A stretch of DNA of 59,110 nt from Carboxylicivirga caseinilyticus. GTDB taxonomy: Bacteria > Bacteroidota > Bacteroidia > Bacteroidales > Marinilabiliaceae. The position numbers and the translations under genes are program-made. The notes beneath the pieces were generated by a model. That model was not told the DNA's origin. It was given only the letters and a program-made list of their open reading frames with translations, and ran no database searches. The stretch is taken from positions 1 to 59,110 of the forward strand of contig JAFMVE010000036.1 of NCBI GenBank assembly GCA_025499705.1, in the 5' to 3' direction. Shown here in pieces: positions 1 through 59,110 of this stretch (positions are counted from its first letter, which is position 1; the number at the start of each line of letters is the position of its first letter).

Positions 1-9
1 TCAAAGGAC

Positions 10-47
10 TTTCAAATTACTCCGAATGTTTTCAAATTAATTTGAAA
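10..47. repeat. Direct repeat plus 18-bp perfect palindrome
   Basis: The 10-mer tttcaaatta occurs at 10-19 and 30-39, 20 bp apart, and the second copy is half of a perfect 18-bp palindrome at 30-47. A small hairpin (ggttt/aaacc, 56-70) follows. The arrangement resembles a dimeric repressor operator or an element-end repeat. The gene it might control lies outside the window, so the role is unknown. The rest of 1-216 shows no gene. Confidence 0.45.
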
Positions 48-216
48 GTTTTGCTGGTTTTCATCAAACCAACATGGACTTTACCGGATGCTTACAATGA
101 TTTTATATCGGTGTTAATTTGGCCGGTTATTTAACCCTTAAAAAGACTATAATACTGACATAAATTTAACAGGTGATATTAATTAGGACAGAATTGTTTA
201 AATTATTATTCTTTCA

Positions 217-1311
217 TTAAATAATAATACCCACACTTCTTCTAGCTCTTGTTATAGCTACATATAGTTTTGCCCTCGTTTCATTTTTTAGTTTGTGAGT
301 ATTATCCTTAATCCATTTACTCATATCAACCGTTGGGTAGATGAGTATTCGTTCGAAGGTCTTTCCTTTTGACTCACCAAAATTTAGTGCTTTGTATGAT
401 TGGTTAATTTTTGTTGTACTACTCCATCTTAATTGGACAGGGTTATGAGTCTTAAGATATTCGTCTACTTCTGTTTTTTCAATAAAGAACACCCCTTCAT
501 GATTAGATGGATTACTTCTACATTCATCACATTCACAAGCAGGTACTGTTGGAAATTCAGGATAGAGCTTCGAAGAGAAATTACATATTTCCTTGTTGTT
601 TCTATGCGAAACATTTAGACTGGTTTCATCAATATTGCCATTGATTAAAGTCTTACATTTTTCAAGTAGAAAATACTTTATACGGCCATCTTTGTAGTTC
701 CCATTCTTTGCCTCATTATGTGTGAGATATGTTACTTGGCGAGGATCTCCAACCATTGTTACTTTTGATTTTGATTTAAGAAGTAGCTTAATGACTTCTA
801 AATCATAACCAGCTAAATCCTGTACTTCGTCAATGTATATCTTATTAAAAACCTTTTCTAATCTGTCAATTACTGCACCATCCGATGCTTTATTACAATT
901 ATAAACAAACTTAGCTATTTTATCAGAATAGATTTTTTGTCCTATTGTAAAGTAATGTCTTTCAAAATCTTTAGTTTCACTATAATAGATAGGTCCTTGT
1001 GGCGTTCTACATTTAAAGCCAGATCTTTGATTAACTAATAACATGCCATTAATATCATAATCATAAAGGATTTCGTTTAATTCTCCTTGATATGGTTCAA
1101 CTCCATGCTGAAGTAGAAATGAAAACCAAGTTTGTACAACAATGTTATTTGGGATACATTTCTGTAGTTCAATTATTTTATTTTTTATCTCCACCTCATT
1201 TTGTTCTGTATATGTTGTAATGAGGATTTTTTCCTCACTGTTATTAATTGCGTCATTAACAATATGAGTTGTTTTTCCTGAACCTGCAGCTGCTATTATT
1301 AATTTATTCAT
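217..1311 (-). CDS. Compact UvrD/Rep-like superfamily 1 helicase, GajB-like
   Basis: This 364-residue protein is a minimal SF1 helicase/ATPase. Walker A (AAAGSGKTT) is at residues 7-15, Walker B (IDEVQDL) at about 160-166, motif III (VGDPRQ) at 187-192, a motif IV-like SHRN near 235 and motif VI (VAITRARR) near the C-terminus. It overlaps the upstream OLD-family gene by 8 bp, which suggests translational coupling. OLD nuclease followed by UvrD helicase is the gene order of the Gabija anti-phage system, in which GajB is thought to sense nucleic-acid processing and activate GajA. It is clearly shorter than the usual GajB of roughly 490-500 residues, yet it keeps the core motifs and an intact end, so it looks like a compact form and not a truncation. 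A CxCx2C cluster (C259, C261, C264) lies between the helicase motifs. It is the last gene of the defence operon. Confidence 0.82.
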   Translation of the reverse strand: MNKLIIAAAGSGKTTHIVNDAINNSEEKILITTYTEQNEVEIKNKIIELQKCIPNNIVVQTWFSFLLQHGVEPYQGELNEILYDYDINGMLLVNQRSGFKCRTPQGPIYYSETKDFERHYFTIGQKIYSDKIAKFVYNCNKASDGAVIDRLEKVFNKIYIDEVQDLAGYDLEVIKLLLKSKSKVTMVGDPRQVTYLTHNEAKNGNYKDGRIKYFLLEKCKTLINGNIDETSLNVSHRNNKEICNFSSKLYPEFPTVPACECDECRSNPSNHEGVFFIEKTEVDEYLKTHNPVQLRWSSTTKINQSYKALNFGESKGKTFERILIYPTVDMSKWIKDNTHKLKNETRAKLYVAITRARRSVGIII

Positions 1312-2926
1312 TTATCCAGTCAATTGCGTTAAGAATGTATTCAGGATATTGAAGTTTAACTTTAGATTCAAAAACTTTTAAAGCCCAATCTGTTTTATGA
1401 TGCTTCATGTAATTAGAGATTGGTATCATTCCGTTGTACCTACTAAAATCAATTCCGATAACATCACATAATGTAGGGAAGTTATCTCTGTTTGCATCAG
1501 CAAATTGAGGCTCAAGAGTGTTTAAACCTTCCCTTTTATCAGCAAATATTCCAATATGATTACAGTTCCAGTAATCTTCGTATTTTTTAACTATATATAA
1601 CTGGTAATTAGTATCATTATCTGTAATGACTGCTACTTTCTTATTCAGTTTTTTAGCTAATTCTAATAGCCTCTTAAAAGATAGGCCTGTTGAGATTACA
1701 TCGATACCATTTTCGATTGGTAATACTCCATTATAAATGTCCATATATGCCTTTTGAACTATGAGTTCGTCAGATGGTCCTTCAACCAAGATTGCCTTAT
1801 TACTTAGAATCAACCGAAGTGTATCAAAACCAGGAAGCTTTTTAAAATAATCTTCTGTAGAACTGTCTAAATCAGAAAATCTTGTGACTTGTTGTTCGTT
1901 TAATAAAATCAAATTATCAATTCCTAGTTTGTTAGCTACATAACTACTATGAGTTGTAATTATAATTTGCTTGTCATTTACGTTATTTACAAGGCTCTTT
2001 ATAGTTTGATTTAATTTTGAATGAGATAAATGGTTTTCAGGTTCTTCTATAAGTATACAGCCAGCATTTTTTGAACTGTTTTTTGCTAAAGCAAGATTAG
2101 TCTTGACAAGACATTGTTCTCCTTTTCCAATATGAATGAAAGGCACCTCGTTTACATATGTTGTTAGCCCATTTTCCCAAGCATCTTTAGTGGCGAGGTC
2201 TACAGATATTTCAACAGATTTTTCACTTATTTGAGCACTTTCAGTTATACGCTCATTGATTTTCAAGACCGCCTTGTCTGTCATGAACGATTCTTTTAGC
2301 TTTCTATAAGCCTGAGAAATATCAACTTTCTCTTTTTCTCCGAGATCACTTTTAATTATTCTCGAAATATAGATGTCAGAACCATTATTATACCTTGAAG
2401 AAGATGAGTCAATTAAAATAGATTTAAAAGGAATTGACTTTGAAGTAATTGTTTGTCTTGCAAATGACTGCCAGGTTATTTTGTAGTATTCAATTGGAAT
2501 GGTCAATACCTCATGCTTTATCAATTCCTGATATTCACCTTGATATTCATTATCAAACTCTATTTTTAAACTGACACCGGCAGAATTTTTTCTTTCGCTA
2601 TTATTGGTTCCTTCTAAATATGCATAATCACCACTTTCCAAGAAAACTTCAATCAATATTGATGGAGGAGATATTGGATTGGAAGATGATAAACTATCAA
2701 TATATCGTTTTTCTACTTGATTATTAAATAAATATTGAGATAGTTCACCTTTAATAAATTTTCCATTAATTATACCTGACAAGGCTAAATTAATAGCCTC
2801 TAATATGGTTGATTTACCCGTTTCATTATTACCAACAATAATGTTTAATTCAGGATTTAATACTAAAGAGAACCTACCATCAAATAACTTAAAGTTCTCA
2901 ATATTAACTTTACTGATGTTGCTCAT
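1304..2926 (-). CDS. OLD-family ATP-dependent endonuclease (ABC ATPase + TOPRIM), GajA-like
   Basis: The 540-residue protein has an N-terminal SMC/RecF-like ATPase and a C-terminal TOPRIM nuclease. Walker A (GNNETGKST) is at 32-40, Walker B (LIEEPENHL) at 292-300 and the switch histidine (THSS) at 325-328. The TOPRIM domain starts with VEGPSDE (381-387) and has the acidic DND at 436-438. OLD-family enzymes nick or cut DNA, and in Gabija the ATPase domain holds the nuclease in check until nucleotide pools fall. The next gene is a UvrD-like helicase overlapping by 8 bp, which fits GajA-GajB order. It starts 33 bp after the type III res gene, so the pair is probably co-transcribed with the restriction system. 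A stand-alone class 2 OLD nuclease is possible but less likely given the partner. Confidence 0.85.
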   Translation of the reverse strand: MSNISKVNIENFKLFDGRFSLVLNPELNIIVGNNETGKSTILEAINLALSGIINGKFIKGELSQYLFNNQVEKRYIDSLSSSNPISPPSILIEVFLESGDYAYLEGTNNSERKNSAGVSLKIEFDNEYQGEYQELIKHEVLTIPIEYYKITWQSFARQTITSKSIPFKSILIDSSSSRYNNGSDIYISRIIKSDLGEKEKVDISQAYRKLKESFMTDKAVLKINERITESAQISEKSVEISVDLATKDAWENGLTTYVNEVPFIHIGKGEQCLVKTNLALAKNSSKNAGCILIEEPENHLSHSKLNQTIKSLVNNVNDKQIIITTHSSYVANKLGIDNLILLNEQQVTRFSDLDSSTEDYFKKLPGFDTLRLILSNKAILVEGPSDELIVQKAYMDIYNGVLPIENGIDVISTGLSFKRLLELAKKLNKKVAVITDNDTNYQLYIVKKYEDYWNCNHIGIFADKREGLNTLEPQFADANRDNFPTLCDVIGIDFSRYNGMIPISNYMKHHKTDWALKVFESKVKLQYPEYILNAIDWINE

Positions 2927-2959
2927 TTGTCAGGTTAGTTTGGTTTAACTTATTTTTAT

Positions 2960-5641
2960 TTACAACATTCTAACTACATCAATTATACTTTGTGCTGTAT
3001 AAGTATCTGGCACGTCCTTCGTTTCAAATACCATGAAGTATTTGTAATTGTCACCGGATTTTTCAGCCCATTTCTTACCCAACAAGTTTTTGGCTCTGCT
3101 GTCATCGTTATCTAAATGGTCACCTTTGGTTTCAATAAGAATTAGGTTGCCGTTTTGTGTATAGATAATGAAATCAGGGTAGTGGTCGTTTTTAAAACCG
3201 TTCAGGGCAAATCCTTTTCCTTTTTCAAGGTTTCGGTGCCAGAATAACACATTCTCCAAAGAGGCAATATCCATAATTACCTTTTGCTCAAAATTATTAA
3301 CCGATGCTTCTCGCTCGTATAATGATTTATTGATTGGGCTACACAGGTTAATATGTGTTAATTCCGGAGGAAATTTAAAACTAGGCTTAACCATTATATT
3401 ATTGGTGTCAAGCAATAACTGAAATTGCTCTTTGGCATAGTCGTTTTCCAATTCCTTAACTTTATCCTTTATTTTTCGGATATACAAGAACTCATTATTG
3501 ATTATATCTCTAATCTGGTCGTTGTTCAAATCCTCAAAAACACGAGAAACATACTTAGTAATATCTTCATGTGAGATGGGGGTCATGTCGCCCAGCTTTC
3601 GCACAATAAGGGAAGTAATCTCTTTTATCTGTGTTTCTTTCGGTTTGGCCAGGATGGTATCTACCAAGATTGATTTTGCCCTGGTTGAAAGTTTCTGCAT
3701 GGTAGCAGTATGCTTTGTTTCATTGTAATCAACCTGAAAAACTTCAGTAGCCGTATCATCAAAATTAATCTCGGTACTTTTTGAAGCAAGCTTAAATCCT
3801 TTTAAAAGACTATTCCGATTTAATAGTTGCTCTTTTTGTGTAAGCTCTTCAAATATAATTGTATCGTGAAGCTCATCGTTTGGAACTTTGCGATAGAATT
3901 GTGGTATCTCAATATCGGTTACTACATCAACAAAAGGTTCCTCAATCTTATATTTTTTCGGTTCTTTACCCATTTCTCGTAATAAATAGTCGGTATTATC
4001 TTCGGTATATGATTCGGCTTTTTGCTCAAAGGATTTTCCTTCACTTTCTCCTTTTTGAGTGATTTGCTTTACAATATCGTTGGTGTTACCAATTTGGTCA
4101 GGCGTTAATTCTGTTTCGGGATTAAAGTCAATCTCATCAACCTCAATTTCGTCAACAGCTCTCGGTGTCTCGTCATCGGTCTGTTTTGGTTCTGATTCTC
4201 CGAATAATTCGTTTTGCAACACTTCATTGTCCGATAATTCTGCTTCCGGTTGTTCTTCGGCATAATAATCATCCTTACTAAAGCCGGATTCTTGCAACGC
4301 TTTAACAATATTATCCAAAGTGTCTTGGAACTTTGAGCTTGCCGATAGTACGAAAGACAGGTTAAGAAGTGGTGTTTGATGCTTGGTGACATAAGGTTGA
4401 CGTAAAACCCTGCCTAATATCTGCTCCACATCTACAGCTGATGATTTATCGGCTAATGATGCCAAAATATAGGCATTGGGGCAATCCCAACCTTCTTTTA
4501 AAGCATTAACGGTAATGATGTATCTGACTTCACAGTCTTTTGCCATTAAGTCAATACCTTTTAACTCATCTAAACCACTAACCTTAATCTTAATTTGTTC
4601 TTCGGGTATTTTCAGTTTGGTGAGTTGCTCTTTAATATGAATATAGGTGGTATTGTCTTTGCCTTTAATGTTCGATTGTGCCTGAAAAAGTATGATAGGT
4701 CTGATGTATTTACCTGTTACTTTTTCTTCCTCTAAAGCAAGCAATTCCAATTGCCTTTGGAGGTGTAAAGCACTTGTGATTACTTCTTCTTTTTTATGAT
4801 GATTGTAAACAATAACAGGCAGCTTTACCATGTGTTCTTTTTTAAGAGCCATAGCATTTACAAAGCTTATGATATTGCTGTTCTCTTTTGGCGTAGCTGT
4901 TAAATCCAATACAAACGAAGGATTCAGGTTGTTTAGCATTTCAACACTTAAATCACTTTCGGCATTATGGCTTTCATCAACCACTACCACCGGATTTAAG
5001 GAACGGATTACATTTATAAGTGCTGTTTCATCCGTATCTTCAATAACCAGGTCATTATCTACAAAGCCACGGAATTGCTCTAAAGCTCCGTTTTGCTCAT
5101 AAACTTTACGGTCGTCCTTCTTTCTTGAATTAATACGGATACTACTAAAGTTGAAAACGAAAATATTTAGTTGTTCCTGAACCGAAGTAGGGTTGAATCC
5201 AGCACCTTGAAGCAATTGCTCTTTTTCCAATACCTCTACACGGTTTCCAAATAAAGCGTTTAGCTTTTCTCTGTATGGATGAGTAGGGTTCGATAAATGA
5301 CCAACGGTTTGTTGTAACAGGTTCGACCAGGGAACTAACCAAACAACCGCTTTAGGCTTTGAGGCATCGAACGATTTAAAAATAGAAGACAATGCGTTAC
5401 AGGCAATAAAAGTTTTCCCTCCGGCAGTAGGCACTTTTACAGCTATGTGAGTAGCTCCCGGAATATTGTTTTTGTATGGTTTCATTCCTGAAAACGAACC
5501 ATCGAGCTTAACCTGGTATTTACCAACTTTATCTTCCCAAAACTGATTAAAAGCTTTAGCTGAATCCTGATAAGTATTAACATATTCAAGAAACTTATCG
5601 AGGTCGTTTATTACTTGCTGTTGATATGGTTTTAATTCCAC
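2960..5641 (-). CDS. res: Type III restriction enzyme, Res subunit
   Basis: This 893-residue protein is the ATP-dependent translocase and nuclease subunit of a type III restriction-modification system. The SF2 helicase core shows Walker A (PTAGGKT, 71-77), the DESH box (222-225), the TAT motif near 248 and a GRVLRQ-type motif VI near 403. A strongly acidic linker lies at about 455-515. The C-terminus carries a PD-(D/E)xK nuclease with D823, E837 and K839 (PDF...ETK). Type III Res works with Mod and cuts DNA downstream of a pair of unmethylated sites. Here mod is four positions upstream in the operon, with an ATPase and a DUF4276 gene in between, whereas mod and res normally lie next to each other. 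The spacer to the upstream gene is 20 bp. Confidence 0.93.
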   Translation of the reverse strand: MELKPYQQQVINDLDKFLEYVNTYQDSAKAFNQFWEDKVGKYQVKLDGSFSGMKPYKNNIPGATHIAVKVPTAGGKTFIACNALSSIFKSFDASKPKAVVWLVPWSNLLQQTVGHLSNPTHPYREKLNALFGNRVEVLEKEQLLQGAGFNPTSVQEQLNIFVFNFSSIRINSRKKDDRKVYEQNGALEQFRGFVDNDLVIEDTDETALINVIRSLNPVVVVDESHNAESDLSVEMLNNLNPSFVLDLTATPKENSNIISFVNAMALKKEHMVKLPVIVYNHHKKEEVITSALHLQRQLELLALEEEKVTGKYIRPIILFQAQSNIKGKDNTTYIHIKEQLTKLKIPEEQIKIKVSGLDELKGIDLMAKDCEVRYIITVNALKEGWDCPNAYILASLADKSSAVDVEQILGRVLRQPYVTKHQTPLLNLSFVLSASSKFQDTLDNIVKALQESGFSKDDYYAEEQPEAELSDNEVLQNELFGESEPKQTDDETPRAVDEIEVDEIDFNPETELTPDQIGNTNDIVKQITQKGESEGKSFEQKAESYTEDNTDYLLREMGKEPKKYKIEEPFVDVVTDIEIPQFYRKVPNDELHDTIIFEELTQKEQLLNRNSLLKGFKLASKSTEINFDDTATEVFQVDYNETKHTATMQKLSTRAKSILVDTILAKPKETQIKEITSLIVRKLGDMTPISHEDITKYVSRVFEDLNNDQIRDIINNEFLYIRKIKDKVKELENDYAKEQFQLLLDTNNIMVKPSFKFPPELTHINLCSPINKSLYEREASVNNFEQKVIMDIASLENVLFWHRNLEKGKGFALNGFKNDHYPDFIIYTQNGNLILIETKGDHLDNDDSRAKNLLGKKWAEKSGDNYKYFMVFETKDVPDTYTAQSIIDVVRML

Positions 5642-5661
5642 TTTTAAAAATCGTTAAATCG

Positions 5662-6321
5662 TTATTCTTCTAATGCCAATAATTTTTCAATCCATTTATT
5701 AAAGCGAGGGCATTTATCCCTAATGGTTCTCAAACCAATTTCTTCTGCTATCATTGAGCCATATAAAGGTTTTTTATAGCCTTTTATAATCCGTTTTAGC
5801 CTTTTTGATGGTGCTGTTGTAGCTCCATCATTTATATTTTCAGGATTGTCTGTATTGGTTGTTTCCACTAAATAATTGTAGTCGTTGAACTCATTTTCTT
5901 CAAAGCACTCATCAAAAGCTTCAATTTTGCTAAAAAGCAAACCTTCAAACTCATGTAGTTGAATATAAGGAATGAACCTGTTTCTGAGGTTTTCTTCAAT
6001 ATCTTCCAACATACCTTGTTCTAAATTGCTCATGCGTTCAGCCCTGTCAACTTTGGTATGTGCTTCATCCCATTTCGGAAAACCATGTTCTTTTTTCAAT
6101 CCATAATAATCAATGAGTGTGGTGACAATTAAATTAGGGTCGTGCTTTAAATAATTACTAATCTCTTTTTTTAATGCAGCCCATGATACTATACCGCCAC
6201 CTGATTTGGTAATTATTGCATTATGAGGGTATATGTTTTTCTCAATTAAAAGCGGACTTAATACATCGTTGCAAAAGGCTTGCTCTGTTTGCCCTTCACC
6301 TATTATCGTTATTCTTGTCAT
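5662..6321 (-). CDS. DUF4276 protein, TOPRIM-like partner of the adjacent ATPase
   Basis: The 219-residue protein matches the DUF4276 pattern. It begins with a beta strand ending in GEGQTE (8-13), has TLIDYYGL around 68-75, the motif YIQLHEFEGLLF in the middle, then NPENIND, APSKRL and a terminal CPRFNKWI. The early Glu and the central Asp (D71) fit a TOPRIM-like metal site. DUF4276 proteins usually come paired with an AAA ATPase, in a layout reminiscent of the ATPase/TOPRIM pairs of PARIS and of the R-linked ORFs found within type I restriction loci. It overlaps the ATPase gene by 4 bp, so the pair is translationally coupled. The likely role is a nuclease or effector held by the ATPase; this is inferred and its target is unknown. 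Confidence 0.82.
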   Translation of the reverse strand: MTRITIIGEGQTEQAFCNDVLSPLLIEKNIYPHNAIITKSGGGIVSWAALKKEISNYLKHDPNLIVTTLIDYYGLKKEHGFPKWDEAHTKVDRAERMSNLEQGMLEDIEENLRNRFIPYIQLHEFEGLLFSKIEAFDECFEENEFNDYNYLVETTNTDNPENINDGATTAPSKRLKRIIKGYKKPLYGSMIAEEIGLRTIRDKCPRFNKWIEKLLALEE

Positions 6322-7421
6322 TTGGCAAAAGGTTGAGCTGAGTTAATAATGTTACGTTCCCAAAGTTCCCCTAATGTATGGTCATTAAGCCACAGTTGTA
6401 GGTCGGTTGAATTTAAGCGATTAAAAACCGATTGGTTTTCTTCAACACTTCTGTCAACGGTAACTATATCCTCCGGATGAAAGCAGTTAACCAAATTCAC
6501 GGATTGGGTAGATAAAATCAATTGAGTTTTTTCTGACGCTGCATCAATTAAAGCAGCCAGCTTTTGAATAGCTTGTGGATGCAAACCTAATTCCGGCTCA
6601 TCAATCACAATTACTTTTGGCGGTTCAGGTTGCATAAGCACAGTAGCTAAAGCAATAAAACGTAATGTTCCATCCGAAAACTGGTAAGCATTAAAATTTG
6701 AATTTGGGTCGCCCTTTTCTACCCATCTTAATTCAATTTCATCTTTATTCAACTTTTTGGGTTGAAGTATAAACTTATCAATATACGGTGCTATTGATTT
6801 TATAGTTTTTTCTATGCGCTTGTATAATTTCGGATGTTCTTCCTGTAAATAATACAAAAAGGCAGGAAGGTTTCTTCCATCTGTTTTTAAGTAATCATTA
6901 TCGTTTATATCGCATTCACGGCGAAGCATTGAGGTTGCCGAAGTATCGTGAAAGTGATATATCTGAATGTTTGATAAGTATCTTTTCAGATAATTATTTC
7001 TATAAGAACCATCACGAGTAACTGATGTTTCTTCGACATTTGATTCTGTAAAATAGTTTTGATAATCGTTATCACGGTTAACATTGTAACCGGAACCTTC
7101 TTCTTTTATAAACAAGCCTCCCTCTTTGGTTTGAGCCAGGTTAAACCAATAGGCATTGTTATTTTGTGCATCTTCGGTAAATATCATTTTACCGTACATG
7201 GTTTCAGTCATCTTTCTACCAAAATGGAGGATGTTGTCTGCTTTTTCTTCAATTACATATCGTTGTAGATGCTGATTGAAAATAGCATGAACCATTTTAA
7301 AGAAAGACACAAAGTTACTTTTACCTGCACCATTGCTACCTATAAAAACATTGATGGGTTTTAGTTCCAACTGCATGTTTTTTACAGATTTAAAGCCTTG
7401 TATTTCTATATATTCTATCAT
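6318..7421 (-). CDS. AAA-family (AAA_21/RecF-like) ATPase paired with DUF4276
   Basis: This 367-residue ABC/SMC-like ATPase has Walker A GSNGAGKS (28-35), an ABC-type signature SDGT (249-252) and Walker B with catalytic glutamate IDEPELGLH (273-281), followed by the STQS switch region. It has no TOPRIM domain of its own; that function is supplied by the downstream DUF4276 gene, which it overlaps by 4 bp. Such split ATPase-TOPRIM pairs serve as abortive-infection or sensor-effector modules. Here the pair sits between mod (10 bp upstream) and res (20 bp after DUF4276), so all four genes are probably on one message. The specific trigger cannot be read from sequence. Confidence 0.85.
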   Translation of the reverse strand: MIEYIEIQGFKSVKNMQLELKPINVFIGSNGAGKSNFVSFFKMVHAIFNQHLQRYVIEEKADNILHFGRKMTETMYGKMIFTEDAQNNNAYWFNLAQTKEGGLFIKEEGSGYNVNRDNDYQNYFTESNVEETSVTRDGSYRNNYLKRYLSNIQIYHFHDTSATSMLRRECDINDNDYLKTDGRNLPAFLYYLQEEHPKLYKRIEKTIKSIAPYIDKFILQPKKLNKDEIELRWVEKGDPNSNFNAYQFSDGTLRFIALATVLMQPEPPKVIVIDEPELGLHPQAIQKLAALIDAASEKTQLILSTQSVNLVNCFHPEDIVTVDRSVEENQSVFNRLNSTDLQLWLNDHTLGELWERNIINSAQPFAK

Positions 7422-7431
7422 AGTAATCAGG

Positions 7432-9111
7432 TTAAAATCGTGTTATATCCCTTGGGATTTTCTTAAATGTTATATGGTATTTCTGCATTAAACTATTGTC
7501 TAAAACACAATTGTCTGCATAAATAATATATTGCTCTGCCTTAGTTTTTAGTTTACGCAAAAAGCTATCATCTAAAGTTGTTAGCTCATCTTTGTAATAA
7601 TAAAAGTAGAAAGCCGATGAATTAGCCACTCCTAATAAGTGTTCCTCCTTTTCGTTCACTTTCTCGTAGGGTTTACGAGTTTCGGAAAACCATACATACT
7701 CACGGATTTTATCTAAACCAACTTCTTCGTTTAGCATTTCATTATCTAGGAATAAAGGTTTGCCTAATTCGTAGAAGTCGAAGCTGTTTTCTATTCCATC
7801 AACTTTTTTATTTCCTTTTCCATACCCCGTTGTAACATTCTTAATCCTTTGTGCAGTTAAAGAATCAGCATAATTTTCCATTTCTATTAAAATGTACTTT
7901 CTATTACAGCTATCTTGCTTGTTCAAGTTTAGTATGGCGTGGGCAGAGGTTCCTGAACCAGCAAATGAATCAAGTATAATATCGTTATCCTTTGTAACAA
8001 AGGATAATATCTCTTCTAAAAGTTCTGTTGTTTTTGGATTTTTAAAAGGTGTTTTAGCTTGAGTAAAAATATCCTTCAATGTATAAGCACCTTTTCTACC
8101 ATCTAATTCAATGACACTTGGAAGTTTTGCCCTATATTCATGTGCATATAGCTTTAATTCTATAATTTTTGATTCATCGTCACCAAAAAGGATTTTTTTG
8201 GAATCAAGCAAATTAGTCATTGTATCTTCTGGGAAACGATACCCCATTAAAGGTTCTTTACAAGGTTTTTTTGTGATAGGATGAATTATATCATATCTGT
8301 AACCTTCCTTTCCCGGGTTATGAACACTTTGACTACCAGTATAAATTCCTCCATAATCAATGTACTTATATCTATCAAAAGGCCATAAATATGCTTTGTT
8401 TTTTGAAAACCATTTCGTGTATTCCTTCTGAAGAGTCTCAATATCATTTGGAAATTTATTGATGAAATCTTGTCCTACCTCCAATAACTTATCTTTAACA
8501 TCTAAATTTGGAGACTTCCACTCAGATTCAATCCATTTCTTACTTTTTGAATAACAAAGTAGGTATTCATGTTCATCTGCAATCTGTGTTGGATTATTAT
8601 CTGTGGCATTTTTCCAAATAATATTTCCTACAAAATTTGAAGCTCCAAATATTTCATCCAATACTAACTTTAAGTTATACAACTCATTATTATCTATTGA
8701 TATAAATATGATTCCATCTTTATCTAGTAGCTTGTAAAGCAATTTAATCCTTGGAAACATCATGCATAACCACTTATCATGACGAGATAAGTCTTCTCCT
8801 TCCTTTCCAACTACTTTATTTAGCCATTCCTTTATTTTTGGATGGTCAACTTTATCACTATATTTCCATTCATCCTTACCTGTATTATATGGAGGGTCAA
8901 TGTAAATACACTTAACCTTTCCCTCATATTCAGGCAAAAGAGCTTTTAGTGCTTCAAGATTATCTCCATGAATTATTTTATTACCGCTATTGGTTTCTTT
9001 TTTGGTTTGTTTTCCATTGTCGAAACCATAGGAGTGTTCTAATATTCTGTAAGGAACATCCATGTGGTGGTTTATCACCTTATCTTTTCCTATCCAATTT
9101 AATGTTGGCAT
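7432..9111 (-). CDS. mod: Type III DNA N6-adenine methyltransferase, Mod subunit
   Basis: The 559-residue protein is the modification and specificity subunit of a type III restriction-modification system. The catalytic motif IV IDPPYNTG (71-78) precedes the AdoMet-binding motif I FAGSGT (383-388). This order defines the beta class, which methylates adenine at N6. The roughly 300 residues between the two motifs should hold the target recognition domain. Mod is needed both for host protection and for target recognition by Res. It lies 13 bp after a small HTH regulator and 10 bp before the ATPase. No simple-sequence repeat typical of phase-variable mod genes is seen in the coding region. The recognition sequence cannot be predicted from this read. 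Confidence 0.94.
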   Translation of the reverse strand: MPTLNWIGKDKVINHHMDVPYRILEHSYGFDNGKQTKKETNSGNKIIHGDNLEALKALLPEYEGKVKCIYIDPPYNTGKDEWKYSDKVDHPKIKEWLNKVVGKEGEDLSRHDKWLCMMFPRIKLLYKLLDKDGIIFISIDNNELYNLKLVLDEIFGASNFVGNIIWKNATDNNPTQIADEHEYLLCYSKSKKWIESEWKSPNLDVKDKLLEVGQDFINKFPNDIETLQKEYTKWFSKNKAYLWPFDRYKYIDYGGIYTGSQSVHNPGKEGYRYDIIHPITKKPCKEPLMGYRFPEDTMTNLLDSKKILFGDDESKIIELKLYAHEYRAKLPSVIELDGRKGAYTLKDIFTQAKTPFKNPKTTELLEEILSFVTKDNDIILDSFAGSGTSAHAILNLNKQDSCNRKYILIEMENYADSLTAQRIKNVTTGYGKGNKKVDGIENSFDFYELGKPLFLDNEMLNEEVGLDKIREYVWFSETRKPYEKVNEKEEHLLGVANSSAFYFYYYKDELTTLDDSFLRKLKTKAEQYIIYADNCVLDNSLMQKYHITFKKIPRDITRF

Positions 9112-9124
9112 TGTTTATTTCCTG

Positions 9125-9343
9125 TTATTTATCCTGTTTGGTTGATACTATCAGTTCCCTGGCATCAACATTCAATTTCTCTGCAATTTCAATCATGGTT
9201 TCAATACCCGGCTGTGTTTCATTGGTACACCAACGCGATACAGTAGTAAGGCTTTTGCCCAATTGTTCAGCCAACCATTTGTTTGTTCTATTCTGCTCTG
9301 CAAGAACAATTTTCAACCTATTTATTTGCTTTCTTTGTGTCAT
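9125..9343 (-). CDS. Small Xre-family HTH regulator of the restriction locus
   Basis: A protein of about 72 residues made almost entirely of a Cro/C1-type helix-turn-helix (WLAEQLGKSLTTVSRWCTNE, then a PGIETMIEIAEKL helix). The longest reading frame would start with TTG at 9352; the ATG at 9343 is preferred because the family begins there. It ends 13 bp before mod, so it probably leads the operon. By analogy with restriction-modification controller proteins it may time expression of mod and res. That is inference, because no operator was clearly identified in the upstream 400 bp. Confidence 0.83.
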   Translation of the reverse strand: MTQRKQINRLKIVLAEQNRTNKWLAEQLGKSLTTVSRWCTNETQPGIETMIEIAEKLNVDARELIVSTKQDK

Positions 9344-9352
9344 AATACGCAA

Positions 9353-9754
9353 ATTATGTGCATTTTTTTAACCAAGAAGCTAATTTATAAAACTTATATG
9401 AAATTAAGGAGTTTTCTTTTAGATAATTGTTTAGGTGTTTAGCTCAATTGAAAATCCAGTTGATTGGTAACAAGCTTAGTTTTATTTTGAGTAGATTGAG
9501 ATAATTAAGTATGGTGAAGTTCAAAAAATATAATATACACTCAGATAGTGAGTTATATAATGTTGCTCCAATAAACAAGCTGAATTGATATTGAAGACTT
9601 CGACTAAGTATCGCTAGTAGAAAAAATAGATAGAGATTTGGTTGTAAGATTTGATTGTTTTTAAAGGACTAATCCCCTGACCAACTTTATTTATCAATCA
9701 TTCCTAATTAGTAAGTGGAGTTAGGAGTAAAACTTAGATGGCAAGACAACATTA
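9353..9754. other. 402-bp non-coding stretch upstream of the defence operon
   Basis: No intact gene is visible. The part nearest 9353 must contain the promoter of the HTH-mod operon, but no clean TAnnTTTG box was found on the minus strand. The segment at about 9440-9600 is a decayed copy of the end of the neighbouring metallophosphoesterase gene and is listed separately. Nothing is recognised in 9610-9754. Confidence 0.5.
9440..9600 (-). pseudogene. Decayed copy of the 3' part of the metallophosphoesterase gene
   Basis: Two anchors match the gene at 10194-10958 with conserved spacing. The 22-mer at 9460-9481 differs by one base from 10260-10281. A second anchor, ttgctc followed 21 bp later by attgatattg, is at 9563-9593 and again at 10365-10395. 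Anchor-to-anchor distance is 103 bp here and 105 bp in the gene. Sequence between the anchors is only loosely similar and has no open frame, so this looks like an old partial duplication or the remnant of a related gene. Confidence 0.55.
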
Positions 9755-10105
9755 CTATTCGTCGATTTCCACAGGATAAAAACTAACAATTATACCTTCT
9801 CCGGACAACAAACACTCAAGATAATCCATCGTACCACCCATTAAAAGCTTTCCAATTTTGACTTCACAGAAGAAAATAAATTTCCCAGTTTCATCTTCAT
9901 TCTTGTATTCTTCAAATGATAACATTTCATAATCTTCTTTTGATGGCTTCCTGTTTAATAATTGCATTAAAAGCTGTTCCAAAACCTGTTCCTCAGCAGT
10001 ATCAAAAGCATTCATAATACTCTGTTTTGTTACATTACTCGATTTTAAGAATTCTTTTAATCGAACTTCTTCTTGGATAATAGTTAGTTTTTTGCAAGCT
10101 GTCAT
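9755..10105 (-). CDS. Hypothetical protein, 116 residues
   Basis: I do not recognise this protein. It has no signal peptide or membrane segment. The N-terminal half is helical and rich in Lys, Glu and Leu (EEQVLEQLLMQLLNRKP); the C-terminal half looks like beta strands (FIFFCEVKIGKLLMGG, IIVSFYPVEI). It stands alone between the defence-operon promoter region and a metallophosphoesterase on the same strand, with 88 bp separating it from the latter. It could be a small accessory protein of the island, but nothing in the sequence proves a defence role. Confidence 0.6.
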   Translation of the reverse strand: MTACKKLTIIQEEVRLKEFLKSSNVTKQSIMNAFDTAEEQVLEQLLMQLLNRKPSKEDYEMLSFEEYKNEDETGKFIFFCEVKIGKLLMGGTMDYLECLLSGEGIIVSFYPVEIDE

Positions 10106-10193
10106 TTAAATAAAGTATTAGTTCACAATCTTATCTGCGAAAGTATATGTTCGTCTTTTTGGCTAAGTTAGAAACTTATTATTCTTTTAACTT

Positions 10194-10958
10194 TTATTGA
10201 ATATCAAACCAAGCAGCATGCCTGTAACTATGATGTTCACCTAAATCCACATATCCTAATTGATTTGTAACAAGCTTAGTTCCATTAATATTGGTTTCTG
10301 GCATATTGGCGTGGTGATGAACATAGATCCAGTAATCAATTTTCCAATCATGTATTAATGAATATTGCTCAGAAACAAATGCAGGATTGATATTGGAATT
10401 ACGATAACACTCTGGATTACATATTTGTGTTGGAATATGATGTGTGGCAACTACCTTCTTTTTCGCTGTTGATTCTGGAATTGATATCTTTAAAAATTCC
10501 AGACTCTTTTCATGATGTTGATTGAATATCTTATAATCAAGCCTTTTGCCTTTATACTTGATTTGATGAAAATCACCAACTCCATGTTCTACAAATAAGG
10601 ATTTCGACTCAGGTATATGCGACCAAAGTACAGTAAAGAAGAAATCAACATCATCAACTGTTATTACCTTGCTATTTACAAGATATACATTCTCCCTTAT
10701 GCCTTCGTAAAATGGTTTGTCTAATATTCTTAAATCCTTTCCTGTATAAAACTCATGGTTACCCGGTATATAGTACACCTTCTTAAAATGATCGGATACA
10801 TAATCGAAGAACCAATGTGTAAAGTGTTTCTTCCCCCAATAAGTAATATCCCCGGCCAGAATCAATATATCACCAACCGGTTTTATGGGATTCTTATGCA
10901 GAAATAAACTGTTTTGAGCAAATTCTAAATGTAAATCAGAACAATATTGCACTTTCAT
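10194..10958 (-). CDS. Calcineurin-like metallophosphoesterase
   Basis: The 254-residue protein shows the ordered metal-binding motifs of the calcineurin-like superfamily: DLHLEF (9-14), GDITYW (near 37-42), GNHEFY (near 66-71), THHIPTQ in the C-terminal half and a final HHH motif (YVHHHANM). Members hydrolyse phosphomono- or diesters using two metal ions. The cytosolic substrate cannot be assigned. It has no signal peptide and the family length is normal. A partial, decayed copy of its 3' end lies 0.8 kb downstream, so this gene has been duplicated or recombined locally. It is transcribed away from the structured RNA and zinc-ribbon gene. Confidence 0.88.
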   Translation of the reverse strand: MKVQYCSDLHLEFAQNSLFLHKNPIKPVGDILILAGDITYWGKKHFTHWFFDYVSDHFKKVYYIPGNHEFYTGKDLRILDKPFYEGIRENVYLVNSKVITVDDVDFFFTVLWSHIPESKSLFVEHGVGDFHQIKYKGKRLDYKIFNQHHEKSLEFLKISIPESTAKKKVVATHHIPTQICNPECYRNSNINPAFVSEQYSLIHDWKIDYWIYVHHHANMPETNINGTKLVTNQLGYVDLGEHHSYRHAAWFDIQ

Positions 10959-11073
10959 AAGGGAAGAAATAAATCGTTTAAAAACTAATGCCCTAAAATA
11001 ATCATTTGCTCATTAGCTTTTATTAATTTTGACTGGACATATTAGAAAACATTATTGCGTTACTGACGCTTCT

Positions 11074-11191
11074 CCTCAGAAAAACCGCCAATTTAGAAGA
11101 GTACGAGAAGTCAGGAAGTGAACGCATCCTATATGGGTGTGTTCCTTTCGCTTGTTTAGTGTACTCTGGTGCTTGGCGGTACCTTCTGAGG
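11074..11191 (+). ncRNA. Long rod-shaped structured RNA candidate (6S-like architecture)
   Basis: The segment folds into one long interrupted hairpin. P1 pairs 11074-11081 with 11184-11191, P2 pairs 11085-11091 with 11173-11179, and P3 pairs 11098-11104 with 11161-11167; these are 7-8 bp of perfect Watson-Crick pairing each. Next comes a large unpaired bubble (about 11105-11113 and 11150-11160). An apical stem then pairs 11114-11129 with 11135-11149 (with G-U pairs and one bulge) around the loop tatat. A closing rod, a central bubble and an apical stem is the layout of 6S RNA, but no sequence consensus was recognised, so the class is open. The strand is assigned from a U-rich terminator-like element just downstream. 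It ends 59 bp before the zinc-ribbon gene and could also be a leader element for it. Confidence 0.55.
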
Positions 11192-11202
11192 CTAAATATA
11201 GC

Positions 11203-11224
11203 AAAGGGCATGCCCACCTTTTTA
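11203..11224 (+). terminator. Possible terminator after the structured RNA
   Basis: A five-pair stem AAAGG/CCTTT encloses the loop gcatgccca and runs into a T-tract (11219-11223). The stem is short, so termination strength is uncertain. If active it would give an RNA of about 150-180 nt ending near 11224, separate from the downstream gene. Confidence 0.4.
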
Positions 11225-11250
11225 TAGGGCTGTCACAAAGGAACAGGCCT

Positions 11251-12372
11251 ATGGAAGATTTCAAAATTATTCAACCAAGTATTTCTGACTACTTTGATGG
11301 ATTAAGCAAGGATACACTTGATGAGATTCTAACTCTTTATGATGGTCAAGAGATCAAGATATTGGATCTCATTAAAAAGTTTGAGCTCAAACCAATCAGT
11401 GTAAATACATTTCGAACTCATCTTTCACCAATCATTTGCCACGATTTTATCTGTCCTGATTGCCTGACCGTTTCATGGAAGGATCATTTGGCACGTAATA
11501 AGTATTCAATTCCTTATTGTCCGGAATGTAAAAATTATCTGTATTCTGATTTTGATCCGGTAAAAAATGAGAAAGAAAAATTATGGCGATCTAATGCTTG
11601 GAATTCATTTGGATTCTATTTTGATGAGAATACTACCGAACTAGATCCATATGAAAATTACACGATCACAAGACAAACTTATTCATCTTTGGATTATGAA
11701 AGTAAGGTCTTCTTAGGAAGCCTTGTTGCTAATAGCTTATCTGAGGACTTATCAACTATTCAGGGATGGCGTTTAAACAATGTAAAGTTTTACCCACTTC
11801 CTGAAATGACCAGAGAAGTAATGTCAAGACTTGGTTTTACAGATCGTACCCCGGAATTAATGGATATTGAAATAGCAACAGATGTTGCACAGGAACTTTT
11901 ATTTCCACAAAAACGGCTTGAAGGAACTATCCAGGAACAGTTTGAATTATGGAAGAAAATAGCAGTTGGGGAATGCAAAGAATTGTTGATTAATGAGATG
12001 GAGGAATGTGGATTCCATCTTAGACAGGGTGAAATAGTCAATCAGATAATTAGTAAACTATTGGAAGACTATTCAGTTGGCCAGGTTTATAATATTATAT
12101 GGAGAACAGTTAGAAATGCGACTCAGTTTTATGCAAAAACTGATAATAGGGTTTATGCAGCTAATTCTGTTATTCACAATTGCCAGATGTTAGGAGACAA
12201 ATTTAAAGCAGAAGGCAAAATACTGGATAATTATACACGTCGCTATCATTCCTTTCAATCAGAGATTGCCAGGTATTATTTTGATTCTGTCTTAAAGATT
12301 GGAAATGTGGGAATTGAAAAACATCCATCACCGAAATGGCTATTAGGTTTTGAGAATTATGATATTTCATGA
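11251..12372 (+). CDS. Zinc-ribbon protein of unknown function, mobile-element type
   Basis: This protein of about 373 residues has an N-terminal region with two CPxC knuckles (CPDC and CPEC) about 32 residues apart, likely forming a zinc ribbon. A helical C-terminal domain follows, with the stretch YSVGQVYNIIWRTVRNA and then YAANSVIHNCQ. From memory, the C-terminal stretch resembles proteins in Firmicutes mobile elements that carry a similar GQIY...W...HAANSI pattern; no function is known to me. The open frame extends to 11137, but the ATG at 11251 is preferred: it has AAAGGA 7 bp upstream, and earlier starts would run through the RNA hairpin. It follows the structured RNA directly and is followed by a strong hairpin. 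Confidence 0.72.
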   Translation: MEDFKIIQPSISDYFDGLSKDTLDEILTLYDGQEIKILDLIKKFELKPISVNTFRTHLSPIICHDFICPDCLTVSWKDHLARNKYSIPYCPECKNYLYSDFDPVKNEKEKLWRSNAWNSFGFYFDENTTELDPYENYTITRQTYSSLDYESKVFLGSLVANSLSEDLSTIQGWRLNNVKFYPLPEMTREVMSRLGFTDRTPELMDIEIATDVAQELLFPQKRLEGTIQEQFELWKKIAVGECKELLINEMEECGFHLRQGEIVNQIISKLLEDYSVGQVYNIIWRTVRNATQFYAKTDNRVYAANSVIHNCQMLGDKFKAEGKILDNYTRRYHSFQSEIARYYFDSVLKIGNVGIEKHPSPKWLLGFENYDIS

Positions 12373-12402
12373 AGGCCAAGTCTTCAACTTTTTGGTTTTT
12401 TC

Positions 12403-12420
12403 GGGAGGCAACGGCCTCCC
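12403..12420 (+). terminator. Strong GC hairpin after the zinc-ribbon gene
   Basis: A perfect 7-bp stem GGGAGGC/GCCTCCC with loop AACG lies 31 bp after the stop codon. The downstream T-tract is weak (ttcattctt), while a T-run precedes it. It probably terminates or stabilises the upstream message. Confidence 0.6.
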
Positions 12421-12447
12421 TTCATTCTTAATCTAATCCAAATACCA

Positions 12448-12921
12448 ATGATTATAACAATTGAAAAAAATGACAATGCCAACAATTATTTACCGCTACC
12501 GGATGAAATAATTAAGAGATATGATCTTAAGGTTGGTGATAAGTTAGCAATGCTTCAAAGGAAACGGGGCGTTTTAGTTGTTCCTCTTCCGCATAAAATG
12601 GTTAAGAATCGCAACGGAGAAGATGTTAACCAGATATATGAAGTAGTTCAAAGAAATTTTAGAAGCGTTGAAGTAGAATATGTATCATGCTATTATTTTG
12701 ACTATTATGTCGATGAAAATACCGGAGTGATTGATTATACAAGATTCGATAAATTTTATACTTCGGAGCAATCTGATTATGATACAAAATCATTTAAAGA
12801 AGCTTATCTGGATGCTTTGGACGGTGAAACTCCTCAAGAAAAAATGATAGATAACATTGATCCGACTACCCTTCATGATGAAATTGATTTTGGAGGTCCG
12901 GTTGGAAATGAAGAATGGTAA
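12448..12921 (+). CDS. AbrB/SpoVT-like N-terminal domain protein
   Basis: The 157-residue protein begins with a fold resembling the swapped-hairpin AbrB DNA-binding domain: LPLPDEIIKRYDLKVGDKL, then LVVPLP, at about residues 15-50. The remaining 100 residues are acidic and aromatic-rich (YVSCYYFDYYVDENTGVIDY) and unrecognised. AbrB-type domains serve as transition regulators or as antitoxins. It overlaps or abuts the next gene, an Xre/DUF2384-like antitoxin, so the two are likely co-transcribed. The AbrB assignment rests on the short N-terminal pattern only. Confidence 0.6.
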   Translation: MIITIEKNDNANNYLPLPDEIIKRYDLKVGDKLAMLQRKRGVLVVPLPHKMVKNRNGEDVNQIYEVVQRNFRSVEVEYVSCYYFDYYVDENTGVIDYTRFDKFYTSEQSDYDTKSFKEAYLDALDGETPQEKMIDNIDPTTLHDEIDFGGPVGNEEW

Positions 12922-12926
12922 TAGTC

Positions 12927-13265
12927 ATGAAAGATTTTAAATCAATATCAGAAGAAGCATTCTCTCTAGGAATATGCAGAAAAGAATATGCTAATATTTT
13001 ACAAATTAGCACTTCTTCATTGTATCGATATCTAAAAGAACCGCAAAAGGTTTCGGCCAAGTGCAAAGATCGATCAGTAGTGATTTGTAATTTGATAAAC
13101 AAAGGGAAATCAACCTTTGGAGATAAATCCAAGTTTTCACATTGGCTATTTTGTAAGAATATTGCGTTAGGAGGTCCTAAGCCTATCGAGATGCTTTGTA
13201 CTGTTGAAGGAACAAAGCAAGTAGATTTTTGCTTGAATAGAATTGAGTGGGGGATATTTGCATGA
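12927..13265 (+). CDS. Xre/MbcA/ParS (DUF2384)-type antitoxin-like protein
   Basis: The C-terminal half contains WLFCKNIALGG, then KPIEML, then EGTKQV and RIEWGIFA. This follows the toxin-binding domain of MbcA/ParS/Xre antitoxins (consensus WL..pN.aLgG..P.ell.t..G...V...L.rie.G). The N-terminus looks like an HTH (ANILQISTSSLYRYLK). Such antitoxins normally neutralise a RES-domain toxin that degrades NAD. The gene downstream is not a recognisable RES toxin, so this one is orphaned or has another partner. An earlier ATG at 12915 would overlap the preceding gene; 12927 leaves a 5-bp gap and is preferred. Confidence 0.68.
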   Translation: MKDFKSISEEAFSLGICRKEYANILQISTSSLYRYLKEPQKVSAKCKDRSVVICNLINKGKSTFGDKSKFSHWLFCKNIALGGPKPIEMLCTVEGTKQVDFCLNRIEWGIFA

Positions 13266-13286
13266 TTATTAAATAAATTCTAAGAA

Positions 13287-13733
13287 ATGAAACTATTTGA
13301 ATTAATTAAACAATTTCAGTGGTCGGAACTGGAAGTTCGCCTTCCAGAACTTTATCCTGATCAGGAAAAGGATTTAGAGGGATTCAAAAAGGCATTCGCC
13401 AGATTACAATCATTAGCTCCTCTGGAATCCATTATGACAATTTTGGTAACTCCTATCAAGGAAGATTGTGATGAAGTGGAGTATGCTCATGTAAATGGAT
13501 GTAAAACAAATCCTGAAGATGAAGAAGAAAATAAAATGACTTACTCATTGATGATTACTCAATGGCCTGAATGGCTGGGGATGGAGGTTTCAGAAGAAGC
13601 ATTCAAGTATTATGGAGAGCTAGATACATTGGTACATATTCTTTGGGAAATGACCTTTGTCGGTTATAAAGAGGAGAGTGCAGCTGAATTTGATGAAGAG
13701 CTAAGAAGGCAGGATTTGGATAATAAAGAATAG
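13287..13733 (+). CDS. Acidic 148-residue protein (DUF6557-like)
   Basis: The protein starts MKLFELIKQFQWSELEVRL, continues with a helical region, and has MTYSLMITQWPEWLGM followed by HILWEMTFVGYKEE. The pattern resembles a family seen in Bacteroidota mobile regions, probably DUF6557; I am not certain of the number. No catalytic motif, signal peptide or membrane segment is evident. It lies 21 bp after the Xre/DUF2384-type gene and 15 bp before a broken small gene, so it belongs to the same transcription unit. It is the position where a toxin would be expected, but it has no RES features. Confidence 0.62.
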   Translation: MKLFELIKQFQWSELEVRLPELYPDQEKDLEGFKKAFARLQSLAPLESIMTILVTPIKEDCDEVEYAHVNGCKTNPEDEEENKMTYSLMITQWPEWLGMEVSEEAFKYYGELDTLVHILWEMTFVGYKEESAAEFDEELRRQDLDNKE

Positions 13734-13748
13734 AAAAACCAAATTAAT

Positions 13749-14003
13749 ATGCGAAAACTAAAAGACAGACTTCATGCTCAAAAACGTAAAAAGCTTTGAG
13801 ATTTATTTGATTGGAAATATGCTTCGACAAATGCTCTTAGTAAAAACCATTCATTAAGATGTAGATGTAAAATGTGTGCTATTGAAAGATACAATAAATG
13901 GTATGCCAATAAACGCAATCGTATTGATGCTAGAGAAGCACTTGCAAATCCAGATGATTTTAGGATTTATGAGGTAAATAGGAGGATAAGAATGGCTCTG
14001 TGA
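13749..14003 (+). pseudogene. Small CxCx2C protein gene interrupted by an in-frame TGA
   Basis: Reading from ATG at 13749 gives 16 codons rich in Lys and Arg, a TGA at 13797-13799, and then 67 more sense codons in the same frame to a second TGA at 14001. The downstream part contains RCRCKMCAIERYNKWY, a CxCx2C cluster plausible for zinc binding. The open frame after the stop, its coding-like composition and its place at the end of the operon suggest one small gene broken by a nonsense change. A functional downstream start is possible but would remove the first third. Confidence 0.5.
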
Positions 14004-14315
14004 CACAATGTTTTTCTGGGAGTATAATCAAAATTTGACCTTTCAGCCATTTTATATCATTCATAATAAGTACTAAGGTTGTTAAATATTGTATAACATG
14101 TTTTTAGTATAACCTACTTAAACAATTTCTTCTTTGTGATAATGCGTGAGTTCTAGAAGCTCTATAATCTATTGGATTTAACAGCAATAAAATAGATTGA
14201 CATCAGATAATAATAGTATGATATTTGCACATCGCTATTGTCGAGCCTGACTTTGATATGCTATATGTGATCAAATTCTATTGATTTCGAAATGTTTTAA
14301 ATGAATTTCTGCACA
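14004..14315. other. 312-bp AT-rich intergenic region with a possible promoter
   Basis: No gene is seen. A TTTG-containing sequence at about 14221-14226 (tatttg) with ttgac some 20 bp upstream could form a degenerate Bacteroidota promoter for the secreted-protein gene that follows. Nothing else is recognised. Confidence 0.35.
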
Positions 14316-15507
14316 ATGAAACTGGTTTTTATTATTTTGACAATATCCTTGTTGACGTCGGTTATATGCGCTCAAGAGAATGAGTTTATTTATACAATAA
14401 GTGCCGAAATAGATGGAGAAAAACAAAATTTAGATTCAATATTAATTGAAAACTTAACTACTAAATTAAGTTTCGTACATAGTGAGCTACCCAATACAAC
14501 TACATATGTAATAGACTTAAATACAAATAAATTTATTGGTATAAATAGCATATTATCAGATAATAATAAGTATTGGCAGTTAATTAGTAACACAGCAGGG
14601 GTTTTAAAGTTAAAAAATCAGATAGCAACAAATGAATTTACAATTGCTGTTTATGATATTGAAGGTAAGCTGATATTTATACAAAACGGAAAAGCTAATG
14701 TTAATAATGTGTTTGAATTAGCTATTCCCCATCACAAAATATATGTGGTGAAAATTTTTAACAATGATTATGCAATCGCGATTAGAGTATTTGGCTCTGA
14801 GCATAATGAAAGTTTTAATTTATCTAAGGTAGGCACTTCAAATTGGATTAATAATTTATCAAAATCTTATTCAGATAAAAGCAATGATCGAAGTTATTTT
14901 AATATTGGGGATAGTATAAGAGTTTCCGTATTTAAATCAAATTATTATACCTTTCCGTTAAATGATACAATTGCCTCATCAAAGAGTCATGTATTTAATT
15001 TGAATGAGGAACAAGTTGATGAAACCGGCATTAGTGATGCCTGGTTCGATATTTCTGCTTATGAATATCACGTTAACTCCTATAATGAAGGGATTGGAAC
15101 AGAAGTGGTTTTAAATGATAATACTTCACCTATTGTTCCAGGTAATATTATAGTGCTGGATATAGATACTCTCGGATTGCTGCAAAAAGTTGTTTTTGTA
15201 GAGGTCAATAATGATAGTATCATTATCAAAACAACTCCTGTTTTTAGATGAAGTATTCGTTAATAAAAACTTTAAACTTAATACTGCGTTGATTGAACCC
15301 CAATCATTGCTTAAAAGCAATGCAACTAACCTTGAGATATCCAATGCTTTAACTGACGATAAAGGTTATATTCATCCTGTTAAAATAATATATTACAATC
15401 AATTTGGTGAGGCTGTAAAGCAAAAAAGTGCATTTGAAACCAAGGATATTTCATCAGATATTCCAATGGTTGAGATTCATAAAAATTTTGCCGGTTATGA
15501 TCTTTAA
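14316..15507 (+). pseudogene. Secreted protein gene with a +1 frameshift, 3' end probably lost
   Basis: The first frame gives a protein with a type I signal peptide (MKLVFIILTISLLTSVICA) and a mainly beta-strand, Asn/Ser-rich exported region; it stops at 15251. A second frame overlaps it and continues as LDEVFVNKNFKLNTALIEP to the stop at 15507. Removing one T from the T5 run at 15241-15245 joins the two frames smoothly (PVLDEVF). The gene is therefore frameshifted, or the read has a homopolymer error. The stop at 15505-15507 lies where antisense ATPase sequence begins, so the true C-terminus is probably missing. I do not recognise the family. The upstream ATG at 14301 would precede the signal peptide by five residues and is less likely. 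Confidence 0.55.
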
Positions 15508-15923
15508 GTCATCATAACAAACTATAAATGGCTTATTTCGGTTTGGAATGCCATTTTCGATTGCAAAGCATCTGTCACTATGATTTGTAATGGTTTCAAA
15601 ACCTATTTGAGAGAATTTACCAGCAACGTCGATTGTTTTACGATCTTATAGGAACTAATTTTACGTGCTATCTCTTGAAATATTTGCATCATATAACTTT
15701 TACCAACACCAATATTCCCAGTAATTAATAAACCTTTGCTTAAGGAGTAAGTGGGGTGATAATTTTCGAAATCATAGTAATGAAAAAGATAAGCATAAAC
15801 CATTCTATAAACTTTTATATCAATTTCATTTAGATGGAAGCTAGCAACTTTCTTTTTTCCTGTCGCTTCAATGATTTTTATGCAATCATTCGATTTAGAG
15901 TTCAACATAGAATTCATCATCAT
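15508..15923 (-). pseudogene. Truncated, frameshifted DnaC/IstB-like ATPase of the integrative element
   Basis: The N-terminal frame (15923 to 15603) encodes GLLITGNIGVGKSYMMQIFQEIA, a Walker A typical of the DnaC-like ATPases in Bacteroidota integrative elements. It stops early at 15603. In another frame the sequence continues as GKFSQIGFETI and then PFIVCYDDL, which matches the family's region before the Walker B CFDDLG motif. Similarity ends at the DDL at about 15508. The gene thus carries a frameshift near 15620 and is cut off at the junction with the plus-strand secreted-protein gene. The family is normally more than 200 residues. Helicase loading would not be expected from this copy. 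Confidence 0.62.
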
Positions 15924-16383
15924 TTTTATTGGGTTTTAAAAATTTGGTATCTCTATTATTTTCTTCTTTTTCATTCTTCTCATTCTTGTTTGGTTTCACG
16001 AGCGTTTCACGGTTGTTTCGCTTTACGATCATGGGCGTTTCATCTGTGTTTCGGTTTCCTTGGTATCTGTCATAATTACAGATGGTTATCCGTGTCGTTT
16101 TGGGTAGTCCTTCTATTTCAATCATGTTCTGCTGTTCAAGTAGTTTGAAAAAACGGTTAACTCTAGATTTTGACCAATTAAAATCTTTAGAATAGGTCTT
16201 TAGGGATCTGATACTTTGGCCTCTTTTGCAAACGTATATACTATCACCTATAGGTACCTCTATGTCCTGATGGTTAACTGTTAACAAGAGATGTATCCAA
16301 GCATCTCGCCTCGTAAAAGGTTCATTTGACATATATAGCCAGTGTTCCATGATATTTCGATGTAATTTTATCCAACCTTCCAT
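15895..16383 (-). CDS. Winged-helix replication protein of an integrative element
   Basis: From ATG at 16383 the product is 162 residues. It starts MEGWIKLHRNIMEHWLY and has the pattern RRDAWIHLLLTVNH...RGQSIRSLKTYSKDFNWSKSRVNRFFKLLEQQNMI, typical of phage and element replisome-organiser or DnaD-like N-terminal winged-helix domains. The tail is charged and low in complexity (KPNKNEKNEKEENN), as in these proteins. The longer frame starting at 16581 adds 66 residues without family character. It overlaps the DnaC-like ATPase by about 29 bp, the usual operon order. Its partner ATPase is broken here, so the replication module is probably inactive. Confidence 0.7.
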   Translation of the reverse strand: MEGWIKLHRNIMEHWLYMSNEPFTRRDAWIHLLLTVNHQDIEVPIGDSIYVCKRGQSIRSLKTYSKDFNWSKSRVNRFFKLLEQQNMIEIEGLPKTTRITICNYDRYQGNRNTDETPMIVKRNNRETLVKPNKNEKNEKEENNRDTKFLKPNKNDDEFYVEL

Positions 16384-16483
16384 AGTTTGGTTGATTATAT
16401 GGATGTATATCCATATTTTTGTGAAATAATTGATTAAAAAAGATTGATTAGCGTTGTGTGGAGGCAACGCTTTTTTTGTTGCG

Positions 16484-16774
16484 CTACTTTCTATTACGCA
16501 ATAAGAAATCAGATGCTTCTTGATCAAGATCGCTCTCTGTTCGTACTCGGTTGGTTTCCAGGAGCCATCTGTCAATTTCATCTTTATCGAAGAATAATTT
16601 TCCTCCTCCTGGTTTGCTGTATGGAATTGAATATGTGCTTGTTAGCTTGTAGAGGTAAGAGGGTTTGAATCCTGTGTATTCTACAACATCATTAAAGGAC
16701 ATCGATTTTTTCTGCGATAGTAATAGCTTTTCGATTTTAGTTAATCGATCATTTATGTTTTCGTAATGATCCAT
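16484..16774 (-). CDS. Excisionase-like helix-turn-helix protein
   Basis: This 96-residue protein has a coiled N-terminus (INDRLTKIEKLLLSQKK) and a MerR/excisionase-type HTH: MSFNDVVEYTGFKPSYLYKL, then IPYSKPGGGKLFFDKDEIDRWL. Proteins of this form are found beside the integrase in most Bacteroidota integrative elements and are thought to act in excision or in control of transfer genes. It lies just downstream of an 18-bp near-palindrome at 16801-16818 that may be its own operator. Confidence 0.8.
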   Translation of the reverse strand: MDHYENINDRLTKIEKLLLSQKKSMSFNDVVEYTGFKPSYLYKLTSTYSIPYSKPGGGKLFFDKDEIDRWLLETNRVRTESDLDQEASDFLLRNRK

Positions 16775-16800
16775 GTTATTTAAATTAATGATTATACATG

Positions 16801-16818
16801 GATACCAGCGCTAGTATC
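16801..16818. promoter_or_regulatory. 18-bp near-palindrome upstream of the excisionase-like gene
   Basis: The sequence gataccagcgctagtatc pairs with its own reverse complement at all but one symmetrical pair and has AGCGCT at its centre. It lies 27 bp upstream of the start at 16774. It is a plausible operator for a dimeric regulator. No second copy was noticed. Confidence 0.45.
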
Positions 16819-16957
16819 ATTTATTAATGAACATTGCAAACCAACGAAAACATATCAAATCAAAGAAGTTCATATCGCAAGTATGACAATGAAAAGTTTA
16901 GTAAGGTTTAGATTGTCAAGTATATAGTGTTTTGATATTAGTGGAAAGTTATTTGTA

Positions 16958-18127
16958 CTATGACAATGCTTGTTTATGTATAAGTTCAATTTCATCGTCA
17001 GAGTAGACTTTCAACCTGTTCTTCTTTTTAGCAGCTAAGCCATTGTCTGATAAATTTGGATTGATTTCATCAAAAACAAAGCGATCTCTAATAACAGGGT
17101 GAATTTTTCCAGTTATGCATTCCTTTGATAAAATATGGATAAAAAGAAAAAAAGTACTTTCCTTTTCTTTTGAGACAGAGAATGTAGTTCCCAACTTAGA
17201 ATCACTGGATATTAGATCAATTAAATCATCTACACTACAATTAAATAATTTATGTCTTCGGTTAAAATAACTACATATCTTTCTAAATACAGATAAATCA
17301 CCTTTACTTCTATAAGTAAATTTTAAAGGTGCAGGTAGGTTTTTGAGTTCACTTAAAAATAACTGATAGAATCTAGCTAATTTATAAATAGAGGCACCTT
17401 TTGTTTCATTGATAAGATCAATGTGCTTTTGTGATGAAATTCTTTTTTCTAATTCTCTGATACAACTTAAGCGCGTGGGAAATGGTAATAAGTGTATATC
17501 TGTGGCGAAACACTGAAACATCGTCTGGTAACCAATTGAGATGTAATTATTAGTGGTCGTAAGAAATAAATCATCTGATTTTGCATGTTTTAGTATGTTA
17601 CTGCAGAAATTAAATGAAAAATTTTCCACCTTCTTATTACAAATTTTATTCTCGAGGATGTCAATAAAAGTATACTTAAAAATAGCATCGCTTTTATAAG
17701 TATCAACCCAAACATGACTTGAAGAGAGAAGATTAATGAATTGTCGTTTAGCATGTCTTTTTAATATTTCAATTGTTGTGCTGAAATGTGACTGTATATT
17801 TAGACTTAGCCATTGATATAGTTTATTGTTCTCACAATTTGCAAGAACTTTATTTTTGAAGTCATTAAAAAGGATGTCGAATTGTGTTTCATTTAAATTT
17901 ATTGGAGAGATAGGTTCGTGTTTGGATAAATCACAGTAATGCAATACAAAATTCTCTATTTCAACTCTAAGTTGAGCTAAAAGTGTATTAATTTCAAGTT
18001 GACTATTGTAATCTTGGTTTGTGTTGTGGTGATAAAAAAACTCTTTGTATGTTTTTACGTTATGCTGAACTTTTAAATTATTTTCAATATTGGGCTTTGT
18101 AAAGAGTTTACTATATATTGATTTCAT
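16958..18127 (-). CDS. Hypothetical protein of the integrase module, 389 residues
   Basis: I do not recognise this protein. It is basic and helical, without signal peptide, membrane segment or recognisable catalytic motif. It carries aromatic, Cys and His residues scattered through the middle (CNKKVENFSFNFCSNILKHAK) and a Lys-rich C-terminus (AAKKKNRLKVYSDDEIELI). Its stop-to-start distance from the integrase is only 5 bp, so it is cotranscribed with it and is probably a conserved part of the element. The following stretch of about 180 bp separates it from the excisionase-like gene. Confidence 0.65.
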   Translation of the reverse strand: MKSIYSKLFTKPNIENNLKVQHNVKTYKEFFYHHNTNQDYNSQLEINTLLAQLRVEIENFVLHYCDLSKHEPISPINLNETQFDILFNDFKNKVLANCENNKLYQWLSLNIQSHFSTTIEILKRHAKRQFINLLSSSHVWVDTYKSDAIFKYTFIDILENKICNKKVENFSFNFCSNILKHAKSDDLFLTTTNNYISIGYQTMFQCFATDIHLLPFPTRLSCIRELEKRISSQKHIDLINETKGASIYKLARFYQLFLSELKNLPAPLKFTYRSKGDLSVFRKICSYFNRRHKLFNCSVDDLIDLISSDSKLGTTFSVSKEKESTFFLFIHILSKECITGKIHPVIRDRFVFDEINPNLSDNGLAAKKKNRLKVYSDDEIELIHKQALS

Positions 18128-18132
18128 ATTTA

Positions 18133-19260
18133 TTAAAGAGTGATGGTTGGAATAATATTGGCAGCTTCTTTGTTCTTTTGATCAACAATCTTGGCATAGA
18201 TTTCAGTTGTCCTAATTTCTTTATGGCCAAGTCTTTTTGACACAGTATAAATGTCCGCTCCGTTTTCAAGCATAAGTACAGCATTTGTATGCCGGCTCGA
18301 ATGGAATGTAAACTCCTTGTAAATGCCAGCTTTATAAGCCCACTTCATTAAGATATTTGTAGTCTGGGCGGTATATTTTAGGTTTGGAATTACTATTTCT
18401 TCTGGCGCTCCTCTTTCTCCAAGTAAATCTCTAGCATTTTGGCTAATATATAGGTACTCTAAACCATCAGTTTTTTTTTGAGTAAAAACAATTCTTAATT
18501 CATCTTCATTCTCCCGAACTTCCTTCCAGGTTAGCTTTTCAATATCAGAATATCTTAAACCGGTTAGGCATGCAAATAAAAAAGCTTTTTTGATACTTGG
18601 GATACGACATTCTGCTTTTGCCAATTTTTGAACTTCACTATGAGTTAAATAGGGACGTTCAACTTCTGCTTTAGGAAAACCTTTTACTCGTTTTCCTGGA
18701 TTGTCATAGATAATTCGATCTTCAAAAGCTTGATTTAATGCAGCTTTAACTTTTGCAAAATAGGATAATTTGGTATTGGGAGATAATTTCTTGCCTTGAG
18801 GAGTTATCGCTTCTTTATCCAGATATTCCTTAAAGGCCTTAATTTTTTCATCGGTAAAATCTTTAAATAGAAGCTTAATGCCGAAGTAATTTGTTAAATG
18901 TTTGTAGCAGCTATCCCAATTACCATGATTACCTTTGCTTTCAAAGCGTTCGTCAGTAAGTTGTTTGAAATATTCAATAAAATTGGCATTAATTTTTGAA
19001 TTGCTTTGAAATCCATATTTCCCGGAATCAAATTCAGCCTGTTTTTTAGTCTTTATTTTCTCAGCTAAAGTAAGTGTGTCTTTGTTATCCTGTTTTTCGG
19101 TCAGAGTTTTTGGCTTGTCAAAAATAGTTAAGTTAAGGTTTTCGAACTCCCTATTGTGCTTGATTTTACCGTTTTCATCTTTTGTGTATCCCTTATAGTA
19201 TTCAAGGAATAAACTAGTTTTTCCATTCTTTAGCTTTCTTTTTCTAAGACTAATTTTCAT
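18133..19260 (-). CDS. Tyrosine recombinase (site-specific integrase)
   Basis: The 375-residue protein has an N-terminal arm-binding domain (SLFLEYYKGYTKDENGK, 1-60), a SAM-like core-binding domain (about 95-190) and a C-terminal catalytic domain. The catalytic set is complete: R236 (TGLRYSD), K263, H320 and R323 (HSSRH), H346 (LGH) and nucleophile Y355. Such enzymes insert and excise Bacteroidota integrative elements. It is transcribed first in its operon, and its start is 209 bp from the end of mnmE, with inverted and direct TTGTAAAA motifs in between. The enzyme itself looks intact even though the replication ATPase of the element is broken. Confidence 0.92.
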   Translation of the reverse strand: MKISLRKRKLKNGKTSLFLEYYKGYTKDENGKIKHNREFENLNLTIFDKPKTLTEKQDNKDTLTLAEKIKTKKQAEFDSGKYGFQSNSKINANFIEYFKQLTDERFESKGNHGNWDSCYKHLTNYFGIKLLFKDFTDEKIKAFKEYLDKEAITPQGKKLSPNTKLSYFAKVKAALNQAFEDRIIYDNPGKRVKGFPKAEVERPYLTHSEVQKLAKAECRIPSIKKAFLFACLTGLRYSDIEKLTWKEVRENEDELRIVFTQKKTDGLEYLYISQNARDLLGERGAPEEIVIPNLKYTAQTTNILMKWAYKAGIYKEFTFHSSRHTNAVLMLENGADIYTVSKRLGHKEIRTTEIYAKIVDQKNKEAANIIPTITL

Positions 19261-19262
19261 TC

Positions 19263-19313
19263 TTTACAACTTTTACGATGAGAGTTGTAAAAATATGGTA
19301 AAGAATTGTAAAA
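19263..19313. repeat. Three TTGTAAAA-type motifs upstream of the integrase gene
   Basis: TTTACAACT (19263-19271) is inverted relative to AGTTGTAAA (19283-19291), and TTGTAAAA recurs at 19285-19292 and 19306-19313, exactly 21 bp apart. They begin 2 bp upstream of the integrase start. Helically phased repeats in this position suit integrase arm sites or an autorepressor operator. Confidence 0.5.
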
Positions 19314-19469
19314 TAAAAGTCAAGTGAACGAAAAGTAATTAATCATTTTATATGCGACACTATTTATTGTTATTGTATTTAATTGTCATGTATATAGTGA
19401 TTTATATTCCTTTGGTTGTGTTTTATTTTACTCTATTTGACTTTTTGTTTGATTCCGAAAAATGGCTAT

Positions 19470-19487
19470 TTACTTTCCGATACAGAA
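19470..19487 (-). other. Putative attachment site: 3' end of mnmE
   Basis: The last 18 bases of mnmE read TTCTGTATCGGAAAGTAA, encoding FCIGK and stop. As I recall, the site used by Salmonella genomic island 1 at the 3' end of trmE/mnmE is TTCTGTATTGGTAAGTAA, which differs only at two third-codon positions. An integrase gene next to this end suggests the same kind of site is used here. The matching repeat at the other end of the element was not found inside the window. Confidence 0.45.
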
Positions 19488-20879
19488 ATTCTTAAAGATA
19501 TTACCCAATATTTCATCAGTGTTGATCTGACCAGTTATTTCACCTAAGTAATGCAATACTTCTCTGATATCCTGTGCTAAAAAGTCACCACTGATACCAG
19601 ATGATAAACCTTCCGAAACTCTTAAGATGGCTTCATATGAATTTTGAAGAGCTTCGTAGTGACGGGCGTTGGTAACAATAACTTCGTCATTGTCCAATGC
19701 CGTAAGATTAACTGTCTTAAGTAATTCTGAGGTTAACTCGTCAATATTGGTATGAAGTTTAGCCGAGATGGGCACAATAGCATCCGTACCTGTTAGTTCC
19801 CGGAATGAGGTTTCGTGGAAGCGATTCTCAACAACAATATCTTCAAGCAGGTCTGTTTTATTTACCACAACAATTAATTGCTGACTTTCATTCATCCTGC
19901 TTTTAACATTATCAATGGCTTCATGAATCTTATCATCCGGATCGTTCACGTCGAGCATCAGAAGTACTATCTGTGCCTTACTGATCTTATTGTAGGTTCT
20001 TTCAATTCCCAGAGATTCAATTTTATCAGCAGTGTCCCTTATTCCGGCTGTGTCAATAAAACGGAAGGTGATGCCTTCAATGTTTATGGTGTCTTCAATA
20101 ACATCGCGGGTTGTGCCGTGAATATCAGAAACAATGGCTTTCTCTTCCTGCAGTAAAGTGTTCAGCAAGGTTGATTTACCGGCATTGGTATGACCAACAA
20201 TGGCAACCGGAATACCATTTTTAATAACGTTACCTAAAGAAAACGATTTTATCAGTTTTGTCAGTAAGGTGGAAATATTTGTTACCAGTTTAGTTAGTTC
20301 ATCACGATTGGCAAATTCAACATCTTCTTCGCTGAAGTCTAGCTCTAACTCAACCAAAGAGATAAAATTTAATAATTGTGCTCTTAGATTGATTAACTCA
20401 TTTGAGAAACCTCCCCGCATCTGTTGCAAAGCCACTCGTCGTGCAGCTTCACTTCTGGAGGCAATCAAGTCGGCAACTGCTTCAGCCTGACTTAAGTCCA
20501 TCTTACCATTTAAAAAGGCACGTTGCGTAAATTCGCCTGGTTTGGCTAATCGCGCACCATGTCTGATTAATAATTGAAGAATCTGTTGCTGAATATAGGG
20601 TGATCCATGACAAGCAATCTCAGTTATGTCTTCACCGGTAAAGGAATGAGGATCTTTAAATAAGCTGATAAGTACTTCGTCGATACTTGTTTCTTCGTCT
20701 TTAATGGTTCCAAAGTGAATGGTGTTTGCTTTTTGATTGGCTAAAACTTTACCTTCTTTGGCAGGTTCAAAAATATCTTGACAAATGGAAAAGCTTTTTG
20801 GACCAGATAAACGAATAACGGCAATGGCTCCCATGCCTTGGGCAGTTGAAATTGCACAAATAGTATCGTTGAATTGCAT
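19470..20879 (-). CDS. mnmE: tRNA uridine-5-carboxymethylaminomethyl(34) synthesis GTPase MnmE
   Basis: The 469-residue protein is the GTPase of the MnmE-MnmG complex, which modifies wobble uridine 34 in several tRNAs. The N-terminal tetrahydrofolate-binding domain (1-120) contains CHGSPYIQQQ and LAKPGEFTQRAFLNGKMDL. The inserted G domain has GHTNAGKST, DIHGTTRD, DTAGIRDT and NKTD. The protein ends in the conserved FCIGK with the catalytic-site cysteine. Length and motifs are normal, so an element inserted at its 3' end has kept the reading frame intact. A TAnnTTTG-type box lies just upstream. Confidence 0.98.
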   Translation of the reverse strand: MQFNDTICAISTAQGMGAIAVIRLSGPKSFSICQDIFEPAKEGKVLANQKANTIHFGTIKDEETSIDEVLISLFKDPHSFTGEDITEIACHGSPYIQQQILQLLIRHGARLAKPGEFTQRAFLNGKMDLSQAEAVADLIASRSEAARRVALQQMRGGFSNELINLRAQLLNFISLVELELDFSEEDVEFANRDELTKLVTNISTLLTKLIKSFSLGNVIKNGIPVAIVGHTNAGKSTLLNTLLQEEKAIVSDIHGTTRDVIEDTINIEGITFRFIDTAGIRDTADKIESLGIERTYNKISKAQIVLLMLDVNDPDDKIHEAIDNVKSRMNESQQLIVVVNKTDLLEDIVVENRFHETSFRELTGTDAIVPISAKLHTNIDELTSELLKTVNLTALDNDEVIVTNARHYEALQNSYEAILRVSEGLSSGISGDFLAQDIREVLHYLGEITGQINTDEILGNIFKNFCIGK

Positions 20880-20893
20880 AACTAAATTTTTTG

Positions 20894-20901
20894 CAAAAGT
20901 A
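20894..20901 (-). promoter_or_regulatory. Probable -7 box of mnmE
   Basis: On the minus strand this reads TACTTTTG, matching the Bacteroidota TAnnTTTG consensus, 15 bp upstream of the mnmE start. No clear -33 TTTG box was seen. The leader would be very short. Confidence 0.5.
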
Positions 20902-20952
20902 GTAAGAATTTAATTAGGTGTTTTTGATTCTGCCATTGTATGTACTATGACC

Positions 20953-21564
20953 TTACAAAATAAGCTTGTTGATTAATTCGTGTGTGAACCCCTCAACAAT
21001 TTTGTGAGGATTATCCATTAGAACAAGTTCATCGATATATCCTTCAATCATGTTAAAGGGGAACTCAACTATTTTGTTATCTTTTAGATAAATATTGGTT
21101 AGCATTTCAGCCTGTAACAGAAGCTCACATCTGCTGGTAATACTGTTTTCACTGAAATCAATTAACCACAGCGATTCCAAATTTGAAATCACCTTTGGAA
21201 TGTTTTCAAAGCGGTTGTTTGCCAGATAAAGCTTTTCTAAATTAAAAAGCTGAGCCAGTTCGAATGGTAAATCGGTTAATTGATTAAGTCTGATATCAAG
21301 AATTTTTAATTCTTCTAATTGACTTATTTTTTCAGGTATTGATGAAATGTTGTTTTCCCTAAGATCCAACTGTTTTAAATGTTTAAATTGGAAAATCTCT
21401 TCCGGTATATCATTCCCGAAACCTGATTTAAAAACATTCAGGTGTGTTACCTGATCATCTTCATCTAATTGATAACCTTTTAAAAACCATGTTAATTTTT
21501 TATGCTCTTTTAAAGGATTTCTGAGTTTACTATTCAGTTTATCTATCAGTTGTAAATCTGACAT
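20953..21564 (-). CDS. Leucine-rich repeat protein
   Basis: A 203-residue protein with about five bacterial-type leucine-rich repeats (for example LKQLDLRENNISSIPEKISQ and LEKLYLANNRFENIPKVISN) between residues 45 and 170, forming a short curved solenoid likely used for protein binding. It has no signal peptide, so it is probably cytosolic. It begins 14 bp after the C26-family hydrolase gene on the same strand and is likely cotranscribed with it. A partner cannot be named. Confidence 0.85.
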   Translation of the reverse strand: MSDLQLIDKLNSKLRNPLKEHKKLTWFLKGYQLDEDDQVTHLNVFKSGFGNDIPEEIFQFKHLKQLDLRENNISSIPEKISQLEELKILDIRLNQLTDLPFELAQLFNLEKLYLANNRFENIPKVISNLESLWLIDFSENSITSRCELLLQAEMLTNIYLKDNKIVEFPFNMIEGYIDELVLMDNPHKIVEGFTHELINKLIL

Positions 21565-21578
21565 AAGAAATCATTTTA

Positions 21579-22670
21579 TTATAAACTCTCGTTTAGGATA
21601 GCATTGATAGCTTTCCAGAATTTATAATGAAACTCCATGCTGTCCTCATCAATCCATTTGTTTAATGATTTTTGCGGACCATTGGGTACAAATTGAAATT
21701 TCCTGGTTTTTAAAAAGAACTGTGCCCGTTCGGGATGAAATTGCACGGCCATAACATTAGGGTAGTATGAATGGAACATACCTTCGATTATCTTCTCATC
21801 CAACGAGGTGGCTCCAACCTTAAAGCCTTTACCAAGTTTTTCAACTGCCTGATGGTGATAGCTGTTTATTTGTGGTTTTTCTGTAGCATCAATGTCTAAT
21901 AAGTCTACGAAAAAATAGTCTTTAAACTGAATTCGGTGAAAGTGTGATCCTGCCAATTTTTTTTGGCCAGTAGAATGAGGATAATAGTTTCGATGAATCT
22001 CTTCATTGGAAAGGTTGGATAAGCCCTTTTTTTCACTGCTATTGAAAATTTCAGAAGGAATATCCTGAATAATTGTTCCTCCAGTGGCTACATTCATGGT
22101 TTGCATACCCAGGCAGATACCCAGGATGAAATAATCTTGTTTGGCATCCAACAGAGGTTTGAAGGTTGCATCCTGATATCCACCTAGTAGATGAAATAAA
22201 AAGGACGCTTCAAAATAGTGACGGTAGGGATCAGTAACTTCAGTTCTTGGATGCGGTTTTTCATTATACATTGCTGGTGGGATATCTGGGCCACCAAAAA
22301 ATATAATACCATCACTGTTTGTAAATAACTCGTTAAAGGTGGCGCTGCATTTATTTTTACAATATAAACTATCCAAAAATAAGGTGTCAGTCACTCTTAT
22401 CAGATCCATTTTGAAACAACTTATGGTATCAAGCATTTTGGATGATTGAGAATAATCATAAGCTTCATCTTTGTGATATACACCTGATAATTTCATTGTA
22501 CTGAAATCAACTTGTCCACTTTTTTGAAGTGCATACATTACTTCGATAGTTCCTTGAGTAGGATGTGCCAATAACAGATGTTTTTTTATTTCATCCGGCA
22601 GATTATCAGCAAGAACAGAACAACTAAAAAGAAATGCAAAAAGTTGAAGGGCCAAATTTTTGAACGTCAT
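21579..22670 (-). CDS. Secreted gamma-glutamyl hydrolase-like (peptidase C26) protein
   Basis: The 363-residue protein has an N-terminal signal peptide (about 1-21, ending SVLA) and a class I glutamine amidotransferase-like fold. The nucleophile elbow GICLGMQ contains C186, and the His-Glu pair is in VQFHPE near residue 317. FFGGPDIPP and YHHQAV are also typical of the C26/PuuD group, which cleaves gamma-glutamyl bonds. Export to the periplasm distinguishes it from cytosolic PuuD. The natural substrate (folyl-polyglutamate, gamma-glutamyl-GABA or peptidoglycan-derived peptide) is not determined. It precedes an LRR gene by 14 bp. Confidence 0.85.
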   Translation of the reverse strand: MTFKNLALQLFAFLFSCSVLADNLPDEIKKHLLLAHPTQGTIEVMYALQKSGQVDFSTMKLSGVYHKDEAYDYSQSSKMLDTISCFKMDLIRVTDTLFLDSLYCKNKCSATFNELFTNSDGIIFFGGPDIPPAMYNEKPHPRTEVTDPYRHYFEASFLFHLLGGYQDATFKPLLDAKQDYFILGICLGMQTMNVATGGTIIQDIPSEIFNSSEKKGLSNLSNEEIHRNYYPHSTGQKKLAGSHFHRIQFKDYFFVDLLDIDATEKPQINSYHHQAVEKLGKGFKVGATSLDEKIIEGMFHSYYPNVMAVQFHPERAQFFLKTRKFQFVPNGPQKSLNKWIDEDSMEFHYKFWKAINAILNESL

Positions 22671-22932
22671 AATCTGAACTCGAAAAATTAGGGTGATTAA
22701 TCATTTTTATTTTGTAGCAGTAAAGATATTAAAACTTGTTGTTCAGCAATGTAATTAACTAATAATCATTTAAAATTATAAGTAATAACATTGATAATCT
22801 TATGATTTGGATTTTTTGTCAATGTGCTTTTTAAAATAAATTGAAACAAACAGGATAGTAAACGGTTATTTACAGTAAGAATTTAAACACAATACTCTTT
22901 AAATCAATAAATGCTAATAAATCTTTTACCCT

Positions 22933-23805
22933 ATGAGTGTTTTAGTTAAAAAGGATTCAAAAGTTATCATACAAGGTTTTACCGGAAGTGAAGGTACATT
23001 TCACGCAACTCAAATGATTGAATACGGAACGAATGTTGTTGGTGGTGTAACACCTGGAAAAGGAGGAACCCGTCATCTGCAATTGCCGGTTTTTAACTCA
23101 GTTTCAGAGGCTGTTGAAAAAACAAAAGCTGATGTTTCAGCTATTTTTGTACCCCCTCCATTTGCTGCCGATGCCATCATGGAAGCAGCAGAAGCCGGTA
23201 TATCTGTAATTGTTGCCATTACTGAAGGAATACCAACATCAGATATGGTTAAAGTAAAAAAATATCTCGATGGCAAGGATGTTCGTTTAATCGGACCTAA
23301 TTGTCCGGGTGTAATAACTCCTGGAGAGGCTAAAGTGGGCATTATGCCTGGATTTATTCATCAAAAAGGAACGATTGGAGTTGTTAGTCGTTCTGGTACA
23401 TTAACCTATGAGGCTGTAGATCAGTTGACAAAGCAAGGCTTAGGACAAAGTACTTGTATTGGTATTGGAGGAGATCCTATTATTGGAACTACAACAAAAG
23501 AGGCAGTTGAACTACTAATGAACGATCCGGAAACAGAAGGAATTATTATGATAGGGGAGATTGGTGGAAGCATGGAGACGGATGCTGCTCGTTGGATTAA
23601 AGAAAATGGAACCAAACCTGTAGTAGGCTTTATAGCTGGTCAGACTGCTCCCAAAGGAAGACGAATGGGGCATGCTGGTGCAATTATCGGAGGTAAAGAT
23701 GATACGGCAGCAGCTAAAATGAAAATCATGCGCGAGTGTGGTTTATATGTTGTTGAATCACCTGCTGATTTAGGTTCAACAATGGTAAAAGCTTTAGGCA
23801 AATAG
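22933..23805 (+). CDS. sucD: Succinyl-CoA ligase (ADP-forming) subunit alpha
   Basis: The 290-residue protein is the alpha subunit of succinyl-CoA synthetase, which interconverts succinyl-CoA and succinate with nucleotide triphosphate formation. It has the CoA-binding Rossmann segment ([17 protein letters not shown]), the GPNCPGVI loop and the phosphorylated histidine H247 in GHAGAIIGG. The sucC beta-subunit gene is not adjacent, unlike the common sucCD operon. The gene has its own strong terminator and appears monocistronic, within a 262-bp upstream region without a clear promoter match. Confidence 0.97.
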
Positions 23806-23826
23806 AAAGATTCGTATACTTCACAT

Positions 23827-23862
23827 TAAAAGCCGGGGTCACTAGTTTGATTTCGGCTTTTT
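23827..23862 (+). terminator. Terminator of sucD
   Basis: Stem AAAAGCCG/CGGCTTTT (23827-23834 with 23853-23860) with a T-run at its 3' side, 21 bp after the sucD stop. Confidence 0.8.
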
Positions 23863-23955
23863 ATTTCCTTTCATGTTGCTTGGTTCGACAAATCTCAAAA
23901 ATAGGACGATTGCATTCATTTTTTTAAAAATGTGGTGAAAAGCTGATAATTGTTA

Positions 23956-23963
23956 TATTTTTG
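23956..23963 (+). promoter_or_regulatory. Possible -7 box upstream of fabG
   Basis: TATTTTTG matches TAnnTTTG. The leader to fabG would be about 120 nt. No convincing -33 box was seen. Confidence 0.35.
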
Positions 23964-24091
23964 TTGCTGCATTTGATTCTCAGGCGAATTCGACTATAAA
24001 AGTTGAATGTTCAAAAGAGATTTTATGGATGAAATTGCTGAACCGTAAGATATAGAGTTTAGCATATTTATAACTTAAATAAGACAAAATT

Positions 24092-24838
24092 ATGAAGTTA
24101 TTAGAAGGAAAAACAGCTATAGTAACAGGTGCTGGCCGTGGAATCGGAAAAGCAATTGCTTTACGCTTTGCTCAGGAAGGATGTAATATTGCATTCACCG
24201 ATTTGGCCTATAATGAAGCTGTTCAGGAAACTGAAAAAGAGCTTGAAGCACTTGGAGTTAAGGCTAAAGGATATGCTTCTGATGCGAGTAACTTTGAAGA
24301 CACTCAAAAAGTAGTTGCTGAAATCGTAAAAGATTTTGGTGCTGTAGATGTATTGATCAACAATGCAGGTATTACAAAAGATACTTTGTTGATGCGCATG
24401 ACTGAAGATCAGTGGGATGCTGTTATCAACGTTAACCTTAAATCGGTATTTAACTTTACCAAAGCTGTTCAGCCAACAATGTTGCGTCAGCGTTCAGGTT
24501 CAATTATTAACATGAGCTCTGTTGTTGGTGTAAGCGGTAATGCTGGTCAGGCCAACTATTCAGCTTCTAAAGCAGGTATGATTGGTTTTACTAAATCGAT
24601 TGCTAAAGAATTAGGTTCCCGTGGAATCAGAAGTAATGCTATTGCTCCTGGTTTTATCATTACAGAAATGACAGGAAAATTACCTGAAGAGGTTAAGAAA
24701 GACTGGGAAGCAAAAATTCCTTTGAAACGTGGTGGAACTCCTGAAGATGTTGCAAACATCTGTGTATTTCTGGGTTCTGATTTGTCTTCATATGTTAGTG
24801 GACAAACTATTCATGTTTGTGGTGGAATGAATATGTAA
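24092..24838 (+). CDS. fabG: 3-oxoacyl-[acyl-carrier-protein] reductase
   Basis: This 248-residue short-chain dehydrogenase catalyses NADPH-dependent reduction of 3-oxoacyl-ACP in fatty-acid synthesis. The cofactor motif TGAGRGIG is at 12-19, NNAG at 90-93, and the catalytic tetrad is N115, S143, Y156 and K160. Length and the C-terminal SSYVSGQTIHVCGGMNM are typical of FabG, and the closest alternative is a generic SDR. It is monocistronic with a strong terminator and is not in a fab cluster. Confidence 0.95.
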   Translation: MKLLEGKTAIVTGAGRGIGKAIALRFAQEGCNIAFTDLAYNEAVQETEKELEALGVKAKGYASDASNFEDTQKVVAEIVKDFGAVDVLINNAGITKDTLLMRMTEDQWDAVINVNLKSVFNFTKAVQPTMLRQRSGSIINMSSVVGVSGNAGQANYSASKAGMIGFTKSIAKELGSRGIRSNAIAPGFIITEMTGKLPEEVKKDWEAKIPLKRGGTPEDVANICVFLGSDLSSYVSGQTIHVCGGMNM

Positions 24839-24860
24839 GAAAAATACAAAATCATAGATA

Positions 24861-24888
24861 AAGGGTGGTTTTTTAACCGCCCTTTTTT
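24861..24888 (+). terminator. Terminator of fabG
   Basis: Stem AAGGGTGGTT/AACCGCCCTT (24861-24870 with 24875-24884, one G-U pair) followed by a T6 tract, 22 bp after the fabG stop. Confidence 0.88.
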
Positions 24889-25024
24889 ATTTTTATGGTG
24901 TCTTTGGTTTGATTTTTGTTATTATGCTAATTATTCAATCCTTAGCCAATATTCAAGAGGTTGTTCTGATGGAAGTAAAGAGGTTGGTGATTCAATGAGC
25001 TCTTGGTAAGATACTTGTTCTATG

Positions 25025-26059
25025 ATGAAATATACACTTTCTTTAATCCTTGCAGTATTGTTGGTTGCTTGCAGTTCAACAAGTTCTATTATAAGTTACG
25101 AAATTCTTCGTCCGGCAAAATATACTGTTCCTCCAGAAGTTAAGTCAGTTGTATTAATTAATAACAGCTATCCTTATGAGCGAAAGGATATTCATATTGC
25201 AAATATTGATGGACAAAGTCAGGTGCTGGATACTTCCTTGTTTGTAGGTTACCCTGATTCTGTTTTGGTTAGTTTAAGGCACTCTTTACTTTACAAGAAC
25301 TTTTTTGATACAGTCTACTACGACACCATTCATTATAAAAAAGTGTTGCCAAGTAATCCGATTGAAAAATTATCAGAAGAGCAAATCAAAAATATTTGCG
25401 GCAAGTATAATGCTGATGCTGTATTGGCATTAGAAGCTTATGTTTATGGAACAAAGTTGGAACTTGAGAATCATCCTGAAATTTGCTTTTCGACTTTGGG
25501 GGTTTATGGGTTTAATTATTGGCGTATGTATGATGGATATACCTATGAATCAATAATAAGCGAAATGCAAAAAGATACAATCTATTGGTATGGTGATGGT
25601 TATAATATGGATGTTTCATTAATCGGTTTTCCTACATTGGAAAAAGCCAATACAGAATTTGCTTTTTACATGGGTGATGAATTTTCTGGGATGATGGTTC
25701 CTGAATGGGAAAGGATTGAACGTAATTTATTTATTAAAGGGAATAGCTATTTTGTAGAAGCTAATGAATGGTTAGGTAAAAACAATACAGATGAAGCACG
25801 TAAATTGTGGGGTTATATTTATGAGAAAGGGAAAGAATTGGAAAAAGCCAGGGCTGCTCATAATATAGCCGTTACCCTTGAGAGAGAAGGAGACATTAAT
25901 AACGCATTAATATGGGCGTTCAAGAGTTATGAGGTTTATAAAAGAATGATGAATTCACTTTATAAGGAAGAATCGGAGGATGCGAAGAATTATTATGTGT
26001 ATCTTACTCATCGTAAAAACGAAATAATAAGATTAGATGAACAAGTTGGGGGTGGTTAG
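25025..26059 (+). CDS. DUF6340-type lipoprotein with TPR-like C-terminus
   Basis: A protein of about 344 residues with a lipoprotein signal (LAVLLVAC) and a body typical of a Bacteroidota lipoprotein family, probably DUF6340. It starts with SYEILRPAKYTVPPEVKSVVLINNSYPY and has an NADAVLALE motif near residue 125. The last 120 residues contain paired helices (EANEWLGKNNTDEARKLWGYIYEK, AAHNIAVTLEREGDINNALIWA) that look like TPR repeats. It would be anchored in the envelope. Function is unknown. It overlaps the next gene, a PBP4-type peptidase, by 23 bp, so a cell-wall role is possible by context. Confidence 0.8.
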   Translation: MKYTLSLILAVLLVACSSTSSIISYEILRPAKYTVPPEVKSVVLINNSYPYERKDIHIANIDGQSQVLDTSLFVGYPDSVLVSLRHSLLYKNFFDTVYYDTIHYKKVLPSNPIEKLSEEQIKNICGKYNADAVLALEAYVYGTKLELENHPEICFSTLGVYGFNYWRMYDGYTYESIISEMQKDTIYWYGDGYNMDVSLIGFPTLEKANTEFAFYMGDEFSGMMVPEWERIERNLFIKGNSYFVEANEWLGKNNTDEARKLWGYIYEKGKELEKARAAHNIAVTLEREGDINNALIWAFKSYEVYKRMMNSLYKEESEDAKNYYVYLTHRKNEIIRLDEQVGGG

Positions 26060-27476
26060 TAAATTAAAAAAATCAATTGTCATTTTATGTCTTGGTCTGA
26101 TAGCATGTTCAAATTCAATACCAGAAGATGATAAATTTATTCAGGCATTTAATCAGATAAGTATTAATGGCTTTGTCAGTGCTTGTGTCGTTGATATCAA
26201 TTCAAATGAATCTGTGGCTTCATTAAATGAGCAAAAAAGATTAATTCCTGCTTCATTAACCAAGATATTTACTACTGCTGACGCATTGGAAATATTGGGA
26301 AGTGATTTTCGATTCGAAACACAAATTTATTCAGTTTCTACCTCAAAGAAGAATAATTCAATTATCATAAAAGGGGGAGGTGATCCAACCTTGGGTTCTG
26401 ATCGATGGGATTATACAAAAGAAGAATCTGTCTATAATAAGATATTGAATGAATTGAAGAGACAAAACATTCAAAAAGTTGAAGATATCTTCGTTGATGA
26501 TTTCCTGTTTTCGGGAATCAAGTTTCCATCCAAACGTAATTGGGAAGATATCGCAAATTATTATGGCGCTCCTCCAAGTGGTTTGTCATTCAGGGAAAAT
26601 GCTTTTAAGTTGACTTTGTCATCACCCAAAAAGGTGGGGCAGTTATGTAAAGTTGTAAAGTGTGACCCAGAAATTAATAAAGAATTAAAATGCTATGTGT
26701 TAAGTTCTTCAGTTAATAAAGATAGCGCTTATATCTATGGGCACCCTGAGATGGATAACTGGTATGTGAGTGGTTCAATACCGGCTGGCAGAGAAGCCTT
26801 TGTTATTAAAGGAGCATTGCCTGATCCAGCTCAGACTTTAGGTTTTAACTTCAAAAAATTTCTGACAAAACATGGCATTCAGGTTGTTGGTGCTATTAAA
26901 AAGATCAAAACCGATGATATAAAGAACAAAAAGTTGTTGCTTAAGCTTGAATCCCCCAGTTTATTGGAAATAGTTAAAGTGATTAATAAGAAGAGTTTCA
27001 ACCTTTATGCTGATCACGTTTTTTTTCAATTGGCTTTTGAAAAAGGTAAAAAAGCAGGTTGGGATAATGCATCCTCAGAACTCAATTTATTTTGGAAAAG
27101 CAGAATTGATGGTTTTACCGGTGCGTTCAATGATGGAAGTGGATTATCTCCTTTTAATCGATTTTCATCCAGAGATATGGTAGAGGCATTGAAGTATATT
27201 AATCATCAAAGTTATTCAGAAGATTTTCGACAGTCGTTATCAGTGGCTGGAGAAGATGGTACACTTAAGAGCTTATTTAAGACTGAAGAAATCGATGGAA
27301 GATTTATAGGAAAGAGTGGATCGATGAATAATGTATTGTGCTATTGTGGATACCTGACAACTAAATCGGGTAAGGAATTAGCGGTTTGTGTGATGGTCAA
27401 TGGGTTTACAGAATCTTTTTCTGATGTAAGACAGAATATTGCCAATGCCTTAAAAGAAATAATGCAGGATCAGTGA
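26037..27476 (+). CDS. dacB: D-alanyl-D-alanine carboxypeptidase/endopeptidase (PBP4 family) lipoprotein
   Basis: The 479-residue protein is an S13-family D,D-peptidase acting on peptidoglycan stem peptides and cross-links. The catalytic SxxK is S73-L-T-K76 (PASLTK), the second motif lies in NDGSGLSPFNRFS and the third is KSGS in GKSGSMNN. The N-terminus has a lipobox-like LGLIAC, so it is probably a lipoprotein in the periplasm. It starts inside the preceding lipoprotein gene and ends 34 bp before the DUF819 start. Three plus-strand genes appear to form one operon. Confidence 0.93.
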   Translation: MNKLGVVSKLKKSIVILCLGLIACSNSIPEDDKFIQAFNQISINGFVSACVVDINSNESVASLNEQKRLIPASLTKIFTTADALEILGSDFRFETQIYSVSTSKKNNSIIIKGGGDPTLGSDRWDYTKEESVYNKILNELKRQNIQKVEDIFVDDFLFSGIKFPSKRNWEDIANYYGAPPSGLSFRENAFKLTLSSPKKVGQLCKVVKCDPEINKELKCYVLSSSVNKDSAYIYGHPEMDNWYVSGSIPAGREAFVIKGALPDPAQTLGFNFKKFLTKHGIQVVGAIKKIKTDDIKNKKLLLKLESPSLLEIVKVINKKSFNLYADHVFFQLAFEKGKKAGWDNASSELNLFWKSRIDGFTGAFNDGSGLSPFNRFSSRDMVEALKYINHQSYSEDFRQSLSVAGEDGTLKSLFKTEEIDGRFIGKSGSMNNVLCYCGYLTTKSGKELAVCVMVNGFTESFSDVRQNIANALKEIMQDQ

Positions 27477-27510
27477 GAAAACTGTAATTTTGCATTTATA
27501 CAACCGGGTT

Positions 27511-28650
27511 ATGGGATTAGTTTTGATATTCTTATATGTTTTATTGCCAGTATTGGCTATATTTCTTTGTAATAGATTTGAGTTTTTAAATAAAATAGGG
27601 ACTGTAGTTCTTTGTTATGTTTTTGGTTTAATTCTTGGTCCTTTGGGAGCTTCTAATGAAGAGTTTTATAAACTGCAGGACACTATCATGGAAGTAACGG
27701 TACCATTAGCAATTCCTTTGATGCTTTTCACTTCTAATGTTAAAGGCTGGAGAAAGTTGGCTCTCAAGCCATTTTATTCATTAATATTTGCCTTAGTTGC
27801 AGTTTTTATTTCGGTGATGTTAGGTTTCTTCCTGTTTAATGGGGAATCATTGCCAGAATTTAGCAAGGTAGGTGGTATGCTTGTAGGTATTTATAGTGGT
27901 GGAACTCCCAATCTTGCGTCTTTAAAAATGCTTTTGAATGTAGATGAAGAGGTTTATCTGGCTGTTCATTCTTACGATATGGCAATTGGAGCCGTATATC
28001 TCTTTGTATTGATGGGATTGGGGCAAAAATTATTTGGTTATGTATTGCCTTCATATAAGCCTCAAAAGTTGAATGATTGGAAAGAAGCTGATGCAACCTC
28101 ATTGTGGTTAGTACTTAAAAATAGCTCTCAAAGAAAACGCTTACTTATTGTTTTACTTATAGCACTGGGATTGGTTGCTGTGGCTGGTGGAATTATGATG
28201 CTAGTTTCGGAATCGATGAAAATGGTGGTCTTTATCTTTTTAATTACCGCATTTGGTATCATTGGTTCTTCATTTAAAAAGGTTCATAGTACAGAGGGTA
28301 CATTTGACCTTGGCATGTATCTGATTCTGATTTTTAGTGTTGTTGTTGCTTCTAAGGTTAGTGTGAATAATTTTACCAATATAAATCCATCTATCTTTGG
28401 CTATATTACTTTTGTTGTGTTTGTTAGTCTGATACTACATGTTTTATTGGCCAAAATTAAAAAACTAGATGCTGATACTGTAATTGTTACCTCGGCAGCA
28501 TTGATATGTAGTCCTCCTTTTGTGCCTGTAGTGGCAGGGTCATTAAAAAACAGAGAGATCATTGTTCCCGGACTTACCATTGGTTTGATTGGTTATGCTG
28601 TTGGTAACTATCTTGGTTATGCGATGGCGATGTTGTTAACCTGGATTTAA
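27511..28650 (+). CDS. DUF819 family integral membrane protein
   Basis: From ATG at 27511 this gives about 379 residues with some ten to eleven membrane segments. The pattern of DUF819 (YjcL-like) proteins is clear: PLAIPLMLF, VGGMLVGIYSGGTPNLASL and AALICSPPFVPVVAGSLKN in the second half. These proteins resemble sodium-dependent carboxylate or solute transporters of the bile/arsenite/riboflavin-type fold, but their substrate is unknown. The TTG at 27490 is a poorer start. It meets the convergent Omp85 gene with stop codons overlapping by 4 bp (28647-28650). Confidence 0.9.
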   Translation: MGLVLIFLYVLLPVLAIFLCNRFEFLNKIGTVVLCYVFGLILGPLGASNEEFYKLQDTIMEVTVPLAIPLMLFTSNVKGWRKLALKPFYSLIFALVAVFISVMLGFFLFNGESLPEFSKVGGMLVGIYSGGTPNLASLKMLLNVDEEVYLAVHSYDMAIGAVYLFVLMGLGQKLFGYVLPSYKPQKLNDWKEADATSLWLVLKNSSQRKRLLIVLLIALGLVAVAGGIMMLVSESMKMVVFIFLITAFGIIGSSFKKVHSTEGTFDLGMYLILIFSVVVASKVSVNNFTNINPSIFGYITFVVFVSLILHVLLAKIKKLDADTVIVTSAALICSPPFVPVVAGSLKNREIIVPGLTIGLIGYAVGNYLGYAMAMLLTWI

Positions 28651-30011
28651 AACAAATAATTAAGTGTGATGTAAAGACCTGATGTGCCATCTTGTTTATT
28701 GGCTGCAATTCCATAGTCGGCAGAGAGAACAAAATTTTCGTTGAGCGCACCTTTAAGACCAATGCCATAGCTAAAGTGTAACTTATCATTAGCTTCTTTG
28801 AAATAGAGTGGGTAATCACTACCTAATTGGTTTCGGGCCTCTGTTAAATCAATTTTATATTTCTGGGTGATCATACCCATGTCAACAAAATAATTCGAAC
28901 CGAGATAAAAATCTTGTTTGAAAAGTTTTGTTCTCCATATTTTCCAACGTAATTCAATATTGGCAAGTAAGTTACCGTCACCTACCACTCGGTTTCTGCT
29001 AATGCCTCTCAATGTTTTTGCTCCTCCCAAACCTTGGGAAGTGGCCGAAGTTAGCACGCTGGATGCCATATGTGGCAATAGATAAAATGGAATATCACCA
29101 GAGAGTTTGTGCTGCAATCCAATCCGGTATGCAAAAATGAGATTTCGTTTCGAACTTAATGCAAAATATTGGCGATGGAACAGGTTTATTCTTGTATATG
29201 AATGATCAAAACTTGAGAAAAAAGAAGGCATATAAATAAAAAATAGCTCAGTCCATATACCCTTCGATGGATTAGCCAAAATATCCCTTGTGTCATACGA
29301 TAGTCCAGCTTTTAAATAGGCATGACTACCACCATTAGCCTCCTCTTTTTTTATGATTCCCCAATCGATGTATTTGTCGTAAAGCCCCGGTAATTCGGGT
29401 AATGCATTTTCTTCATCTTGCTTTCGGTTTAGCTTTTCAATATCAATTGATTTAATGTTGAAATCAAAGAAGGTAAAACCGGCCATCCATTCCCAGGGTG
29501 AATCCGTTGACCCCAAACGGCCCTTAAAGTTTGTAAGGATTCTGAACATGTCGCGATGATGTCTGTAAAACACACGAGATATATACTCATTTGATGAATC
29601 ATCTTCCCATTCCTTGTCGTAAACCGATTGATAACCATTGAATCCATAGAAATCCATTGTTAAATCACGGAAATAAGTTAAATCTACGGTTGTTCTTATA
29701 TTTCTGATGGTCATTGGTGAATCATAGTAACACCTTAGTAGGGTTGAGCCTGCAGTGTATTTTGAAGCTTCCATGTATAAGGAGTGATCGTATTCAGGGT
29801 AACGACTCCCATCTCCATACCAGTACAAATTAGTTAAACCTCCGTATTGAAATCCTAAATCGGCATCAAACGATATGGCTGGTAATAAACCAAAAGTAAA
29901 TCCTTCTTTTGTGTAGGTTGTGTCCTTTTGAGCTAATAGCCCAATGTTAATGACGAAACCAATAAATAGGATTACTGCAATTTGTTTTGGTATGTATAGA
30001 TTTTTTTTCAT
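28647..30011 (-). CDS. Omp85-superfamily (BamA/TamA-like) outer-membrane barrel
   Basis: The 454-residue protein has a signal peptide (through LLAQ at about 27) and is otherwise a predicted 16-strand-type beta barrel. It includes the VLTSATSQGLGGAKTLRGISRNRVVGDGNLLANIELRW segment, whose RG-rich hairpin recalls the conserved loop 6 motif of Omp85 proteins. The C-terminus ends GLYITLNYLF with a terminal Phe, as in outer-membrane barrels. It has no room for POTRA domains, so it is a short surface-antigen-type barrel and not the essential BamA. Function is unknown. It is transcribed alone. Confidence 0.8.
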   Translation of the reverse strand: MKKNLYIPKQIAVILFIGFVINIGLLAQKDTTYTKEGFTFGLLPAISFDADLGFQYGGLTNLYWYGDGSRYPEYDHSLYMEASKYTAGSTLLRCYYDSPMTIRNIRTTVDLTYFRDLTMDFYGFNGYQSVYDKEWEDDSSNEYISRVFYRHHRDMFRILTNFKGRLGSTDSPWEWMAGFTFFDFNIKSIDIEKLNRKQDEENALPELPGLYDKYIDWGIIKKEEANGGSHAYLKAGLSYDTRDILANPSKGIWTELFFIYMPSFFSSFDHSYTRINLFHRQYFALSSKRNLIFAYRIGLQHKLSGDIPFYLLPHMASSVLTSATSQGLGGAKTLRGISRNRVVGDGNLLANIELRWKIWRTKLFKQDFYLGSNYFVDMGMITQKYKIDLTEARNQLGSDYPLYFKEANDKLHFSYGIGLKGALNENFVLSADYGIAANKQDGTSGLYITLNYLF

Positions 30012-30102
30012 GATGTCAAATTAGTGAATTTGGTTCATATGAAAAATAAAAGATCCGCTAAAAACTAGCGAATCTTATTGATGTGGTAAATCTGCCTTTA
30101 AG

Positions 30103-31005
30103 TTATTCTTCTTTTTCCTGAAGCGATTTAAAGCCTTCCCCTAATATTTCTGATGTATCCATTACAGTTAAAAAAGCCTCTGGATCAATCTGGCTAATCA
30201 TGGCTTGTAATGTGCTCACCTCTCTTCGTGTCACAACTGTAAATATTACTTTCTTTTCCTTCCCACTATACATTCCTTCTCCGGTAAAATAGGTACCTCC
30301 ACGTTCCAGACTGTTTAAAATTCTATCTTTTATCACTTCATGTTTATCAGATATAATTATTAGTGCCTTCTCATATGATATTCCATCAAGAGTTATATCG
30401 ATTACCTTACCTGTAATGAAAATTACGATCCAGGAATACAATGGGATTTTCCAGTCTTTAAACACAACTAAACCAGTTAGTACAATAATTGAATCTACAA
30501 TAATAAGAAATTGACCTACTGATATTTTTGTGTACTTATTTCCAATCATGGCTACAATATCTGACCCTCCTGATGTTGCCTTGGCTTTAAAAATCAGACC
30601 TAAACCAAATCCGATAACGATGCCTCCAAATACAGAAGAGAGTAAAAGGTCGTTTTGGAGTCCTAAATGGTCATGCTCTCCTAAAAAATAGGTGAGAGAA
30701 TCCATAAAGATGGTTGTTAATACCATTCCTACAACTGTTTTTATACCAAATTTCGGACCGAGAATTCTTATTCCAATTAGTGTAAGGGGAATATTTAAGA
30801 GTAATCCAAATGTTCCCACAGGAATAGCTGGAATGATATGATGAACAACAATACCAAGACCGTAAACTCCGCCTGGAACAATTTTATATGGATTTATAAA
30901 TAAAACGAATCCGGCTGCTAAAATAAAGGATCCAATTGCGATTAGGAGATAGTCAATAATATGCCGGCGCTTGTTGCCACCGTAAATTTGCTTAGATATT
31001 TTCAT
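30103..31005 (-). CDS. YitT family membrane protein (DUF161 + DUF2179)
   Basis: From ATG at 31005 the protein has 300 residues. Five to six membrane segments (about 20-200) contain the family pattern GGVYGLGIVVHH and KAKATSGGSDIVAMIGNKYT. The C-terminal cytosolic DUF2179 domain (about 215-275) has KALIIISDKHEVIKDRIL and RGGTYFTGEGMYSGKEKKVIFTVV. Members are thought to be transporters or to bind nucleotides in the C-terminal domain; their substrate is unknown. The ATG is preferred over the TTG at 31029 because a TAATTTTG -7 box (31027-31034) overlaps that TTG and AAGGA lies just before the ATG. Confidence 0.9.
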   Translation of the reverse strand: MKISKQIYGGNKRRHIIDYLLIAIGSFILAAGFVLFINPYKIVPGGVYGLGIVVHHIIPAIPVGTFGLLLNIPLTLIGIRILGPKFGIKTVVGMVLTTIFMDSLTYFLGEHDHLGLQNDLLLSSVFGGIVIGFGLGLIFKAKATSGGSDIVAMIGNKYTKISVGQFLIIVDSIIVLTGLVVFKDWKIPLYSWIVIFITGKVIDITLDGISYEKALIIISDKHEVIKDRILNSLERGGTYFTGEGMYSGKEKKVIFTVVTRREVSTLQAMISQIDPEAFLTVMDTSEILGEGFKSLQEKEE

Positions 31006-31026
31006 GTTGTCCTTAATTAAGTCGCG

Positions 31027-31034
31027 CAAAATTA
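31027..31034 (-). promoter_or_regulatory. Probable -7 box of the YitT gene
   Basis: Minus-strand TAATTTTG matches TAnnTTTG and lies 22 bp upstream of the ATG at 31005. It rules against translation from the TTG at 31029. Confidence 0.5.
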
Positions 31035-31164
31035 TACTCTTTTCCGAAATAAAAAATTAAATATCACATAAAGTCTATTAAATGTTTAAAATATAACTTT
31101 AGAGTATTTTGTTTTGATCATACAATTAGCTTTAATTGTAATTTAATTATCAATTCTAAGAGGT

Positions 31165-31938
31165 ATGAATGTTTTAAATGTTGCTTTGGTACAACATGAT
31201 ATTGTTTGGGAAAATACAAAGGAGAATCTTACAAACCTTGATGGGCTGCTGGATGGGTTGGATACGAATGTTGATTTGGTTGTGCTACCAGAGATGTTTC
31301 ATGCCGGTTTTACAATGAATCCGCAAAATGTAGCACAATCTTTTTCGGATGAGGTATTGTCGTGGATGAAAAATAAAGCTCAGGATTTAAAGGTTTGCCT
31401 TATAGGAAGCGTTGTTTTTACAAATGAAGAGAAGTTTTTCAATCGCTTATTTGTTTTTTATCCCGATGGAAAATTCAAATATTACGATAAACGGCATTTA
31501 TTTGGAATTGGAGGAGAAAATGAACTTTACGAAGCAGGACAGGAGCGATTAATTTTCGAATATAAAGGTTGGAAAATATGTCCGTTGATTTGTTATGATT
31601 TACGATTTCCGGTTTGGAGCAGAAACACCGTTGATTATGATCTTCTGATTTATGTTGCAAATTGGCCACAACCCAGAAGAGAGGTTTGGTCTGTTTTGTT
31701 GCGTTCCAGATCAATTGAAAATCAGTGTTTTGTAGTTGGTGTAAATAGGGTTGGTAAGGATGTGAATTGTAGTTATAGTGGTGATTCTGTTGTGGTCAAT
31801 CCTAAAGGGAGTCCAGTATTACAATTCGAAGACGGTCAGCAGGCTGTAAGATCAATAGAGATTTCAAAGGATGAATTAATTCAGTTCCGGGACAGGTTTC
31901 CGGTATGGAAAGACAGAGATGAGTTTACTATTTTATAA
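31165..31938 (+). CDS. Nitrilase-superfamily omega-amidase
   Basis: The 257-residue protein has the nitrilase catalytic triad: E43 in VVLPEMFHAGF, K109 in YYDKRHLF and C143 in PLICYDLRFP. The sequence is closest in pattern to the YafV/NIT2 omega-amidases, which hydrolyse 2-oxoglutaramate and 2-oxosuccinamate in methionine salvage and amino-acid metabolism. It is cytosolic. It is followed by a small hypothetical gene at 109 bp. Confidence 0.92.
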   Translation: MNVLNVALVQHDIVWENTKENLTNLDGLLDGLDTNVDLVVLPEMFHAGFTMNPQNVAQSFSDEVLSWMKNKAQDLKVCLIGSVVFTNEEKFFNRLFVFYPDGKFKYYDKRHLFGIGGENELYEAGQERLIFEYKGWKICPLICYDLRFPVWSRNTVDYDLLIYVANWPQPRREVWSVLLRSRSIENQCFVVGVNRVGKDVNCSYSGDSVVVNPKGSPVLQFEDGQQAVRSIEISKDELIQFRDRFPVWKDRDEFTIL

Positions 31939-32047
31939 ATTTATTAGTAAAGAATTGAAATATTATTGATAAAAGGAATTGACTATTGAATTTAGTTTTG
32001 TTAACTTTAATTAAAGATGGAATTAAGTCAAATAAAATTAGAGTTTT

Positions 32048-32299
32048 ATGAGGTCTTTTAAGGTAATTTTATCAAACGACAAAGTTGAATTCTTCACCGA
32101 ATTAATGAATCGGTTAGGAATTAAATACCAGGATGAGATTCAGGCAATGAAAGAGGCTAATAAGATGAGAGGAGAAGCCGAAAGAGTCATAAGTAATTCG
32201 GGATCAAAAGTCGGACAAAAGAATATTCCAATGGAAGACAGCAGTATAAAGGAGGTTCTTAAGAAAATTGAACAAATGAGAGGAAATTCCAGAGGGTAA
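32048..32299 (+). CDS. Small hypothetical protein, 83 residues
   Basis: I do not recognise this protein. It is highly charged and helical, with KVEFFTELMNRLGI near the start and a repeated Glu/Lys pattern, without signal or membrane segments. The layout superficially resembles small antitoxin-like proteins, but no toxin is adjacent. It sits between the omega-amidase and the TonB-like gene on the same strand. Confidence 0.6.
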   Translation: MRSFKVILSNDKVEFFTELMNRLGIKYQDEIQAMKEANKMRGEAERVISNSGSKVGQKNIPMEDSSIKEVLKKIEQMRGNSRG

Positions 32300-32374
32300 T
32301 ATTTAAGTGTATTAAGTTATTGATAGTGGTATGATTATTGTATTGATTAAAGAAATAATTTAATACTTAATCCG

Positions 32375-33013
32375 ATGAAAACCTTTCAGTCTTTTTCCTG
32401 CATTTTAATTATTGTTTTCTTCTTTCTTGCTGATGTAAAAAGCATTGCTCAAACAGATTCAAGCGAAGAACAAGTTGAATCTGTTGTTGACAAACTTCCT
32501 AAACTCAATAAAGGGGGGAGTAATTTTAATAAGTACATTGCCAAAAATATTGAATACCCTGCTAATGCCAAATTAAGAGGTGTTGAAGGAGATGTTTGGG
32601 TATCTTTTATTGTCACATCGACTGGTGTTGTTAAAGATGTTAAAGTTGACAAAAGCGTTGACGAAACGTTGGATGCCGCAGTTGTGGATTTTGTAAAGCA
32701 AACAGGGCCCTGGAAACCAGGAAAAAAAGGCGGAAAAGAAGTGAATACTCAAATGATGGTTCCGGTTAAATTTTCATTAAATCAAGACGAACGTGCATTG
32801 GCAGATATGTTGAAAGAGTTTAATATTCTGGATGCACCTCCTTTATTTGTGCTTGATAATAAATTGGTAGAAGGGTATCTTACTATTGAAGATTATAATG
32901 TAAAGTCCATTCGTATTTTAAAAGGTAGTAAAGCAACAAATCTTTATGGCGATAAAGCTAAAAACGGTGTTGTAGTTATTACCTCCAAAAGAGGCACGCC
33001 TCCTGTTTATTAA
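32375..33013 (+). CDS. TonB-C domain protein with a TonB-receptor-plug-like tail
   Basis: The 212-residue exported protein has a signal peptide (1-26, ending SIAQ), then a TonB C-terminal domain (about 45-138) with FNKYIAKNIEYPANAKLRGVEGDVWVSFIV and GPWKPGKKGGKEVNTQMMVPVKF. After that, residues 145-210 contain SIRILKGSKATNLYGDKAKNG, then VVVITSKRG, the signature of receptor plug domains (LKG.sAt.lYG..a.nGVv.ItTk). Normal TonB has an N-terminal membrane anchor, absent here. Similar combinations accompany BlaR1-type and receptor proteins in Bacteroidota. The role is probably in envelope protein interaction. Confidence 0.85.
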   Translation: MKTFQSFSCILIIVFFFLADVKSIAQTDSSEEQVESVVDKLPKLNKGGSNFNKYIAKNIEYPANAKLRGVEGDVWVSFIVTSTGVVKDVKVDKSVDETLDAAVVDFVKQTGPWKPGKKGGKEVNTQMMVPVKFSLNQDERALADMLKEFNILDAPPLFVLDNKLVEGYLTIEDYNVKSIRILKGSKATNLYGDKAKNGVVVITSKRGTPPVY

Positions 33014-33022
33014 AAATATAGA

Positions 33023-33047
33023 AAGCCCCATCTAATCGATGGGGTTT
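33023..33047. terminator. Bidirectional terminator between convergent genes
   Basis: Stem AAGCCCCAT/ATGGGGTTT around the loop ctaatcg (33023-33047) lies between the TonB-like gene and the convergent DUF1338 gene. It is flanked by an A/T-rich run on each side, so it may serve both. Confidence 0.75.
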
Positions 33048-33051
33048 AAAG

Positions 33052-33858
33052 TTATTTTCTAAAATTAGTGCTTTCAAAAATTTTATCAGCTGATTTGGCG
33101 ATAAAGCCATTGAATAAATTACCGTTAGGCATTTTGTACCGTCGTGCAAATTCATAATAGCAGGCAGGCACATTAAACGTACCTTCCTTAAATTCCATTT
33201 GAACCATATCAGCTAAGGTGCTGGATTGTTCCAGAAATTCGCTAGGAGAACCTTTAATTTCTCCACCCGATGAGTTTAGTTTAAAACCATTGTCTTTTAA
33301 TGATATATTGAGTTCTTTCAGACTTTGAATATGCTCAAGCTTATTTACAAGTACCGTAAAGTGGTTTGCTCTGAATCCAAAAATATAAAGCCAGGCTGCA
33401 TATTCCGATTCTTCAAGAAGTGTTTCATATATTTGATAGCTTGGTATTCCCCAAATATTACCTGCAAAAAGGATATCATCACCTTGCGGAATCTTGGCTT
33501 TGCTTTCATTTATGTGTTTATCTAATATTTTTTGAACCGGTTCTGATAGCTCTTCAACCATCAATTGACTAATGAAAATTTTTGGCGCAGAAGGATTATT
33601 TTCAATTTCGAAGTGTTTTGCTGTCAATTTTTTTTGTTCAAAACGATAATAACCCTTTTCTTTGTAACCTCTTTCAAGAAATGGCTTAGCCAAGGCATTT
33701 ATGTTAACAAGTGGGTAATTGAACGTTCGGAATGCGATGTGATCATTGATAATTACTTCGTTATGAGAATTGAATAATTGATGGATCAATTTAACTGAAG
33801 GATTCAGGTTTTGATACTCATCAAATAATCGATCGAATAATGTTACGTTGTCAAGCAT
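33052..33858 (-). CDS. DUF1338 protein (2-oxoadipate dioxygenase/decarboxylase-like)
   Basis: The 268-residue protein shows DUF1338 features: DHIAFRTF at 39-46, then a KHFE/PKIFISQL region around 80-96, and YAWLYIFGFRANHFTVLVNKL. The larger family includes the iron-dependent HglS/YdcJ enzyme, which converts 2-oxoadipate to 2-hydroxyglutarate; the vicinal-oxygen-chelate fold uses His and Glu ligands. The His at 40, His at about 163 and Glu residues are present, so metal binding is plausible. This short Bacteroidota form may have another substrate. It has no operon partner. Confidence 0.85.
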   Translation of the reverse strand: MLDNVTLFDRLFDEYQNLNPSVKLIHQLFNSHNEVIINDHIAFRTFNYPLVNINALAKPFLERGYKEKGYYRFEQKKLTAKHFEIENNPSAPKIFISQLMVEELSEPVQKILDKHINESKAKIPQGDDILFAGNIWGIPSYQIYETLLEESEYAAWLYIFGFRANHFTVLVNKLEHIQSLKELNISLKDNGFKLNSSGGEIKGSPSEFLEQSSTLADMVQMEFKEGTFNVPACYYEFARRYKMPNGNLFNGFIAKSADKIFESTNFRK

Positions 33859-34085
33859 GTTGTTTTTGATTTCAAATTAGAAAACAATTTGATGAATGTC
33901 AAATTGTAAGTGAATATTGAAATTATTCCGAAAAATCAGGTAAAATTTGGATGTTTTTCAGCTGAATTAAGAGCTTGTATTGCAAATTGAAAGTATTGAT
34001 TCTTTTCTTTGTTTTACGGCTGTTTTCTGTTTTTAAACATCTTAAATTGATGATAAAATACATATGAAATATGCAAATTTCGCAG

Positions 34086-34093
34086 TAGCTTTG
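34086..34093 (+). promoter_or_regulatory. Probable -7 box of the pta-buk cluster
   Basis: TAGCTTTG matches the TAnnTTTG consensus exactly, 38 bp upstream of pta. It would start the acid-forming cluster. No good -33 box is seen at standard spacing. Confidence 0.55.
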
Positions 34094-34130
34094 TGGGAAT
34101 TGCTAAAATTTAACTTTTTTAGAAACGGAA

Positions 34131-35135
34131 ATGGAATTCATTGAACAGCTCAAGCTTAAGGCTAGTCAGAACAAAAAGAGAATTGTTCTTCCAGAAGGAT
34201 TGGAAGAAAGAACTTTGAAAGCAGCAGATGTAATTTTAGGTGAAGGATTCGCTGAAATTATATTAATTGGTAATCCGGAAAAGGTAAAAACTGAGGCCGG
34301 AAAAATGGGTCTTCAAAATATTGATAAGGCCACTGTTGTCGATCCTGAAAATCATGATAAGTTGGATTCTTACACTGATTTGATGGTAGAAATCAGAAAA
34401 AGTAAGGGTCTTACAAAAGAAGATGCTTTACAACTGATTAAGAATCCATTATTTCTGGCTGTAATGATGATTAAGGCTGGTGATGCTGACGGTGAAGTTG
34501 CCGGAGCTGACAACGCAACAGGAGATGTTTTACGTCCTGCTTTTCAATATGTAAAAACTGCTCCAGGAATTAGTGTTGTGTCAGGTGCGTTTATTATGAT
34601 ATTGAAGGATAAAGAGTTTGGAGAAGATGGTATGATGGTATTTGCAGATTGTGCTGTTCATCCAAACCCTACAGCTGAAGAATTAGCTGAAATAGCTGTT
34701 TCAACAGGACAAACAACCAGAGCAATTGCTGGTTTTGAACCTAAGATCGCAATGTTAAGTTTTTCAACAAAAGGAAGTGCTAAACACGAAATGGTTGATA
34801 AAGTAGTGAAAGCTACTGAATTGGCTAAACAGCAAGCTCCTGATATGAAAATAGAAGGTGAATTGCAATCCGATGCAGCAATCATTCCTGCTATTGGTCA
34901 GAAAAAAGCACCGGGAAGTGAAATCGCTGGTCAGGCTAATGTTTTGGTATTTCCAACCCTGGAAACAGGAAATATTGCATATAAATTAGTTCAACGAATG
35001 GGGCATGCCGAAGCTATCGGACCAATTTTACAGGGTATGGCAGCACCAATCAACGATTTATCCCGTGGTTGTTCGGTTAGCGACATCGTTAATCTGGTAG
35101 CGATTACTGCAAACCAAGCAGCTGGTACAGTATAA
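34131..35135 (+). CDS. pta: Phosphate acetyltransferase
   Basis: The 334-residue protein has the short form of the PTA_PTB family, without the N-terminal regulatory DRTGG domain. Motifs include LPEGLEERTLKAADVI near the start, AGADNATGDVLRPAFQYVKTAPGI in the middle and VLVFPTLETGNIAYKLVQRMGHAEAIGPILQG near the end. It converts acetyl-CoA and phosphate to acetyl phosphate and CoA. The acetate kinase gene follows after 40 bp with a terminator-like hairpin between. It opens a cluster of six acid-forming genes. Confidence 0.96.
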   Translation: MEFIEQLKLKASQNKKRIVLPEGLEERTLKAADVILGEGFAEIILIGNPEKVKTEAGKMGLQNIDKATVVDPENHDKLDSYTDLMVEIRKSKGLTKEDALQLIKNPLFLAVMMIKAGDADGEVAGADNATGDVLRPAFQYVKTAPGISVVSGAFIMILKDKEFGEDGMMVFADCAVHPNPTAEELAEIAVSTGQTTRAIAGFEPKIAMLSFSTKGSAKHEMVDKVVKATELAKQQAPDMKIEGELQSDAAIIPAIGQKKAPGSEIAGQANVLVFPTLETGNIAYKLVQRMGHAEAIGPILQGMAAPINDLSRGCSVSDIVNLVAITANQAAGTV

Positions 35136-35139
35136 ATTC

Positions 35140-35165
35140 AGAGCCGGTTATCCGGCTCTTTATAT
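35140..35165 (+). terminator. Terminator-like hairpin between pta and ackA
   Basis: A perfect 8-bp stem AGAGCCGG/CCGGCTCT (35140-35147 with 35152-35159) with the loop ttat and then TTTATATTT. It begins 5 bp after the pta stop and ends about 11 bp before the ackA start. Confidence 0.75.
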
Positions 35166-35175
35166 TTCAAGGTTA

Positions 35176-36381
35176 ATGATCATATTGGTTTTAAATAGTG
35201 GTAGTTCTTCCATAAAATACCAATTGTTCAACATCGAGGGGCAGGAAAAGTTAATGGCCAAAGGTGTTATCGAACGAATTGGGATTGAGGGAGGTGCCCT
35301 GAAACAATGTGTGAAAGGAGTACCGCAGTTGGTTTTTGAAAAAAGTATTCCGGATCATACAGTAGGTTTAAAACTAATATTTGATCATCTGGTAAACGCA
35401 ACTGATGGTGTTTTAAAAGATCTATCCGAGATTAATGCGGTTGGTCATAGGGTGGTTCATGGTGGTGAATTATTTAAGGACAGCATCATTATCAATGAAA
35501 AGGTAAAACAGCAAATTGCCGAGTGTGCTGAGCTTGCACCTTTGCACAACCCCGCCAATCTTAAAGGTATTTTATCTGTTGAAGTTCTTTTACCCAATGT
35601 GCCTCAGGTAGCGGTTTTCGATACATCATTCCATCAGACCATGCCTAAACATGCTTTTTTATACGGCATACCATACAAGTATTACGAGAAGTATAAGATA
35701 CGCAGGTATGGTTTTCATGGTATAAGTCATAAATATGTCGCTCAGGAAGCTGCCAAATTGTGTAAAAAGGACTTTGCCAAATCAAAAATCATAACATGTC
35801 ATCTGGGTAACGGTGCTTCCATTACTGCAATAGATAATGGTGAATCGGTTGATACCTCAATGGGATTTACTCCGGTTACTGGTTTGATGATGGGGACTCG
35901 TTGTGGTTCTGTCGATCCAGGAGTGTTATTATTTCTTGAAGAAAAGGAACAACTAAGTATCCGGGGAATTTCTAGCCTGATAAACAAAGAAAGTGGATTA
36001 CAGGGAATATCTGAATTATCATCAGATATGAGAGATATTGAACAGGCTGCAATTGATGGAGTTTACAGAGCGAAACTTGCATTGGACATGTACATTTATC
36101 GTGTACGCAAAAAGATCGCTTCTTTCGTGGGTGTTATGGATGGACTGGATACATTGGTATTTACTGGAGGTGTTGGTGAGAACTCATTTAAAGTAAGAGA
36201 AGAGGTTTGTAAAAAACTTAGTTTTTTTGGGGTGAAAATTGATCAGCAACAGAACTTAAGTACCTGTGGTCAAACAGGTGTCATATCATCTTCCGATTCC
36301 AGTGTAACGGTTGTAGTTATTAATACCAATGAAGAACTTGTTATAGCCAGAGAAACCTTTGAAATATTAAATAAAAACTAA
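35176..36381 (+). CDS. ackA: Acetate kinase (first, divergent paralogue)
   Basis: The 401-residue ASKHA-fold kinase makes ATP and acetate from acetyl phosphate and ADP. Conserved features are LVLNSGSSSIKYQLF, VGHRVVHGGE (substrate Arg), APLHNPANLKGI, FDTSFHQTMP (catalytic Asp), RRYGFHGISHKYV, CHLGNGASITA, FTGGVGENS and NTNEELVIA. The usual GTRSGDVDP reads GTRCGSVDPG. It follows pta after 40 bp and precedes the dehydrogenase gene by 25 bp. It is more diverged than the second ackA 1.1 kb downstream, so it may have a different substrate range. Confidence 0.95.
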   Translation: MIILVLNSGSSSIKYQLFNIEGQEKLMAKGVIERIGIEGGALKQCVKGVPQLVFEKSIPDHTVGLKLIFDHLVNATDGVLKDLSEINAVGHRVVHGGELFKDSIIINEKVKQQIAECAELAPLHNPANLKGILSVEVLLPNVPQVAVFDTSFHQTMPKHAFLYGIPYKYYEKYKIRRYGFHGISHKYVAQEAAKLCKKDFAKSKIITCHLGNGASITAIDNGESVDTSMGFTPVTGLMMGTRCGSVDPGVLLFLEEKEQLSIRGISSLINKESGLQGISELSSDMRDIEQAAIDGVYRAKLALDMYIYRVRKKIASFVGVMDGLDTLVFTGGVGENSFKVREEVCKKLSFFGVKIDQQQNLSTCGQTGVISSSDSSVTVVVINTNEELVIARETFEILNKN

Positions 36382-36406
36382 CAGGAAATTATTAAAAATA
36401 ATTATA

Positions 36407-37384
36407 ATGGCTGAAATTCTTGTAGAACCTATTGAATTATATGCTTTAGGTCAGAAAAAGAAGGGTAAAACTCTTTTTTCAAAAGTTGGGGTTGTAGGAT
36501 GTGGAAAAGAAGGGCAAAGTATTGCTCGTATTGCTGCTTGGCATGGAATGGAAGTTGTTTTCATTGAGTTAAGTGAAGACAAAATTACCCAGGCAATTGA
36601 AAATATTGGTAGTGAGCTTGATAACCGTATTGAAAACTGGGGGTTAACTCCTGGTGATAAGCGTGCTATCATGAGTCGTATTAAAGGATCTATGGATTAT
36701 AAAGATCTTGCGTCCTGTGATTTTGTTATTGAAGCTATTCGTGCAGACGAGACTGGTGTTCGTAATATTGAAACACGCAAAGAAGTTTTCAGAAGAGTGG
36801 AAGAAGTAGTAAGCAGTGATGCAATTATTGCTACAAATGCTACAACAATTGTAATTACAGAATTGGCTTCTGAATTAAAGATAAGAGAACGTTGTGTAAG
36901 TCTTCACTTCTTTGTGACATCTCCAGAGGCACGTATTATTGAGGTAGTAAAAGGGTTGTACACTTCTGAAGAGGTATATCAGCGAGTTTGTACTTTTGTA
37001 AAACTTATCAATCGCGATGTTATTCCGGTTGAAGAATCAGCTGGTATCGTAAGTGTTCGCCTGTATGTTACTTTGTTAAATGAAGCATGTGCTACTTTAA
37101 TGGAAGGTGTTGCAACTCTTGAGGATATTGATAAAACCATGGAGATTGGATTGGGCATGCGTTTTGGTCCTTTTAAATCAGCCGATATTATTGGTTTGGA
37201 TAAAGTAATGCGTTGGATGACTAATCTTCATGAAGAGTTTGGTAGTCAGAAATTTACTCCATCGCCATTGATTCGCAGATTGGTTAGAGCCAAGCGTTTA
37301 GGTAAAAATGTTGGTGTAGGATTTTATCGCTATGATAAAGACGGAAACATTTTACCAAATGAAGATCTTGTACGCAAGATATAA
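36407..37384 (+). CDS. Divergent 3-hydroxyacyl-CoA dehydrogenase family protein
   Basis: The 325-residue protein aligns along its length with 3-hydroxybutyryl-CoA dehydrogenase. It has an N-terminal NAD-binding fold with VGVVGCGKEGQSIA where the family has GxGxMGxGIA, and ASCDFVIEA. The His and Glu of the active site are kept (LHFFVTSPEARIIEVVKG). The catalytic Ser/Asn are not: NTSSL is NATTI, and GFVVNR is GIVSVR. The C-terminal domain (EDIDKTMEIGLGMRFGP, GVGFYRYDKDG) is complete. Its place between two acetate kinases suggests a role in making or using hydroxyacyl-CoA; with the Asn lost, activity is uncertain. Confidence 0.85.
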   Translation: MAEILVEPIELYALGQKKKGKTLFSKVGVVGCGKEGQSIARIAAWHGMEVVFIELSEDKITQAIENIGSELDNRIENWGLTPGDKRAIMSRIKGSMDYKDLASCDFVIEAIRADETGVRNIETRKEVFRRVEEVVSSDAIIATNATTIVITELASELKIRERCVSLHFFVTSPEARIIEVVKGLYTSEEVYQRVCTFVKLINRDVIPVEESAGIVSVRLYVTLLNEACATLMEGVATLEDIDKTMEIGLGMRFGPFKSADIIGLDKVMRWMTNLHEEFGSQKFTPSPLIRRLVRAKRLGKNVGVGFYRYDKDGNILPNEDLVRKI

Positions 37385-37450
37385 TTATCCAACAGAGTTA
37401 CAAACATGGTTGAAAGATGCCTTGGCATCGTCAAAACAAAGAAAATAGAC

Positions 37451-38665
37451 ATGAAAATATTAGTATTGAACTGTGGTAGTTCATCAATAAAATATCAGTT
37501 ATTTAATATGGAAGGCGCCGAATGGGAGGTAATGGTTGCCGGAGTAGTTGAAAAAATTGGTTTAAAAGGTTCTTTTTTAAAACATCAGAAAAGCGGTGGT
37601 AAAGTATTACTGGAGGGTGAGATTCTTGATCATCAGGCCGGTATTGATTATATCTTAGGTGTTTTAATTAGTGAGAAACACGGATGTATTAAAAACCTTG
37701 ATGAAATTGACGCTGTTGGACACAGGGTTGTTCATGGTGGAGAAGAGTTTAATTCAAGTGTATACATTACTGATGATGTTATCAAGAAAATGGAAGAATG
37801 TATTGACCTTGCACCATTACACAATCCTCCAAACTTAAAAGGGATCGAAGCCATTACACAGTTGTTACCAAGTGTACCTCAGTGTGGCGTGTTTGATACT
37901 GCTTTCCATCAAACAATGCCTAAGAAGGCATATATGTACGCAATTCCTAAAACCCTTTATAATCAATACGGTATTCGTCGTTATGGATTTCACGGAACAA
38001 GTCATCGTTATGTGTCAAAACGTGCCTGTGATATGTTAGGGGTGGATTATAAAGAACAACGGATCATATCTTGCCACTTAGGTAACGGTGCTTCAATAGC
38101 TGCCATTCAAAATGGTGAATCGGTTGATACATCTATGGGTTTTACGCCACTTGAAGGATTAGTGATGGGTACTCGTGCAGGAGATTTGGACTTAGGAGCT
38201 GTTACTTACATCATGGATAAAGAAAAAATTGGCACTCGTTCAGCCAGTGTTTTATTCAATAAGCATAGCGGATTGCTTGGTTTGACAGGAATTTCTTCAG
38301 ATATGAGAGAGATTCAGGATGCTGCAGCTGACGGAAATGAGGTTGCTCAATTAGGATTGGATGTGTATGATTATCGTGTTAAAAAATACATCGGTGCATA
38401 TGCAGCAGCAATGGGTGGTATCGATATTTTGATCTTTACAGGTGGTATTGGAGAAAATTCAGGTATGAGAAGACAGGAAATCTGTAAAGGTCTTGAATTT
38501 TTAGGTGTTGAAGTGAACCAGGAGGTTAATATCGGCGTTATTGGGGATGAAAAGGTAGTTAGTACTGATAATTCCAAAACAACGGTTATGGTGGTTCCAA
38601 CTAACGAAGAATTAGTTATAGCATTGGATACCAAAAATATTGTTGAAGAATTAGCTAATCGATGA
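37451..38665 (+). CDS. ackA: Acetate kinase (second, canonical Bacteroidota type)
   Basis: From ATG at 37451 the product has 404 residues and starts MKILVLNCGSSSIKYQLF, like Bacteroides AckA. It has the substrate-binding, catalytic and nucleotide motifs (GHRVVHGGE, FDTAFHQTMPKKAYMYAI, RRYGFHGTSHRYVS, CHLGNGASIAA, FTGGIGENS, PTNEELVIA) and GTRAGDLDLG in place of GTRSGDxDxG. The frame extends upstream to 37406, but those 15 residues lack family character. It makes ATP from acetyl phosphate and possibly propionyl phosphate. Two kinases in one cluster, with pta next to the other, are unusual. Confidence 0.95.
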   Translation: MKILVLNCGSSSIKYQLFNMEGAEWEVMVAGVVEKIGLKGSFLKHQKSGGKVLLEGEILDHQAGIDYILGVLISEKHGCIKNLDEIDAVGHRVVHGGEEFNSSVYITDDVIKKMEECIDLAPLHNPPNLKGIEAITQLLPSVPQCGVFDTAFHQTMPKKAYMYAIPKTLYNQYGIRRYGFHGTSHRYVSKRACDMLGVDYKEQRIISCHLGNGASIAAIQNGESVDTSMGFTPLEGLVMGTRAGDLDLGAVTYIMDKEKIGTRSASVLFNKHSGLLGLTGISSDMREIQDAAADGNEVAQLGLDVYDYRVKKYIGAYAAAMGGIDILIFTGGIGENSGMRRQEICKGLEFLGVEVNQEVNIGVIGDEKVVSTDNSKTTVMVVPTNEELVIALDTKNIVEELANR

Positions 38666-38697
38666 TATAAAAACTCAATCAACAAATCTCAATTTTT

Positions 38698-39594
38698 ATG
38701 TTTAAATCCCTTAATGATCTTCAAAAACTTATTCTCCAAAATAAAGTCAAGAAGAAATTAGCATTGGCCGTGTCGCAGGACGGACACTCCCTCGACGCGG
38801 TTTACAATGCTTATCAGGCCGGAATTATTGATCCTATATTGATCGGATCAAAACCGGAAACAGAAGCAATTATTGCGGCAAAAGGTTATGATTTCTCCCA
38901 CGCAACCTTTATACATGAGCCCGATACTGAAAAATCTGTTCAAATTGCTGTTAAATTGGTCCACGATCAAAAGGCAGATATTCTTATGAAAGGAAAGGTG
39001 GCAACACCAACCTTGCTGAAAGGTGTTTTGAATAAAGAATGGGGCTTGCGCACCGGAAGACTTCTGTCGCACTTTGCCTTATTTGAAGTTAATACCTATC
39101 ATAAGCTTATAGCAGTGACTGACGTGGCCATGAATATAGCTCCCAACTTAAAGGATAAGATCGACATTGTAAATAACTCTGTTGGATATTTGAATAAGAT
39201 GGGAATATCGAAACCTAAAGTTGCTGTTTTAGGTGCCATTGAGATGGTTAATGAAAGCATGCAGGCTACATTAGATGCTGCTTTGTTGTCAAAGATGAAT
39301 CAACGAGATCAGATAAAAAATTGTATCATTGATGGTCCGTTGGCATTTGATAATGCTGTAAGTTTTGAGAGTGCCAAACATAAAGGCATCAAAAGTGAAG
39401 TGGCTGGTGATACCGACTTGTTACTAATGCCCGATATTGAAGTAGGTAATGTACTTTATAAAACACTGGTGTTCTTTGCTAAAGCAAAAGTTGCTTCAGT
39501 CATTTTAGGAGCTTCAGCTCCAATAGTACTGACATCCAGAAGTGATTCGGAAGAATCGAAATATAATAGTATTTTGCTTGCTGCAATGGCCTGA
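38698..39594 (+). CDS. ptb: Phosphate butyryltransferase
   Basis: The 298-residue protein is a PTA_PTB-family acyltransferase. It has DILMKGKVATPTLLKGVLNKEWGLRTG, then LLSHFALFEV, VTDVAMNIAPNLKDKIDI and the C-terminal LLLMPDIEVGNVLYKTLVFFAKAKVAS with a final TSRSDSEESKYNS. These are typical for butyryl- rather than acetyltransferases. It makes butyryl phosphate from butyryl-CoA and phosphate. It is 32 bp after the second ackA and 46 bp before buk, so ptb and buk form the standard pair. Branched-chain acyl-CoA could also be used. Confidence 0.94.
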   Translation: MFKSLNDLQKLILQNKVKKKLALAVSQDGHSLDAVYNAYQAGIIDPILIGSKPETEAIIAAKGYDFSHATFIHEPDTEKSVQIAVKLVHDQKADILMKGKVATPTLLKGVLNKEWGLRTGRLLSHFALFEVNTYHKLIAVTDVAMNIAPNLKDKIDIVNNSVGYLNKMGISKPKVAVLGAIEMVNESMQATLDAALLSKMNQRDQIKNCIIDGPLAFDNAVSFESAKHKGIKSEVAGDTDLLLMPDIEVGNVLYKTLVFFAKAKVASVILGASAPIVLTSRSDSEESKYNSILLAAMA

Positions 39595-39640
39595 TCAAAG
39601 GCTTCTTATCTTATAAAAAATCCTCTTAAGTTTTAATGTA

Positions 39641-40717
39641 ATGAAACGAAATAAAGTTTTAGTGATTAATCCCGGATCTACCTCTACAAAAATTGCGGTT
39701 TTTGAAGGTAGTGAATCTATTTTTCTGAAAACTTTAAGACATTCGGCTGAGCAATTGGCCCAATATGAAAAAATTTCAGATCAGTTTGAATTTCGTAAAG
39801 AGTGTATATTAAGTGAATTGATTCAGGCCGATATTGATATTGATGATTTTGATGCAATTGTGGGTCGGGGTGGTTTGGTTAAACCAATTGCTTCTGGTGT
39901 ATATGAAGTAAATGAAGCTTTGAAGGCAGATTTACGAAAAGGTATTTTAGGGCAACATGCCAGTAACCTGGGTGGATTGATTGCAGATGATATTGCTAAG
40001 GTAATTCCTGGTGCAAGGGCTTTTATAGCCGACCCTGTGGTAGTGGATGAATTAGAGGAAGTAGCCAGAATTACAGGTCATCCTGATATGCCACGTCGCT
40101 CTGTCTTTCATGCTTTAAATCAAAAAGCTGTTGCAAAGAATTTTGCCATATCCATCGATAAAAAATACGAAGAATTAAATGTGATCGTAGCGCATCTGGG
40201 AGGTGGAATATCCATTGGAGCACATCGTAAAGGACGAGTTATAGATGTAAATAATGCATTGGATGGTTATGGTCCATTTTCACCGGAACGAGCAGGTACT
40301 TTGCCAACCGGAGCATTGATTGATGCTTGTTTTAGTGGTAAATATACTTATGAAGAGATGCGTAAGTTAGTGAATGGTAAAGGTGGTTTGGTTGCTCATT
40401 TAGGAACGAATCAGGCAAATGAAGTGGAAGAGAAAGCACTCGCAGGAGATAAGCATCATATGCTTATATTGCAGGCTATGGCCTATCAAATAGGCAAGAC
40501 AATCGGCAGTTGTGCTGCAGTATTAAAAGGACAGGTTGATGGCATTATTATTACAGGTGGAATTGCGCATGATAAAACTGTAACAGATTATATTAAGGAA
40601 ATGGTTGGGTGGATAGCACCTATGAAAATCTATCCTGGCGAAGATGAGATGAAGGCTTTAGCCGATAATGCATTCAGTGTTTTAGCTGGAGAAGTCGAAT
40701 GTAAAGTCTATGAATAA
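39641..40717 (+). CDS. buk: Butyrate kinase
   Basis: The 358-residue ASKHA kinase produces ATP and butyrate from butyryl phosphate. Family features are VINPGSTSTKIAVFE, VGRGGLVKPIASGVYEVN, HASNLGGLIADDIAK, RRSVFHALNQKA, VAHLGGGISIGAHRKGRVIDVNNALDGYGPFSPERAG and TGGIAHD. Branched-chain-carboxylate kinases share these motifs, so isobutyrate or isovalerate may also be substrates. It ends the six-gene cluster and is followed by a strong terminator. Confidence 0.95.
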   Translation: MKRNKVLVINPGSTSTKIAVFEGSESIFLKTLRHSAEQLAQYEKISDQFEFRKECILSELIQADIDIDDFDAIVGRGGLVKPIASGVYEVNEALKADLRKGILGQHASNLGGLIADDIAKVIPGARAFIADPVVVDELEEVARITGHPDMPRRSVFHALNQKAVAKNFAISIDKKYEELNVIVAHLGGGISIGAHRKGRVIDVNNALDGYGPFSPERAGTLPTGALIDACFSGKYTYEEMRKLVNGKGGLVAHLGTNQANEVEEKALAGDKHHMLILQAMAYQIGKTIGSCAAVLKGQVDGIIITGGIAHDKTVTDYIKEMVGWIAPMKIYPGEDEMKALADNAFSVLAGEVECKVYE

Positions 40718-40741
40718 TAAATAGAAAAAATTGCTCTTACG

Positions 40742-40773
40742 ATTGCCGTGGAATTTTCTGCGGCAATTTTTTT
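40742..40773 (+). terminator. Terminator after buk
   Basis: Stem ATTGCCG/CGGCAAT (40742-40748 with 40761-40767) followed by a T7 tract. It begins 25 bp after the buk stop. Confidence 0.85.
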
Positions 40774-40804
40774 ATATCTTAAGCACATAATCTAAACAAA
40801 AAGT

Positions 40805-42070
40805 ATGGAAGGAATCAGTGCATATTATATTTTAATTGCTGCAGCCATCATCATCATATTATCGTATCTCTTTAATTTAATAGCAAAGAGAACAAATGTA
40901 CCAAGTGTTATATTACTTATAGCCAGCGGTTATTTGGCCAAAGAAATGCTTGGATACGATTTTAATGAAGCGGATTGGTTTCTGCCATTAGAATTATTGG
41001 GTATTGTTGGTCTGGTTTTAATTGTACTCGAAGCTGCACTTGATCTGGAATTAAAAAAAGAAAATCTGAAGCAAATACTGAGGGCATTGCTGGTTTCTGG
41101 CTTGTCATTATTCTTTAATACCTTTTTATTGGCTGTAGGAATTCAGTACTTTATTGGAAATATTGATTGGTTATCAGCCATCATCTATGCAATACCATTG
41201 GCTATAACGAGTAGTGCCATTGTTATACCAAGTGTTAATGGTTTGCCAAAAGACAAAAAGGAATTTTTGATTTACGAGAGTACCTTATCTGATATTTTAG
41301 GTATCATGTTCTTTTATTTATTACTCGAAAATATTAATGAGAATGGTGCCACTATGATTGGAGTTAATATTATTTCCAATATTGGGGGAACAATATTATT
41401 AAGCGTGATTTTATCATTCGCCATGATATTTGCTTTTCAGAAAATAAAGTCTGAGGTAAAATTGTTTTTATTTTTTGCTGTTTTAATACTAATATACGAT
41501 ATAGGAAAGCTCTTCCATCTTTCTTCTTTACTTATGATATTGGTTTTTGGAGTAATCCTTGAAAACAGAAAATTGTTTTTTCGGGGCAAGCTTAGAAAAT
41601 ATTTGATTGAAGAAAACGTTTCAAAGGTATTGGTAGATTTTAAGTTAATTACAAAAGAAAGTTCGTTTGTCGTTCGTACATTTTTCTTTTTTGTACTTGG
41701 TTTGTCAATTACATTGGCAGGGGTTTTTGTACCGAAGATATTGTTTTTAACAGCCTATTTTATGATTGGTGTATATGGCTTCAGATGGTTGATTTTTAAG
41801 TTGATGTTCAGGAAAAATTATTTTCCACAATTTTTAATTGCCCCCAGAGGTTTAATATCAGTACTTTTGTTTTTCGCTATACCAATTGAATTTAGGATTA
41901 ACGACTTTGAATTGGGGATATTAACTTTATCAATTGTGGTGACAAGTATTGTAATGGCCTGGGCTCTTGTACACGACAGACTAGGACGAATGGGAAGGAT
42001 AAAACGTGTATTGCCATTGCTTAAGGCTGTAAAGAAAGTTGGATTAAACAGGGATAGTGGAAACGATTAG
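40805..42070 (+). CDS. Cation:proton antiporter (CPA family)
   Basis: The 421-residue protein has about 12 membrane segments. The pattern AKRTNVPSVILLIASGYLAKE near the start and the half-membrane motif AIPLAITSSAIVIPSV, then DILGIMFFYLLLE, are those of NhaP/Kef-type sodium or potassium:proton antiporters; FLIAPRGLISVLLFFAIP lies near the end. The carboxyl-terminal tail is short and lacks regulatory TrkA domains. It begins just after the buk terminator and is probably expressed separately; an ion-homeostasis role next to acid-forming genes would make sense but is inferred. Confidence 0.9.
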   Translation: MEGISAYYILIAAAIIIILSYLFNLIAKRTNVPSVILLIASGYLAKEMLGYDFNEADWFLPLELLGIVGLVLIVLEAALDLELKKENLKQILRALLVSGLSLFFNTFLLAVGIQYFIGNIDWLSAIIYAIPLAITSSAIVIPSVNGLPKDKKEFLIYESTLSDILGIMFFYLLLENINENGATMIGVNIISNIGGTILLSVILSFAMIFAFQKIKSEVKLFLFFAVLILIYDIGKLFHLSSLLMILVFGVILENRKLFFRGKLRKYLIEENVSKVLVDFKLITKESSFVVRTFFFFVLGLSITLAGVFVPKILFLTAYFMIGVYGFRWLIFKLMFRKNYFPQFLIAPRGLISVLLFFAIPIEFRINDFELGILTLSIVVTSIVMAWALVHDRLGRMGRIKRVLPLLKAVKKVGLNRDSGND

Positions 42071-42128
42071 GATATCTTGAAAGATTCTGATCCCGAAACT
42101 TTTCAATGGATTAATTGTAAAATGAAGT

Positions 42129-44252
42129 ATGTTAAGAAAATTATTTTTGGCACTGCTTTTTGTAAGTAGTATTTCAATATATGCACAAATATCGCATGGA
42201 GGTTCTCCTTCTGATATCATACCTGTTAAATCTGTTCAATTAATTGGTGAACCTGCTATTATCGCCTTAAAAGATGAATCAGTTATAGAGAACGGACCAT
42301 TAAGGTATGCCTATCCAATTTATACAGATTATACTCCACTTAATTCGGGTAGCTGGTACGATTTAGGAAATGGTACATTAATATGGCAAATAGCACTAAG
42401 TTCAGATGCTGCCAAAAGCTTAAGTGTCAATTTTAGTCGTTTTAAATTAACAGATGGAGGAAAAGTCTTTATTTATAATAATGACAGATCTTTAATCTTA
42501 GGAAGTTTTACCAGTGATAATAATAAGAAATCAGGAAGATTATCTACTTCACCCGTTCCTGGTGATAAAATCATTGTTGAGTTACAAACACCTCAGAAAA
42601 CTGCTGACAAGCAAGAGCTAGTTATTAGTGAAGTTTATCACGACTTTTTGGGAATAAACGATTATCTGAAAAATAATATTCATTTTGGATTATCTGGTGA
42701 ATGTAATGTGAATGCGACATGTGATGCACGTATCCCAGAGGAAATTAGACGTTCTGTTGTTAAATACATAACCAATGGATTTTTGTGTTCAGGTACTCTT
42801 GTTAATAATACCAATAATGATGGTGAGCCATATTTTCTTACTGCAGCGCATTGTGTTATTAATCAAAGCGAAGCTGAAAATATGGTGTTCTATTTCAATT
42901 TTGAATCACCTTCATGTATAGATTCTATTGCAGGTACTGATCAGCAACAATTAAGTGGAGCAGATTTTATGGCTGGTGTTGAAAATATGGATTTTTCACT
43001 GGTTAGATTATCTTCTCAACCTCCGACATCCTATCGACCATACTGGGCTGGTTGGGATCGTTCAACTTCGATATCAGATGCGGTTTATAGTCTGCATCAT
43101 CCTGAAGGTGATGTAAAAAAAGTATCCTGGTCGGGTGGGGGACCCGAAGCCACCACATTTAGTGCCTTTGGATTTATAACAGATGGTCATTGGTTAATTT
43201 CTGATTGGGTGAGTGGTACAACTGAAGGAGGATCCTCTGGAGCTGGATTATTTACGCAGGATAATAAATTAATTGGTACTCTCTCTGGTGGGTATGCATC
43301 CTGTGCTTATCAGCACGATGATTATTATGCGCGTTTAAATAAGGCTTGGGATACCCAATCTGATCCAGCAATGCAATTAGCATACTGGCTTGATCCTTCC
43401 AATTCAGGTGTGCTTTCAATAGATGGTTTGGATTTTTATAACAACGAAGTAGAAAGAGTCACATTCTCAAATGATGAGTTGACTCCTGTGTTACATTATA
43501 GCAATGAATTTACTGGCCCTTGGTCAGGTACAAACGATAGAGGTTATGATGGTTTTGCTCAGTATTTTTATGATTATAGTTCAGTAACCATTGAAGGAGT
43601 TTATATTGTTCCTGCAATATGCGATTATTCAACCTCTACAAGTATTAATGTGAAAATTTGGAATAGCATTGGTGGAACGCCTTCTGATGTAGTATTTGAG
43701 AAATCAGGAATTACGCTTGCTCAAATGAAACGTCGCGAATACCTGGTTGAATTACCTCAACCAGTACAAATAAATGGGGAGTTTTTTATAGGAATTGAAT
43801 TGAATAATCCTGCCAGTTCTGATACCATTGCCTTGTATAATGTTGAGAAAAACATTGGGAGCTTTACCAAAAACAGAGCTTTTATGCGTGAAAACGGAAG
43901 TTGGAAAGGTTTTGATGAACTTTATCCAACCGGAGAGAAAGGTGCCTTTTGGATTGATTTTCTGGGTTCGAATATGCAGTTATCTACTGAAGTCGACACG
44001 CTACTTGAAACACAGGTTACAGTGAAACCAAATCCCGCCAGGGGAGGATATGTAAATTATGCAACCAACATGGAGCATTTATCAAGTATAGAGTTATATA
44101 CGGTAAATGGTGCCCTGGCTTATGTATATAAAAGAAATGGTGAGAAAAGTGATAAGTTGGCTCTTCCATCTTCCATACAACAAGGGTTGTATATTATGGT
44201 TTTTAATAATTCTGTAAGTTCAATTCCTAAGAAGGTATTGATATTTCCTTAG
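42129..44252 (+). CDS. Secreted trypsin-like serine protease with type IX sorting domain
   Basis: The 707-residue protein has a signal peptide (1-20), a propeptide-like region (20-190), and a trypsin-like catalytic domain (about 200-430). The catalytic residues are H241 in LTAAHC, D288 in NMDFS and S370 in GGSSGAG; the fold resembles lysyl endopeptidases. A beta-sandwich domain (about 455-615) follows, and the C-terminal 75 residues carry a type IX secretion type-A sorting domain (VKPNPARGG, IELYTVNGALAYVY, QQGLYIMVF). It would be secreted or surface-attached. Its stop overlaps that of the convergent DUF4465 gene by 4 bp (44249-44252). Confidence 0.93.
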   Translation: MLRKLFLALLFVSSISIYAQISHGGSPSDIIPVKSVQLIGEPAIIALKDESVIENGPLRYAYPIYTDYTPLNSGSWYDLGNGTLIWQIALSSDAAKSLSVNFSRFKLTDGGKVFIYNNDRSLILGSFTSDNNKKSGRLSTSPVPGDKIIVELQTPQKTADKQELVISEVYHDFLGINDYLKNNIHFGLSGECNVNATCDARIPEEIRRSVVKYITNGFLCSGTLVNNTNNDGEPYFLTAAHCVINQSEAENMVFYFNFESPSCIDSIAGTDQQQLSGADFMAGVENMDFSLVRLSSQPPTSYRPYWAGWDRSTSISDAVYSLHHPEGDVKKVSWSGGGPEATTFSAFGFITDGHWLISDWVSGTTEGGSSGAGLFTQDNKLIGTLSGGYASCAYQHDDYYARLNKAWDTQSDPAMQLAYWLDPSNSGVLSIDGLDFYNNEVERVTFSNDELTPVLHYSNEFTGPWSGTNDRGYDGFAQYFYDYSSVTIEGVYIVPAICDYSTSTSINVKIWNSIGGTPSDVVFEKSGITLAQMKRREYLVELPQPVQINGEFFIGIELNNPASSDTIALYNVEKNIGSFTKNRAFMRENGSWKGFDELYPTGEKGAFWIDFLGSNMQLSTEVDTLLETQVTVKPNPARGGYVNYATNMEHLSSIELYTVNGALAYVYKRNGEKSDKLALPSSIQQGLYIMVFNNSVSSIPKKVLIFP

Positions 44253-45205
44253 TTATTAATTTTTAAATTGTCAAAGCAAAAATATTTTGGCATCGTGTAA
44301 TCAGATGATGTATCCATCGAAGAGGTTAATTGAAAGGATATCGAATAAACATCACCAAGTGGATTAAGATCAACTGTTTTCCATGTTGTTACTATATATC
44401 TTTCTGTTGATTTTGGATACTGATAATCTGCTAGATAAAAGTCAATTGAACTTATAATAGTATTAGATTCATCATATCCGTTAATGGTAAGCAGGTAATA
44501 GTCAATGGTGTCTTTCTTTTCAAAGCCTCCAATCATCGTGCTATAAGCAAGGGTTGTGTTGTTAACTTCCATTGATTTTAGTGAATGAGCTTGACCATCT
44601 GAGAATGTGATTTTATGCAAAATCTCATCGGATTGTTTAAAAACTCCGAAGTTCTCTGACGATTCAGCTCCTGATGTATTATAAACACTAAACTGATTAC
44701 TTAATTTAGTAGAAGTTTTGTCTGTTTTATTGCTAACAGCAAAGCCACTCCAATCAATATTATTTCCGTTATAATTATTACTAAATTGGATATGTTTAAA
44801 AGAAATATAGCCTTCTGTAGAATAATAATAGAAACCACTATCTTCTAAAAATTCATTTTCCTCAAAAGTGCAAAAATCAATTGCGTGTACAGGAATTTTC
44901 ATACTGTCAGAACCTGATGGCGTTGAAACTATGAAGGTAAAGTCATAAGTTCCATAATCATATCCTTTAAATAAAAAGTCTTTTTCTGTTGAAATAGTTT
45001 CACCATTTAATTGCCAGTCGTAAGAAGATGAGATGTCGTATATTATTTTGGGTTCGATGGTGTATGTGCTATCAATATCAACGTCAATACCCTCCTCATC
45101 CATATCAAGATAAATAGTTGGCTCAGGGATGACTTTGTCATCATTAAGACAGGAAGCAATAATAAGACTTAATGCAATAAACGTAGCTATTAAATATACT
45201 CTCAT
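44249..45205 (-). CDS. DUF4465 lipoprotein with a PKD-like domain
   Basis: The 318-residue protein has a lipobox (SLIIASC, Cys 19), a PKD/Ig-like domain (about 30-105; YDWQLNGETIS, GTYDFTFIVSTPSGS) and then a DUF4465 domain (about 115-318) with WSGFAVSNKTD, NQFSVYNTSG, DLNPLGDVYSISFQL and a final YFCFDNLKI. DUF4465 lipoproteins often sit beside TonB-dependent transport loci in Bacteroidota. Here it directly follows the thioredoxin-like gene with no gap (stop at 45206, start at 45205), so translation is coupled. Function is unknown. Confidence 0.9.
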   Translation of the reverse strand: MRVYLIATFIALSLIIASCLNDDKVIPEPTIYLDMDEEGIDVDIDSTYTIEPKIIYDISSSYDWQLNGETISTEKDFLFKGYDYGTYDFTFIVSTPSGSDSMKIPVHAIDFCTFEENEFLEDSGFYYYSTEGYISFKHIQFSNNYNGNNIDWSGFAVSNKTDKTSTKLSNQFSVYNTSGAESSENFGVFKQSDEILHKITFSDGQAHSLKSMEVNNTTLAYSTMIGGFEKKDTIDYYLLTINGYDESNTIISSIDFYLADYQYPKSTERYIVTTWKTVDLNPLGDVYSISFQLTSSMDTSSDYTMPKYFCFDNLKINN

Positions 45206-46609
45206 CTATAAATTATTAAAATGATGATCTAGAAATCCTGGAATTTGTTCAACTCCTAAACGTTTGGCTAAAATCTTCTTATCCTTATCTAGTATATAGA
45301 TTACTGGAGTACTGTAAATATCGTAATTATTTCGGTAGCCACTTTGGTTATATGGATCGTATAAATGAATCCATTCCTCCAATTGGTGTTCTGTAATAAA
45401 ATCAACCCATTCTTCTTTGTTGTTTTGAGTGTAAACAGCTACAATTTTGATTCCTTTATCAGCATATTTTTGCCACACTTCTTCGTACAGTTTAGGTATC
45501 TCTTTTTTACAATGCCCACATTCAGGTTCCCAAAAAACAAGTATAGTAAAAGGAGCTCTAATTTCGCTTAGTCTGAAATGTTGTTCATTATAAGACTGCA
45601 TTTTAAAGTCGGCTGCTACCTTATTCAAAAGCGTTGGTTTAATTTTATCGACTCTTTCTCTAAGTTTTGTCAGAAACTCTTCATCAACCCAGTCGGCTCT
45701 GCCGTTGAGGTAATAGGCATCTGCCATATCAACCATCACAGCGTCCATTCCCATTGTTTTACTTTCGTTTGCCCAGTTAAATAAATATTGAATAAGGTAT
45801 TTCTCCATTTCAGGATTACCTTCAGCTGCAGCAATCATTTTATGACAACCAATCATGATTGTATCCGGAATGACCAAAACCTGAGATAAATATCTGTCGA
45901 TTTTTTCAGTAAAATAAGGCGTGCGAAGTAGACGAGAGTCAGACAGATCCAGGTTGTCAAAGTAATGAGCTTTGTAGTAATTAAATCGCATTCGTTGCAC
46001 TTCCTGTTCCGGATTTGCACTTCCTGCAGGCGCTTCCATCTCGGGTACATCAATTTCTTGTATTCCCTTTAAGAATAAAGCTAAAAAGGTATTAGGATTA
46101 TTTTGGATGGTTTTTATGGCTTTTTGTTTTACTTCATCTCCAAAACCTTGCAATTTACTGGATAAATCTTTTTTCTCACCTTCGTCTGTTGTTTCCTTAA
46201 GTTTATCCTGAATACTTTTGGCTTCAAGCTGCTTATTTCGGAGAAATTTTTGATAATCTAAAAAGTTTACACTCTCATCAGATCCTTTAATTTCCAGATT
46301 TGCTAACAGATCATCAGTAGATGTTTTGATTGAAAAAGTTTGATCCTCACCAATTAAGACATCAAAATATTGGTCACTGTTTAAATATACTATGTAAACA
46401 CCTTGTTTAATGGGTTCTTTTTTATCAATTAAAAACCTCCCCGATGAATTAGCTGGAATAGTATCTTCAACAAACATTTGTTTGTTGAAATAATACCCCA
46501 GAATGATAGTGTCTTTATTAAATTCATTTATTTGAATATCAATTTTGCAAGATTGACTGTATGTGTATGAACTTATTATTAGTGTGAATAGCAGTAATAT
46601 ATTTCTCAT
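45206..46609 (-). CDS. TlpA-like thioredoxin-fold protein with DUF4369/DUF5106-type N-terminus
   Basis: The 467-residue exported protein has a signal peptide (1-18), an N-terminal beta domain (about 20-120; GYYFNKQMFVEDTIPANSSGRF), a long helical middle and a C-terminal TlpA/ResA-like thioredoxin domain (about 340-467) with redox motif CGHC at 364-367 (FWEPECGHCKKEIP) and the cis-Pro in YSTPVIYI. It should act as a periplasmic disulfide reductase. The N-terminal domains match the DUF4369/DUF5106 layout of Bacteroidota proteins. The gene is 41 bp after the glycosyltransferase gene and is coupled to the DUF4465 gene. Confidence 0.92.
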   Translation of the reverse strand: MRNILLLFTLIISSYTYSQSCKIDIQINEFNKDTIILGYYFNKQMFVEDTIPANSSGRFLIDKKEPIKQGVYIVYLNSDQYFDVLIGEDQTFSIKTSTDDLLANLEIKGSDESVNFLDYQKFLRNKQLEAKSIQDKLKETTDEGEKKDLSSKLQGFGDEVKQKAIKTIQNNPNTFLALFLKGIQEIDVPEMEAPAGSANPEQEVQRMRFNYYKAHYFDNLDLSDSRLLRTPYFTEKIDRYLSQVLVIPDTIMIGCHKMIAAAEGNPEMEKYLIQYLFNWANESKTMGMDAVMVDMADAYYLNGRADWVDEEFLTKLRERVDKIKPTLLNKVAADFKMQSYNEQHFRLSEIRAPFTILVFWEPECGHCKKEIPKLYEEVWQKYADKGIKIVAVYTQNNKEEWVDFITEHQLEEWIHLYDPYNQSGYRNNYDIYSTPVIYILDKDKKILAKRLGVEQIPGFLDHHFNNL

Positions 46610-46650
46610 CTTAATATTTGTAAAGAAGATATTGGTTAATAATTATGCTG

Positions 46651-47544
46651 TTATTTTAATCTGTTTACCAAATATCCTAATTTATAAAAGTCATATAAAA
46701 AGAGATTTGGATTATGTTTCTTTAATTGAATGATGATTCTTGGTTTTGTAATTTTAAAAATAACTGAAATAAGTGATTTTAGTTTTAATGCTTCAATTAA
46801 TTTAAAAATTCTTAAGACTTTAATTCGTTTAAACATCAGACTATCATTTGAATGATAATTCTTTAAAAGTATTAAGGTCTCAAGTCGTTGCTCTGATTTT
46901 GTTATAAACTCATCGTTATTTTCCAATCCCAGATGAATGACTGCGTTGTCGATGTGCTCAATTACTATTTTGTTTCTTTCAAGTTCAATGCCAAACATTG
47001 TGTCTTCATGTCCCGATCGTTCAATCTTATCATTGAATTTTACAATATTGAATATTGCTCTTTTTATCAGAAAATTGTTAGACATGAAGCTTTTATTAGG
47101 TACTTTATTTCGCTGTAGTGCAGAAAAGTCTTCACGATATCGACCAACCTTCCAGCGCAATGATAAATCTGGATCGGGTAAACTGGAAGGATGAATTCGT
47201 CCTCCACAAATAATTGAATAATCAGTTTCAAAGAAATATTTATACTTATTTAAGTAGTCATCTGGTATTCCTGAATCACTATCAATGAATAAAAGATTAT
47301 CAAATCTGGCTTTATGAGCTAATTCATTTCTTATAGCGGCACTACCCAGATTCTTTTTCAGTTCAACATAGTTTACCGATTGTAGATCTGCCAGAGAGCG
47401 ATTCTTTACTTTGAAGATATCCAGGGAACCATCATCGAAGATGCATATCTCAACTTCAATATTTTCTTTGTTTGCCTGATCAATTAACCTTATTACTAAA
47501 GTTCTAACATCGACATTATAAACAGGAATACAAATTGAAAGCAT
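46651..47544 (-). CDS. Family 2 glycosyltransferase
   Basis: The 297-residue protein has a GT-A fold. LSICIPVYNVDVRTL opens the nucleotide-binding region, IFDDGSLD follows, and the metal-binding LLFIDSDSGIP (DxD-like) is at about residues 90-100. NKSFMSNNFLIKRAIF and ERSGHEDTMFGIELE suit an acceptor/catalytic ED motif. No membrane anchor is seen. It would transfer a sugar to a surface glycan or lipid. It lies 2 bp after pepP and 41 bp before the thioredoxin-like gene, an uncommon operon partner for aminopeptidase P. Confidence 0.9.
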   Translation of the reverse strand: MLSICIPVYNVDVRTLVIRLIDQANKENIEVEICIFDDGSLDIFKVKNRSLADLQSVNYVELKKNLGSAAIRNELAHKARFDNLLFIDSDSGIPDDYLNKYKYFFETDYSIICGGRIHPSSLPDPDLSLRWKVGRYREDFSALQRNKVPNKSFMSNNFLIKRAIFNIVKFNDKIERSGHEDTMFGIELERNKIVIEHIDNAVIHLGLENNDEFITKSEQRLETLILLKNYHSNDSLMFKRIKVLRIFKLIEALKLKSLISVIFKITKPRIIIQLKKHNPNLFLYDFYKLGYLVNRLK

Positions 47545-47546
47545 GT

Positions 47547-49325
47547 CTATATTTCCTTAGTCTTTTCGATTAACCAATTTTTGTCTGATTCACTAAGGTA
47601 TTCTGATAATGCTTCACGTACATTTTTGTGATAGTTATTAAGCCATGCTTTTTCAGAAATAGTCAATAGTTCTGTATCAATAGCATTAAGGTCAATAGGG
47701 CAAAGAGTTAAGGTTTCAAACTTAAGGAATTCACCAAACTCAGTTGTTTGATCCGGTACACAAAGTATCAGGTTTTCAATTCTTATTCCATATTTGCCGG
47801 TTCGGTATAGTCCTGGTTCATTTGATGTTACCATTCCTTCTTCAATGATTATTCCATTGTCTTGCGGACGGATGCTTTGTGGCCCTTCATGAACATTCAA
47901 GAAATGACCAACACCATGACCTGTTCCATGTCCGTAATTCAATCCACCTGTCCATAAAGCCTGGCGAGCTAATATATCAAGATGCACTCCTCTGGTACCT
48001 TTAGGAAAAACAGCCTGATCTAATGCGATGTGTCCTTTTAAAACTAAAGTAAAATCTTTTTTCTCCTGGTCATTTAGAGGACCTAATGCTATAGTACGTG
48101 TAATATCTGTAGTTCCTTCAAGATATTGACCTCCTGAATCAACCAGATAAAAGCCTCTTGGTTCAATTTTTGAAGCTGTTGTTTTGTCAACTGAATAATG
48201 AACAATGGCTCCGTTGGCAGCATAACCACTAATGGTCGTAAATGAATCACCCATGTAGTTTTCCTGCATTGATCTGAATGAACTAAGTTTCTGAGCAACT
48301 TTATATTCATCCAAGTCTTCATCTCCAACTGCATTTTCTAGCCAATGTAAGAATTGAACCATCGCAACTCCATCTTTTTTCATTGCTTTTTTGATATTCT
48401 CAATTTCTACACTGTTTCTGCGCGATTTTAATTGAGTTATCAAACTGGCTTGTTCAATTTTGGCAGCTTGCGAAGGCAGATGACTAAAAATGGAACTATT
48501 GGCACGGTCCGGGTCAATAAGTATAATACTATCCTGTAGCATGTCTTTTATAAATTCATAAAAGTCACTGTATAAGTATACTTTAATATCTTCCTGAGCC
48601 AGCTGTTTGCCAATATTAGAGGTTAATTTGTGCGGATCAATGAATAGGTTAACCTGATTTTCGGTAATGATTAAGTAGGAATGAAAAACCGGGTTGTATG
48701 CAACATCTTTACCACGGAAATTTAGAGCCCAGGCAATTTCATCCAAAGAGGCAATAACATAGTGAGTTGCCCCTTTTTCTAACATCATTCTGCGTATTAA
48801 CTCAATTTTTTCTTTTCGGCTAAGTCCACAGTATTTTGTTTCTAATTCATAAATACCATCTTCTGGAATGGGTGGTCTGGCTTCCCAAACATCTTCTTCA
48901 AGGTATACTTTCCCGTCTATGCGAATATCAACTTTTTTGAGTGTTTTGGCTAAATCTCGATAGGCATTAACAGTTATTGTTTTGCCATTAATACCAACAA
49001 TACAACCAGGGTGAAGATTAACTGTCAGCCATTCTTTATAATCAGGTGTGTCTGATTCACCCATTCGATACAAATCGATTCCAGAATCTATCAACTGTTG
49101 TTCGGCTTGTAAGAAATATCGTGAATCAGTCCATAAACCGGCTTGTTCCTGACTTACAACCAAGGTTCCTGCCGAACCGGTAAAACCCGATAACCATTCA
49201 CGAAATTTCCAGTGGTCAGCCAGATACTCGCTTAAGTGCGGGTCGCTACTGGTTACAATATAAGCATCTACTCCAATGGTAGCCATGAAATTTCTTAACT
49301 TGAATAAGTGATCGGCAGCTGACAT
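47547..49325 (-). CDS. pepP: Aminopeptidase P family Xaa-Pro aminopeptidase
   Basis: The 592-residue M24B metallopeptidase has creatinase-type N-terminal domains (1-310) and the catalytic pita-bread domain (310-530). The metal ligands are D396, D407, H470, E503 and E517 (LVDSGGQYLEGTTD, GTGHGVGH, TSNEPGLY, RIENL). It removes N-terminal residues next to proline. The long three-domain form resembles eukaryotic-type aminopeptidase P rather than the shorter E. coli PepP. No signal peptide is present. It starts 1 bp after the preceding adhesin-like gene and is translationally coupled to the glycosyltransferase gene. Confidence 0.94.
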   Translation of the reverse strand: MSAADHLFKLRNFMATIGVDAYIVTSSDPHLSEYLADHWKFREWLSGFTGSAGTLVVSQEQAGLWTDSRYFLQAEQQLIDSGIDLYRMGESDTPDYKEWLTVNLHPGCIVGINGKTITVNAYRDLAKTLKKVDIRIDGKVYLEEDVWEARPPIPEDGIYELETKYCGLSRKEKIELIRRMMLEKGATHYVIASLDEIAWALNFRGKDVAYNPVFHSYLIITENQVNLFIDPHKLTSNIGKQLAQEDIKVYLYSDFYEFIKDMLQDSIILIDPDRANSSIFSHLPSQAAKIEQASLITQLKSRRNSVEIENIKKAMKKDGVAMVQFLHWLENAVGDEDLDEYKVAQKLSSFRSMQENYMGDSFTTISGYAANGAIVHYSVDKTTASKIEPRGFYLVDSGGQYLEGTTDITRTIALGPLNDQEKKDFTLVLKGHIALDQAVFPKGTRGVHLDILARQALWTGGLNYGHGTGHGVGHFLNVHEGPQSIRPQDNGIIIEEGMVTSNEPGLYRTGKYGIRIENLILCVPDQTTEFGEFLKFETLTLCPIDLNAIDTELLTISEKAWLNNYHKNVREALSEYLSESDKNWLIEKTKEI

Positions 49326-49326
49326 A

Positions 49327-50394
49327 TTAGTATGTTTTTATTGTTAAATCAGAATTTTTATTGAAAAGTATAAGTTGGCCAGTGGTTATATTATCAGAAT
49401 TAATAATACCTGAAAACGACTGTTTGGTGCCTTCTTTTAGTATTTGCAATTTGTTTTTGTCGGGATGATTTATTGTACCATTAGTAACCTCACCATTAAT
49501 TACGTATGAATAATTGACTGGTAAAGAAAGAATGGTGTTTGCCATTTGGTTGGAGATGGATAATTGCGAAAGAAGTGCCCCAGAATTAACCATCAGTTGA
49601 CCTCTGTCAATTTCAAAAAAACCATAGTTATTGAGTTTTTTGCAGTTAACAATTAATTGCTTACCTGTTACCTTTAAACTGTCACTCTGGTTAACGTTAA
49701 TTCTATCGGTATTAGAATTTAAACTGATACTTTTTGCATCGTCAATTTTAAAAAGGGAATATTCACTTTTAAAATTCATCTGCATCATTTTATCTGCAGT
49801 AATGGTGCAGTTATTTAGTTTTCCATCAATTGCATTACACGATTCAAATTTAGCCTCTACAAAATTCAGGTTAAAAGTATGTGCAAGTTTATTGTTGGAA
49901 TTTATCAGATGCATATTGCCATAATCCTGTTGTAAATTAATTTTGCCATCAATATTCTGAATTAACACATCACCCAGGTTATTGCTTATCTGAAGCATCA
50001 TTTTTTTAGGTAAACTAATGTTGTAATCAATACTGAAAGGAAAATTTGAAAAAAACTCATCATCAAACTGTGTGCGGAAAATAAGCATGCCTGATCTGTC
50101 GGCTCTTTCAATGGATATAAAGCGCAATACTTCCTCTGCAGAGTTACTACCAGGAGCCTGAACATTTATCAAAGTTTGAACTTCAATTGTATCTCGATCC
50201 CATCCATTAATGGTTATATTGCCGTGTTGGTTGGTTATCTTTAAGGTTGTGTAATGGCCTGCGTCAAACTCAAGTATTTCTCTAATGCCATAACCATCAC
50301 CTGTTTTTGCATAATCCTGTGCAGTAACTTTAAAGCTACAAAAAAGTGCAGTAACTATAAGACTAAATAATATTTTATGAAGTTGATTCATCAT
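49327..50394 (-). CDS. Secreted DUF4097-like beta-helix protein
   Basis: The protein has about 355 residues with a signal peptide (MMNQLHKILFSLIVTALF and SFKVTAQ) and a body of short repeated beta strands such as LKITNQHGNITINGWDRDTIEV, LPKKMMLQISNNLGDVLIQNI and INLQQDYGNMHLIN. These resemble the DUF4097/adhesin-type right-handed beta-helix proteins of Bacteroidota. The longest frame starts with TTG at 50403; the ATG at 50394 is preferred. It is probably periplasmic or surface-bound with unknown function. It leads a tight operon of five genes whose gaps are 1, 2, 41 and 0 bp. Confidence 0.8.
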   Translation of the reverse strand: MMNQLHKILFSLIVTALFCSFKVTAQDYAKTGDGYGIREILEFDAGHYTTLKITNQHGNITINGWDRDTIEVQTLINVQAPGSNSAEEVLRFISIERADRSGMLIFRTQFDDEFFSNFPFSIDYNISLPKKMMLQISNNLGDVLIQNIDGKINLQQDYGNMHLINSNNKLAHTFNLNFVEAKFESCNAIDGKLNNCTITADKMMQMNFKSEYSLFKIDDAKSISLNSNTDRINVNQSDSLKVTGKQLIVNCKKLNNYGFFEIDRGQLMVNSGALLSQLSISNQMANTILSLPVNYSYVINGEVTNGTINHPDKNKLQILKEGTKQSFSGIINSDNITTGQLILFNKNSDLTIKTY

Positions 50395-50403
50395 ATCTTT
50401 CAA

Positions 50404-50713
50404 TGTTCAGATGGCTAATTTAAGCAAAATAACAAGGCTTTTAAAATGCGTTCTGCTTAACTTTATTCTTTGGTCTTGGAAGAAATGGTAGGATTTAAAA
50501 ATGATTGTTGAATAAGCCTCTTATTTCTAATTGTTACTCATACTTAATTAATGTTGTTTGTTAAAAAGTGAATTATTTTATTGAAAGACTTTATTGTATT
50601 ATGCAAGTATGTCATGTTTACACTGTAGTTTGAACTTAACTAATAGTTTGTGAGATGAATGGATCTTTACTATGAGACATTAAAAATAAACTTATCTTTG
50701 TTGCCTGTAATAA
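50404..50713. promoter_or_regulatory. 310-bp divergent promoter region with a -7 box at 50693-50700
   Basis: TATCTTTG at 50693-50700 matches TAnnTTTG and lies 13 bp upstream of the plus-strand start, giving an almost leaderless message. The region should also carry the minus-strand operon promoter, which I could not pinpoint. I looked for a cobalamin riboswitch B12 box because a BtuB-like receptor follows, and saw none. Confidence 0.5.
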
Positions 50714-51196
50714 ATGAGTCAACAAAAGAAACATATCGTCCCAACCAGACTTCGCTTCAGCCAATGGAGTCGGAAGAACTGGGCAGTCTTTCATAGCCTG
50801 GGAAGAGAGGTTTCAATTGGTCATATCGATGTGCCTGTTATTGGTCAGGCTCTACGTAAAAGCTCTTCGTCTGGAGCTATCCTTTTAAATGAATATGCTC
50901 TGGATGTTGATTTTGAAAGTGATCTGGAGGAAGATTTGATTTTGCCTGCGTTAGTTAGTTTGTTAACTGTTTTTTTATTTTCAGTATTAGCTGTTGATCT
51001 ACCGTCCCTTTGTGGGGAAATATCATTAGAACATATATTATTTTTTAACCTGTCTTTAACAGTGTTAAGTATGAATTTATCTGCTTCGGTATGGAAGCGG
51101 AAAGATATTCTATTGTCTATTATTTACCATTCTATATTATATCTATTTAATTATGAAAAGAAAAGTAATGTTTTCGCAAAACGTCATTTCATTTAA
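50714..51196 (+). CDS. Small membrane protein with an extended-signal-like N-terminal motif
   Basis: The 160-residue protein starts with RFSQWSRKNWAVFHSLG (14-30) followed by REVSIG (31-36), then an acidic linker (YALDVDFESDLEEDL, about 61-75) and two or three hydrophobic segments at about 76-95, 107-125 and 132-145. The N-terminal motif is closely similar to one in the downstream receptor, at almost the same position. Proteins of this kind sit upstream of B12-type TonB receptors in Bacteroidota as I recall them. It overlaps the receptor gene by 44 bp. Its function is unknown; a role in receptor export or assembly is plausible. Confidence 0.62.
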   Translation: MSQQKKHIVPTRLRFSQWSRKNWAVFHSLGREVSIGHIDVPVIGQALRKSSSSGAILLNEYALDVDFESDLEEDLILPALVSLLTVFLFSVLAVDLPSLCGEISLEHILFFNLSLTVLSMNLSASVWKRKDILLSIIYHSILYLFNYEKKSNVFAKRHFI

Positions 51197-53195
51197 ACAT
51201 TGGTTGGGAAGAAGTTATGCCATCTTCAGCAGTATGCATAAGTTGGTTCGTATTGGAACGTTATTGGCAGTTTATTTAAGCTGGTTTGGGTTAAAAGATA
51301 CACTTGCACAAACTGATACTACATCGATGAATAAGAAAATTAATCTTGAAGAAGTGGAAGTGACAGCGCGTCGCTCAACAGCCGTCTACTCAGAGGTTGG
51401 ACGTGTATTGCAAGTGATAACCCGAAAGGAAATTGAAGAACTGCCGGTTTATAGTGTTCAGGATCTGTTGCGTTATGCCATGAATGTGGATGTTCGTCAA
51501 CGTGGTCCTTTGGGCACACAGGCAGATATCAATATCCGGGGTGGATCGTTTGATCAGGTAATGGTACTTTTTAACGGTATCAATATCACAGATCCTCAGA
51601 CGGGACATCATAACCTTAATCTCCCGGTTGATATGCAAAGTATCGAACGGGTTGAGATACTTGAAGGCCCAGGTGCAAGAGTATATGGTCCCGGTGCTTT
51701 TAGTGGAGCCATTAACTTTATAACCGGATCAAAATCATCCAATAATGCTACAATTAATGCCATGGCCGGACAACACGGTTTGTATAATATAACAGCCAAT
51801 ACAACCGTTCAAACCGGAAAATTAAAAAGTTATGCATCAGCAAGTGCTGCTAGCAGTGATGGTTATATTAATAATACCGATTTTAAAAATAATAGTGTTT
51901 TTTATCAGGGGTTACTTGATTTTGGTAATGAGAAACTGGATTTTCAGCTTGGATATAATGATAAGGCTTTTGGGGCTAATGCTTTTTACACTGCAGCCTA
52001 TCCTGAACAATTTGAGCAGACTAAAACAACATTTGCCTCGGTTAAGATGACATCAGGTAGTCGAGTTAAAATAACACCTGCTTTGTATTGGCGACGTCAT
52101 CAGGATCGGTTTGAACTCTTCAGAAACGAAGCTCCAGGTTGGTATACAAAGCATAACTATCATCTCACTGATGTATATGGAGCAAATGTAAATGTCGTGG
52201 TTCCATGGGTATTGGGTAAAACTTCTTTAGGTGGCGAGTTGCGAAGCGAAAATATCTGGAGTAATAATATTGGAATTGATATGGATGACCCTATGGATGT
52301 TCCGGGCGAGGATGCTCAATTTACCAAGTCTTATCAGCGTACCAATATGTCAACCTTTCTGGAACACGTTTATACCTACAATAAATTTTCTGTTTCGGCA
52401 GGTTTGCTTATGAATTGGAACTCATCATTAGACTTAGGTGTGAATTTCTTTCCGGGTCTGGATATTAGTTACTGGGCTTCATCCAATACAAAGATCTTCG
52501 TTAGTATTAATAAGTCATTGCGTTTACCAACTTTTACTGATCTATTTTATGATGGACCAACCAATATTGGAAATCCCGATTTAAAACCGGAAGAGGCTCT
52601 TACTTATGAAGGTGGAGTTAAATATATAAATGATTGGTTTAAAGGACAGGTTAGTGCGTTTTATCGTGAATCAGAAAATCTGATCGATTGGGGAAGACTG
52701 GAAGGGGAAGTGGAATACAAAACCCGTAATCTGTCCGATATGGATTCATACGGAGTGAACTTACAGGGTGAACTTAATGTAAAAGATTTATGGCAATCAT
52801 CACCACTTAACTCTATTGACTTTGGTTATTCTTATATAGATCAGGAAAAGAATGCACCTGCTGATTATGAATCGGTTTATGTAATGGATTATTTAAAGCA
52901 TAAAATAAATATAGCAGCCAATTTTCAGTTGCTAAAGAAACTTAGCGCCGGAATCAATGTGCAGTGGCAGGATCGGGAAGGTGGTTATCGCAAATACATT
53001 AGTGCAAGCGAATCGGTTGCTGTTGATTATAATCCATTCTGGTTAACTGATTTGAGGTTACAATGGAGTGAATCCAAATATAAAATCTACGTGGATGCCA
53101 GTAACTTCTTTGATGTAACATTTTACGATTTAGGGAATGTTCCTCAACCGGGAAGATGGATTAAAGCTGGTGTACAGGTTAGTTTAGATTGGTAG
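51153..53195 (+). CDS. TonB-dependent receptor, BtuB-like
   Basis: The 680-residue outer-membrane receptor has an unusual N-terminal extension (FKHWLGRSYAIFSSMH, KLVRIG; 14-35) before the hydrophobic signal sequence (about 36-53). A plug domain (about 70-190) contains VEVTARR, PVYSVQDLLRYAMNVDVRQRG and SIERVEILEGPGARVYGPGAFSGAINFIT. A 22-strand barrel follows with typical LRLPTFTDLFYDGPTNIGNPDLKPE, and it ends in a terminal Trp (VSLDW). It would import vitamin B12 or another small ligand with TonB energy. The substrate is inferred from family resemblance only, as no B12 riboswitch is seen upstream. Confidence 0.9.
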   Translation: MKRKVMFSQNVISFKHWLGRSYAIFSSMHKLVRIGTLLAVYLSWFGLKDTLAQTDTTSMNKKINLEEVEVTARRSTAVYSEVGRVLQVITRKEIEELPVYSVQDLLRYAMNVDVRQRGPLGTQADINIRGGSFDQVMVLFNGINITDPQTGHHNLNLPVDMQSIERVEILEGPGARVYGPGAFSGAINFITGSKSSNNATINAMAGQHGLYNITANTTVQTGKLKSYASASAASSDGYINNTDFKNNSVFYQGLLDFGNEKLDFQLGYNDKAFGANAFYTAAYPEQFEQTKTTFASVKMTSGSRVKITPALYWRRHQDRFELFRNEAPGWYTKHNYHLTDVYGANVNVVVPWVLGKTSLGGELRSENIWSNNIGIDMDDPMDVPGEDAQFTKSYQRTNMSTFLEHVYTYNKFSVSAGLLMNWNSSLDLGVNFFPGLDISYWASSNTKIFVSINKSLRLPTFTDLFYDGPTNIGNPDLKPEEALTYEGGVKYINDWFKGQVSAFYRESENLIDWGRLEGEVEYKTRNLSDMDSYGVNLQGELNVKDLWQSSPLNSIDFGYSYIDQEKNAPADYESVYVMDYLKHKINIAANFQLLKKLSAGINVQWQDREGGYRKYISASESVAVDYNPFWLTDLRLQWSESKYKIYVDASNFFDVTFYDLGNVPQPGRWIKAGVQVSLDW

Positions 53196-53212
53196 TAATA
53201 CCAATAAATAAG

Positions 53213-53278
53213 ACACAAATTGGTCACATGGATATATGCTGCATAGCAGATGCCTGAATGTGGCCAATTTGTGTTTTT
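53213..53278 (+). terminator. Terminator of the receptor operon with an unusually long stem
   Basis: A 17-bp stem (53213-53229 with 53258-53274; one G-T pair) encloses a 28-nt loop that contains a small stem of its own, and runs into TTTTTAA. It begins 18 bp after the receptor stop. Confidence 0.8.
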
Positions 53279-53355
53279 AATTTACTTGATAAGTTGTAAG
53301 TATTTACATGATTAAGAAAAGATCGACTACTAACTACTGACTAAAAACTAAAATA

Positions 53356-55191
53356 CTAATTCTTCTTAACAACATTCATTTCGCAGGCTTTGCAGTTAAA
53401 TTCTAAAAGGTAACTGTCCTGCTTATTAAATAAGGTCATTGGCAGCTGTTTTTTTACATCAGGGTGTTCCTTCAGGCATTTTCCAGCCATATACAATAAG
53501 CAATGTTTGGTTGTCATTACCTCAAATGAATGCTTAATAGTTTGTTTCTCAAATCCCCATTCGGATTTGTCTACACCATGACGTTCGTAAAACTCTTTTG
53601 CTTTAGCATTGGTAATGTTAGCCTTAAAGTTGAGTTGTTGAACAGGATAAGGATGTGATGTCTTCGTAAATTCAATTTTCTTTGGCTGATAGGCTTTTAA
53701 CCTTTCTGAAGTATGGTTTTCAATGGCCAATCGGCGTAGTTCGTTTAATATAGAGGCAGGAATAAACCAGTAGAATTCATGATTAAGCTGAATCTGATCA
53801 ACGTAATATGGCGTGTTACCCAGTTTTGTTAACTGATTCTCAGCCTGACTAATCAGACGTTCCTTGTTTTGGGCTGTTTCTTTGGTTTCTAATTCAATAG
53901 TTGTAGTTGAACTGATATCATTCTCATCCTTTATTACTAACTGCAAACCTGTTGAAGTTTCAAAAAGTGTCATATTAATCCTGATTCGTCTTTCACTTTC
54001 TTTCTGCATTAAGGTTTGTTGAAACGCAACATCATTATTTCGGTAAATTATGGTTCCCTTTTTCAGGCCTTTCATGTCGTTAGGCATTATTTTATTGCCG
54101 TTACTTGTATTAACCCTTAATCCCTGAAGGTTTTTATATTGATCAAAAAAACATAATCCATCACCATTAGCAATCTTAATTGACTCATTTAGTTCAAAAA
54201 AGTCTTTGCCAATTTTACTTACAACGCCAATGTATTCACCCAAGGCCTTAGGTGTGTCAATCGACCATACTGATTCATCTCTATCGTGTAGATAATAACT
54301 TGTAAAACCACGGTTAAAACTTTTTTCAGGAAATGGTTGAAAGTTATTCGAGATTTTACCTGTAGAAGCTTTTTGTAAATCAGTCCGTTTAGCAATAATC
54401 TCATCCAGTATCTTGCGGTAATGAGCTGTAATGTTAGCAACATAGTCTTTTGATTTAAGACGACCTTCAATTTTAAATGAAGTGATTCCTGCATCAATCA
54501 ACTCATCCAGATTCGGAGTTTGATTCAGATCTTTCAACGAAAGTAAGTGCTTGTCTTTGTACAAAAGGTTGCCATCTTTATCTTTTAACGAGTATTTTAA
54601 TCTACAGGGTTGTGCACACTCACCTCTGTTGGCACTTCTGCCGTTAATAGATGCACTCATATAACACTGACCACTGTAGCAAACACATAATGCCCCATGG
54701 ATAAAATATTCAAGTGCAACATTTGTCCGGCTGCTAATGTCATTGATTTGCTTAAGTGATAACTCACGAGCCAAAACAACCTGATCAAAACCAGCCTTTT
54801 GAAGGAATTCTACTTTCTCTGGGTTTCGATTGTCAGTTTGAGTACTTGCATGAATAGGAATGGGAGGTAGGTCAGTTTCCAGTAATCCCATATCCTGAAT
54901 TATTATAGCATCTACACCGATGTTATATGCTGAATGAATCAGTTTATTGGCAGCTTCAATTTCATTGTCATTCAACACGGTGTTGATAGCCATGTATATT
55001 TTAACGTTAAATAAATGAGCATATTCAATCAATTGTGCAATATCTTCTAAAGAGTTCCCAGCCTGTTTGCGGGCTCCAAAACCCGGACCTCCAATGTAAA
55101 CGGCATCTGCTCCGTTATTGATAGCTGTTATACCGCATTCAAGGTTTTTAGCCGGTGATAAAAGTTCAATTGATCTGATGTTTTGCTGCAT
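53356..55191 (-). CDS. U32-family peptidase-like protein (tRNA hydroxylation type, TrhP-like)
   Basis: The 611-residue protein has the N-terminal U32 fold with ELLSPAKNLECGITAINNGADAVYIGGPGFGAR at residues 9-41. Conserved Cys residues lie in HGALCVCYSGQCYMSASINGRSANRGECAQPC (about 165-197). A DUF3656-type middle follows, and a C-terminal CLLYMAGKCLK...CKAC motif (C at about 571, 579, 602 and 605) completes a four-Cys set suited to an Fe-S cluster. Similar U32 proteins are needed for 5-hydroxyuridine formation at tRNA U34. Protease action is not proven for this group. It is transcribed divergently from an SLC13 permease gene. Confidence 0.9.
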   Translation of the reverse strand: MQQNIRSIELLSPAKNLECGITAINNGADAVYIGGPGFGARKQAGNSLEDIAQLIEYAHLFNVKIYMAINTVLNDNEIEAANKLIHSAYNIGVDAIIIQDMGLLETDLPPIPIHASTQTDNRNPEKVEFLQKAGFDQVVLARELSLKQINDISSRTNVALEYFIHGALCVCYSGQCYMSASINGRSANRGECAQPCRLKYSLKDKDGNLLYKDKHLLSLKDLNQTPNLDELIDAGITSFKIEGRLKSKDYVANITAHYRKILDEIIAKRTDLQKASTGKISNNFQPFPEKSFNRGFTSYYLHDRDESVWSIDTPKALGEYIGVVSKIGKDFFELNESIKIANGDGLCFFDQYKNLQGLRVNTSNGNKIMPNDMKGLKKGTIIYRNNDVAFQQTLMQKESERRIRINMTLFETSTGLQLVIKDENDISSTTTIELETKETAQNKERLISQAENQLTKLGNTPYYVDQIQLNHEFYWFIPASILNELRRLAIENHTSERLKAYQPKKIEFTKTSHPYPVQQLNFKANITNAKAKEFYERHGVDKSEWGFEKQTIKHSFEVMTTKHCLLYMAGKCLKEHPDVKKQLPMTLFNKQDSYLLEFNCKACEMNVVKKN

Positions 55192-55250
55192 TTATTTCTA
55201 ACCAAAGCAAACCGAATAAATGAAAAATTCGGTAATTAATTTATAATTTC

Positions 55251-55294
55251 TATTTTTGTTAGTTACAGGTTTGGCCTGAAACAACGCAAATTTA
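55251..55294. promoter_or_regulatory. Divergent -7 boxes between the U32 and permease genes
   Basis: TATTTTTG at 55251-55258 on the plus strand (61 bp before the permease start) and minus-strand TAAATTTG at 55287-55294 (96 bp before the U32 start) both match TAnnTTTG. The two promoters face away from each other and overlap, so their use may compete. Confidence 0.45.
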
Positions 55295-55318
55295 GCATAT
55301 TTATTTGACCTCTAACGC

Positions 55319-57097
55319 ATGCAATATTTTGATGTGATCATAGTTTTTGTGGTTATTGCTTTCATCCTTGTGTCCTTATATAAGGAAATAATGGGAGCCG
55401 CATTCACATTTTTCGTTGCTGTGATGATTCTTGGTATTTTTAAAATACTTACTCCTACTGAAATTTTAGCAGGCTTTGCCAACGAACAAATAGCAGTAAT
55501 AATAATGCTCTTGCTTCTGGGTGATGCAATCCGGCAAACATCAGTCATTGAAATTTTCTTTTCCAGGATTTTTCCTGTTTCATCTACTTATCGAAGTTTT
55601 TTGGGCAGGATGATGCTGTGGGTTGGTGGTTTTTCAGCTTTTTTAAATAACACGCCGTTGGTGGCCGTTATGATGCCTTATGTACACCAATGGAGTAAGC
55701 GGAATGGAGTATCTTCATCAAAACTATTGATTCCACTGTCGTATGCCGCAATTTTAGGAGGTTGTGTAACCTTAATCGGGACATCAACCAACCTAATTGT
55801 TGGAGGTATGGTTAATGATCAGGATATTATACCTGATATGCAACCATTGGAAATGTTTGATTTTTTCTGGGTTGGATTTCCAATGTTGGTTATTGGGTTT
55901 CTTTACCTTTATTTCTTTAGTTATCGATTGTTACCCGACCGTTCAACGGCTATCGATGACTTTCAGGAGTCAGAACGTAAATATCTGGTAGAGGCCGAAG
56001 TACGACGCAATTCCAAGTTAATTGGTAAAACGCTTAAAGAGGCAGACTTAAACGGCAAATACGGTTTGTTATTGGTTGAAATTATCCGTGGTAAACAAAC
56101 CCTTCAGATATTAAAAGATAGTTTCGTTTTAAGAGAAGGTGATTTGTTGCGTTTTGCCGGTGATAATACTAATGTGGCCAGTCTTCTTTCTGAGAATAGT
56201 GACCTAACAGTTCCTTCTGTTGGAATGATGTCGAAGTTGAAGCGGTCTCAGATTGTGGAGATTGTTATTTCGCATAATAGTTCGTTGATAACGAAGCAGA
56301 TTAAGGAGATTTATTTCAGAGGTAGGTATGACTCTGCCTTATTGGCGATTCATCGGAATGGTGAGCGAATCAGAGGAGCCATTGAAGAAGTAAAATTAAA
56401 GGCAGGCGACGTTTTGTTATTATTAGCCGGTGAAAGTTTTACGAGTCATATTCAGAATCAAATTGATTTTTATGTAATCTCTCGTGTTAAGGAGCTACGA
56501 AAACCTGAAAGATATAAGATTTGGGTATTGTTTGGTGGAACACTATTAGCCATATTTCTTTCTGCAATCAAATTGGTTCCATTGTTTTTAGGGCTTTTGA
56601 TTGTGCTTGCTTTGATTAATCTCTTAAGAGTTGTGTCGGCAAAGGACTTACCTAAGAGTATTGATTATAACCTGGGTGTTATCATTGCCTTATCGTTGGC
56701 TTTGGGCACAGCAATGATGAAAACAGGTGTTGCTGATATGATTGCCAATTTTGTGATTTCTATCTTCTTACCTTTGGGTCGGATATCATTATTGGTTGGT
56801 ATTTACCTGATAACATCGGTGTTGGCAGCTTATATTACTAATAAGGCGTCCGTTGCCATTCTGTTTCCAATTTCTATTACTGCTGCTAAAAATCTGGGAT
56901 TAGATCCAATGCCTTTTGTTTTGGTTGTTTCCTTTGCAGCAGCGGCCAACTTTTTAACTCCAATTGGATATCAGACTAACTTAATGGTTTATGGTCCGGG
57001 TGGATACAATTTTAAGGATTTCTTTAAGATAGGATTTCCTTTAACTGTAATTTATATGGTAGTTACAGTTGCTGTTTTAAGCTATATCTATTTTTAA
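55319..57097 (+). CDS. SLC13-type permease with two TrkA-C domains
   Basis: The 592-residue protein has about 11 membrane segments in two halves. The first half carries SAFLNNTPLVAVMMPYVHQW and AAILGGCVTLIGTSTNLIV; the second half carries SLALGTAMMKTG, ITNKASVAILFPISITAA and AAANFLTPIGYQTNLMVYGPGGYNFKDF. Two cytosolic TrkA-C (RCK-C) domains, about 205-285 and 290-370, lie between them (LVEAEVRRNSKLIGKTLKEA, REGDLLRFAG). This matches the DASS/SLC13 group of sodium-coupled dicarboxylate or sulfate transporters. Substrate unknown; sulfate or dicarboxylate is plausible. Confidence 0.93.
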   Translation: MQYFDVIIVFVVIAFILVSLYKEIMGAAFTFFVAVMILGIFKILTPTEILAGFANEQIAVIIMLLLLGDAIRQTSVIEIFFSRIFPVSSTYRSFLGRMMLWVGGFSAFLNNTPLVAVMMPYVHQWSKRNGVSSSKLLIPLSYAAILGGCVTLIGTSTNLIVGGMVNDQDIIPDMQPLEMFDFFWVGFPMLVIGFLYLYFFSYRLLPDRSTAIDDFQESERKYLVEAEVRRNSKLIGKTLKEADLNGKYGLLLVEIIRGKQTLQILKDSFVLREGDLLRFAGDNTNVASLLSENSDLTVPSVGMMSKLKRSQIVEIVISHNSSLITKQIKEIYFRGRYDSALLAIHRNGERIRGAIEEVKLKAGDVLLLLAGESFTSHIQNQIDFYVISRVKELRKPERYKIWVLFGGTLLAIFLSAIKLVPLFLGLLIVLALINLLRVVSAKDLPKSIDYNLGVIIALSLALGTAMMKTGVADMIANFVISIFLPLGRISLLVGIYLITSVLAAYITNKASVAILFPISITAAKNLGLDPMPFVLVVSFAAAANFLTPIGYQTNLMVYGPGGYNFKDFFKIGFPLTVIYMVVTVAVLSYIYF

Positions 57098-57101
57098 GTT
57101 T

Positions 57102-57821
57102 TTAATAATGCCCCAGTAATTTGGCAATACGGTCGATGTATTTGTTTTTATTCGGGTCAATAGGGTTATTACTGGTTTTGGCAGATAGAAGTTCTTTGCG
57201 CAATGCAATAAAGGCATCAGAAATCTCAGTCAGATTTTGTTGACTCTTAACCAGTCGTTGTTCTAGATTTTTTACTTCAGAGGTTTGAGCCTCCAGAGCC
57301 TTTGAAATTTCAAATTTCTTAGCATTAGTGTCTGTTAGTTTAGATTTTGTATCACTCAATTCCTGTTGTAAATTTTGGCTTCGTTGTTTAGCCATGCGAA
57401 TTGAATATTGCAGGTTGGCAGTGTCTCGCTTTAACGCAGTTATTGTTTGAAGTGTTTCTTTAAGTTCTTCTTCAGCTAAATAACCTGCTTTTTCTTTTGC
57501 CTTGAATTTACCAAGTGTTTCATTTAATTTCTGATTAAGTTCAGCTGATTGATCTTCCAGTTGGGTTACTTTGATCATCAAATCTGCTATCTCATCAGAT
57601 CTTAGGGAATTACTCTTACCGAAATCAGTTTTAATTTCTTCAAAATCTTTAATAGCTTGGTTTAGATCGCTTTGTAATTCTTTATTTTCCTTGTTCTTAG
57701 TTGTTAAGTCATCAGCAAGTTCATTCTTTTCAAGCAGTAATGCCTCATATTTCTTTTTAGAAACAACACATGAGGTAAATAAAAATGAAAGGGCAAGTAA
57801 TACGAAAATGTTCTTAAGCAT
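57102..57821 (-). CDS. Coiled-coil lipoprotein
   Basis: From ATG at 57821 the product has about 239 residues with a lipobox (SFLFTSC) and is then almost all coiled coil (about 30-215) with heptads such as LLLEKNELADDLTTKNKENKELQSDLNQ and LEDQSAELNQKLNETLGKF. It ends with an unusual KNKYIDRIAKLLGHY tail. It is probably an envelope-anchored structural or tethering protein. The upstream in-frame start at 57857 adds only 12 residues. It converges on the permease gene with a 4-bp gap and diverges from the next gene with a 56-bp gap. Confidence 0.82.
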   Translation of the reverse strand: MLKNIFVLLALSFLFTSCVVSKKKYEALLLEKNELADDLTTKNKENKELQSDLNQAIKDFEEIKTDFGKSNSLRSDEIADLMIKVTQLEDQSAELNQKLNETLGKFKAKEKAGYLAEEELKETLQTITALKRDTANLQYSIRMAKQRSQNLQQELSDTKSKLTDTNAKKFEISKALEAQTSEVKNLEQRLVKSQQNLTEISDAFIALRKELLSAKTSNNPIDPNKNKYIDRIAKLLGHY

Positions 57822-57877
57822 AGCCAAGACTTTAAAAATGATTTTTAATTTTATCAAAATTATAAAAAACTTCTACA

Positions 57878-59011
57878 ATGCAAATTCGAATTTCAAAAGC
57901 TGTCGTTTTACTGTTAATGTTTATCTCTGGCTCTGTATTTGCTCAAAATATGACCTTAAAAGGTGTTGTTATCGATGCTGAAACCAATAAACCGGTGGAG
58001 TTCGCCAATCTTGGAGTTGTAGGTTCATTTATGGGAACAGCTACTGATTTTAATGGTTTATTTGAACTTACAATAAGTGAGGAGTTTAAAAATTATACCG
58101 TAAGAATTTCGGCCGTTGGCTATCTTCCAAAGGAATTAAAGGCCTATGAATTGGTAGGTTCGCAAGGTGTAAGAGTTAAGATGATTCAGCAAAGCTATGG
58201 TATCGATCAGGTAGAAGTGATGGCAGAGTCAAAAAGATTATATGGAATTATTAAAACGGCTGCCAATATGATTTCTGATAATTATGAAGGATCTTATGGT
58301 TCAAGGGTGTATTTTTCGCAAATAGTTAATGAGAATCAGAAAACAGAGATGGCTTTGAAATTTTTTGATGAGAAAGGGTATGGGGATCGAAGTTTTAGCA
58401 ATGCATATGAAAATAGGGGCTATGAAGTGCAGGAAGTAAGAAGAAATTTTGAACAGAAACCGATTGTTAAGGGCATGTTGAGGGCTGACGATTTGCTGGA
58501 ATTTGATATTGTGCGGGTTAGGGGGAATGTGTTGGATGTAAATGTGGTAGATAAGTTTAATTTAGAACTTGTTGAACAAGAAAGCCAAAATATGGATTCG
58601 ATATGGGTTATAAAGTATAGTCTGGATAATCCTGCTTTTGATGCAACGGGAGATGAACAAGTGATAGACTACAAAGGTGTTATTTATATTTCTTCGAAAG
58701 ACTATGCGGTTTTAAGAAATGAGCTGGAAGTTAAGAGTAAGGGGTATCATCATGCAGGTCGTAGTTCTGGATTGGTTTCAGAAAAACAGGTATATGAATA
58801 TAAAGTTGTTACTTCCTATCGTAAGACAAGTAATAATAAATATGCCCTGAGTAAGATCGAATATTCAGGCACAGGTTCTGAGAAGCTAAAAATGGATTGG
58901 GTAAGCTATGATTTTACATCAGGTAGTAAAAAGGGGGTTGATCGTACTTATTACTCAACCTCCCAAACGGATGAAGATTTTTGGAAGCGATTTGAAATCC
59001 CAAAGAAATAA
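57878..59011 (+). CDS. Secreted CarboxypepD_reg-like domain protein
   Basis: The 377-residue protein has a signal peptide (ending SVFAQ, about 23) and a carboxypeptidase regulatory-like domain (about 27-105) with LKGVVIDAETNKPVEFANLGVVGSFMGTATDFNGLFELTI and VRISAVGYLPKEL. A roughly 250-residue beta-rich domain with YGSRVYFSQIV, VIDYKGVIYISSKDYAVLRNELEVK and KIEYSGTGSEKLKMDWVSYDF follows. This layout is seen in Bacteroidota surface or outer-membrane-associated proteins of unknown function. The divergent promoter region is only 56 bp long. Confidence 0.82.
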   Translation: MQIRISKAVVLLLMFISGSVFAQNMTLKGVVIDAETNKPVEFANLGVVGSFMGTATDFNGLFELTISEEFKNYTVRISAVGYLPKELKAYELVGSQGVRVKMIQQSYGIDQVEVMAESKRLYGIIKTAANMISDNYEGSYGSRVYFSQIVNENQKTEMALKFFDEKGYGDRSFSNAYENRGYEVQEVRRNFEQKPIVKGMLRADDLLEFDIVRVRGNVLDVNVVDKFNLELVEQESQNMDSIWVIKYSLDNPAFDATGDEQVIDYKGVIYISSKDYAVLRNELEVKSKGYHHAGRSSGLVSEKQVYEYKVVTSYRKTSNNKYALSKIEYSGTGSEKLKMDWVSYDFTSGSKKGVDRTYYSTSQTDEDFWKRFEIPKK

Positions 59012-59029
59012 ATAGAAAAGAGGGTGTCC

Positions 59030-59110
59030 AAAAATTAAACATCAGAACAACGTTAGTTTCAATTTGTAATAAAATATCATTTTATGTCACCCCTAAATCC
59101 CCTGAAGGGG
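59030..59110. repeat. Intergenic repeat-like sequence at the right edge
   Basis: The segment agagggtg ... tgtcacccct forms a short inverted pair, and the end, taaatcccctgaagggg, holds a CCCC/GGGG hairpin. Similar cccctaaatcccctgaagggg sequences occur as interspersed repeats in Bacteroidota genomes as I recall. The window ends inside it, so its length and copy number are not known. Confidence 0.4.

Follow-up and report, generated by a model that had tools for sequence, protein, structure and literature searches.

A type III restriction operon of Carboxylicivirga caseinilyticus with a putative ATPase/DUF4276 guard pair between mod and res

The window, that is the whole stretch of DNA that was analysed (59,110 nt; Carboxylicivirga caseinilyticus contig JAFMVE010000036.1, positions 1-59,110), carries seven open reading frames on the minus strand, encoding HTH, mod, ATPase, DUF4276, res, OLD and UvrD, with intergenic spacings of 13, 10, -4, 20, 33 and -8 bp, exactly the order, common direction and spacings that a sequence-only reading had described. 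The first gene (9125..9343) encodes a small Cro/CI-type regulator (HTH_3, E=3.6e-11) with no informative match among the PADLOC profiles. It is followed by a type III Mod, an adenine/cytosine N-methyltransferase (7432..9111; Pfam N6_N4_Mtase, E=2.8e-33; PADLOC MTase_III, E=2.4e-175), and, lying immediately between the mod stop and the res start, by an OLD-type ABC ATPase (6318..7421; AAA_21; HEC-01A, E=3.6e-138), which adjoins with a 4-bp overlap a TOPRIM-like DUF4276 protein (5662..6321; PF14103, E=1.6e-58; HEC-01B, E=6.3e-79). The type III Res (2960..5641; ResIII, E=7.1e-16; REase_III, E=4.1e-73) is an ATP-dependent helicase with a PD-ExK nuclease, in whose translation the P-loop reads PTAGGKT and DESH and PD..ExK motifs are found. 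Both core genes, mod and res, belong to a single operon and flank the pair. Behind res come a GajA-like OLD nuclease combining ATPase and TOPRIM in one protein (1304..2926; AAA_15 with OLD-like TOPRIM; GajA, E=4.1e-207) and a UvrD-type helicase (217..1311; UvrD; GajB, E=2e-140, matching profile positions 2-363 out of 369), the two components of Gabija. Since the expected motifs are present in mod, res, ATPase, DUF4276, OLD and UvrD, all six genes appear to be intact. The window also contains an integrase gene, at 18133-19260.

The two proteins encoded between mod and res are best described by the HEC-01 profiles of PADLOC-DB, where HEC stands for Hma-embedded candidate. The ATPase was modelled with a pLDDT of 92 and its best fold match in the PDB is the OLD nuclease 6p74 (E=1.1e-15); its profile also matches AriA chains. 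Against the PADLOC profiles it scores 458 bits for HEC-01A versus 96 bits for AriA, and residues 100-139 are hypervariable among relatives. It is probably a sensor or regulator. In the DUF4276 protein, 12 residues including E9, E13, D71, E124 and E126 are invariant in 57 sequences, and in its model (pLDDT 95) E9 follows a strand at 2-8 while D71 ends a strand at 64-71. In TOPRIM domains, a catalytic glutamate follows strand 1 and acidic residues follow strand 3. Foldseek searches of the PDB with this model gave no fold match at E<=0.001, and the sequence gave no PDB match at E<=1. Profile comparison returned RloB with a probability of 78%, the RloB rows having been picked by shared motif, and OLD TOPRIM with 1.3% (controls 0.1% and 0.4%). 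The protein is probably a TOPRIM-like effector nuclease. Two more specific identifications did not hold. For RloB of the R-linked genes, no PF13707 match was found in this genome at E<=0.001. PARIS proper was rejected: the HEC-01 profiles score much higher, no AriB is among the matches listed, and DUF4435, which we take to be the family of AriB, has no match in the genome. No paper on DUF4276 was found in the literature searched and no phage record with DUF4276. Fifteen plasmid records carry a relative of the ATPase (E<=1e-40), all below 60% identity.

Insertion of the pair between mod and res is not a peculiarity of this genome, because it is found in at least eight loci of seven genomes, four of these loci being close kin of the window. 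Besides the window, 43 res loci with wide flanks were read (L032 and L108-L149, including two contigs from G751 and two from G770), representing matches of about 39% identity or more, with weaker ones (33-37%) and several fragments left out. A mod gene was identified in 41 of them, the exceptions being L119, whose contig begins inside RhuM, and L141. As the sequence-only reading had held, mod and res are normally adjacent: the gap is <=60 nt, overlaps included, in 27 of the 41 loci. In L145, a 405-bp gap was not counted as cargo because mod is split. The gap in L132 is 211 bp. In a res tree built by a quick method without bootstrap (45 rows; L124 excluded because of its length, L139 unlabelled, L132 and L127 on long branches), the embedded pair occurs on four separate branches, with four label changes all forced by starred branches. 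By contrast with res, all seven embedded rows used in an ATPase tree (quick method, 102 rows; L108 omitted as its ATPase is identical to that of L032, and two of the 97 remaining loci excluded because of their length) belong to a single ten-member clade with a support of 100*, the other three being free-standing. Of at least 478 relatives, 80 were kept, and the annotation of neighbouring genes covered clusters with at least two members plus a small number of others. Within this scope, at least 11 of 99 ATPase loci have the pair beside BREX (L039, L044 and L185), type I or other methylase/helicase genes, and in L173 and L209 a SNF2 helicase is followed by the pair and then by mod and res. In the majority of the 99 loci, no modification-system neighbour was identified. 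Because of this, and because three of the ten clade members are free-standing, it is not a given that the pair depends on Mod/Res.

Related backbones carry at the same point RhuM, a YhcG nuclease, Fic or nothing. RhuM or Fic occupies this place in relatives whose res is 78-97% identical, and an empty locus (L113, mod-res gap of 3 bp) can be set against a filled one (L118, 1795 bp), the two sharing 82.9% identity in mod and 81.9% in res. Between the window and the related locus L150, res is 98.7% identical but the DUF4276 proteins share only 62.4%, and nucleotide identity, 82-97% in res, falls to 56-80% in a segment covering the C-terminal part of the ATPase and the whole of DUF4276 (5662..6630), which nucleotide identity and site patterns mark as exchanged. 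The middle of mod (8000..8699), which we take to be the target-recognition region, is also strongly divergent among relatives (33-59% nucleotide identity, with gaps), as against 75-95% in most other parts of the operon. Site patterns for the window and L150 shift along the operon, and by these patterns HTH (share 0.31) and the two mod ends (0.42 and 0.40) also depart from res; exchange was thus not confined to the mod middle and the pair. Fast mutation is an unlikely source of the DUF4276 difference, given the near-identity of res and the change in site patterns along the operon. With res so alike and DUF4276 so different, the operon is a recombination mosaic, and the sequence comparison shows that operons nearly identical elsewhere have swapped portions of the pair.

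How many genes make up the unit can be judged from L032, another copy carried by this genome, which lacks the Gabija genes. Homology between the two copies starts at about 9406 and stops at the end of res (2960), and the HTH-mod-ATPase-DUF4276-res order is repeated with nearly equal spacings in L032, L108, L109 and L150, where HTH is 89-94% identical. The sequence-only reading had proposed a composite defence operon of seven genes in which the Gabija-like module is a backup layer. The shared strand, the short res-GajA gap (33 bp) and the absence of a minus-strand terminator-like site from that gap, as from all the gaps between the seven genes, would be consistent with this. However, the homologous region extends no further than res, none of the 32 further res loci that have >=2 kb downstream carries an OLD or UvrD homologue there (E<=1e-4), and the other five members of this Gabija subfamily, found in 198 genomes, have no window-like mod or res in the available stretches, one of which is only 3.3 kb. 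A seven-gene system is thus rejected as very improbable. By sequence homology, the unit comprises five genes, HTH, mod, ATPase, DUF4276 and res, and the OLD/UvrD pair is an independent neighbour of Gabija type.

What the pair does in this unit is a different question, for which two further readings compete. It might be an autonomous defence module for which the mod-res gap is a transcribed landing place, offering co-expression and co-transfer only, with no functional link to Mod/Res. Such a reading would account for pairs that have no restriction neighbour, including three in the same ATPase clade, and for the unrelated genes (RhuM, YhcG, Fic) that occupy the same gap. It is nevertheless rather doubtful, as a mod-res gap is where seven of the clade's ten members are located, on four res branches, and as both the PADLOC name and published surveys link such ATPase/TOPRIM pairs to modification systems. 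The pair might instead be a toxin-antitoxin-like addiction module, with the ATPase as antitoxin of DUF4276, which would stabilise the restriction operon on an island. The overlap of the two genes (-4 bp), the effector-like nature of the second, the integrase gene and the differing left flank of the C51 copy are all in accord with this scenario, which we consider improbable because OLD/Rad50/SMC-type ATPases are sensors in known relatives rather than simple antitoxins, and because the pair is missing from the 27 of 41 related loci whose mod-res gap is <=60 nt.

The explanation that we favour, with a probability of roughly 0.58, is that the five genes form a type III restriction-modification operon in which accessory effectors can be exchanged at a slot between mod and res, occupied here by a PARIS-like ATPase/DUF4276 guard pair, next to an independent Gabija. 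Mod would methylate an asymmetric site and Res would cut where such sites come in inverted pairs, in the ordinary type III manner. The ATPase would keep the DUF4276 protein inactive until it senses a phage anti-restriction protein or an inhibited restriction complex, whereupon the activated DUF4276 protein would cut nucleic acid (tRNA or DNA) and abort the infection, as with AriA/AriB of PARIS and PrrC. It is plausible that the pair senses when the restriction enzyme fails or is attacked, and it is probably a backup for when phages disable that enzyme; its trigger, its target and any coupling to Mod/Res are what we infer. A tentative elaboration, which we hold to be less likely than not, is that the gap is a dedicated recombining slot in which mod recognition regions and slot contents (sensor ATPase/effector, RhuM, Fic, YhcG) are swapped among backbones. 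The pair would then monitor its own Mod/Res and convert a block of restriction into abortive infection, with residues 100-139 of the ATPase recognising the trigger and the ATPase C-terminus fitted to the effector allele that it accompanies. As for expression, an alignment of six upstream regions revealed a non-coding block upstream of the HTH gene (9344..9406, minus strand) that is common to the window, L032, L108, L109 and L150 and missing in L118. It is probably the promoter/operator of the unit, and the HTH protein, which would repress this common promoter, is a probable autorepressor. A sigma-70 promoter scan found 51 sites versus a shuffled mean of 46.3, this pattern being ill-suited to the host phylum, and there are only short repeat pairs upstream of HTH. 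Rfam searches of window positions 1-20000 gave no match.

Of the overall interpretation in the sequence-only reading, the occurrence of the pair between mod and res beyond this genome and its likeness to genes embedded in type I loci have thus held up, while the seven-gene composite and the Gabija layer have not. The type I likeness has precedents in print. PrrC is an accessory effector embedded in the restriction operon ecoprrI (PMC12707154, in excerpt) and, together with PARIS, offers a printed precedent for the reading favoured here (same excerpt); the window shares with PrrC and the R-linked genes an effector inside a restriction operon, but the host is type III rather than type IC and the protein families differ. 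A two-gene module, DarTG2, lies between hsdS and hsdR in an RptR-type I RM island (PMC12255303, in excerpt), where a small regulator also comes first, although this is a type I system and the module is a toxin-antitoxin. Like PARIS, the window pair consists of two genes, an ATPase of the OLD-ABC kind and a TOPRIM-like partner, yet the ATPase fits HEC-01A far better and the partner is a DUF4276 protein with no AriB among the matches listed. Ocr sensing and tRNA cutting would apply to it by analogy only. TOPRIM-linked OLD-ABC ATPases, the same kind of pair, have been recruited into BREX rather than type III RM (PMC12839542, in excerpt). A third gene has been found attached to a type III RM system (PMC8259958, in excerpt), but there it is an SF2-type, helicase-like ATPase gene 5' of mod and not a pair between mod and res.

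A further close system is HEC-01 itself, both of whose profiles are matched by the window genes far above any others and which is likewise embedded beside a methylase and a helicase, the host of the window pair being, however, a type III RM system. A description of HEC-01 function was not found in the literature searched: it is unmentioned in the PADLOC paper, and PMC12988326 covers HECs but only HEC-06. The genes at 217-2926 match GajA/GajB of Gabija, the window GajB being of a short subfamily. No published report of embedding in a type III mod-res gap was found in that literature. If our reading is correct, the locus offers a context in which the role of DUF4276 could be worked out and a natural experiment, one backbone family having varied effectors or none at the same place (L113/L118) and two alleles in one genome, so that the guarding of a restriction enzyme by embedded effectors becomes directly testable. 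The embedding of accessory defence genes, already known for type I RM, BREX and Hma, would then extend to type III restriction operons.

Pfam and PADLOC concur with the names that the sequence-only reading gave to the seven minus-strand genes at the start of the window, and their order and six gaps (13, 10, -4, 20, 33 and -8 bp, from HTH to UvrD) are reproduced exactly from its ORFs: an HTH gene (9125-9343; Pfam), mod (7432-9111; Pfam and PADLOC), an ATPase that is HEC-01A (6318-7421; PADLOC), a DUF4276 gene that is HEC-01B (5662-6321; Pfam and PADLOC), res (2960-5641; Pfam and PADLOC), OLD or GajA (1304-2926; PADLOC) and UvrD or GajB (217-1311; PADLOC). The gaps between these genes contain no terminator-like site on the minus strand, and a single transcript is thus permitted, though not thereby shown. 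That all seven form one unit is not borne out. The Carboxylicivirga caseinilyticus genome has two DUF4276 copies, and the second, on contig C51 (locus L032), has the order HTH-mod-ATPase-DUF4276-res with no match to OLD or UvrD. Nucleotide homology between contigs C75 (the window) and C51 starts at about 9406, some 60 bp upstream of the HTH gene, where there is a conserved block, is broken in mid-mod and stops at 2960, the end of res, which leaves a unit of five genes. Base 1 of C75 is the start of the window, on the UvrD side. One of the two operon copies could be foreign, since the assembly is split into 145 contigs and its contamination is estimated at 3.25%.

No OLD or UvrD homologue (E<=1e-4) was found downstream of res at any of the 32 loci, among 43 related res loci with flanks, that have at least 2 kb beyond res. 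An OLD protein search gave a match at E<=1e-60 in six of 198 genomes of the order, the window genome among them; the other five all have the OLD-UvrD pair, with no window-like mod/res near it in the stretches read, one of which spans only 3.3 kb. Together with the limits of the second copy, these results make the Gabija pair best read as a neighbour of the five-gene unit. Behind the closest Gabija pair found (L236, 3127-10390; OLD 58% and UvrD 53% identical) come an ORF resembling RhuM by eye and then a TRCF (Mfd-like) gene. A tyrosine integrase gene lies beside MnmE at 18133-20879 of the window, and the stretch from ~1 to 19.3 kb, both defence systems included, may have been inserted next to mnmE as an island. 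Within this stretch, two overlapping genes (12448-13265), of which the second encodes a C-terminal Xre/MbcA/ParS antitoxin domain, are possibly a toxin-antitoxin pair. The copy at L032 may ride on another mobile element, because integrase-, small DNA-binding protein- and primase-helicase-like genes (by eye; 2-6385) precede it.

What lies between mod and res varies among relatives. The res query matched 34 of 393 genomes of the order at E<=1e-30 and 27 of 395 genomes of the class, part of which are common to the order sample, and flanks were read at 43 loci besides the window. The mod-res distance is 60 nt or less, or the genes overlap, at 27 of the 41 loci with an identified mod, while cargo stands ahead of res at 13 of the 43: the HEC-01 pair in five (L032, L108, L109, L118 and L121), a divergent HEC-01-like pair in one (L126), RhuM in four (L115, L119, L137 and L144), a YhcG/DUF1016 nuclease in two (L117 and L133) and Fic in one (L136). 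The L126 pair (950-3054) occupies the gap of another backbone, and its ATPase is 27% identical over 223 aa. Upstream of res at L145, mod is in two ORFs (424 and 107 aa), probably a broken copy. Two further loci, L150 (Carboxylicivirga sp. A043) and L153 (Roseivirga seohaensis), came from a scan of named genomes by ATPase alignment, limited to the 80 best of 478 relatives. With both sources taken together and the window counted in, at least eight loci in at least seven genomes have the order mod-ATPase-DUF4276-res, the named carriers being Marinilabiliaceae and Roseivirgaceae. Identity of res to the window is 86-99% at L032, L108, L109 and L150 and does not exceed 55% at L118, L121 and L153, which are not close kin.

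The HEC-01 label requires four changes on the res tree (45 rows), for L118, L121, L153 and the window's group of five, and starred branches force each of them, whereas on the ATPase tree (102 rows) the seven embedded rows used all fall in a single clade of ten (support 100*), which argues that related pairs came to occupy the same gap of different backbones. The remaining clade members (L151, L152 and L154) have no window-like mod/res alongside. The L152 pair (3684-6338) is free-standing among housekeeping genes, with an ORF 2 bp ahead that resembles Fic by eye. At L113, mod and res are 3 bp apart; at L118, whose mod is 82.9% and whose res is 81.9% identical to that of L113, the gap is 1795 bp and holds the pair. 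RhuM or Fic is the cargo in relatives that share 78-97% identity in res, and cargo junctions are flanked by the mod stop (..RDITRF) on one side and the res start (MELKPYQQ) on the other.

Alleles have also been exchanged within the unit. Between the window and L150, amino-acid identity is 98.7% in res, 94.4% in HTH, 91.0% in the ATPase, 62.4% in DUF4276 and 62.2% in mod, and DNA identity is lowest in mid-mod and in a segment that starts inside the ATPase gene at ~6630 and runs to where DUF4276 ends. Among informative sites in a three-way comparison with L032, the share grouping the window with L150 is 0.73 for res (N-terminal half) and 0.70 for the ATPase (N-terminal part), and falls to 0.40 in the C-terminal part of the ATPase (p=3.5e-8), 0.34 in DUF4276 (p=1.6e-20) and 0.31 in mid-mod (p=5.3e-24), the Fisher p values against res being descriptive, with sites taken as independent. 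HTH (0.31), mod 5' (0.42) and mod 3' (0.40; p=3.5e-12) likewise depart from res, which speaks against a simple exchange of two modules. Between L032 and L109, the ATPase N-terminal part deviates from res (p=1.6e-15), and their grouping is 0.84 in DUF4276 versus 0.75 in res. By these site patterns the operon is a mosaic and has at least two borders. In four close copies, ATPase residues 100-139 form a hypervariable stretch, whose two blocks show mean differences of 0.39 and 0.60, versus 0.03-0.24 in the other blocks.

Of the 395 genomes in the phylum sample, 81 have a DUF4276 match (74 above the family cut-off). The surroundings of ninety-nine ATPase loci were read, 19 from this sample and 80 named (best 80 of 478), the partner being missing or cut off in some. 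At least 11 of the 99 adjoin a modification-system gene: window-type mod/res (L150 and L153), another N6/N4 methylase with a ResIII helicase (L204 and L229), an SNF2 helicase with mod-res (L173 and L209), BREX methylase/PglZ (L039, L044 and L185) or type I HsdR (L051 and L221), the neighbours at L185, L209, L221 and L229 being assigned by clustering with annotated members. Less certain are L038, where a mod-like fragment lies upstream, and L184, with an SNF2 helicase downstream. For most of the 99, with annotation covering neighbour clusters of two or more and a few others, no modification-system neighbour was identified, which speaks against an obligate link. At L173 (1211-5859) and L209, the SNF2 helicase is followed by the pair and then by mod and res genes of a different type III kind, an arrangement resembling that of type III systems in which a helicase-like ATPase gene precedes mod (PMC8259958, in its accessible text).

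The ATPase matches OLD, GajA, PtuA, SMC and AriA chains by profile, and its model (pLDDT 92) matches the OLD nuclease 6p74, retron PtuA and Rad50/SMC heads. DUF4276 (pLDDT 95) has no match among PDB folds at E<=0.001 or PDB sequences at E<=1. Across 57 sequences, twelve residues never vary (E9, G10, E13, F16, G43, D71, E124, F125, E126, E161, I163 and F207). In the model, E9 follows strand 2-8 and D71 ends strand 64-71, a placement that would suit a TOPRIM-like nuclease. Profile comparison gave 78% probability with RloB via the EGxTE motif, for which the eleven RloB rows had been preselected, and 1.3% with OLD TOPRIM, register unchanged (two control alignments, 0.1% and 0.4%); for these reasons DUF4276 is only tentatively called TOPRIM-like.

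Accessory defence genes embedded in other systems are already known: 'guilt by embedding' and Hma-embedded candidates have been described (PMC12988326), as have TOPRIM-linked OLD-ABC ATPases within BREX (PMC12839542), while the accessible text of the PADLOC paper describes Hma and not HEC-01 (PMC8565338). A search that left preprints, most subscription papers and supplements aside found no paper on DUF4276 or on effectors placed between mod and res in type III operons, which is weak evidence that neither has been reported. Gene order, cassette behaviour, allele exchange and the kind of ATPase are established; as to mechanism, the proposal is that the ATPase restrains and triggers DUF4276, the trigger being an anti-restriction step of a phage or an altered Mod/Res complex. 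This proposal likens the pair to AriA/AriB of PARIS, in which AriA detects Ocr and AriB is released and cuts tRNA(Lys), and to PrrC, which is encoded within the type IC locus ecoprrI (both in the accessible text of PMC12707154). The HTH gene with its conserved upstream block resembles RptR, described in the accessible text of PMC12255303 as the first gene of a seven-ORF island in which DarTG2 lies between hsdS and hsdR.
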